Source: Flavobacteriales bacterium
GTDB taxonomy: Bacteria; Bacteroidota; Bacteroidia; Flavobacteriales_G; Salibacteraceae
NCBI GenBank assembly: GCA_013204105.1
Contig: JABMOM010000041.1
Coordinates: forward strand, 1-34,414
Length of the DNA: 34,414 bases
Direction of reading: 5' to 3'
The translations under genes and the position numbers were made by a program. Below are positions 1-34,414 of the stretch, piece after piece; position 1 is the stretch's first letter; every line of letters begins with the position of its first letter. The notes below the pieces were generated by a model. The model was not told the DNA's origin. It saw only the letters and a list, made by a program, of their open reading frames with translations, and ran no database searches.

Positions 1-953
1 CACCGACCCTCATTCCGATGCTCGCAGGCATGTACTATCTGAATGAGGACGGAATAGCTGTTGTCGACCCTCAATCACATGATAATGGTAGCACAGATAA
101 TTGTGGTCCGATATCATTCTTCGTAGTGCCGTCAGACACGCTCGACTGTAGTAATCTCGACGGACCTGCATTTTACTCCTTATATGCGATGGACGCAGAC
201 AGCAACATTTCAGACCCAGCAAACCTCTCTGTGGTCACGATGGATACTTTGCCTCCGACGATTGTAGACTGTCCCTCAAACGATACCATTTGTCAGGGAG
301 ATTCGCTTTCATCCTCAGTTGAATTTGATTACTCAGATAACTGCGAAATAGCTAGCATTATTTATGACGGTCCTGAGGGAGCTATTGAGGTGGAAGGTGA
401 TACGACTATTTCTCAGATTTGGACAGTTGAAGACCAGTCAGGAAATACAAGTACGTGTTCAACGAACACACTGGTACAATATGCGCCTCCCGTGGAACTT
501 GTAGAGGCTGGCCTCAATGGCGTGACCTGTTTTGAAGTTGAATCAGGAGCAAGTCCTTCGAGTTACATCTGGATGAATGGTTCTACTGATTTCATGGTGT
601 GTGTGTCAGATACTCAATGGGTTTGGGTTCAAGTTACTTTTGATAATGGATGTACGAGAGTTGACTCCCTCTTCGCGGACTCATCTTATTTCTCCGTAGG
701 ATTATCCGAACTAGACGCTTTTGATATCAGCCTATATCCGAATCCATTTGAAGCTACTTTTCATTTACAGTCTACCAACAAAATAAAAGAGATATACGTG
801 TCTGATATGTATGGGCGTGATGTCTATACAAAGTCAAGTTTGAACAGCACTAGTCATTCGGTATCTCTACAGGGCTTACCTGCAGGTCTATATTCAGTAA
901 GACTTGTCAACCATGACTCAGAGACTTGGATTTTGAAGGTAGTAAAGGAATGA
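1..953 (+). CDS. T9SS-secreted protein with HYR-like segment, 5'-truncated by window edge
   Basis: The reading frame is open to the left edge (first full codon at base 3), so the ATG at base 18 is probably internal and the N-terminus is missing. The visible 311 residues from that ATG are rich in Cys, Ser, Thr and Asp. The middle part (about residues 75-155) has the look of a hyalin-repeat (HYR) beta-sandwich: PPTIVDCP, then DNC, then W-TVEDQSGN. The last 80 residues are a T9SS type A sorting domain: SLYPNPF near residue 239, then a YDMYGR-like stretch (SDMYGRDV), LPAGLYSVRL, and a basic end. Family knowledge says such proteins cross the outer membrane through the Por/T9SS machinery and are anchored to the surface or released. 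Its TGA abuts the integrase stop codon on the other strand with no base between. If the att interpretation is right, this gene is island cargo. The substrate or ligand is unknown. Confidence 0.85.
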   Translation, partial: PTLIPMLAGMYYLNEDGIAVVDPQSHDNGSTDNCGPISFFVVPSDTLDCSNLDGPAFYSLYAMDADSNISDPANLSVVTMDTLPPTIVDCPSNDTICQGDSLSSSVEFDYSDNCEIASIIYDGPEGAIEVEGDTTISQIWTVEDQSGNTSTCSTNTLVQYAPPVELVEAGLNGVTCFEVESGASPSSYIWMNGSTDFMVCVSDTQWVWVQVTFDNGCTRVDSLFADSSYFSVGLSELDAFDISLYPNPFEATFHLQSTNKIKEIYVSDMYGRDVYTKSSLNSTSHSVSLQGLPAGLYSVRLVNHDSETWILKVVKE

Positions 954-2237
954 TTAGCGGTCTGAGGACCACAGTTCAGCTAGTTTAAGACTGTAATCGA
1001 TAGGTTTCTTACCGATGTATTCAAGGAACTGTTTTTCCGTGCTGTGAGCTGTGATATTCATCAGTAACGGAGTAGGATACTTCCTATCTGAATAGAAATT
1101 GGTTGCGAACGACCTGCGACAGATATGTGAGCTTACCAGCTTCCACTTTTCAAAGTGTCCATTATCATAACGCTTGCTGTCCTCGTTATATAGATTGCCC
1201 TCTGTTTTCTCATTCAACCCCGCTAAACGACAAACTTCCTTTATGTACCTATTGAATAGCGCTGCTGCACTTTGAATTGTATTGGCAAATGAATCTGGAA
1301 ACTCCCCTTCTCGCTTATCCAATATTGCCCTCACTTCAGAGTGAATAGGAATCTGGACTGTCTTGCCTGTCTTTTGCTGTGTAAGTACAATGAAGTCGTA
1401 CCCTTCAATCCTTTCCATCATCGCAGTGTTAACCCTTAATAGGTCACTCACTCTTTGCCCCATGTAACAGCCAAGTATCAACCAGTCTTTAGCCCTCTCA
1501 TGGGTTTCGTTTGGCATGCTTGCTTGCTTCACTCGTTCCAGTTCATCAAAGCTCAAAGTGACCTTAGGAATTTCTACAGTATACCCCTTGAAAGCTTCAA
1601 TTTGTGGGTTGGTCTCTAAACCTTCTTTCCGTGCGTCAAGAACGATAGTTTTAACTGTTTTGAGGTACCTTCCTACGGTATTCTCAGATAGATTCTCAAC
1701 GTCTCTGAAAAACCCAATTAATGCTTTTCTATATGCAAGGTCGACCTCGTTGAGCTTGAACTGCTTCTTTGAATGCTTGTCAAAAGATTCGAGCTTGTTT
1801 ACGATGGTAGTATACTTTTTGCTTGTGGCTAAGCTTACCCCTCTCTTGCCTCGGTCAGTTACCTTAAAATCCAGATTCGTCAAGAAGTAGCGCCCGTATT
1901 CAACCAAGCCATCTACTTGTTCAGTCTTGTCAATTGATTTTCTATCGAATGCTTTCTCGATTACTCCCTCGAACCATTCACGGTCGATAACCTTGCCTTT
2001 GGTTTGAGCTTCGTTGTATGAATCAAATACTACTTCGTCAAGTTTGGCAAGTTGGTGGTTGAGAGCTTTCGCTCTTGCATCCCTTCCTTTCGCTCTGCCT
2101 AGGGTGGTATCCCACAGGCTGGGGTCAATAGTGAATCCCGTTTTGAGTTTGACGGAATTACTTCTGCCCATCGACAATCTGCAATAGACTGGTGCTTCAG
2201 GTTTCTTGCTTTGGAGGAGGAACTTTATAGTTGCCAT
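954..2237 (-). CDS. Tyrosine recombinase (phage-type integrase), Bacteroidota family
   Basis: This 427-residue site-specific recombinase would catalyse strand exchange through a 3'-phosphotyrosine intermediate. Domains in order: an N-terminal arm-binding region (about 1-90), a SAM-like core-binding region (about 110-215) and the catalytic domain (about 225-415). All expected catalytic residues are visible: Arg262 in GQRVSDLL, Lys289 in QQKTGK, His371 and Arg374 in HICRRSFAT, His398 in ITAHSTEKQ, and the nucleophile Tyr407 in FLEYIGK. Length and motifs fit integrases of Bacteroidota genomic islands and conjugative elements, so it looks intact. The ATG is preceded by three direct repeats (2261-2299) that could be arm-type or control sites. 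About 175 bases upstream of its start lies a tmRNA-like 3' end, the expected attachment site. No excisionase gene is visible in the window. Confidence 0.95.
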   Translation of the reverse strand: MATIKFLLQSKKPEAPVYCRLSMGRSNSVKLKTGFTIDPSLWDTTLGRAKGRDARAKALNHQLAKLDEVVFDSYNEAQTKGKVIDREWFEGVIEKAFDRKSIDKTEQVDGLVEYGRYFLTNLDFKVTDRGKRGVSLATSKKYTTIVNKLESFDKHSKKQFKLNEVDLAYRKALIGFFRDVENLSENTVGRYLKTVKTIVLDARKEGLETNPQIEAFKGYTVEIPKVTLSFDELERVKQASMPNETHERAKDWLILGCYMGQRVSDLLRVNTAMMERIEGYDFIVLTQQKTGKTVQIPIHSEVRAILDKREGEFPDSFANTIQSAAALFNRYIKEVCRLAGLNEKTEGNLYNEDSKRYDNGHFEKWKLVSSHICRRSFATNFYSDRKYPTPLLMNITAHSTEKQFLEYIGKKPIDYSLKLAELWSSDR

Positions 2238-2260
2238 GGTTTATAGATTTCCCGCTAATT

Positions 2261-2299
2261 TAGTCAACATCTAGTCAACAAAGAGCAATTTTAGTCAAC
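2261..2299. repeat. Three direct copies of TAGTCAAC upstream of integrase
   Basis: Identical 8-base copies lie at 2261-2268, 2272-2279 and 2292-2299 (starts 11 and 20 bases apart, about one and two helical turns). Two weaker TTCAAT copies follow near 2303-2319. They lie between the integrase start and the att-like site. Their phasing suggests protein binding on one face of the DNA, such as integrase arm sites, an excisionase or a repressor. This function is inferred only. Confidence 0.6.
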
Positions 2300-2410
2300 T
2301 TTATTCAATGTCATTCAATTCTTGCGCTCAGGGGTTTAGTTCTGAAACCATTGAAATAAAGGGCTTATAGTAGCTATTTGGTGGTAAAGAGGGGTGCTGC
2401 ATATTGAAAA

Positions 2411-2434
2411 GTTGTACTCCCACCAGCTCCACTA
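2411..2434 (+). other. Probable attR: duplicated 3' end of tmRNA (ssrA)
   Basis: The segment ends in CCAGCTCCACTA. In Bacteroidota the tmRNA acceptor stem begins GGGGCTG and ends CAGCTCC followed by a short ACNA tail, so this is the expected 3' strand of acceptor stem plus tail, preceded by a C-rich T-stem-like strand. The sequence to the left has no matching 5' half of a tRNA or tmRNA, so only the 3' end is present. A strong terminator follows within 10 bases, as it would behind the native gene. Together with the adjacent integrase this fits an attachment-site duplication left by island insertion. A tRNA ending in the same bases is the main alternative. Confidence 0.65.
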
Positions 2435-2443
2435 GATGATCCA

Positions 2444-2473
2444 GCCTCGCCGCGACAGCGGCGGGGCTTTTTT
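2444..2473 (+). terminator. Rho-independent terminator behind the tmRNA 3' fragment
   Basis: A 10-base-pair stem (2444-2453 with 2458-2467, one G-U pair) closes a GACA loop and is followed by six T. It is positioned as the native terminator of ssrA, now separated from the gene by the inserted element. Confidence 0.85.
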
Positions 2474-2523
2474 ATGGCTATCCGAGCCGAGCTAGCTCGA
2501 GCGCGGATAGCCATAAAAAGCCC
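2464..2523. repeat. Large inverted repeat overlapping the terminator
   Basis: Arms 2464-2484 and 2504-2523 are reverse complements over about 20 bases, with one extra T in the left arm. The intervening bases contain a perfect 12-base palindrome (2488-2499). The left arm reuses the second half and T-run of the terminator, so two mutually exclusive hairpins are possible. It could act as a terminator for transcripts from the right, or be a repeat-family element. Confidence 0.75.
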
Positions 2524-2530
2524 AAGCAAC

Positions 2531-2608
2531 GCGAAGCGGTGCCAGGCTTGATTCCCTTCCCGGGAATGGCGGGATCACGACCGAGCGAAGCGAGGGAGTA
2601 CTCCTGGC
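2531..2608. repeat. Cluster of short palindromes and direct repeats
   Basis: GCGAAGCG occurs twice (2531-2538, 2585-2592). An inverted pair GCCAGG/CCTGGC spans 2541-2546 and 2603-2608. ATTCCC/GGGAAT form a hairpin at 2551-2567, and GGAGTACTCC (2595-2604) is a perfect palindrome. The nested arrangement suggests a folded element such as a REP-like unit or structured RNA; I do not recognise a named family. Confidence 0.5.
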
Positions 2609-2609
2609 T

Positions 2610-2640
2610 GGGGGAATAGGGATTAGGGATTGGGGATTAG
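2610..2640 (+). repeat. G-run tract, quadruplex-capable, upstream of EPS locus
   Basis: Four G-runs of three or more are separated by AATA, ATTA and ATT (2610-2635), built from an imperfect GGGATTA-like repeat. It meets the usual pattern for an intramolecular G-quadruplex. A second such tract lies at 25240-25273, just past the main EPS operon. Confidence 0.6.
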
Positions 2641-2937
2641 TTAATTAGCGAATTAGAATATTAGACAATTGGTCTGTCAGTATTGCGGTTGAAATTGCAA
2701 TTGATAATTGGCCGTTAGCTACTGGCTGCTGGCTTGTACTTCGGCAATCCCAATCAAATCCATTGAAAGGACTTTTTACTCGTCCAAAATTGAAGTTGCA
2801 GTTGCAGTTGACTCCGATCCTCCCGGCGTGTAACCCTAGCCACTATTCCCCAGAGCATCCGGCATCCACAGGCTCCACTAATCTTCCATCTTCAATCTTT
2901 CACACCCTAAACCATCATGCCCGTGGGGAAAAGCCGT
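2641..2937. other. Non-coding gap, no feature recognised
   Basis: An AT-rich stretch with short TTAG/AATTAG and GTTGCA repeats leads up to the first EPS gene. The open frames here have no recognisable protein character and overlap the real gene in another frame. The bases GCTCCACTA recur at 2873-2881, but without any tmRNA-like flank. Confidence 0.5.
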
Positions 2938-2945
2938 TATCTTTG
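2938..2945 (+). promoter_or_regulatory. Bacteroidota -7 element (TATCTTTG) of the EPS operon
   Basis: It matches TAnnTTTG exactly and sits only seven bases before the chosen start at 2953, so transcription would begin at or within a few bases of the ATG. No clear TTG at the usual -33 distance is seen. Its position argues against the upstream in-frame ATG at 2917. Confidence 0.5.
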
Positions 2946-2952
2946 CCGGCCT

Positions 2953-3735
2953 ATGAAAAATTGGGTTCGATTTCTAGTGTTTGCGATGCTGCCGTTGATG
3001 GTGAGCTCCTGTATTTCGTACAAGAAGTCCTTGGTTTTGAAAGGAGAAGAGTCACTTTTTCTGGATGCTAAAGTGTCTACACCTGAAACTACATATGTGC
3101 TACAAACGAGCGATGTAGTCTTCATTGAGATCGACCGTTTAGTCATGGGTGACGAGATGTATACCATGGCCGACCACCTCAATTCGCAACTGCGGGCCCA
3201 GCAGATGAATCCCTATGTCGCCGGTAATCCGATCAAGGAGAATGGCAAATTGGACGTGCCTTTGGTAGGTGAAGTGCAAGCTGCAGGGCTGACAATCGAC
3301 GAATTGAATCAATCAATTTTGGCTGCGGCTCAAAAAGTTTACTCAACCGCTGCTGTGAAGGTATTCTTACTCACACAGAACATTACCGTGATGGGGGAGG
3401 TGCCCCGGAGTGGTCGCTTCTCCTACTACACCGAAAGGATTAATATTTTCGATGCAGTTGCTATGGCAGGAGGTTTTACCGATTTTTCTGACCGAGGAGA
3501 AATCAAGATCCTGCGCGAAGAGGGGGGAGAAACGAAGGTGATTCACGTGGACCTAGCTACCTTGACCGACTTTGAAGGGCAATACTTCTATCTAAAAAGC
3601 AACGACGTGGTGTTGGTTAGTCCTCAAAAGCGCAAACGCTGGGTAGCGAATAACAATTTCGGTGCGGTATTGTCGTCCATCACTGTAGCGGTAACGGTGT
3701 TGAGCTTGGTTATTTCACTCAATAGCGCCAAGTAG
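2953..3735 (+). CDS. Polysaccharide export lipoprotein, Wza-like (PES/SLBB)
   Basis: A 260-residue outer-membrane polysaccharide export protein. I place the start at 2953 because this gives a clean lipoprotein signal, MKNWVRFLVFAMLPLMVSSC with the lipidated Cys20; an in-frame ATG 12 codons earlier would put charged residues in front of it and lies upstream of the probable promoter. The polysaccharide-export (PES) domain follows (about 45-125), with DVVFIEI and the NGKLDVPLVGEV motif, then an SLBB domain with ITVMGEVPRSGRF and FDAVAMAGGF. The C-terminal hydrophobic helix (about 238-258) matches the segment that in Wza builds the outer-membrane pore. It is first in the operon and ends one base before the next gene, the usual pairing with the chain-length kinase. 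Confidence 0.93.
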   Translation: MKNWVRFLVFAMLPLMVSSCISYKKSLVLKGEESLFLDAKVSTPETTYVLQTSDVVFIEIDRLVMGDEMYTMADHLNSQLRAQQMNPYVAGNPIKENGKLDVPLVGEVQAAGLTIDELNQSILAAAQKVYSTAAVKVFLLTQNITVMGEVPRSGRFSYYTERINIFDAVAMAGGFTDFSDRGEIKILREEGGETKVIHVDLATLTDFEGQYFYLKSNDVVLVSPQKRKRWVANNNFGAVLSSITVAVTVLSLVISLNSAK

Positions 3736-3736
3736 T

Positions 3737-6028
3737 ATGAGGTATATTAAAAACGGAGAAATTGACATTCGGAAGCTCGTTATTGAGCAAGTGAAGCATT
3801 GGTACATCTATGCCGGCGCGGTTGTTCTTTGCCTACTTGCCGCCTTTTTGTACAACCGCTATACGATTGAGCAATATGAGGTGTTGGCAGCGGTCCGTGT
3901 AGAACAGTCCTCTTCTCAAAGCATCGATCCAACAAAAATTTTGTTTGGAGGTGAAACGTCTCCATTTCGGAACGACGTAGAAGATGAAGTCTTTATCATC
4001 AAGTCGTACCCGATTGTATCACAGGCCGTGCGCCATCTTAATCTCGGGGTGAATTACTATCGTTTGACTGAGCAACTAGGTCGTTTCATTGAAATGCATA
4101 ATGACATGCCATTTTTTGTGGAAGTGTCTGAAAACCTTTTGACAGAAGGATATGCGGGTGAGTTTGAAGTGGAATTCAGTGAAGATGGTTCAACCTTTCA
4201 ACTGAGCATCGATGGACAAAATGTCAACCTGGATTGGGGCAAATCTTTTCAATTAGGTGGTGGTTCTGTCCAGATCCTTAGAAATGACTCCGTCAGTTTG
4301 GGCGAGTTTCATGAGTTCACTTGGGTATTTACTATCCCTGGAACCAAGGCTGCTACATACAATTACATCGATCGATTGAATGTATCTCCGAAAGCGGAAG
4401 ATTCGCGAGTCTTGTTTTTTCTACTCACGGGTGGGAATGCCGATAAAGAACGCAACATGCTTGATGCTTTGTTGCATTTCTACATCAAAGACGATTTACG
4501 CGTGAAGAATCAAGTGGCTGCTAATACCATAGATTTTATTGAAAGCGAGCTACAAGAGATACGTGATTCCTTGAATAAGATTGAAACCCGTTTGGAATTA
4601 TTCAAATCATCCAAGAAGATTTCGGATTTGAGTTCTGAGGCAAGTAAGGTATTCGATCAATTGGTTACCCTAGAAGAAGAAAAAGCTGTTTTGCGCTTGA
4701 AGGACAAGTATTACGAGTACTTGTTTGATTACATGGACAGCCCTGAATCTAGTGATTTGCTCGTAAGCCCTGAGTCGTTTGGTGTAGACGATGCCAACCT
4801 GAACCAACTGGTACTTGATATAATCCAGGCACAGCTTCAAATCAACAGTTTAGAGGAACGGGGCAATGTTCAAAATCCGATTTACAACGAGATGAAGGTG
4901 CGGATAGAGCAGTTGCACAAGGTGCTGAACAGTTCGCTGAGCAACGCGCGAGCCGCGAATCAATTAAAGTTGCAGGAGGTGGATCGGCGTCTTTCATACA
5001 TTGAAAGTTCGATGCGCTCCTTTCCCGGTTCTGAGATCCAGTTGATCAACATCCAAAGGCTATATAAGATCAGTGAGAACTTGTACCTGCTGTTGATGGA
5101 GAAGAAGGCTGAAGCGGAAATCAGCTTGAGTTCAAGCACCTCTGACATACGCATTGTGGAGCCCGCGCGGATGGCTTCACCGATGCCCATCAGTCCAAAC
5201 AAGAAGCTGGTTTATCTGATCGCCTTATTCGGTGGCTTGGTGTTTGCTTTTTCTTTTTTGTTAGTGAGAGACTACCTTGATGATAAGATTCAAGGCAAGG
5301 AAGATATTCTTGAGCGTGCCGATATCCCTTTTGCGGGCGAGGTTGTGACTGCCAAAAGCACAGAGCTGAGCTATCTCAAGGAAAATCCAAAATCACAATT
5401 GGCCGAATGCTTTCGCACGGTGCGCTTCAATTTCAATTACATGATCGGTGAAGTGGAGACGCCTGTCATCTTGGTGACCTCTACCATACCGGGCGAGGGC
5501 AAGACTTTCTTCAGTTCCCGCTTGGCCTATTCCATTTCGGGGCCGGAGAAGAAGGGCATCATCATCGGGGCTGACCTGCGCAAGCCCAAGTTGCATTCCG
5601 AGTTTGAATTGGACAACAACGAGGGATTGAGTTCCTACCTTGTAGGGCGCGCTGACTTGGATCAAATTATCCAAGTATACAATGATCACCTAGACGTCCT
5701 TCCCTCGGGTCCCGTTCCTCCGAATCCCCTGGAGCTGTTTGAAAAGCCCAAGTTCAGAGAATTGATCGCCGAATTGAAACGGCGCTACTACTTCATCGTG
5801 ATCGATACTCCACCGATTGGTATAGTATCCGAGAGCGCGGAGATCATGAAGGTGGTCGATTTGTCTGTTTTTGTGCTTCGCGCGGGCTACAGCCCCTTGG
5901 TTACAATTGATCGCATCCTTGAAACCACTACTAAGATGGAAGACAAGCCTTTCGCATTCGTAATCAATGACGTGGAACAGACTTCGGGATATGGATATTA
6001 CGGGAAGTATGGGTATTATTCCGAATAG
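3737..6028 (+). CDS. Chain-length determinant / BY-kinase fusion, Wzc-like
   Basis: This 763-residue inner-membrane protein combines a Wzz-type chain-length domain with a bacterial tyrosine kinase and should control polymer length and export together with the Wza-like partner. A first membrane segment is at about 18-36 and a second at about 488-510; between them is a long periplasmic coiled coil (about 260-440) and the PxxP-type stretch SPMPISPNK just before the second segment. The cytoplasmic kinase has Walker A GEGKT (Lys589), Walker A' GADLRKPK (Asp613) and Walker B FIVIDTPP (Asp690). The tail after residue 750 carries six tyrosines (752, 754, 755, 758, 760, 761), the usual autophosphorylation cluster. 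It begins one base after the wza-like stop. No cognate low-molecular-weight tyrosine phosphatase gene is visible in the window. Confidence 0.95.
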   Translation: MRYIKNGEIDIRKLVIEQVKHWYIYAGAVVLCLLAAFLYNRYTIEQYEVLAAVRVEQSSSQSIDPTKILFGGETSPFRNDVEDEVFIIKSYPIVSQAVRHLNLGVNYYRLTEQLGRFIEMHNDMPFFVEVSENLLTEGYAGEFEVEFSEDGSTFQLSIDGQNVNLDWGKSFQLGGGSVQILRNDSVSLGEFHEFTWVFTIPGTKAATYNYIDRLNVSPKAEDSRVLFFLLTGGNADKERNMLDALLHFYIKDDLRVKNQVAANTIDFIESELQEIRDSLNKIETRLELFKSSKKISDLSSEASKVFDQLVTLEEEKAVLRLKDKYYEYLFDYMDSPESSDLLVSPESFGVDDANLNQLVLDIIQAQLQINSLEERGNVQNPIYNEMKVRIEQLHKVLNSSLSNARAANQLKLQEVDRRLSYIESSMRSFPGSEIQLINIQRLYKISENLYLLLMEKKAEAEISLSSSTSDIRIVEPARMASPMPISPNKKLVYLIALFGGLVFAFSFLLVRDYLDDKIQGKEDILERADIPFAGEVVTAKSTELSYLKENPKSQLAECFRTVRFNFNYMIGEVETPVILVTSTIPGEGKTFFSSRLAYSISGPEKKGIIIGADLRKPKLHSEFELDNNEGLSSYLVGRADLDQIIQVYNDHLDVLPSGPVPPNPLELFEKPKFRELIAELKRRYYFIVIDTPPIGIVSESAEIMKVVDLSVFVLRAGYSPLVTIDRILETTTKMEDKPFAFVINDVEQTSGYGYYGKYGYYSE

Positions 6029-6038
6029 CAATCCTTGA

Positions 6039-7385
6039 ATGGTTAATGCTTTCAAAAGATTTTTCAACCAGGGTGGACAGAGATCATTAGCTGTCAAACA
6101 GCATGTGCTTTATTCTGCTTTTTTTAAAGGTGGAAGCCTTTTGATTAACCTCATTTTGGTTCCAATTTACTTGGGATTGCTTGATACTTCTTTATACGGT
6201 GTTTGGCTTGCGCTGAGCTCAATTGTCACGTGGTTTCAATTTTTTGACTTAGGCCTAGGAAATGGTTTGAGAAATAAATTAGTTGAAGCCAAAGAGGGTA
6301 TTCAAGAATATACCGAGAGCCAACTGGTATCTTCTGCTTATGCTATGGTTTGCCTACCTGCGCTATTGTTGATTGCAGGGTTTTCAGTATTGCCATTTTT
6401 TCTTGATATCGGAAAATTATTAAGGATTGAGAGCCAAGTCTCAAATGATTTGTTAGCGCTTACATTGATGTGGCTTGGATTGTCATTTGGGGTTCAACTC
6501 GTCTTAAAAACCATCACATACATTTACCTCGCGGATCAAAAAGCTTCAATGAATAATGCTGTCAATTTCAGCATGAATATCCTTTTGCTCCTCGCTTTAT
6601 ACGGATTTGACTATTTTGATTTTCAACCATCGGTCGCTCATATTGCGTTTCTGAATGGTCTTTTCCCGGTATTGATTCTGCTTATTTTAACTCTCTATGC
6701 TTTTAACGGGCCTTTCAACCACATTAAGCTTAGTTTGCGAAACGTTAGTTTCAATTCAATAAGAGCCGTGCTAGTATTAGGCGGGCAGTTTTTCATTATT
6801 CAGTTTTCGGCAGTTGTGTTGTTCAGTACAGATAATATTATAGCATCTTATCTATTTGATGATTCGTCTGTTTCTCAGTATGCGATTCATTACAAGTTGT
6901 TTCAATTTCCATTGATCGCGTTTTCAATATTAATGCAGCCTTTTTGGTCGGCATTTACGCAGGCTAAAGTTCAACAAGACTGGGTTTGGGTTCAAAATGC
7001 CATTCGTAAGTTGTTGAAACTTTATTATATGACTATACCCATAACGTTGACTTTATTATTCATTGCACCGTTTATAATAGAATTTTGGGTGGACGGCCTC
7101 GTCGAATCGCCTTTTCTTTTGCGTTTCTCCATGACACTTTATTTTTCATTGGCCATGTTTGGTTCTATTTTCGTAGCTGTAATCAATGGCTTCGGTATAA
7201 TAAAAATTCAAATGTATTTTAGCATAGCTAACGTTTTTGTGAATATTCCGTTATCCATACTTTTTGCGGAATATTTATCGATGGGTATGTCCGGCATTAT
7301 TTTAGCAAGTGCTATATGCCTTTCTTACGGCCCATTTGTAGCTCCTTTTCATGTGCGTAAAATTCTTAGATCAAAACTTGTATGA
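6039..7385 (+). CDS. Polysaccharide flippase, Wzx-like (MOP superfamily)
   Basis: A 448-residue, very hydrophobic protein with about twelve predicted membrane helices, typical of oligosaccharide-lipid flippases that move undecaprenyl-linked repeat units across the inner membrane. The N-terminal region carries the family pattern of a first helix pair followed by GVWLALSSIVTWFQFFDLGLGNGLRNK, split here by charged residues as in other Wzx/RfbX proteins. The gene starts ten bases after the kinase stop and overlaps the next gene by four bases (ATGA). Base composition turns sharply AT-rich here compared with the two preceding genes, suggesting the start of an exchangeable cassette. The substrate cannot be deduced from the sequence. 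Confidence 0.9.
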   Translation: MVNAFKRFFNQGGQRSLAVKQHVLYSAFFKGGSLLINLILVPIYLGLLDTSLYGVWLALSSIVTWFQFFDLGLGNGLRNKLVEAKEGIQEYTESQLVSSAYAMVCLPALLLIAGFSVLPFFLDIGKLLRIESQVSNDLLALTLMWLGLSFGVQLVLKTITYIYLADQKASMNNAVNFSMNILLLLALYGFDYFDFQPSVAHIAFLNGLFPVLILLILTLYAFNGPFNHIKLSLRNVSFNSIRAVLVLGGQFFIIQFSAVVLFSTDNIIASYLFDDSSVSQYAIHYKLFQFPLIAFSILMQPFWSAFTQAKVQQDWVWVQNAIRKLLKLYYMTIPITLTLLFIAPFIIEFWVDGLVESPFLLRFSMTLYFSLAMFGSIFVAVINGFGIIKIQMYFSIANVFVNIPLSILFAEYLSMGMSGIILASAICLSYGPFVAPFHVRKILRSKLV

Positions 7386-8296
7386 GCCAAGTAAAATCTC
7401 CCGTTACAGGAACTAATAATGTTGAGAAAATCCGAAGCATTAATGTTCAAAAGTTGATTTCTGGGTATAAGAATGCATTCGGCACTGATGTTTCACATTT
7501 CGTAAATAATAAAGACATATCTGTTTATCGTTGTTTGGATTCTGATCTTCTTTTTTATGAGCCTAGAGATGCTGCGGGCGATGGGGGGTTTTACAATGAA
7601 TTATCTCGCTTTGATTGGTACTATGAGGAAAACAAGTGGGAGTTCGATCAAGCTCTTGAATTCATCACATCGAATGACAGAGTTTTGGAAATAGGCAGTG
7701 GTGAGGGCGCTTTTTTAGAGAAAGCTTCAAAAATATGCAAAGAGGCAATAGGTTTAGAGTTGAATGAAGATGCTATTGAAGTTTCAAAGGCCAAGGGATT
7801 ATCAGTAGAAAAAAGAACGGTTCAAGATTTTGTGAGAGAAAATGGTTTGTTCGATGTGGTTTGTTCTTTTCAAGTCATGGAGCATGTCGAGGATGTAAAA
7901 GGAATCTTGGATGCTTCAATTAAGTTGCTGAAAAAGGATGGGGTCTTAATTATAAGTGTGCCAAATAATTCAGGATACTTGAAAAATCTTGAGTTTTCAT
8001 TGTTGAATATGCCTCCACATCATTTGAATTTGTGGACGGTCGATTCATTTAGAACTCTTGAATTTTTTTTTCCAATTAAACTTGATTCGATGAGATTTGA
8101 GCCTTTAAGGCAAGACCATGTATCGGGTTTTGTGGCCTCGATATCTAAAGAGCTTACTTCCTCGAATTTGATTATCAAGTTATTGTACAAGATGTTTATG
8201 AGAAAGAAGCTGCATAATGGTGTGGATTCTTTGAGAAGCTCTATTAATGGAATAACATTGTTCACCGTGTTCAGAAGGCAGGATCAGAATAATTGA
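7382..8296 (+). CDS. Class I SAM-dependent methyltransferase
   Basis: A 304-residue methyltransferase. The SAM-binding motif I is VLEIGSGEGAFLEKA (Glu103 in LEIG), followed by the acidic end of strand 2 (GLELNED), and motif IV/V FDVVCSFQVMEHVED with the VPNNSG loop. The N-terminal 70 residues resemble the zinc-ribbon leader seen in related sugar methyltransferases (pattern CPxCG...YRC), but here the first Cys pair is lost (SPVTG) and only YRCLDSDLLFYEP remains, so metal binding is unlikely. In its position between flippase and polymerase it most likely O- or N-methylates a sugar of the repeat unit; the acceptor is unknown. It shares four bases with each neighbour, pointing to coupled translation. 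Confidence 0.85.
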   Translation: MSQVKSPVTGTNNVEKIRSINVQKLISGYKNAFGTDVSHFVNNKDISVYRCLDSDLLFYEPRDAAGDGGFYNELSRFDWYYEENKWEFDQALEFITSNDRVLEIGSGEGAFLEKASKICKEAIGLELNEDAIEVSKAKGLSVEKRTVQDFVRENGLFDVVCSFQVMEHVEDVKGILDASIKLLKKDGVLIISVPNNSGYLKNLEFSLLNMPPHHLNLWTVDSFRTLEFFFPIKLDSMRFEPLRQDHVSGFVASISKELTSSNLIIKLLYKMFMRKKLHNGVDSLRSSINGITLFTVFRRQDQNN

Positions 8297-9525
8297 ATAG
8301 GTCAGATTTTATATTAACTGGTATTGTTCTCGCAGTATCTTCTTTTCCATTTTTTACGACAGGATATTTATTTAATATCATCGGGTTCATACTTTTTGCA
8401 TCCATTTTCGTTATTCGAAAGCTTCGATTTGATATCACTTTTATTTATTTCTTGCTTTTCTTAACCGCTTTATTGATCGGTCAGGCGCTTATTTTTCAGT
8501 TTATGTCTATTAGAACCACTTTGGGCATTTACATTTCTTTTATTAAAGCCTACCTGGCAATAAAAATTATTGGTAAATCATTTTTCGATTATTTTTTGAA
8601 ATGGATGGTAATATTTACCTTGATCAGCTTTGTTTTTTTTATTCCATCATTGGTCTTTCCAAGTTTTGAGTCTTTTTTGATATCGGAAGTGGCTCCATTT
8701 TTTGAGCGGACGGGCAGTAGGTATGGCTACTCTTATAATCCGAATTTTATCATTTACACCCTCAATACTGGCATTACTAATACCAGTATGTCTGATTTCT
8801 ATTTTTTCCCTGGAAGGAATCCGGGGCCGTTTCATGAGGCAGGAGGATTTGCTGTGTTTCTGGTTCCTGCAATTGCCATAAATGCATTCAGGAAGGGTGT
8901 TTTTTTTTCTCGGTGGAATTTGATTTTAACTGCGGGTCTAATTTCAACTTTCTCCACATCAGGATACATTGCCCTAGGAGTCTTTTCTGTTTTATATATT
9001 TTCATACAGTACAGGGCATACGCTAGTTTATTCTTATTGCCTTTGTTAATTTGGGGCTTTTACATTGCTTTTACCTCTATTGGTTTTCTTGGGGAAAAAA
9101 TAGAGACTCGGTTTACTGGGTTTGATGTTGAAGCTGCTCAAAAAGCTCAACGTAGAGAGCGCTTTGCTAATTTCATAGTTGATATGAATGATGCGGTGCA
9201 TTATCCACTAACGGGTAGAGGTGCAAATGAGCATACGCGTTTCGCAAATTTTGAGGAATTTAATGGAAAGACTCACAAGAATAATGGTGTGTCGGATTTA
9301 GCGGCTACTTATGGACTTGTTTTCTTTATTGTCTATTTTGTTTTGTTGTTTCGAGCATTTAAAGTATGCTTTGAACTTTATTCTGAAAATATTTTTATGA
9401 TGGCGGGATCGTTGCTTTTTTTGGTTTTGCTTGTGGGGTTTTCCCAAGTAGTATTTGAGAATTTCTTTTTTTTGACTCTTATGTTTTTGGGTTTATTACC
9501 GAAAGAAAATTTTAAAAATGCATAA
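8293..9525 (+). CDS. O-antigen/EPS polymerase, Wzy-like
   Basis: A 410-residue integral membrane protein with about eleven hydrophobic segments and a long loop at about 155-190 containing RNPGPFHEAGGFAVF, which resembles the periplasmic loop of O-antigen polymerase/ligase-family proteins. It has low sequence conservation, as expected for Wzy. The start codon is TTG within the overlap TTGA that also contains the methyltransferase stop; no ATG lies close by in frame, and the first membrane helix begins within ten residues, which supports this start. Strongly AT-rich codon use like its neighbours. Its role would be joining repeat units on the periplasmic face. A WaaL-type ligase is the alternative, less likely in this operon position. 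Confidence 0.82.
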   Translation: MNRSDFILTGIVLAVSSFPFFTTGYLFNIIGFILFASIFVIRKLRFDITFIYFLLFLTALLIGQALIFQFMSIRTTLGIYISFIKAYLAIKIIGKSFFDYFLKWMVIFTLISFVFFIPSLVFPSFESFLISEVAPFFERTGSRYGYSYNPNFIIYTLNTGITNTSMSDFYFFPGRNPGPFHEAGGFAVFLVPAIAINAFRKGVFFSRWNLILTAGLISTFSTSGYIALGVFSVLYIFIQYRAYASLFLLPLLIWGFYIAFTSIGFLGEKIETRFTGFDVEAAQKAQRRERFANFIVDMNDAVHYPLTGRGANEHTRFANFEEFNGKTHKNNGVSDLAATYGLVFFIVYFVLLFRAFKVCFELYSENIFMMAGSLLFLVLLVGFSQVVFENFFFLTLMFLGLLPKENFKNA

Positions 9526-10711
9526 GTCAAAGATTAAAGTTCTCTGGCTTTGTCCTTTTCCTGTGTTTGATCTTTCTGATTTTTTGAAAATTTCAAGGAA
9601 AGTGTCAAGTCACTCATCAAGTTGGATTAGAGTTTTGTCTAAGGAACTATCAAGTCATTCAGAAATTGATTTGCATTTACTAACAATGTCCCAATATGTA
9701 AATTCAAATTGTACTGGTTTTAAAGGTGGAATTACTTATCACGTAATAAGGGATGGCGTTCCTTTCACAAATAGCGGATATCCAAGTTTTATCCCAGTTC
9801 AACGATTGACCGAATATTATTTTTTCAGACGCAGAGCTTCAAGGTATATTCAGTCTAAGATTCAGCCAGATATTATTCATGCGCATGGCACAGAAGGTCC
9901 ATATTCCTTGTTGGCTTCGCAGTTATCTTATCCGTATATAACGTCCATTCAAGGTATATTAAGAGAAATTGTAAAACATGAGAGTTCAATCTTGAATTTT
10001 TTGAAAGTACGCTCTGAAAAGAAAGCGATCGAATCGGGTGACTTCTTTGGATGTCGAACAGATTTTGACTCGAGTTATGTGAAATCCATAAACAAGAAAA
10101 GCAACATTATTTATTTGCCAGAAGCTATGAATAGTCTTTACTTTTCAGAAGAGTGGAAAATGGTAGGTGAGAATAATTTGGTTTTTATTGGAACAATCTG
10201 TGAAAGAAAAGGAATTTTTGACTTGATAAAAGCATTGAATTTGATAAAGCGAAAAGTGAATTTGAAGATTATAGGTACGGGTTCCGCTTCGGATACGCAA
10301 AAGCTTTCGAAAATGATAGAATATTTTCAACTAGAGGATAGTGTAGAGCTTATGGGCAGACTCGATCCTCAAGAGATCTTAGTAGTTTTTAAGGAATCTT
10401 TATTGTGTGTGTTGCCAAGCCATGTTGATAACAGTCCAAACACTGTTGCTGAAGCTCAGGCATTTGGAATTCCAGTCTTAAGTACGAGGGTAGGGGGTAT
10501 CCCATCCATGATTAGTGAAAATGTGACTGGTTTTTTGACCGAGCCAAAAAATTCTGAAGGACTTGCGGAGTCAATTGAGAAAATTTTGGATAAACGAGAA
10601 ATCCTAAATGAAATTTCAGAAAGGGAAAAGCTTTTAGCACATGATAATTACTACCCATCTAAAGTAGCAGAGATTACAGTAGCCGCATACCGGAATATTT
10701 TGAGTTTATAA
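9518..10711 (+). CDS. Glycosyltransferase family 4 (GT-B fold)
   Basis: A 397-residue retaining glycosyltransferase. The N-terminal Rossmann half ends near residue 195; the C-terminal half opens with VFIGTICERKGIFDLIKAL and contains the nucleotide-sugar site PSHVDNSPNTVAEAQAFGIPV followed by GGIPSMI. In the family E-x7-E motif the first acid is Asp304 here and the second is Glu312. It overlaps the polymerase gene by eight bases and is the last gene of the AT-rich block. It should act on the cytoplasmic face to extend the lipid-linked repeat unit; donor and acceptor sugars are unknown. Confidence 0.88.
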   Translation: MHKSKIKVLWLCPFPVFDLSDFLKISRKVSSHSSSWIRVLSKELSSHSEIDLHLLTMSQYVNSNCTGFKGGITYHVIRDGVPFTNSGYPSFIPVQRLTEYYFFRRRASRYIQSKIQPDIIHAHGTEGPYSLLASQLSYPYITSIQGILREIVKHESSILNFLKVRSEKKAIESGDFFGCRTDFDSSYVKSINKKSNIIYLPEAMNSLYFSEEWKMVGENNLVFIGTICERKGIFDLIKALNLIKRKVNLKIIGTGSASDTQKLSKMIEYFQLEDSVELMGRLDPQEILVVFKESLLCVLPSHVDNSPNTVAEAQAFGIPVLSTRVGGIPSMISENVTGFLTEPKNSEGLAESIEKILDKREILNEISEREKLLAHDNYYPSKVAEITVAAYRNILSL

Positions 10712-10732
10712 AACAATTTTTTTCTCTATAAT

Positions 10733-10740
10733 TACTTTTG
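10733..10740 (+). promoter_or_regulatory. Possible internal promoter (TACTTTTG) before carbamoyltransferase
   Basis: The only sizeable gap inside the EPS operon (10712-10764) contains an exact TAnnTTTG match 24 bases before the next ATG. A TTG at the usual -33 spacing is not evident, and no terminator hairpin separates it from the upstream genes, so read-through is also likely. Confidence 0.45.
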
Positions 10741-10764
10741 CCAATTTAATTTAAGCCACCACGA

Positions 10765-12453
10765 ATGAAAATTTTAGGTATTCACGCCGGTCACGACGCC
10801 AGTGCAGCACTGATTGTTGATGGAAAAGTTGTCGCTGACGTGGCAGAAGAGCGGTTTAACCGAATTAAGCATTTTGCGGGTTTGCCGATAGAAGCTATTA
10901 AGTATTGTTTGCAATCAGGTAGCTTGGGAATTAATGACGTGGATTACATCGTTTTGCCGTCGAAAAATCTTCAACCTAAGATGAATGTTTTGTTTGACCT
11001 GAAGGGTGATGATGCTATCCAGACTTCTTTGACCCACAAAGCAGTCAAACTTTATAAAGAGAAGCTGAAAAGAAGTGATGTGAAACCTCCCGTTTATATG
11101 GAGTTTTTCCCATTGAAAGATGCGTCAAAAATTAAGCATATTGACCATCATTTGTCGCATGCTGCTTCAGCTTACTACACGAGTGGAACTGCGGAAAGAC
11201 AGCTCATCTTCACGATGGATGGTATTGGCGATGGTGCATCAATAGTAATATGGGAAGGTATCAATGGGAAAATCACAGAGCTGAAGAGATTTGGTGCGAA
11301 TGCAAGTCTCGGTTGGTTTTATGGCAATGTTACTGAAGGGCTCGGGTGGATTCACGGGGATGGAGAGGGAAAGACAATGGGGTTAGATCCCTATGGCAAT
11401 GCTGAAAACTGCACAGGAGTATTGGATAGGTTTTGTCCCAAATTTAAGAATGGTGAATTGGCTGAACCGCACGATTTTGGAAGGACTTTTTACTGGAATG
11501 AGAATGGCAGTTTTCAATATCACTTAGAAGAAGCAAAAGAAATACAAGGCTTGGTTCCTAAATATGGAAGAGAAGATATTGCAGCTGAAGCGCAACGAGT
11601 GTTGGAACGAGAGGTGTTCAACATTGTATTGCCTTGGATTGAAAAAACGGGTTGTGATTTTATTAGTTGCTCGGGTGGAATATTCTTAAACGTAAAGCTT
11701 AACCAACGCTTATGGGAGTGTGAACAAGTTAAGAAGCAACATATTTATGCGAACGCAGGAGACTCTGGTTTAGCTGTGGGATGTGCACTGCAAGTATATT
11801 ATGAGCTGAATCCAAAGGCAGAAGTGTTGAGACCAGAGGACATTTATTGGGGGCCAGAATATTCGAACGACTATGTCAAAGAAATTCTGGATGCTAGAGG
11901 CCTAAGCTATGAATATGTTGAAAATATAGAAGCTTATACGGCTCAATTGCTCGCTGATGATAAGATCATAGCATGGTTTCAAGGTCGCATGGAAAGTGGC
12001 CCTCGTGCATTAGGAAATAGGTCAATTTTAATGAGTCCGAACAAACCAGAGAACAAGGATGTGATAAATGCTAAAGTGAAGTTCAGGGAAGCCTTCAGAC
12101 CATTTTGTCCTTCATTACAATGGGAGAAAAGAGATGAATACCTAGAAAATGCCCGAGATGAATTTTTTATGATTACTTCATTTACATGTAAGGAAGATAA
12201 AAGAGCTAAAGTGCCTGCCGTAGTGCATGCGGATAACACGATGCGTCCTCAAACTGTTAAGAAGGAGTTCAATGAACGCTATTGGAATTTGATCAATGAA
12301 TTTGGGAAACTTACAGGTGAGTACGTGTTGCTTAACACCTCATTTAATATCATGGGTGAACCGATGATTAACCATCCTCGAGAGGCAATCCGATGTTTTT
12401 ATGATGGCGGGATTGAAGTGCTCGTAATAGGCAATTATGTCCTCAAAAAGTAA
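10765..12453 (+). CDS. NodU/TobZ-family O-carbamoyltransferase
   Basis: A 562-residue enzyme of the NodU/CmcH/TobZ family, which uses carbamoyl phosphate and ATP to place a carbamoyl group on a sugar hydroxyl through a carbamoyl-adenylate. The N-terminal Kae1-like domain has GIHAGHDASAAL at the start and the metal-binding HHLSH (128-132); NAGDSGLAVG near residue 330 supplies the third expected ligand. The C-terminal YrdC-like part has GRMESGPRALGNRSIL (from residue 407) and FREAFRPFCPS, matching the carbamoyltransferase C-terminal signature. Length is normal and nothing looks broken. The stop and the next start share one base (TAATG). In an EPS operon it should carbamoylate the repeat unit or its precursor. 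Confidence 0.93.
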   Translation: MKILGIHAGHDASAALIVDGKVVADVAEERFNRIKHFAGLPIEAIKYCLQSGSLGINDVDYIVLPSKNLQPKMNVLFDLKGDDAIQTSLTHKAVKLYKEKLKRSDVKPPVYMEFFPLKDASKIKHIDHHLSHAASAYYTSGTAERQLIFTMDGIGDGASIVIWEGINGKITELKRFGANASLGWFYGNVTEGLGWIHGDGEGKTMGLDPYGNAENCTGVLDRFCPKFKNGELAEPHDFGRTFYWNENGSFQYHLEEAKEIQGLVPKYGREDIAAEAQRVLEREVFNIVLPWIEKTGCDFISCSGGIFLNVKLNQRLWECEQVKKQHIYANAGDSGLAVGCALQVYYELNPKAEVLRPEDIYWGPEYSNDYVKEILDARGLSYEYVENIEAYTAQLLADDKIIAWFQGRMESGPRALGNRSILMSPNKPENKDVINAKVKFREAFRPFCPSLQWEKRDEYLENARDEFFMITSFTCKEDKRAKVPAVVHADNTMRPQTVKKEFNERYWNLINEFGKLTGEYVLLNTSFNIMGEPMINHPREAIRCFYDGGIEVLVIGNYVLKK

Positions 12454-13268
12454 TGAAGAAAATCTCCATCATTACGATTTCATATAATCAGAAGGATTTT
12501 ATCAAAGAAGCCATAGATTCTGTACTGGATCAGGAGTGTGAAGACTTAGAGTACATAGTTATTGATGCTGGATCAACCGATGGAAGCAGAGATATTATTG
12601 ATCGTTATAGCGATCAAATTATTAAAGTGTATGAACCAGACGAAGGTCAGGCAGACGGATTGAATAAGGGGTTGCGCATGGCGACAGGCGATGTGATTGG
12701 ATTTGTGAATTCAGATGATTTACTTATAGATGGCTCCCTGCGCTATGTGGCTGAGCAGTTCACACGACGAGGTAAATTGGATGTTCTCTTTGGTTCAGGA
12801 TATAAAGTAGATGAGGATTTGAATGTGATTCATGACATCTATCCAGATCGATTTACAGTAGACAAATACGCTCACATGGCGTTTAATTTTATCCAAACCG
12901 GCACATTTTTCAAACGTAGTGCAATCGATAGGATAGGTGGGTTTAACCTTGAGAACCGAACGTGTTGGGATGGCGAATTGATTGCCATATTGGGTAAGGA
13001 AGGTGCAGTGATGAAGCGCTCACTCAAAAAACTAGCTGCTTTCCGCATATATGGCTCTTCGATAAGTGGCTCAGGATCAAATAGCGCCAACTATCTTGCG
13101 GACAGAGCAAGGCTCTTCGTTGAGCTTACCGGTCGACCATCAGATGAGTTTTTGAAAGGCATTGTGCCGTTTTGGTTGCGGTTTGTGAATTTTATTGAGA
13201 CCCCTCTGAAACTGAAGGTTTATGGACAAAAATCCTTCCCAGCATTGTGGCGAAAGACTTTAAAATAA
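12453..13268 (+). CDS. Glycosyltransferase family 2 (GT-A fold)
   Basis: A 271-residue inverting-type glycosyltransferase. The nucleotide-binding start is ISIITISYNQKDFIKEAIDS, followed by DAGSTDGS (38-45) and the metal-binding NSDD (Asp88, Asp89). QADGLNKGL and the FIQTGTFFKRSA loop match the WcaA-like subgroup seen in capsule loci. No membrane segment is present, so it should act on the cytoplasmic face. Its 3' end overlaps the next gene by 22 bases. Donor sugar is not deducible. Confidence 0.88.
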   Translation: MKKISIITISYNQKDFIKEAIDSVLDQECEDLEYIVIDAGSTDGSRDIIDRYSDQIIKVYEPDEGQADGLNKGLRMATGDVIGFVNSDDLLIDGSLRYVAEQFTRRGKLDVLFGSGYKVDEDLNVIHDIYPDRFTVDKYAHMAFNFIQTGTFFKRSAIDRIGGFNLENRTCWDGELIAILGKEGAVMKRSLKKLAAFRIYGSSISGSGSNSANYLADRARLFVELTGRPSDEFLKGIVPFWLRFVNFIETPLKLKVYGQKSFPALWRKTLK

Positions 13269-14332
13269 CGTATATAACGAATATTCCTTCACCTTATCGG
13301 GTTTACTTCTTCGATAAGCTTGCTGAACGGATTGGGTCGAGATTACACGTTATCTATTGCGCTACAAACGAAGCCAATCGTTCATGGAATCTGCCTAACA
13401 TTTCGCACGAAGCGACCTTTTTGAAACCAGGTAGGTTTAAGTTCATGGGTTGGTCCTTTTACTTTCAATGGGATGTTTTACGCTACTTAATAAATCAAAA
13501 ACCAGACATCGTCGTTACGGGAGGTTTCCATCCAACCATGTGGATTGTGATTCTTTATTGTTGGTCTACAGGAGTGAAGCATGCCATCAATACAGACGCC
13601 TGGGAGCTCACAGAACGTTCGTATAAATGGTACCATCGATGGATGAGAAAGCTAGTCTATGCGCGTGCGACATACTTTTTCCCGATCAGTCAAAAGGGTA
13701 AAGTCAATTTGGTCAATAACTACCGCGTACCGGCGAAGAAAACGTGCGTGATTCCCTATGTTATTAATCAAGAACCGTTCAATAAGATAGAATCGTCTAG
13801 GAAGTTTGATGTGTTATTTTCAGGTCAATTTATTGATCGCAAGTTGCCTCTTTTTTTTGCTCGAGTATGCGTTTTATTGGCTGAGCGTCTATCACGTAGA
13901 GTAAAGGTGGCAGTTCTAGGCGATGGGCCATTGAAGGATCAGTTATTGAAAGCGTTAAGTATGGATGGAATCGATCTGTATTATCCAGGATTTGTTCAGC
14001 AAGAGCAAATTCCAGAAATCTTCCGTAGTGCTAAATATTTTTTATTTCCTACTCTTGAGGATGGTTGGGGTGTGGTAGCAAATGAAGCTGTCGCGGCAAG
14101 TATCCCTTGTTTAACAAACGAATCTGCCGGTGCCGCCAATGACATAATTCGAAACGGTGAAAATGGTTTTGTCCTTGAACTTATTGAAAGTGTTTGGGTA
14201 GATTATTTAATGAAGCTTGAGCAATCAGCTGAGCTTTACAATCAAATGACTGAATCAAATCGAATCATTGGTTTGCGTTTTTCGGGTGAGGTAGTTGTAA
14301 CTAACTTACTAGCATTTTTAAATGAACAATAG
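13247..14332 (+). CDS. Glycosyltransferase family 4
   Basis: A 361-residue GT-B enzyme. The start is GTG at 13247, 22 bases inside the preceding gene; the frame then reads directly into KITYITNIPSPYRVYFFDKL, the canonical N-terminal strand and loop, so this start is well supported. The C-terminal half has VLFSGQFIDRKLP, and FPTLEDGWGVVANEAVAAS with Glu280 as the conserved second acid and Asp272 in place of the first Glu. It overlaps the next gene by 11 bases. It is likely to add one sugar to the lipid-linked repeat; specificity is unknown. Confidence 0.88.
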   Translation: MAKDFKITYITNIPSPYRVYFFDKLAERIGSRLHVIYCATNEANRSWNLPNISHEATFLKPGRFKFMGWSFYFQWDVLRYLINQKPDIVVTGGFHPTMWIVILYCWSTGVKHAINTDAWELTERSYKWYHRWMRKLVYARATYFFPISQKGKVNLVNNYRVPAKKTCVIPYVINQEPFNKIESSRKFDVLFSGQFIDRKLPLFFARVCVLLAERLSRRVKVAVLGDGPLKDQLLKALSMDGIDLYYPGFVQQEQIPEIFRSAKYFLFPTLEDGWGVVANEAVAASIPCLTNESAGAANDIIRNGENGFVLELIESVWVDYLMKLEQSAELYNQMTESNRIIGLRFSGEVVVTNLLAFLNEQ

Positions 14333-15407
14333 AATCTTGTTCTTGGTGAAACTTCCGCCGCCTCATACAGGCGCGACCGCTATGAACAGGTTGGTAACGG
14401 AAGCTCCTATTGTAGGACAAAACTTCTCAAAAGAGATATTGAATGTTAGCTATGCGGAGTCTACCGCTGACTTGGGCTCTATTTCGTTGAAAAAATTTGC
14501 CCGTATTCTGAAATATCATATCAAACTGCTTATTGTTTTAATTTTCAGAAGACCGAATCTTATTTACTTCCAGATATCTCCGGTGGGGATGGCTTTTATC
14601 CGTGACCTTTTATTTGTTTGTTGGATAAAGCTATTTAGAATTAAAATTCTATTTCATCTGCACGGTAAAGGGATAAAAGGAGCCTGCCAGAAAAGCGAAA
14701 TGCTCAAGACCCTTTATAGATGGGGGTTTAAAAATGAACAGGTCATTTGCTTATCTAATCTATTGATTGAAGATATTGAGCAAGTTATGGATGCACCCCC
14801 CCATATTCTGCAGAATTGTTTAACAGAAGATATCACATTCGATGAAAAGCGGATCAAAGTGTATGACTTTGTCTTTTTATCAAATTTGACCTCGTCCAAG
14901 GGCGTTTACGTATTCCTCGATGCATTGCAAATTGTAACAAAAATGGGAATTGATTATTCTGCAATAATAATTGGTCAACCTGTTGAGATAAATGAAAAAT
15001 CGCTCCAAGTCGAAATTGAATCCAGGGGATTGTCGAATTGTGTAATGTACAAAGGACCTGTATTTGGTGCTGAAAAATTCGAGCTCCTTGCTCAGAGTAA
15101 ATGTATGGTGTTTCCGACTTTAAATGACGTTTGGGGCCTTGTCATACTTGAGGCTTTTTCTCAAAAAGTTCCGGTGATTGCGTCGGTTGAAGGAGCTATT
15201 CCTGAAATGGTAATTGATGGAGAGACGGGTTTTTTAGTGGAGAAGGCAAATATTACTTTAATCGCGGAACGCATGGAATGGACTTTATCCAACCCGCACT
15301 TGACAGAGCAAATGGGCTTGCGAGGGAATAAATTGCTCAACGAAAACTTTACGGTGGAAAACTTCCATGCTCGGCTACTTCGAATATTGCAAATTTGCAG
15401 CCAATAG
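14322..15407 (+). CDS. Glycosyltransferase family 4
   Basis: A 361-residue GT-B enzyme with the N-terminal LVKLPPPHTGATAMNRLV loop, found in many capsule glycosyltransferases, and the C-terminal site FPTLNDVWGLVILEAFSQK followed by EGAIPEMVIDGETGFLV. The conserved second acid is Glu277 and the first position is again Asp (269). A hydrophobic stretch near residues 66-110 contains IYFQISPVGMAFI and may contact the membrane. It overlaps the preceding gene and ends 15 bases before the amidotransferase gene, consistent with one transcript. Confidence 0.88.
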   Translation: MNNRILFLVKLPPPHTGATAMNRLVTEAPIVGQNFSKEILNVSYAESTADLGSISLKKFARILKYHIKLLIVLIFRRPNLIYFQISPVGMAFIRDLLFVCWIKLFRIKILFHLHGKGIKGACQKSEMLKTLYRWGFKNEQVICLSNLLIEDIEQVMDAPPHILQNCLTEDITFDEKRIKVYDFVFLSNLTSSKGVYVFLDALQIVTKMGIDYSAIIIGQPVEINEKSLQVEIESRGLSNCVMYKGPVFGAEKFELLAQSKCMVFPTLNDVWGLVILEAFSQKVPVIASVEGAIPEMVIDGETGFLVEKANITLIAERMEWTLSNPHLTEQMGLRGNKLLNENFTVENFHARLLRILQICSQ

Positions 15408-15422
15408 AAATGCCCCTCATGA

Positions 15423-17300
15423 ATGTGCGGAATTGCTGGCTTTGTTAGCCATAGAGATATTGATATAGATGCCATGTTGGATAGTATTATCCATCGTGGA
15501 CCAGACGGAAGGGGTAACTATCGATTTAAGCTTGGTCAATTGAATGCAGTCTTAGGTCACACACGCCTGAGCATCATTGACCTGTCAGAAGCAGGTGCGC
15601 AACCCATGTTTTCAGACGATCAAAGTGTTGTCATAACCTTTAATGGTGAGATATACAATTTCAAGGAGCTCAGATCTCGGTATCTTCAGAATGAATTGTT
15701 CAAATCAAGTAGTGATACCGAAGTCTTGTTAAGGCTGTATCTGAAGTTTGGAATAAGTGCCGTGAAATATCTCAACGGTGATTTTGCCTTTTCGATTCTG
15801 GATAAAAGAACAAACAAGGTTTATTTGGTCCGTGATAGGGTCGGTGTTAAACCGCTTTACTACTCACTGAACAATGGAGAGTTGGTTTTTGCTTCGGAAA
15901 TCAAGGCATTGCTGACCGCTGGCGTTTCTCGTACGCTTAATGAAAATGAAATTCAGAAGTATTTCGTATTCAAGTATACGCCGCAACAAAACACCCTCTT
16001 CGATTCGATTAAAAAACTAGAGCCCGCGCATATTTTAACGTTTGACCTCGAATCGAAAGAATCTAACATAAGCAAGTATTGGGATTATTCTGACATTGAA
16101 TTGTTCGATGACAGTTACGCAGCGGCCAAGAAGGGGTTGTATGATCTAATGGAAGATGCTGTTCGCCTCCGCTTGATTGCAGACGTACCTATCGGAACCT
16201 TTCTTTCAGGAGGAATCGACTCTTCAATTGTAGCGTCTTTCTTGAAAGATCGACCTGATATTAGACATTATTGTGCGAGTAAAAATCAAGATGACCTCGC
16301 CAAGGAAGGAAGTACTTCTGACTTCTATTATGCAAATAAGCTTGCCCAAGAATGGGGCTTTCCATTGCATGAATTGAAGATTAGTTCCTCTGAAGCTTCC
16401 TTAGAAATGATCAGGACTACACTTAAATACAGTGATGACATCATAGCTGACGGTTCTCAAATCCCTTCTTACCTGATTACGAAGGAAGCTTCTAAAACCT
16501 CAAGAGTCATTCTCTCGGGAATGGGAGCAGATGAGATCTTCCTTGGTTATGCGGGCCATCAGATCACATTACTAGCATCTTATTTCGATCGTCTTCCTTA
16601 TTTCGTTCGGAGACAAGCGGGGGACATACTTGCGGGTTTGAATCAAGGAAAAGGAAAGTTTTTAGCCTATCGTAGGTATTTACATAAGTTCGGGAAATAC
16701 CTTGACAATCCTTCCGAGCGCATGATTGCCTTCAATGTAGTGGGCGATTTTCAGAATAGCCTAAGCGTATTTAGAGGAGGAGAAGATGTAATGAAAGAAG
16801 TCGGCGATTACTACTTCGGAAAATCAACCGATTTCAAATCGCTTAATCGATTTGAGCATGAGAATTTTCTGGTCAAGAATTTGAGCTACATGGATCGGAT
16901 GGCAATGGCAAATCATGTAGAAGGACGAGTGCCCTTTTTAGATCACCGAATAGTGGAATTTGCACATAGCCTACCTCGTTCATTTAAACTTTCTTTTTTT
17001 GGAAAAACGAAAAGAATTGTGAAAGATACATTTGCTGATGTTTTACCGAGTTATATCGTAAACAGGCGAAAGGCTGGTTTTGGGATGCCGCTTCGGAGCA
17101 TTTTTAGCAATGAATTTCAATCGCGGAAGATGATCGAGTTGGACTTTTTTGAAAGTGATCCACGTTTTAATATCGAAAGTATTCAGTCGTTGTGTGCACG
17201 TCATTGGAGTGGTCAAGAAGATAATTCAGCATTGATTTACGCTTTGATTACTTACAAGGAGTGGTATAAAATTTACATAAGCGGTTATGGAAACAACTAA
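15423..17300 (+). CDS. asnB: Asparagine synthetase B-type amidotransferase
   Basis: A 625-residue glutamine-dependent amidotransferase. The start ATG at 15423 makes Cys2 the N-terminal nucleophile (MCGIAGF), with RGPDGRG and the FNGEIYNF loop of the class II glutaminase domain (to about 210). The synthetase domain has the ATP pyrophosphatase loop SGGIDSS at 262-268 and GMGADEIFLGY. In polysaccharide clusters such enzymes are usually thought to amidate a carboxyl group, such as a uronic acid, rather than to make free asparagine; WbpS in Pseudomonas O-antigen loci is the known parallel. Which substrate applies here is inference, since no UDP-sugar dehydrogenase lies in the window. It overlaps the next gene by 14 bases. 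A housekeeping role in asparagine synthesis cannot be excluded. Confidence 0.92.
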   Translation: MCGIAGFVSHRDIDIDAMLDSIIHRGPDGRGNYRFKLGQLNAVLGHTRLSIIDLSEAGAQPMFSDDQSVVITFNGEIYNFKELRSRYLQNELFKSSSDTEVLLRLYLKFGISAVKYLNGDFAFSILDKRTNKVYLVRDRVGVKPLYYSLNNGELVFASEIKALLTAGVSRTLNENEIQKYFVFKYTPQQNTLFDSIKKLEPAHILTFDLESKESNISKYWDYSDIELFDDSYAAAKKGLYDLMEDAVRLRLIADVPIGTFLSGGIDSSIVASFLKDRPDIRHYCASKNQDDLAKEGSTSDFYYANKLAQEWGFPLHELKISSSEASLEMIRTTLKYSDDIIADGSQIPSYLITKEASKTSRVILSGMGADEIFLGYAGHQITLLASYFDRLPYFVRRQAGDILAGLNQGKGKFLAYRRYLHKFGKYLDNPSERMIAFNVVGDFQNSLSVFRGGEDVMKEVGDYYFGKSTDFKSLNRFEHENFLVKNLSYMDRMAMANHVEGRVPFLDHRIVEFAHSLPRSFKLSFFGKTKRIVKDTFADVLPSYIVNRRKAGFGMPLRSIFSNEFQSRKMIELDFFESDPRFNIESIQSLCARHWSGQEDNSALIYALITYKEWYKIYISGYGNN

Positions 17301-18141
17301 GAGTTTAGAGCAGGTTGAGAATTTTTGGAATGATAACCTTTGTGGAAAGCATTTCATTACGTCAAGGTATCCGACACCTGAGTTTTTTAAAGAGTATCGT
17401 GATTTTAGATATAAGAAGACGCATCACCTTGATTTTCTAATTCCTTGGTCTAGTGCCAAGGGTAATAAGGTTTTGGAAATCGGTCTAGGAGTTGGTGCAG
17501 ACGGTACCAGATGGGCCGCTCATGCAGAAGAATATTTTGGTGTCGATTTGACTTTTGAAGCTGTTACTGCAACCTCAGAGCATCTGAAACTATTGGGTCT
17601 CAAAGGACAGATTTCTCAGGGTAACGCAGAGAATCTGGACTTCCATGACAAATCATTCGACATTGTATACTCGCATGGAGTTCTTCACCATACTACAAAT
17701 ACTTTACAAGCGATCAAGGAAGTGACAAGGGTTCTTAAAGATGATGGAGAGGCAATAGTTATGCTTTATTGCAAGGACTCATTTAATTATTGGTTCAGAA
17801 TCCAATTGTTTTTTCGATTGAAGTTTCTGGTAAGTCTCTTCTTAAGCAAACTGGGCCTTCAAATTAAAGGCGTCTGGAAGGAACATTTGGATAATTTCAA
17901 AACGAAAGGATGGAGCTACTTTAGTTGGAAAGAGTGGCCGCATCATTGCACAGATGGCGCCAATTGTGACATTGCAAATATCTATTCGAAAGGTGAGCTA
18001 TTGAAGTTGTTTGGCGCAGCTGGCCTGCGGGTCAATCGGATAAAGCAAGCCCATTTTCCAATAGGAATAAATCCGAAGTTAGAAAGAAGACTGTCGTCGT
18101 TTCTTGGTTTTCATGCCATCGTTTTCGCTTCTAAAAAATGA
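17287..18141 (+). CDS. Class I SAM-dependent methyltransferase (type 11-like)
   Basis: A 284-residue methyltransferase. Motif I is KVLEIGLGVGADGTRWA (near 62-78) with FGVDLT as the acidic strand 2 end, then FDIVYSHGVLHHTTN and the LKDDGEAIVMLY strand 5. A hydrophobic, basic segment (about 175-205) with RIQLFFRLKFLVSLFLSKL could dock to the membrane. The start lies 14 bases inside asnB. It is unrelated in its N-terminus to the other methyltransferase in the locus, so two different methylation steps are likely. The substrate is unknown; a sugar of the repeat or a lipid-linked intermediate is the natural guess. Confidence 0.82.
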   Translation: METTKSLEQVENFWNDNLCGKHFITSRYPTPEFFKEYRDFRYKKTHHLDFLIPWSSAKGNKVLEIGLGVGADGTRWAAHAEEYFGVDLTFEAVTATSEHLKLLGLKGQISQGNAENLDFHDKSFDIVYSHGVLHHTTNTLQAIKEVTRVLKDDGEAIVMLYCKDSFNYWFRIQLFFRLKFLVSLFLSKLGLQIKGVWKEHLDNFKTKGWSYFSWKEWPHHCTDGANCDIANIYSKGELLKLFGAAGLRVNRIKQAHFPIGINPKLERRLSSFLGFHAIVFASKK

Positions 18142-18154
18142 ATCATTTGAACCT

Positions 18155-20281
18155 ATGAAACAACTCACCCAGCAACTAAAGGATGGAGCGATGGAGTTAC
18201 TTGAAACTCCTTTTCCGGCAATGAAGTCGGGGCACGTCTTGGTGAGAACGCATTTTTCCGTGATCAGTGCAGGCACAGAAGGCAAAACCGTAAAGGATGC
18301 ACGGTTGGGGTATATAGGGAAAGCCAAGGCGAGGAAGGACGAGGTGAAGAAGGTAATTACAATGGCTCAAACGCAGGGTCTTGCCCAAACCTACAATACG
18401 GTGATGAGTAAACTGGAGGCGCCCAGTGCCTTAGGTTACAGTTGCGCAGGACAGGTGTTGGAAATCGGTGCTGGGGTAGAAGGAATTTCAGTAGGTGACA
18501 TTGTGGCCTGTGGCGGTGCAGGGGCTGTGCACTCAGAGGTGGTGTGCGTGCCCAAGAATCTGTGCGTCAAATTGACGGATCCCTCCAAAGTAAAAGAAGG
18601 CGCATTCGCAACCATCGCGGCCATCGCAATGCAGGGAATCCGTCAAGCAGACCTGCGTCTGGGAGAAAATTGTGTGGTGATTGGCTTGGGCCTGATCGGT
18701 CAATTGACTGTGCAAATGCTCAAGGCAGCCGGCGTGAAGGTGGTTGGGGTTGACATCGATCAGAATGCGGTGGATCTGGCATTGAAAAGCGGTGCAGATT
18801 TGGCGTTGAATCGCAGTGCAGATGGAATCGAAGATGCCATCAATGAAGCAACCAGAGGAGCAGGAGCAGATGCTATAATTATCACGGCAGCTACTTCATC
18901 CAATGATCCGGTAGAGTTTGCAGGATTGATAGCACGTAAAAAAGCCAAGGTGGTGATCGTTGGGGCTGTGCCTACAGGGTTCAGTCGCAAGCATTACTAC
19001 CAAAAAGAATTGGATTTGCGGATGTCTTCCTCTTACGGCCCAGGGCGTTATGACGTGGAATACGAAGACAAAGGCCACGATTATCCCATTGGTTATGTGC
19101 GATGGACAGAACAGCGCAACATGCAAGCCTATCTAGATTTGCTCGAAGCGGGCAAGATTGAATTCGATCATTTACTTTCCCATGAATTCGCCTTTGAAGA
19201 AGCACCGAAAGCCTATGATATGATCCACGAGCGGTCAGAACCCTTTGTGGGTATTGTATTGAAATACAACCAAGATCAAGAGCTTAAACGAACCGTTCAT
19301 GTTCAGCGCAATATAGATGCTTCCAAAAAAGCCAAGGTGGGCTTTGCGGGTGCGGGTTCTTTTGCGCAGAACTACTTGTTGCCGAATTTAAAGGGCAAGG
19401 TTGATTTTACAGGAGTAATTACGGCCAGAAGCAATACCGCTAAGAATATTCAAGACAAGTATGGTTTTCAGTTTGCTTCTACCGATGCAGACGAATTGAT
19501 GAAAGATGCTACTACAAACACGGTGTTTGTTGCTACGCGGCACGACCTTCATGGCGAAATGGTGTTAAAGGCACTCAAGGCTGATAAGCACGTGTTTGTG
19601 GAGAAGCCGCTGTGCTTGAAAGAAGAAGAACTGGAGCGCATTGCCGCGGAGTATACAAAGCACTCGACACATCTTATGCTCGGATTTAACAGGCGCTTTG
19701 CACCGCTGATTACAGCACTGAAGAAGCAATTGAATCCTGCTTCCTTGCGGAGCATTCATTACCGCATCAATGCAGGTATTTTGCCTACTGATCACTGGGT
19801 GCACGATCTCGAAGTTGGTGGTGGAAGAATCATTGGCGAAGCCTGTCACTTTATTGATTTGGCTGCCTTTATTGCTGACTCGCGCATCAAGCATGTGAGC
19901 GCCCAGCGCATGACAGATGCAAAAAACGTCTCCGATACCGTGACTATTCAAATGCAATTTGAAAATGGTTCAATCGCTTCTATTGATTATTTGTCCAATG
20001 GAAGCAAGGAGTTGATGAAAGAATACATCGAAGTGTTTTCGGGAGGTGTGGTTTATCAGCTGAATGACTTTCAAGAATTGTTGACCGTGAATAAAGGTGT
20101 AAAGAAGGTCAAGCAATCAGGGCAAGACAAGGGGCACAAAAAGGAAGTAGAGGCATTTATAGCATCTATTCAAAAGGGTGGTGAAACACCCATTGCATTT
20201 GATGCTATCTACAACGCCATGAAGGCAACCTTTGCGGTGATCCAGTCCTACAAGAACAGCGGAGAACGCATAACACTTTAA
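18155..20281 (+). CDS. Bi-domain oxidoreductase: MDR dehydrogenase fused to Gfo/Idh/MocA
   Basis: A 708-residue two-domain protein. I take the ATG at 18155 because it lies 13 bases after the preceding stop and starts the MDR fold cleanly; an in-frame ATG at 18104 would add 17 residues overlapping the methyltransferase gene. Residues about 1-345 form an alcohol-dehydrogenase-like MDR domain with GLGLIG (177-182) for NAD(P) and ISAGTE where zinc enzymes have a catalytic Cys, so zinc catalysis looks lost. Residues about 390-708 form a Gfo/Idh/MocA domain with GFAGAGSFAQ (from 396), EKP (483-485), and the GGGRIIGEACHFIDL motif. This fusion is known from capsule clusters, often next to uronate-related enzymes. 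It may oxidise and reduce a sugar nucleotide through a keto intermediate; the exact reaction is not established. Confidence 0.88.
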   Translation: MKQLTQQLKDGAMELLETPFPAMKSGHVLVRTHFSVISAGTEGKTVKDARLGYIGKAKARKDEVKKVITMAQTQGLAQTYNTVMSKLEAPSALGYSCAGQVLEIGAGVEGISVGDIVACGGAGAVHSEVVCVPKNLCVKLTDPSKVKEGAFATIAAIAMQGIRQADLRLGENCVVIGLGLIGQLTVQMLKAAGVKVVGVDIDQNAVDLALKSGADLALNRSADGIEDAINEATRGAGADAIIITAATSSNDPVEFAGLIARKKAKVVIVGAVPTGFSRKHYYQKELDLRMSSSYGPGRYDVEYEDKGHDYPIGYVRWTEQRNMQAYLDLLEAGKIEFDHLLSHEFAFEEAPKAYDMIHERSEPFVGIVLKYNQDQELKRTVHVQRNIDASKKAKVGFAGAGSFAQNYLLPNLKGKVDFTGVITARSNTAKNIQDKYGFQFASTDADELMKDATTNTVFVATRHDLHGEMVLKALKADKHVFVEKPLCLKEEELERIAAEYTKHSTHLMLGFNRRFAPLITALKKQLNPASLRSIHYRINAGILPTDHWVHDLEVGGGRIIGEACHFIDLAAFIADSRIKHVSAQRMTDAKNVSDTVTIQMQFENGSIASIDYLSNGSKELMKEYIEVFSGGVVYQLNDFQELLTVNKGVKKVKQSGQDKGHKKEVEAFIASIQKGGETPIAFDAIYNAMKATFAVIQSYKNSGERITL

Positions 20282-20284
20282 TGC

Positions 20285-21448
20285 ATGACGAAAGAGGAAG
20301 TCTTTCAGCACATTGAAGCCTTAGATACCTACGTTCAGTCAGAAGGATTCAAAGGATACGATCCGTACGACATTCTGAATTCAAAGTTTGATCTCTTGCG
20401 CTTGGGTAAAATGCCTTCCGCCATCTTGACGCAAATTCAGAAGCGCAATCCGTTGAACCTTCGTCCATTGTTGGGCATTGAAAAAGAGCACAACCCCAAG
20501 GCAATGGGGCTTTTTCTAAAGGCCTATTCGAAGTTGTATCAAATCACGGGAGAGCAGCGCTACAAAGAAACGGCTGATGGCTTGTTTCAATGGCTCAAAG
20601 ACAATCCTGCCAAAGGCTTTAGTGGCCTGAGCTGGGGATATAACTTCGGTTGGGCAAATCCAGGTAAAGTGGTGCCACGTCATTCACCGAACTTGGTGGT
20701 CACGGGATTCATTGCCAAAGGTTTATTTGAATACCAAAGAATCGAACCTACCGCGGAAATAGTCTCGATGACGAAGCAGATCATCACATTTATTGAAGAC
20801 AACCTGCAAACAACGGAAGATGAATCAGGCCTTTGTTATAGCTATACTACCCTCGAACGCGATAAATGCTATAACGCAAGCCTGCAAGCAGGTGAAATTT
20901 TTGCTTGGTACTATGCTCAAACTAAGGATGTGGCTTTTAAGGAGAAAGCTATACGCATCGCTCATTTTGTTGCTTCAAGACAGGAAACCGACGGTAGCTG
21001 GAATTATTCAGAAAGCTTGGATGGAAAAGCGACCAGAAGACAACTTGATTTTCACCAAGGTTATGTGATCGAATCCTTAGACTTCATCCAAGATCAATTG
21101 GGTGAGGAGCTACTCTTTGCGGATCACATTGCAAAAGGAACTTCCTTTTATCGCGCTAAGTTGATGAAGGAAAATGGTCAAACGATTTACAGATATCCAA
21201 TTGAGTTCCCAGTCGACATTCATAACCAGAGTCAAGCCATTATCAGCTGCGTTCAATGTGGTGATTACGCACATGCGGCAAAGACCTTGGAGTGGACAAT
21301 AAGAAATATGCGCGCTCCTCAAGGCCACTTTTATTACAATAAGTACCCGCTTGTTTCAATTAAGACGCCCTACATTCGATGGGCGCAGGCTTGGATGATG
21401 CTGGCGATGAGTGAGATGTGTGAGAATAAAATTAAAGTTACTTCTTGA
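20285..21448 (+). CDS. Alpha/alpha-barrel protein of unknown activity
   Basis: A 387-residue soluble protein with no signal peptide. It is built from repeated helical hairpins with aromatic-rich turns (ITGEQRYKETADGLFQWL, LSWGYNFGWANPG, ETDGSWNYSE, PVDIHNQSQAI, IRWAQAWMMLAMSE), the look of a six-hairpin or prenyltransferase-like alpha/alpha toroid, as in epimerases, unsaturated glucuronyl hydrolases and some lyases. I cannot assign a catalytic residue set. It begins three bases after the bi-domain oxidoreductase and is tightly coupled with it; the same pair is familiar from polysaccharide loci, suggesting joint work on one sugar or polymer. Database names for relatives are inconsistent and should not be trusted for function. 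Confidence 0.7.
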   Translation: MTKEEVFQHIEALDTYVQSEGFKGYDPYDILNSKFDLLRLGKMPSAILTQIQKRNPLNLRPLLGIEKEHNPKAMGLFLKAYSKLYQITGEQRYKETADGLFQWLKDNPAKGFSGLSWGYNFGWANPGKVVPRHSPNLVVTGFIAKGLFEYQRIEPTAEIVSMTKQIITFIEDNLQTTEDESGLCYSYTTLERDKCYNASLQAGEIFAWYYAQTKDVAFKEKAIRIAHFVASRQETDGSWNYSESLDGKATRRQLDFHQGYVIESLDFIQDQLGEELLFADHIAKGTSFYRAKLMKENGQTIYRYPIEFPVDIHNQSQAIISCVQCGDYAHAAKTLEWTIRNMRAPQGHFYYNKYPLVSIKTPYIRWAQAWMMLAMSEMCENKIKVTS

Positions 21449-22491
21449 ATTTTCTATTCTATATAGGTCACCCTGCACACTATCATAATTTTAAGAATGT
21501 TGCCAAACGTCTTATTGAGATGGGCCATGCCTGCATGTATTTGGTGCGACCCAAAGATGTCTTACTCGATTTGCTTTCAGAAGAAACCATAGAGACCGTT
21601 CTACTTCCGAAAAAATCAGGAAGGACAAAGGTGTCCATGATCAAGGATGTACTTCATCGCAATAGAATGCTGGTTAAACTGATTCGAAGTAGACATATAG
21701 ATCTGATGGTTGGTACGGATGTTTCGATTGCTCAAATGGGTCGTTTGATGAAAGTCCTATCCGTTGTCGTGAATGAAGATGATGCCGAGGCAGTTCCTTT
21801 GTTTGCAAAGTTGGCCTATCCGTTTGCTCATAGAATTCTTGCACCCAATGGATGCAGTATGGGAAGGTTTGAAAGCAAGACGATACGCTATGCGGGGTAT
21901 CATGAACTGGCATATCTGCATCCGGAGCATTTTGTTCCTGATACCAAATTATTAGCGGTTCATGGATTGAGCTATAAAAATTATGTAGTGATGCGTTTCT
22001 CTGCACTTAATGCCCACCACGATAAGGGAGTGCAAGGCATCGATGACCATTTCGCGCGAAAAATCATTGATGCTTTGGGAGAAGAGCTGCAAGTAGTAAT
22101 AACATCTGAGCGCAAGCTGGGAAATGAACTCGAACCCTACCGTATGAAGTTCCAACCAAGTGAAATACATCACGTGCTTGCCGGAGCAAAGTTGCTTGTT
22201 GGGGACAGCCAAACGATGGCAGCCGAAGCGATGGTGCTAGGCACGCCATCTATAAGGTGCAACGACTTTGTGGGTCGTTTGGCATACCTCGAAGAATTGG
22301 AGAATAAGTATAATCTGGGCTTTGGGGTGCTTCCAGAAAGCAAGGAGGAAATTTTGGGACTTGTAGACAAAGTAGTGCTGTCCACTGATCAACAGGTATG
22401 GGCTGATAGGCGCATGCACATGCTTTCGGAAAAAGTAAATGTCGCCAACTACTGGACTGAATTATTCGTAAACCTAGCTCAGGAAAAATGA
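21445..22491 (+). CDS. DUF354 glycosyltransferase-like protein
   Basis: A 348-residue protein of the DUF354 family, GT-B-fold proteins related to UDP-GlcNAc 2-epimerases and MurG-like transferases. The start is TTG inside TTGA, overlapping the preceding stop by four bases; the protein then opens with NFLFYIGHPAHYHNFKNVA, the family signature. Other family marks are DLMVGTDVSIAQMG, VVNEDDAEAVPLFAKLAYPFA, and in the C-terminal half the nucleotide-site stretch LLVGDSQTMAAEAMVLGTPSIR. It overlaps the epimerase gene by four bases. Genes of this family often sit beside wecB-like epimerases; a glycosyl transfer using the epimerised amino sugar is plausible but unproven. Confidence 0.8.
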   Translation: MNFLFYIGHPAHYHNFKNVAKRLIEMGHACMYLVRPKDVLLDLLSEETIETVLLPKKSGRTKVSMIKDVLHRNRMLVKLIRSRHIDLMVGTDVSIAQMGRLMKVLSVVVNEDDAEAVPLFAKLAYPFAHRILAPNGCSMGRFESKTIRYAGYHELAYLHPEHFVPDTKLLAVHGLSYKNYVVMRFSALNAHHDKGVQGIDDHFARKIIDALGEELQVVITSERKLGNELEPYRMKFQPSEIHHVLAGAKLLVGDSQTMAAEAMVLGTPSIRCNDFVGRLAYLEELENKYNLGFGVLPESKEEILGLVDKVVLSTDQQVWADRRMHMLSEKVNVANYWTELFVNLAQEK

Positions 22492-23570
22492 AGAAAGTAT
22501 TGATATCGGTCGGTACCCGGCCCAACATAATTAAGATTACCCAATTCAAGCGCTTGTCCTTAGCGATGGGTATGGATGTGAAGATCCTGCACACGGGCCA
22601 GCACTACGATCATCAAATGGCCCAGGTCTTCTACGATCAGTTCGGGGTTCAACCCGATTTCAGGAAGGAGCTTCGGTCCGGTACAACCTTGGAACAGATC
22701 ACCCAGATCATGTACGATGTCACGGAGGTAATCGAAGAGGTGAAGCCCGATATTCTCTTGACGCCGGGCGATGTCAATTCCACCTTCGCTGCAGCCTATG
22801 CGGCGTATCATGCGAAGATCCCAGTGGGGCACATCGAAAGTGGTTTGAGAAGCCATGACCTTGGGATGCCCGAAGAGATCAATCGTATGTTGACCGATGA
22901 GATCACGGACCACTATTTTATTACGGAGCGAAGTGGTGAGGAAAACCTGGAGCATTTGGGAAAGGATACTAGCCGTTTGCATATGGTAGGCAATACCATG
23001 ATCGATACACTCGTGGCATTTGACGAGCAGATCGATGCTTCGACCATTCTTTCCACTGCTGGTGTCACTGGTGAATTTGCGCTAGCCACCTTTCACCGGC
23101 CATCCAATGTGGATGACAGGACCAGTCTGGAGCATCTTGTTGCATTGATCGACAAGGTCTCTGCTCGCATTCCATTGGTATTTCCAGTACACCCGAGAAC
23201 TCGAAAAGCGCTGGCAGGATTTTCCTTGCTAGACCGAATCGAATCAAACAAGAACGTTTTTCTCCTAGATCCTCTCGGCTACTTTGATTTTCAGAAACTA
23301 GTGAAGGAAGCTCGTTTTGTGTTGACCGATAGCGGCGGGATTCAGGAAGAAACAACGTTCCGACAGGTTCCATGCCTAACCCTGCGTCCCAATACGGAAC
23401 GTCCTATCACCATCGACATGGGGACCAACAAGCTCCTTGATTTTGACGTAGACAACATAATAAAGGAGGTTGATCAAATCCTTGGAGGTAACGCTAAAAA
23501 AGGCCAAGTTCCACCGCTTTGGGATGGAAAGGCCACGGAGCGTATCTTGCAGGTACTTAAGAATCTGTGA
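22488..23570 (+). CDS. wecB: UDP-N-acetylglucosamine 2-epimerase (non-hydrolysing)
   Basis: A 360-residue GT-B-fold enzyme interconverting UDP-GlcNAc and UDP-ManNAc. It starts MKKVLISVGTRPNIIK and has HTGQHYDHQM, GDVNSTFAAA with Asp95, HIESGLRS with Glu117, MPEEINRML with Glu130 in the place of the third catalytic acid, ATFHRPSNVDD with His203, VHPRT, and TDSGGIQEE for nucleotide binding. All catalytic positions known from E. coli WecB are filled. Overlaps with both neighbours (ATGA at the start, GTGA at the end) show it is inside the operon. No ManNAc dehydrogenase (WecC type) is visible here, so the product may be used as ManNAc or processed by enzymes encoded elsewhere. Base composition is more GC-rich than the central genes. 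Confidence 0.93.
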   Translation: MKKVLISVGTRPNIIKITQFKRLSLAMGMDVKILHTGQHYDHQMAQVFYDQFGVQPDFRKELRSGTTLEQITQIMYDVTEVIEEVKPDILLTPGDVNSTFAAAYAAYHAKIPVGHIESGLRSHDLGMPEEINRMLTDEITDHYFITERSGEENLEHLGKDTSRLHMVGNTMIDTLVAFDEQIDASTILSTAGVTGEFALATFHRPSNVDDRTSLEHLVALIDKVSARIPLVFPVHPRTRKALAGFSLLDRIESNKNVFLLDPLGYFDFQKLVKEARFVLTDSGGIQEETTFRQVPCLTLRPNTERPITIDMGTNKLLDFDVDNIIKEVDQILGGNAKKGQVPPLWDGKATERILQVLKNL

Positions 23571-25234
23571 AGAAGCTTGGTTTCATCCTCTTGATCGGTT
23601 TCGTGATGAACGGAACCGTGCTTGCGCAAGTCATCCCACTTGATATGCGACAGGATGATGGAGTTATGGATATACTAGATGAATGGAATAACCTGCGTCT
23701 CACCAACACTTCGTTGATCACTCAACCGCTATCTAGAAGAAGTGTAATCCAGTTGTTGGACACGGCAGCAATCGATCAACTCAATGACCGACAGCTGAAG
23801 GAAAGGACATTCTATCAATTGGCGTTTTCAAAGGATCGGAATGCAGAAGAGAGGCCATTCATTGAGCGGTGGTTTACAAGTCCACTCAAAGGACTCAATC
23901 GTTTCAAGCAACCAGACCTCGCTTATTTTCATCAGGACGAAGCGACCATCACGATCAATCCGATCATCGGTGGAACGTATTGGAGTAATCAGAACGGAGT
24001 CAACTGGCAGCGCAGGGTTGGGGCAGACCTTCAGGCCTATTTTGGTCGCGTCGGTTTGTACGGCAGTGTCCGCGACGTCTATGAATTAAAACCCATGGCG
24101 CAGGACTCCCTACTCACACCACAAGAAGGTGCCATCTACAAGTTCAACAGCGATGGTTCCAGAGAATTCAGTGAGACCAGAGGAGGCATCACCTACAGTT
24201 GGGATGGAGGCTATGTTGGGCTTGTGCGAGATTATGTTCAATGGGGTTATGGCTATTATGGGTCGAATATTTTCGGGATCAATACACCTCCCTTTGCCCA
24301 CCTAAAACTGCACCTTTCACCTATCGAATGGTTCCAGTACGATTACATCCACGGCTCCCTGCAGTCGGGCGTTATAGATTCGAGTTCAATCATCTCTACA
24401 GCAGGTGCAAGCACGGTAGATTTCTACAACAAGTTCATCGCCGCCAACCTGATCAGCGTTCGCCCCTGGAAGTCACTTTGGCTGTCGGCAGGAAACAGCA
24501 TCATCTACTCGAAAAACACACCAGAGCTGACCTATATGGTGCCTCTGATGTTCTACAAATCGGCAGACCATTTCTTGGGTGCGCGCGCTAATCGAGCAGG
24601 AGGGTCGGGTAATTCTCAGATGTTTGCGGCTGCCTCATTCCGTCCCGGTGCGGGACTTCATCTTTATTCGACATTGTTCGTGGACGAAGTTTCTTTTCGC
24701 CGCATGTTTGATCCTGATCTTCATACAAACTGGTTCAGCCTTAAGTCGGGTGTGCGCTGGACGAATTTCTTACCCAATACAACGTTGACCTTTGAGCACC
24801 TTCGATCCAACCCTATGGTCTATAAACATTACGACCCGACCACCACTTTTCAGAATGCCGAGTATTCGATGGGGCACTATCTTGGAGATAACGCGCGTGA
24901 ATTTATTCTTGCCTTGCGCTACAAGCCCTACTACTGGCTGACGTTAGAAGGGCGCTATCAATTCGCCCAGAAGGGGACCGATTTCCCAGACGACAGGACA
25001 CTGCGCGATCCTGTGACAGGTGAGTATTTGATAAGAGGACGTAAATATTTAGACAAAACCACCTGGCTACAAACCGTCTACTCCCTCCGCGCAGTAGCCC
25101 AGCCCATCTACCGCCTCAAGTTCAGCGCATCGCTCGACAAGGTCCAACGCCCTGTGGAGAATGCGAGTTATCAGGTGCCATACATGAGGGGGAGCGGATG
25201 GACCTGGAGTTTTGGGGCGCATTTTGGCTTTTGA
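23567..25234 (+). CDS. Capsule assembly Wzi-family outer-membrane protein
   Basis: A 555-residue outer-membrane beta-barrel. The GTG start at 23567 overlaps the epimerase stop by four bases and gives a signal peptide, KKLGFILLIGFVMNGTVLAQ, cut after Ala-Gln. The body alternates aromatic strands typical of barrels and contains TRGGITYSWDGGYVGLVRD and FAHLKLHLSPIEWFQYDYIHG, features of the Wzi family, which attaches or organises capsule at the cell surface. The last residue is Phe, as usual for barrel insertion. It closes the long operon; the G-rich repeat starts five bases after the stop. That a Wzi protein is encoded here favours a surface-bound capsule rather than fully released slime. Confidence 0.85.
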   Translation: MKKLGFILLIGFVMNGTVLAQVIPLDMRQDDGVMDILDEWNNLRLTNTSLITQPLSRRSVIQLLDTAAIDQLNDRQLKERTFYQLAFSKDRNAEERPFIERWFTSPLKGLNRFKQPDLAYFHQDEATITINPIIGGTYWSNQNGVNWQRRVGADLQAYFGRVGLYGSVRDVYELKPMAQDSLLTPQEGAIYKFNSDGSREFSETRGGITYSWDGGYVGLVRDYVQWGYGYYGSNIFGINTPPFAHLKLHLSPIEWFQYDYIHGSLQSGVIDSSSIISTAGASTVDFYNKFIAANLISVRPWKSLWLSAGNSIIYSKNTPELTYMVPLMFYKSADHFLGARANRAGGSGNSQMFAAASFRPGAGLHLYSTLFVDEVSFRRMFDPDLHTNWFSLKSGVRWTNFLPNTTLTFEHLRSNPMVYKHYDPTTTFQNAEYSMGHYLGDNAREFILALRYKPYYWLTLEGRYQFAQKGTDFPDDRTLRDPVTGEYLIRGRKYLDKTTWLQTVYSLRAVAQPIYRLKFSASLDKVQRPVENASYQVPYMRGSGWTWSFGAHFGF

Positions 25235-25236
25235 TC

Positions 25237-25280
25237 CTAGGGAGTAGGGGGTAGGGGGTAGTAGGGAGTAGGGAGTAGGA
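25237..25280 (+). repeat. GGGAGTA/GGGGGTA tandem repeat, quadruplex-capable
   Basis: Imperfect seven-base units with five G-runs of three or more (25240-25273), separated by AGTA, TA, TAGTA and AGTA. The tract begins right after the Wzi-like gene and mirrors the G-run tract at 2610-2635 in front of the locus. It could form a G-quadruplex in the + strand and promote recombination or slow polymerases. Confidence 0.7.
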
Positions 25281-25338
25281 CAGCGCTGGTACTGACCTCA
25301 TAGAATCAGTTCACTTCACTTCATACGGAAATCTTAGT

Positions 25339-25367
25339 TTTTCACTTTTCACTTTTCACTTTTCACT
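25339..25367 (+). repeat. Four tandem TTTTCAC heptamers
   Basis: Four perfect head-to-tail copies of the seven-base unit lie in the gap between the Wzi-like gene and the sugar transferase. The same gap (25235-25539) has no hidden gene that I can see; it holds the G-run repeat, this repeat and the candidate promoter elements. Copy number may vary by slippage. Confidence 0.75.
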
Positions 25368-25390
25368 GCACCCTGTGCCCTGAAATCGAC

Positions 25391-25398
25391 TAACTTTG
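25391..25398 (+). promoter_or_regulatory. Candidate promoter (TAACTTTG) of the sugar transferase
   Basis: An exact TAnnTTTG match about 140 bases before the sugar transferase start. A weaker match, CACCTTTG at 25486-25493, lies nearer the gene. Neither has a clear TTG at the expected distance, so which one is used is open. Either would give the initiating transferase its own transcript. Confidence 0.35.
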
Positions 25399-25539
25399 CA
25401 TGCGCAGACGTAGATGCTGTTAAGAACTTGGTCATAACCCAACCAAACCTTAATGTATTTTTTACCGTATGTAGGTGGTATTTAGCACCTTTGCACCGTC
25501 TAAAGTGACTAGCCTTAGAACTAAAGGATTGAGCCTGTT

Positions 25540-26640
25540 ATGGTAGTATTGTCCCAAATGGAGACCCTGAAGAGCGTCTCCTATAAACTGAACCTGAACG
25601 AATTTCCGGGAGTCCCTGGCGCTGAGCTGGAGGACCTCATTTCGTACTATCTGGATATTTACAACCCAACTCAGACGCTTGTATTGAGCACCGGCGAGGG
25701 TTTGAACATTGTCAACGCCCTCAAAGGCCGAGAGGATGGTCCTGTTACCTGCATCGTCAACCTGAAGAGGATCAATGACGTGCGGTGGATCAATCAACTC
25801 TATGAGACTACCAATAAAAGCCTTCCTGAAGGAGGGGTGTTTGTAGGTTGTGTTGAGACGTATGGACTTCGCAAGCAACGCATCCTTCGCAAGTATCCTA
25901 GAGGTTTCAATTATCTGTATTATACCGGTGACTATCTGGTCAAGCGGGTTTTTCCGAAATTGCCGATCTTGAAGAAGTTGTACTTCTTACTCACGCGGGG
26001 ACAGAATCGTAGCATTTCGATGGCAGAGGCTTTCGGTCGATTGTACTTTACGGGATTTGAATTGATTGAGTACAAGACCATTGGGTCGAACCTCTACTTT
26101 GTAGCCAAGAAGACCCGCACGGTTTCGAACGTGAAAACGCCTACGTATGGTCCTCTCTTTCGAATGAACCGCGTTGGAAAGGGTGGAAAGATGATCGAGG
26201 TGTACAAGCTTCGATCGATGCATGCTTATAGTGAATACTTGCAGGAATACCTCTATCAGCGAAATAACCTGCAGGATGGGGGCAAGATCAAAAATGATTT
26301 TCGAATTTCTACACTTGGACGATACCTGAGAAAATCCTTCCTGGACGAGGTTCCAATGTTGTATAACATTCTGAAGGGTGATCTCAAATTGGTCGGCGTG
26401 CGCCCCATTAGCGCGCATTACTTGAGCCTTTACGATAAAGAATTGCGCCTTATGCGTCGTACGGTCAAGCCGGGACTTGTGCCTCCTTTCTATGCGGACA
26501 TGCCCAAGACCATCGAAGAAATCATCGAGAGCGAGAAAAATTACATCCGGGCGTACATCAAAAACCCATTGAAAACCGACGTGATTTACTTCTTCAAAGC
26601 CTTTGCGAACATCGCCTTTAGAAAGGCCAGAAGTAATTGA
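25540..26640 (+). CDS. Initiating sugar-1-phosphate transferase with extra N-terminal domain
   Basis: A 366-residue protein. The C-terminal half is a bacterial sugar transferase (WcaJ/PglC type), which moves a sugar-1-phosphate to undecaprenyl phosphate to start the repeat unit: PLFRMNRVGKGGK, KLRSM (223-227), DFRISTLGRYLRK, the catalytic pair Asp269-Glu270 in FLDEVPMLYN, and LKLVGVRP. The usual hydrophobic re-entrant helix directly before the FxQxRvG stretch is not there. Instead residues 1-200 form a soluble-looking domain ending in SMAEAFGRLYFTGFELIEY and LYFVAKK, which resembles the C-terminal strands of a methyltransferase without the SAM-binding glycine loop. A basic hydrophobic segment (about 127-155) may hold it to the membrane. 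AAAGGATT lies nine bases before the ATG. Relatives with this layout are common in Bacteroidota. Confidence 0.87.
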   Translation: MVVLSQMETLKSVSYKLNLNEFPGVPGAELEDLISYYLDIYNPTQTLVLSTGEGLNIVNALKGREDGPVTCIVNLKRINDVRWINQLYETTNKSLPEGGVFVGCVETYGLRKQRILRKYPRGFNYLYYTGDYLVKRVFPKLPILKKLYFLLTRGQNRSISMAEAFGRLYFTGFELIEYKTIGSNLYFVAKKTRTVSNVKTPTYGPLFRMNRVGKGGKMIEVYKLRSMHAYSEYLQEYLYQRNNLQDGGKIKNDFRISTLGRYLRKSFLDEVPMLYNILKGDLKLVGVRPISAHYLSLYDKELRLMRRTVKPGLVPPFYADMPKTIEEIIESEKNYIRAYIKNPLKTDVIYFFKAFANIAFRKARSN

Positions 26641-26667
26641 TAGACAACGATACAGTCCTTACCTTTG
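26637..26667 (+). promoter_or_regulatory. Promoter of the OmpA-family gene (TTG-N20-TACCTTTG)
   Basis: TTG at 26637-26639 and TACCTTTG at 26660-26667 are 20 bases apart, a full match to the Bacteroidota housekeeping promoter. The ATG follows 18 bases later. The TTG overlaps the stop region of the sugar transferase, so the two genes are almost contiguous. Confidence 0.7.
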
Positions 26668-26685
26668 CACGATCTTAATCAGACC

Positions 26686-28608
26686 ATGAAACACTTGTAC
26701 AAGACCTTATTCATTTTGAGCCTCACGCTTCTCACGGGAAGTGCATGGGCACAATGGACCGTCGGCGCAACCGGCGGATTGCTCAATTACTACGGAGACG
26801 CCAGTCAAAACAACCGATTCAACCCCAACTCTTCACGACCTGGTGGAGCGTTGAGTATAGAGACAAAGCTGGGGAGTTTCCTTCGTCCTCAGTTGCAAAT
26901 CATGGGTGGTCGGCTTTATGGTAAAAAGGATTACCTAGATGTTCAAATGAAATCTACCCACATTGAGGCTTCTTTGAAGTTGGGTGTGGATGTGATGGGA
27001 TTGATTAATTCGGATTCGAAGCTTGAGATTTCTGGAAATATCGCGGGCGTTGGGGCTTACTATACTCCTGAAGTTACCTACCAAAGCAACGAAGCACCTG
27101 TTATTGCCAGCCATATCAACCAAGGTGAGAACATGGGTTTTGGATTTGGATGGGGTGGTCGTCTCGGATACGAATTCAATAGTTCATTTAAGGGATTGGC
27201 AGGAATTGACATGCGCTACTATTTGACGAATCAAATTGATGCGTATGACGGAACTTTAAGCACTACAAACGACTGGCTTAGCTACATCTACGCAGGAGTA
27301 GGCTACACCTTCGGCGGCGACGACAAAATTGCCGATGAAGAAGGAGCGCCAGATCCAAGGCGTCTCTTCGTAGGTCAATTCACCTACAACAACCTCCCCA
27401 AGAGCGGAGTTAAGCTGAACCTGTTTGACGAGGATGACAATTTGATGTCGAGTACTGAAACGAATATGGACGGTAGCTTCAATTTTGCTGGGCTGAAGCC
27501 AGGTAAGGATTATACCGTGCGCATCGACGATGAAGACGCTGACGTTGCGGTAGGGGGGAAAATCTTTGTGGTGAACGCTGCAGGTGCGAGAGTGGAAGAG
27601 TCTAAGAAGAAGGGAACGAACAAGTTCGCGTATACCCACATGAGCCAGGATGATGTCAATGAAATGGCAGAGATCGAAGTAGACGATAGTGAGACTACGT
27701 TAACCGGTCTCTTTACTTATAAGAAATTAGCGAAAGGCGGCGTGAAGCTGAACCTGTATGATAACAGCGGTGTGAAAATCGCCTCTACTGTTTCTGATAT
27801 TGGCGGTAAGTTCAAGTTTGAAGGGCTTACCCCAGATGAGAAATACATCGTGAAGTTGAACGAGGACGACAAAGACCTCTTCAACCAAGGTAAACTCTAC
27901 CTCATCAATGATGAAGGTAAGCGCGTTGCTGCCTCGGAGCGACCTGACTTCAATGAGTTCAAGTTCACGCACTTGACCACAGCGAACCGGAACATGCTTC
28001 CAGTGCTCGAAGAGTCAGATGCTGAAGCTGACATGCGCGCCGGTCGTGAGAAGGATGCGAAATTCTCCTTCGAAGCCATGGATGAGGAAGACATTGCCAC
28101 GCTTCAAGTATTGCACGTTGAAGTGGCGGGTGAAGGAAAAATGCTGTACAGACGAGAGACGTTTGACGGTGAATTCATCAAAGGGGAAGAGCTAGACAGC
28201 AATGCAATGGAAGGCTTTGAGTTAGTGGGCAAAACACCTGATTCAAAGGATAAGCCAAGAGATCCAAACGAAGCGCTCTACGATGTGAGCTTCGAGAAAG
28301 AGACCATCTTCTTCGAGCACAACAAGTACTCGATCTCGCAAAACCAAGAGGGTTCTAAAGGATCGGTGATCGCTAAGAAACTCAAGGCGAATCCTGCCAT
28401 GCGCATCGAGATCCAGGGTTATGCATCTCAGCCAGGTACGGAAGCGTACAATATTCTGCTCAGCCAACGCAGGGCGGATCAACTCAAGAATTTGCTCGTT
28501 GAAAAGTATGGTATCGACGCAGGACGTATCGTTCCAGTTGGAAGGGGTGAAGATCCTTCCTGCTCTGAAGCAGAGGCACGTCGCGCCCGAATCATAATTC
28601 TCGAGTAA
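26686..28608 (+). CDS. OmpA-family outer-membrane protein with duplicated middle domain
   Basis: A 640-residue protein. I choose ATG 26686, which gives the signal peptide KHLYKTLFILSLTLLTGSAWAQ; an upstream in-frame TTG lies inside the promoter. Residues about 25-215 are an eight-stranded-type barrel (TVGATGGLLNYYGDASQ, then GVGYTFGG). Two related repeats of about 95 residues follow (about 226-320 and 338-430): each begins FTY..L.K.GVKLNL and has DG.F.F.GL.P....YV/IV, like SdrD/carboxypeptidase-regulatory beta-sandwiches with acidic loops. The last 107 residues are an OmpA-like peptidoglycan-binding domain with YNILLSQRRAD; the aspartate of the usual GHTD motif is replaced (GYASQ). It should link outer membrane and cell wall. 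It has its own promoter and terminator. Confidence 0.9.
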   Translation: MKHLYKTLFILSLTLLTGSAWAQWTVGATGGLLNYYGDASQNNRFNPNSSRPGGALSIETKLGSFLRPQLQIMGGRLYGKKDYLDVQMKSTHIEASLKLGVDVMGLINSDSKLEISGNIAGVGAYYTPEVTYQSNEAPVIASHINQGENMGFGFGWGGRLGYEFNSSFKGLAGIDMRYYLTNQIDAYDGTLSTTNDWLSYIYAGVGYTFGGDDKIADEEGAPDPRRLFVGQFTYNNLPKSGVKLNLFDEDDNLMSSTETNMDGSFNFAGLKPGKDYTVRIDDEDADVAVGGKIFVVNAAGARVEESKKKGTNKFAYTHMSQDDVNEMAEIEVDDSETTLTGLFTYKKLAKGGVKLNLYDNSGVKIASTVSDIGGKFKFEGLTPDEKYIVKLNEDDKDLFNQGKLYLINDEGKRVAASERPDFNEFKFTHLTTANRNMLPVLEESDAEADMRAGREKDAKFSFEAMDEEDIATLQVLHVEVAGEGKMLYRRETFDGEFIKGEELDSNAMEGFELVGKTPDSKDKPRDPNEALYDVSFEKETIFFEHNKYSISQNQEGSKGSVIAKKLKANPAMRIEIQGYASQPGTEAYNILLSQRRADQLKNLLVEKYGIDAGRIVPVGRGEDPSCSEAEARRARIIILE

Positions 28609-28630
28609 GACAATTCGATATATTCAAGAA

Positions 28631-28657
28631 AGCCCTGCATCTTTGTAGGGCTTTTTT
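28631..28657 (+). terminator. Rho-independent terminator after the OmpA-family gene
   Basis: A nine-base-pair stem (28631-28639 with 28644-28652, one G-U pair) closes a four-base loop and runs into six T. CATCTTTG (28638-28645), one base from the -7 consensus, lies within it and might serve the next gene 22 bases on. Confidence 0.85.
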
Positions 28658-28666
28658 GTTGGAACC

Positions 28667-29476
28667 ATGCCAAGAAAGATTACATATCTGGTGCTGATGA
28701 TCTTGCTGCTAACGGCAGCAGAGTCTATGGGGCAGGGTTATTTCTGGCAGAGCGGACAGAAGAAACAGCACTACCGATACCTTTCTGCAGATGCTGGAGT
28801 TGGACTCCGCATGTATTCCGGAGACATCCAGCAAAAAGGGGCCTTGTTCAATCCATTGAAATTTGCCTATGGTCTGGGCGTGCGTTATCAATACCGCCCC
28901 CGCCTTGGATTTGCGCTGCATGCTGGTGCGCGGGGCTATAAAGGAAAGGCCGAGCACGGTGGCTTCCCAGATGCCTTAGATGAAATGAACGGTAAGCTAT
29001 GGGAGTTCAGCCTCATGACGCAATTCAGCATCCTGCGCTGGGAAGACTTTACCCAAAGGATGTTCACCGATCGCGACCCCGTGCGGCGCATGAATGTATT
29101 TGTCGGCGTGGGAGCAGGTGGAGCCTTGTTCAATGGATCTTATTCTTCGAGAAAGTATAAGACGGAAGTACTTCAAGATACCGCCGGACGCGACTCAACG
29201 GCATTCATAGCCCTTGATAATTCGGGGTCTGGAGCTGGCTTCGCTTTTCATGTCCCTGTGGTACTGGGTGCTAGGTATCGCTTCAATCCATCCTTGTTCC
29301 TGTCCTTTGAAGGGCATTACGATGTGTACTTCAGTGATAACCTTGACGGGCTGAAGCGCGGACGTAATGATGGCATGGGATTGTTCATCGTGAAGTTGGG
29401 CTATGCCTTCGGTCAAACGAAAAAGAAAGGTTCCATCGGCTTGACCCCAAATCAAAAGAGAAAGCTGAAGAAATGA
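28667..29476 (+). CDS. Outer-membrane barrel protein, DUF6089-like
   Basis: A 269-residue secreted protein with a clear signal peptide, PRKITYLVLMILLLTAAESMGQG. The mature part carries YLSADAGVGLRMYSGDIQQ, FAYGLGVRYQYRPRLGFALH and NVFVGVGAGGALFNG, with a GxxxF/YxF-rich alternation of strands as in small Bacteroidota outer-membrane barrels of the DUF6089 type. The end is strongly basic (KKKGS..PNQKRKLKK), unlike a classic barrel C-terminus, and is probably periplasmic. The stop overlaps the next start by four bases, coupling an envelope protein to a cytoplasmic dehydrogenase-like protein. No function beyond location can be given. Confidence 0.8.
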   Translation: MPRKITYLVLMILLLTAAESMGQGYFWQSGQKKQHYRYLSADAGVGLRMYSGDIQQKGALFNPLKFAYGLGVRYQYRPRLGFALHAGARGYKGKAEHGGFPDALDEMNGKLWEFSLMTQFSILRWEDFTQRMFTDRDPVRRMNVFVGVGAGGALFNGSYSSRKYKTEVLQDTAGRDSTAFIALDNSGSGAGFAFHVPVVLGARYRFNPSLFLSFEGHYDVYFSDNLDGLKRGRNDGMGLFIVKLGYAFGQTKKKGSIGLTPNQKRKLKK

Positions 29477-30678
29477 GGCACTTCGGAATTATCCGGGAAG
29501 GAAAAACGCCTTCAGACGAGCGCGTTCCGCTCATCCCCGAGCAGATCATTGCGCTGAAGATTGAGAAGGAGTGCGATTTCACGGTGAAATCTTCAGAGGT
29601 GCGTCGCATCAAGGATCAAGAGTACACGCGGCTAGGGATACCCGTAAGCGATGACGTCAGCGCTGCAGATGTCCTCCTTGGGGTGAAAGAAGTGCCGATC
29701 TCTGAGCTCATTCCCGACAAGACCTACCTGTTTTTTTCCCACACCATTAAGATGCAGCCGTACAACAAGGGACTCTTGCGGGCAGTCTTGGAGAAGCGAA
29801 TTCGACTGATCGATTGGGAGTGCCTGCGGGATGCGATGGGGCGACGGCTCATCGGCTTTGGTCGATATGCAGGAATCGTTGGTGCCTACAACGGATTTCG
29901 TGCATTGGGTATGCGCGACGGCAGCTTTTCCCTGAAGAAGGCACAGCAGTGCGAAGACCGTGTTGAGATGGAAAAGGAGCTTACGAAAATTAAGCTACCT
30001 AGTATGAAGATTCTCTTAACCGGAAGGGGAAAGGTGGCCAAAGGCTCAATGGAAATCCTGGATCGCATGGGGGTCCGAAAAGTGGGCATTCGTGAGTATT
30101 TGAAGAATGGGTTTTCGGAGCCTGTCTATTGCCAAATCACCTTTACCGAATATTATAAACGAAAGGGTGGTGGCTCCTTTGATGTCAAAGAGTTCTATAC
30201 CTATGGAGGAGAACGCTATGAGAGCGATTTCATGCGTTTTGCCGCAGTGACGGACATGCTGATCGCTGGTCATTATTGGGAGTCTCGGTCTCCCTTCTTG
30301 TATACTCGCGAAGATGTCCGCAAGCCTGACTTTAACATAAACCTCGTTGCCGATATCAGCTGTGACATTGATGGCCCAGTTGCTACTACGCTGCGTCCAT
30401 CGTCTATTGAAGACCCTTTCTATGGATACGATCCATCAACGGAGCAGGAAGTCGCCTTCGATGCACCTGGTGCCATTACGGTGATGGCGGTAGATAATTT
30501 GCCCTGTGAACTTCCGCGGGACGCGAGTCGTGACTTTGGAGAGATGTTTATCCGCTCGGTGCTGCCGAGTTTCTTGAACGGCGATAAGAACCGCATCTTA
30601 GAAAAGGCAACGATCGCCAATCGCGGTGAAATCACGGATCATTACGCCTACCTCAGGGAGTGGGTGGCTGCAGATTGA
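29473..30678 (+). CDS. Saccharopine/alanine dehydrogenase-like NAD(P) oxidoreductase
   Basis: A 401-residue protein of the AlaDH/PNT superfamily. It begins HFGIIREGKTPSDERVPLIPEQ, the N-terminal signature of alanine dehydrogenase and of LYS1-type saccharopine dehydrogenases; VLLGVKEVP and LFFSHTIKMQPYN are the substrate-side motifs of the LYS1 group. The Rossmann part has ILLTGRGKVAKGSMEILDRMGV (near 178-200) in place of the usual GxGxxG strand. Late motifs NLVADISCDIDGPVATT and ITVMAVDNLPCELP agree with saccharopine dehydrogenase (L-lysine-forming) relatives. The true substrate in this genus is not known; lysine metabolism or another amino-acid reduction is possible. It ends directly against the rpe stop codon on the other strand, with no base between. 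Confidence 0.85.
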   Translation: MRHFGIIREGKTPSDERVPLIPEQIIALKIEKECDFTVKSSEVRRIKDQEYTRLGIPVSDDVSAADVLLGVKEVPISELIPDKTYLFFSHTIKMQPYNKGLLRAVLEKRIRLIDWECLRDAMGRRLIGFGRYAGIVGAYNGFRALGMRDGSFSLKKAQQCEDRVEMEKELTKIKLPSMKILLTGRGKVAKGSMEILDRMGVRKVGIREYLKNGFSEPVYCQITFTEYYKRKGGGSFDVKEFYTYGGERYESDFMRFAAVTDMLIAGHYWESRSPFLYTREDVRKPDFNINLVADISCDIDGPVATTLRPSSIEDPFYGYDPSTEQEVAFDAPGAITVMAVDNLPCELPRDASRDFGEMFIRSVLPSFLNGDKNRILEKATIANRGEITDHYAYLREWVAAD

Positions 30679-31329
30679 TCAGCAATTGCCCAGGGCAGTG
30701 ATGGTCGCTTTCGGATCTTTAGACTTGTAAACGGTGCTTCCAGCCACCAAAACGTCCACACCTTCTTTCACCAATATGCTAGCGATTTCGAGGTTCACGC
30801 CGCCATCAACCTCAATCAAGGTAGGTTTGCCGACTTGATCGATGAGCGACTTAAGGTAGCGCACCTTGTTGTACGTATGGGGAATGAACTTCTGTCCTCC
30901 AAAGCCAGGATTGACACTCATGATCAACACCATGTCCACATCTTGAATGATGTCAGAAAGCGCACTCACGGGTGTGTGTGGATTCAGCGCAACGCCCGCT
31001 TTCATTCCAGCCTTCTTGATGGCATCGATCGTTCTGTTCAGGTGAGGACAAGCTTCGTAATGGACGGTGAGTACATCCGCACCGGCCGCTTTGAAATCAG
31101 CGATGAAGTCGTCTGGCCGCGCTATCATAGCATGCACGTCCAAGGTCTTCTCGGTGTGCTTTCGAAAGGCCTCAATGATGGGAAGTCCAAAGGAAATGTT
31201 CGGTACAAAGACGCCGTCCATCACATCGAGGTGGAACCATTGCGCATCGCTTTCATTGAGGAATTCTGCTTCTTCTTTGATGCGGCCGAAATCGCATGAA
31301 AGAAGGGAGGGAGCAACGATTGTTTTCAT
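30679..31329 (-). CDS. rpe: Ribulose-phosphate 3-epimerase
   Basis: A 216-residue TIM-barrel enzyme of the pentose phosphate pathway, interconverting ribulose 5-phosphate and xylulose 5-phosphate. Catalytic and metal residues are all present: APSLLSCDF (Ser8), WFHLDVMDGVFVPN (His33, Asp35), DVHAMI (His66), SVNPGFGGQKF for phosphate binding and EVDGGV (Asp175). Length is typical. The gene lies 22 bases downstream of the histidine kinase on the same strand but has its own probable promoter, with its start only four bases past the -7 element, so a leaderless or near-leaderless transcript is expected. Confidence 0.96.
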   Translation of the reverse strand: MKTIVAPSLLSCDFGRIKEEAEFLNESDAQWFHLDVMDGVFVPNISFGLPIIEAFRKHTEKTLDVHAMIARPDDFIADFKAAGADVLTVHYEACPHLNRTIDAIKKAGMKAGVALNPHTPVSALSDIIQDVDMVLIMSVNPGFGGQKFIPHTYNKVRYLKSLIDQVGKPTLIEVDGGVNLEIASILVKEGVDVLVAGSTVYKSKDPKATITALGNC

Positions 31330-31333
31330 GCGA

Positions 31334-31341
31334 CAAAGGTA
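31334..31341 (-). promoter_or_regulatory. Promoter of rpe (TACCTTTG)
   Basis: On the - strand TACCTTTG ends four bases before the rpe ATG, with a TTG 16 bases upstream (31358-31360) that lies inside the last codons of the histidine kinase gene. Confidence 0.6.
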
Positions 31342-31351
31342 TTTATCTGGG

Positions 31352-33334
31352 TCAGTCCAAAGGGAAATCGAGCTGAATAATCAAGGGGCTTCTAGTGACG
31401 AGTTGAATCGTTCCATTGATCTGCTGCGCAAGCAGCTCGATGACCTTCATTCCGATGTTCGTGGGGTCGTGTTTACTCGACGCAGGATCCAGTCCAGAAC
31501 CATCATCCTCGTAGCGCAAGAGTAAGCGATCGCCCTCGCGACGCAGTTGTACAGCGATCATTCCCTCACTCAGGTCTTGGAAGGCGTGCTTCATTGAGTT
31601 CGTTACCAATTCATGGATGATCAAGCTGAGCGGAATCGCTTTGTCCATTTTAATGTCAAGGTATTGGATGTCTATGTTCGTTTCAACCTTCAAGTCGTGC
31701 AAGCGGTAGGAGGAAATGGATTGCCGGATCAGCTCCGTGAGGTAGGTGTCGAAGTTTACCTGGTTGAACTGGGATTCCTGATAGAGCTTCTGGTGGATGA
31801 GAGACATGGTCTGCACCCTCTGGTGGGCTTCCTTGATCAGGGCTTTTAATTTCGGATCATCGCTGTTTCTGGATTGCAAGAACAAGAGGCTGGATACGAT
31901 CTGAAGGTTGTTCTTCACCCGGTGATTCACCTCTCGAAGCAATACCTCTTTTTCTTTCAAGGATGCTTCGATGGTACGTTTTTGTTCTTCGATTTCATCG
32001 TTCTTGATTTGAATGGCCAGCTGCTGCTTGTTTTTAGCATTGAAGCGATAAATAACGGCTCCTGCGATGATTACGGTGATAATGATGACGATGATGAATG
32101 CGATGTTGGTCTCTTGCTGCAACTTCGTTTTCTGCTTGAGCACTTCAATCTGTTTGCGCTGTGCTTCCTTTTCACGGTCCTTGATAATGGACTCGTATGC
32201 AATCACCACATTTTGTGTTTGAATCAATGTTTGGTGCGATTGAATGGAGTCTCTCAAGGCGATCAATTCTTGTAATGCTAAAAGCGCATTCTTGTCGTTT
32301 CCTATGAACTCAGCGTGATGCGATTTTGCCTTGTAAAGGGCATCCCATAAGTAGGGTGGGTCAGTGGTCTGAATCAGCTCGATGGAGCGGTGGATGCAGT
32401 TATCAGCTTTTGGTGCTTCATCGATGGCTATGTAGCTGTATGAGAGCTTGAGCAGGCTTGTGATTGCATTGATTCTCGCTTCTTGTCTTGAAAGATCAAG
32501 GATGCTGGCTTCGATGTCCTTTCTGAACAAGGGAATGGCTTCCAGGTGTCGGCCTTGACTCGCCAAGATTTGACCTTGGTTTCCTATGAGCAATCCTTCG
32601 ATGTAGTTGTAGCGCACAGGATCCATGGAGCTACGGTCAATTTGCGTTTCTAGGATATACCGTGCCTCTAGATAGTGGGCGAGTGCGCTGTCCAACATGC
32701 CGATGCGCTCGAAAACGACACCGCGGCTGTTCGTGAACGATAGTTGCCAATAGGGTTTGTGGTGAGACGCCATTTTTTTCATGGAGCTACCGTACGTGGC
32801 GAGCGATTTTTCATAGTCTCCGATTTCCAGGTAGAGCCCAGCCAGAAAGCTTTCGGGGGCATATTTCTGGTAGAATTCGGGTGCGTTCATCCAATCAATT
32901 TCTTGGTGCAGTTCAAAGGCTTTGTCGTAAGCGCCCAGCCCCACGTAAAAATCGCGGAGAACGATGGTCGTGGAGAATTTGAGTTCGGCAGAACAAGAAG
33001 GACTGCTTCGAATGGAATTGAGGATCCCGATCGACTTCCCCTTCAGTCCCGTCAAGAAGAAATGGCGCGCGCGGACGAATTGAGCACGAAGAATGTCATT
33101 GGAATCGCCGTTCACCTTGCTCCATTCCCATGTGGACTCGATTACTTCGAGCAAGGAGGCTTCGATTTTTAGCACTTCGTCGTCTAGAAATTCTAAGTTC
33201 CGTTCGAAGTCATCTCGCCCGGCGTTGGAGTCTAGAATGTACTGCCGAATGGATGTGCTTTCTTGACTGGATGAGACTGCTGAAACCCCTATGAATAGAG
33301 CGATTAAGAGTAGTGTGGGTCTGACGTGTAGCAT
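31352..33334 (-). CDS. TPR-containing sensor histidine kinase (HisKA_2 type)
   Basis: A 660-residue membrane histidine kinase. I place the start at 33334 because it gives a signal peptide (LHVRPTLLLIALFIGVSAVSS) just downstream of a good promoter; the frame continues 37 codons further but through non-protein-like sequence that contains the promoter. A long periplasmic part (about 25-405) is made of helical TPR-like repeats, then a membrane segment at about 410-431, a short coiled coil, the phosphoacceptor box LREVNHRVKNNLQIV with His471, and a HATPase with HELVTNSMKHAF (Asn579), DDGSGLD and NIGMKVIELLAQQ. HisKA_2 kinases of this layout are common in Bacteroidota. No response regulator gene is adjacent; the partner must be elsewhere. 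The signal is unknown. Confidence 0.93.
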   Translation of the reverse strand: MLHVRPTLLLIALFIGVSAVSSSQESTSIRQYILDSNAGRDDFERNLEFLDDEVLKIEASLLEVIESTWEWSKVNGDSNDILRAQFVRARHFFLTGLKGKSIGILNSIRSSPSCSAELKFSTTIVLRDFYVGLGAYDKAFELHQEIDWMNAPEFYQKYAPESFLAGLYLEIGDYEKSLATYGSSMKKMASHHKPYWQLSFTNSRGVVFERIGMLDSALAHYLEARYILETQIDRSSMDPVRYNYIEGLLIGNQGQILASQGRHLEAIPLFRKDIEASILDLSRQEARINAITSLLKLSYSYIAIDEAPKADNCIHRSIELIQTTDPPYLWDALYKAKSHHAEFIGNDKNALLALQELIALRDSIQSHQTLIQTQNVVIAYESIIKDREKEAQRKQIEVLKQKTKLQQETNIAFIIVIIITVIIAGAVIYRFNAKNKQQLAIQIKNDEIEEQKRTIEASLKEKEVLLREVNHRVKNNLQIVSSLLFLQSRNSDDPKLKALIKEAHQRVQTMSLIHQKLYQESQFNQVNFDTYLTELIRQSISSYRLHDLKVETNIDIQYLDIKMDKAIPLSLIIHELVTNSMKHAFQDLSEGMIAVQLRREGDRLLLRYEDDGSGLDPASSKHDPTNIGMKVIELLAQQINGTIQLVTRSPLIIQLDFPLD

Positions 33335-33350
33335 GCGATTCTCAGTGCAC

Positions 33351-33379
33351 CAAACATAACTTATTTGGTGCTGCTTCAA
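33351..33379 (-). promoter_or_regulatory. Promoter of the histidine kinase (TTG-N18-TATGTTTG)
   Basis: On the - strand TTG (33377-33379) is followed after 18 bases by TATGTTTG (33351-33358), a full match to the Bacteroidota consensus; the ATG lies 17 bases further. This decides the start of the kinase. Confidence 0.7.
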
Positions 33380-33617
33380 GTTAGACCGTGTATTTATCTG
33401 ACAATCATAGGGTTCTACTTCAATAAAACCTGTAAAAAACCCCAACCTTTTCCCGGTTTCAGCCGTAAAAGTTTGGATACTTGCAGTCGCTCGTATTCGT
33501 CGTTTCCCTATCTTAGGGCTTCTCTGCTAAAACAGTTGATTTTATTGGCGGTTTGGGAGTTTGAGTGGTCCTAAAATTGGAAAATTTCAGAGCACTGCTG
33601 AACCTACATCTGTGGAA

Positions 33618-34414
33618 ATGCGCTTTTTGCGATGGTTGATTATATTATTTGCGCTCGGAATTACTTCTGGGAAAGGGTGGGCTACGAGCCTGCTCCCAGG
33701 AGATATTGCGTTCACTACGATCAACGCAGATGGCAACAAGCGTTTCAGCTTTGTACTACTGACGGATATTTCAGATACTACTTCCCTTTACTTCACGGAT
33801 AACGGCTGGTCTAGCTCTACTGGTACCTGGTCAAATACAACCGAAGGCACCCTCTTGTGGACTTTCGTTGGAAACCTTCCATGTGGAACAGAGGTAGGCA
33901 TCGACCCTACCATGGACACGGCTAGTTTGGGGGTGTACGCAGAACCTGATTTAGGATTCAATGTGAGTACCGCTGGCGATGCCATTCTTGCATACTCCGG
34001 CATGGGCGTAGGAATTGTAAATTCCTTCGTCGCCGCCATCAACCATTCAGGACTTGGCTGGGTGAGCTCTCCTTCAGGTTCGGGGCAAACAGGATTGCCT
34101 TCAGAATTAACCAATGGACAAAATGCCGTTGCGCTGACACCTCACCGTGACAATTGGCAATACGACTGTTCGGTGCAAGGAGGTGATACTGCAAATCTCA
34201 AGGCAGCCCTGAATGACATTGGCCATTGGAATGCGAACAACGTTTCTGAGTTTTCTGCTCCAGCATGCATAGCAGGTTGCGCTTCAGGTAATTTGTTTGC
34301 TTCAGCAAATGGGGCCGGCAACAGTTTGCGTTTTGATGGCTTCAATGATTACTTGGGTCTTTCCACCTTCTTCAATCCTGCAGCCACGGATTTCACGGTT
34401 GAGTGCTGGTTCAA
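33618..34414 (+). CDS. Start of a large secreted (adhesin-like) protein, truncated by window edge
   Basis: An open frame from ATG 33618 runs off the right end, giving 265 residues. A signal peptide is visible (RFLRWLIILFALGITSGKGWA). The next part, SLLPGDIAFTTINADGNKRFSFVLL followed by LYFTDNGWSS (separated by a few residues), is a beta-rich domain found at the N-terminus of large Bacteroidota surface proteins. The visible end, NSLRFDGFNDYLGL then FTVECWF, is the opening of a LamG/concanavalin-like carbohydrate- or protein-binding domain. Proteins like this usually end in a T9SS sorting domain, but that end is outside the window. The 283 bases before it hold the divergent kinase promoter; I see no clear promoter for this gene. 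Confidence 0.82.
   Translation, partial: MRFLRWLIILFALGITSGKGWATSLLPGDIAFTTINADGNKRFSFVLLTDISDTTSLYFTDNGWSSSTGTWSNTTEGTLLWTFVGNLPCGTEVGIDPTMDTASLGVYAEPDLGFNVSTAGDAILAYSGMGVGIVNSFVAAINHSGLGWVSSPSGSGQTGLPSELTNGQNAVALTPHRDNWQYDCSVQGGDTANLKAALNDIGHWNANNVSEFSAPACIAGCASGNLFASANGAGNSLRFDGFNDYLGLSTFFNPAATDFTVECWF

Follow-up and report, generated by a model that had tools for sequence, protein, structure and literature searches.

A 3′ fragment of the tmRNA gene as the probable attR site of an integrative element in a Flavobacteriales genome

The 17 bases at positions 2416-2432 (plus strand) of the DNA analysed here are almost certainly the attR core of an integrative element that was inserted into the 3′ end of the tmRNA gene (ssrA) by tyrosine-integrase recombination. 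The analysed DNA, called the window below, is the whole of contig C39 (34,414 bases), and its left edge is the contig end. The tmRNA tail in the window is the scar of a mobile-element insertion into the tmRNA gene, a kind of event that is already well known. The attR is an ordinary feature that an earlier note on the same letters had read correctly; nothing but the proposed element-borne terminator described below exceeds textbook knowledge. Everything left of 2416 thus belongs to the element and everything right of it to the older chromosome, which fixes one mobile-element boundary and explains the context of the contig. The features of the window are listed in Table 1.

Table 1. Features of the window (contig C39) on both sides of the proposed attR
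Feature	Positions	Strand	Remarks
Right end of integrated element	1..2415		left end is C4, 54867-57486
Element cargo, cut by contig end	3..953	+	T9SS sorting domain (Por_Secre_tail) and sub-threshold HYR match
Tyrosine integrase (Arm-DNA-bind_5, SAM_5, catalytic domain)	954..2237	-	reads away from attR into the element
Three TAGTCAAC direct repeats	2261..2299 (2261, 2272, 2292)	+	probable arm-type integrase sites
attR core	2416..2432	+	17 bases, the same as at the 3′ end of ssrA in this genome
Native ssrA 3′ flank TAGATGATCC	2433..2442	+	first 8 bases are those of empty-type G006
Native ssrA intrinsic terminator, moved off ssrA by insertion	2443..2474	+	11-pair stem, 4-nt loop, T tract
EPS locus, chromosomal neighbour outside the element	2917..26640	+	domain scan, not every gene
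Conserved flank: OMP, AlaDh_PNT_N protein, ribulose-phosphate epimerase (-), histidine kinase (-)	28667..33445		block adjoins ssrA in the genus

Direct reading of the sequence gives GTTGTACTCCCACCAGCTCCACTA at 2411-2434, followed by GATGATCC and a terminator, with ACTCCCACCAGCTCCACTA at 2416-2434. A tmRNA family search of the same genome found a full ssrA (G000:C4:54472-54866, plus strand, E 4.5e-60), which ARAGORN called as a tmRNA gene with the tag GETTYALAA. This gene ends 2,620 bases before the right end of contig C4 (57,486 bases), and its 3′ end reads GACTCCCACCAGCTCCACAA / GGTTCGACTCCCACCAGCTCCACAA. The block common to the window and this gene is ACTCCCACCAGCTCCAC, 17 bases in the same orientation; positions 2411-2415 lie outside it, and at 2433-2434 the window has TA, as in the ssrA flank of the relative G006, where the C4 gene has AA. 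The earlier note had described a tmRNA-like 3′ end of about 24 bases: the tail is real, but the exact identity covers 17 bases, not 24. A full ssrA with the same 3′ end, which it expected to the left, lies on C4 and not in the window, which is an entire contig. ARAGORN found no tRNA or tmRNA inside the window and Rfam nothing at gathering thresholds. Searching the genome for the 19-mer (2416-2434) at up to three mismatches gave one exact copy (the window), one with one mismatch (ssrA) and one with three mismatches, the reversed-pattern control giving two forward matches and one reverse; with one exact copy in the assembly, the fragment is not scattered. The sole other tmRNA-family match in this genome was an 18-base piece of a tRNA-Ser.

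Twelve same-genus relatives were compared, ten of which have a full ssrA (G003 and G008, without one, were left out). After CTCCAC, the gene runs into T[AT]GATGA and a terminator in G006, G002 and G005, which lack the element signature. In G006 it ends CTCCACTA followed by GATGAT and the terminator, and TAGATGAT is shared exactly with the window; in G002 it ends CTCCACTT followed by GATGAT and in G005 CTCCACTT followed by GATGAC. The uninterrupted site is thus seen in these three relatives, and the terminator stands at about the same place as in the window. Of this particular element, neither an empty site nor a circular form was observed. In G001, G004, G009, G010 and G012, ssrA is followed by AA or AT, a hairpin with a U tract and TAGTCA-type repeats (degenerate in G001), as is the C4 gene. 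G007 (no TAGTCA repeat after ssrA) and G011 (contig ending with ssrA) were left unclassed. By these flank types, the native flank stands at the attR of the window and the element flank at the ssrA on C4. T[AT]GATGAT follows attR in three of four cases (the window, G009 and G010, not G004).

The terminator that the earlier note placed after the tail is real. Nine of the 11 pairs of its stem (2443-2468) are G-C, and TTTTTATG follows; the stem is the longest of five such sites in a scan of positions 1-4000 (shuffle mean 3.1). The fold of 2411-2520, a stretch that includes a second palindrome, has z = -8.2, and none of 200 shuffles was as good. Directly after the terminator lies a long palindrome, TTTTTTATGGCTATCCG...CGGATAGCCATAAAAAG (2469-2519). 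Sequence related to it occurs at two places on C26, and similar-looking palindromes were seen by eye after ssrA terminators in relatives and after a tRNA-Ser; a terminator-linked repeat family is possible.

The integrase gene encodes 427 amino acids and starts 179 bases left of the attR core. Arm-DNA-bind_5 and Phage_int_SAM_5 scored above the cut-off and Phage_integrase just below it (25.5 versus 27.1 bits). R262, K289, H371, R374, H398 and Y407, which we take to be the catalytic residues, are all present, in keeping with the intact tyrosine integrase claimed for the island side. C4 has two copies of TAGTCAAC, at 56 and 67 bases past ssrA; their spacing of 11 bp recurs in the window, and the repeat is probably an arm-type integrase site. 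As a bare 8-mer it is not rare, at least three copies appearing in four of 100 whole-window shuffles and at least two in 13 of 200 shuffles of locus L076; the weight of the repeats lies in their position, period and recurrence in relatives, not in the rarity of the word.

Complete elements, with ssrA at one end and a copy of its 3′ end at the other, are also found in relatives. A second core stands 5,383 bases after ssrA in G010 (a 5.4 kb element, integrase 49% identical to that of the window) and 6,871 bases after it in G004 (6.9 kb, integrase broken), and both have TAGTCAGC-type pairs at both ends. In G009 the integrase (53%) and attR are on another contig and the right-hand repeats are degenerate. 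Among named isolates, such elements occur in Polaribacter aquimarinus (6.7 kb), Flagellimonas oceanensis (11.5 kb) and Chryseobacterium indologenes (17.4 kb); that of Polaribacter has TAGTCAAC twice at its left end and three times at its right, like the present genome. The attR reading of the earlier note is thus borne out by an ssrA with the same 3′ end near a contig end, by the native context in relatives and by ssrA-bounded elements with related integrases. The element of Flagellimonas carries type I restriction-modification genes (M, S and R) and an AbiD/Abi_2 gene (L242:3950-10593), so the element group can carry phage defence. A small REP_ORF2-G2P protein is also encoded there (L242:3145-3576).

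For eight close integrase relatives (at least 43% identity in the best segment, at least 370 query residues spanned), an ssrA 3′-end copy was found about 200-260 bases upstream of the matched start in six; in the other two, L172 (G001, 48%) and L174 (Prolixibacteraceae, 45%), there was none in 700 bases upstream. The idea that all relatives of the window integrase use ssrA was rejected. At 30 named loci, 29 with ssrA, the genome's own ssrA 3′ 16-mer was sought within 700 bases upstream of the integrase and was found at up to two mismatches in five of the 29 (Polaribacter, Flagellimonas, Capnocytophaga and two Chryseobacterium); the best match had at least five mismatches in the other 24, and the opposite-strand control at least six in all 29. 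At the remaining ten of the 40 integrase-relative loci, a copy is present in L168, L171 and L199; L172, L182, L201 and L204-L207 gave no match by a general 3′-end pattern, which misses some true sites (L169, L173). One further integrase relative, 37% identical, was seen in viral contigs.

The most probable course of events may be put as follows. The tyrosine integrase would have recombined the element into the 3′ end of ssrA. As the sequences show, a full tmRNA gene on C4 leads into element-type sequence, and the window holds the displaced 3′ copy, then the native-type flank and terminator, adjoining the EPS locus. The integrase gene is situated just inside attR and is read inwards, and there are paired repeats just inside both ends. 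The hairpin and U tract just inside attL would now end ssrA in place of the native terminator.

Within the 75 bases that follow CTCCAC, junctions were scored for hairpins leading into a T tract. At 11 of 12 element-side junctions, ssrA is followed directly by such a hairpin and U tract (-13.1 to -20.7 kcal/mol), and for each of the 11 none of 20 dinucleotide shuffles was as good; the Polaribacter junction has no U-tract hairpin by this rule. Nine of the 12 have a known attR copy, and G001, G012 and the second core of G002 were included by repeat signature or likeness only; they are not 12 independent cases, G002, G004 and G012 being near copies, as are the two Chryseobacterium junctions. On the native side all five sites tested have such a hairpin; one of 20 shuffles equalled that of the window, and no shuffle equalled any of the remaining four. 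In the nine genomes with both sides known, the first 65 bases past the core were compared between them: C. indologenes and Capnocytophaga are clearly alike, Flagellimonas is somewhat above the best of 200 shuffles, and six (this genome, G004, G009, G010, Polaribacter and C. culicis) are not above it. The element-side terminator is therefore not clearly like the attR terminator in seven of nine genomes and alike in two.

We propose, giving it an even chance of being right, that in this Flavobacteriales integrase group attP would consist of the core, an intrinsic terminator and paired arm sites, so that insertion would restore the tmRNA 3′ end and install a terminator owned by the element, an arrangement selected to keep the target terminated and insulated. 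On this proposal, the terminators of the elements would mostly be unlike the native one in sequence but occupy its place. The like sequences on both sides in two of the nine genomes count against an element-owned terminator and in favour of the alternative that follows. The hairpin at attL could instead be a DNA-level feature of attP (for spacing or as a protein site) or a copy of the host terminator, which we consider rather unlikely. Its place between core and repeats would suit an accessory protein and the Polaribacter version lacks a U tract by the rule used, but the other 11 versions, for all their differing stems, close with U-rich sequence on the strand of ssrA, and their energies were reached by none of 20 shuffles each. 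A host copy would agree with C. indologenes and Capnocytophaga; against it, the two sides align no better than shuffles in six of the nine genomes and only somewhat better in Flagellimonas. The anatomy of attL (restored gene, terminator, arm repeats) is an easy marker by which other members can be found, and it suggests, in a testable way, how elements may avoid harm to a target gene. Among titles and abstract openings in an incomplete literature, no prior description of an element-borne terminator was found, and no priority is claimed.

The two ends of the element stand on different contigs; their linkage comes from synteny, across an unassembled junction. Nine relatives (G001, G002, G004, G006, G007 and G009-G012) have OMP and AlaDh_PNT_N genes 5′ of ssrA, accompanied by the epimerase gene except in G004, where no such ORF was called. 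A DUF983-type gene with its neighbours is found 3′ of ssrA in G001, G004 and G007, and in G009 beyond attR on a second contig. The 9.7 kb 3′ of ssrA in G006 hold other genes and none of the DUF983 side, and the contigs of G002, G010, G011 and G012 end too soon for this comparison. The C4 side and the C39 side bracket a single ssrA in G001, G004, G005 and G007; they do so in G009 as well, where a similar contig break intervenes. Since C39 carries the first gene set and C4 the second, both contigs flank one ssrA. We infer that the right end of C4 and the left end of C39 are parts of a single element, which would measure at least about 5.05 kb in addition to the unassembled gap, although no sequence overlap was found between the two contig ends. 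No relaxase or conjugation genes were found among five ORFs scanned from the two assembled ends, the middle of the element being missing. The cut cargo protein was tried as a lead to this middle and discarded: besides itself it gave 26 weak matches (at most 40.3 bits), mostly to the C-terminal sorting domain.

The attL of C4 and the window's attR might also come from separate members of a tandem array, the interval then being a composite, but we judge this improbable. Arrays of this kind would fit a further core 169 bases past attR in G010, an element that begins 152 bases past ssrA in G002 and the same-strand ssrA copies counted in the survey below. The same version of the arm repeat, TAGTCAAC, is however present at both ends here, as a single element would have it, where the related subfamily (G004, G010) has TAGTCAGC, and no further copy of the 19-mer with fewer than three mismatches exists in the assembly (the gap being unassembled).

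A wider survey covered 92 ssrA loci, a non-random set of 80 hand-chosen loci and 12 treated above, with up to 20 kb downstream and in some cases little. A same-strand copy of the gene's own 3′ 16-mer (at most two mismatches) was found downstream in 14 and an opposite-strand copy in none; ssrA is a recurrent landing site in this class. In eight of the 14 loci copies lie within 85-609 bases of ssrA, and two loci have two copies. That the 17-base match in the window arose by chance or from a tmRNA pseudogene fragment unrelated to integration can practically be dismissed: loose matches mean little, the reversed-pattern control having three at up to three mismatches, but simple arithmetic gives about 4e-4 chance occurrences of an exact 17-mer on the two strands of 3.1 Mb, the match has the same orientation, a native-type flank and terminator and an integrase start 179 bases off, the same layout recurs in relatives, same-strand copies outnumber opposite-strand ones by 14 to 0 in the survey, and relatives in which such a flank adjoins ssrA refute it in practice. 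Short same-strand 3′-end copies were noted at L162 (+85/+187), L135 (+152), L145 (+609), L150 (+156), L160 (+136), L125 (+85) and L105 (+441), the following hairpin sometimes being copied too; these are possibly scars of lost elements.

The EPS locus includes, among the genes scanned, Poly_export/SLBB, GNVR, methyltransferase, glycosyltransferase, carbamoyltransferase, asparagine synthase and Bac_transf genes. Immediately 5′ of ssrA, export homologues are found in G015, a member of another genus (34% identity), and in two genomes of the present genus: G007, at 35% and with one internal stop, and, as a weak match of 23%, G009. On this comparison of sequences, the EPS locus is to be taken as an old neighbour of ssrA. 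Relative to its neighbours ssrA is inverted here (L076; window 28667-33445) as against nine other genomes of the genus, and the position of all EPS homologues on the 5′ side in relatives likewise indicates that ssrA is inverted in this genome. The flipped order recurs in G005, on a single contig and without an element of this kind at ssrA, and G009, 95% identical to this genome in one flank protein, is unflipped and has a different element. The gene may have flipped before the insertion, with EPS then downstream of it, or together with the element, with EPS then not downstream. The earlier proposal that EPS was the original downstream neighbour of ssrA therefore holds as to an old neighbour; the homologues lie on the 5′ side in relatives, ssrA is flipped here, and EPS would have been downstream at the time of insertion only if the flip came first.

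Three published systems come closest. The Islander study (Hudson, Lau & Williams, 2014; PMC4383910) states that the tDNA is functional again after integration and that no tRNA type was as enriched a target as the tmRNA gene. As in those tDNA islands, an intact tmRNA gene stands at one end here (C4), a same-orientation 3′ fragment at the other (the window) and a tyrosine integrase inside; in contrast to them, the element is split over two contigs and has, at its left end, an added terminator that does not resemble the native one. Nowhere in that text is the word 'terminator' used. The ssrA islands of Dehalococcoides (PMC3146451) similarly lie between ssrA and a direct repeat (20 bp) of the gene's 3′ end and form tandem islands downstream of ssrA, but their integrase, at attL, is called a serine recombinase (DsiB), whereas here a tyrosine recombinase lies at attR. 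In Flavobacteriia, the 10K island of Riemerella anatipestifer at tRNA-Arg (PMC6764341), for which integration and excision were reported experimentally, also combines a tyrosine integrase with direct repeats at a tRNA gene. Its 53-bp repeat ends in an apparent hairpin and TTTT, so that the terminator seems to be part of the repeat, unlike the present case, in which the repeat extends no further than the end of the gene and the terminator of one side differs from that of the other.

Two further repeats were noted in this assembly. An imperfect inverted repeat, CTATGGCAC...GTGCCATAG, was seen by eye at about 18440-18570 of L076, where small minus-strand genes enclose it at the element's left end; in appearance it somewhat resembles an integron cassette site. 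The right end of contig C43 (L002:1610-1826) carries a direct repeat of about 100 bases, perhaps an artefact of the assembly end.
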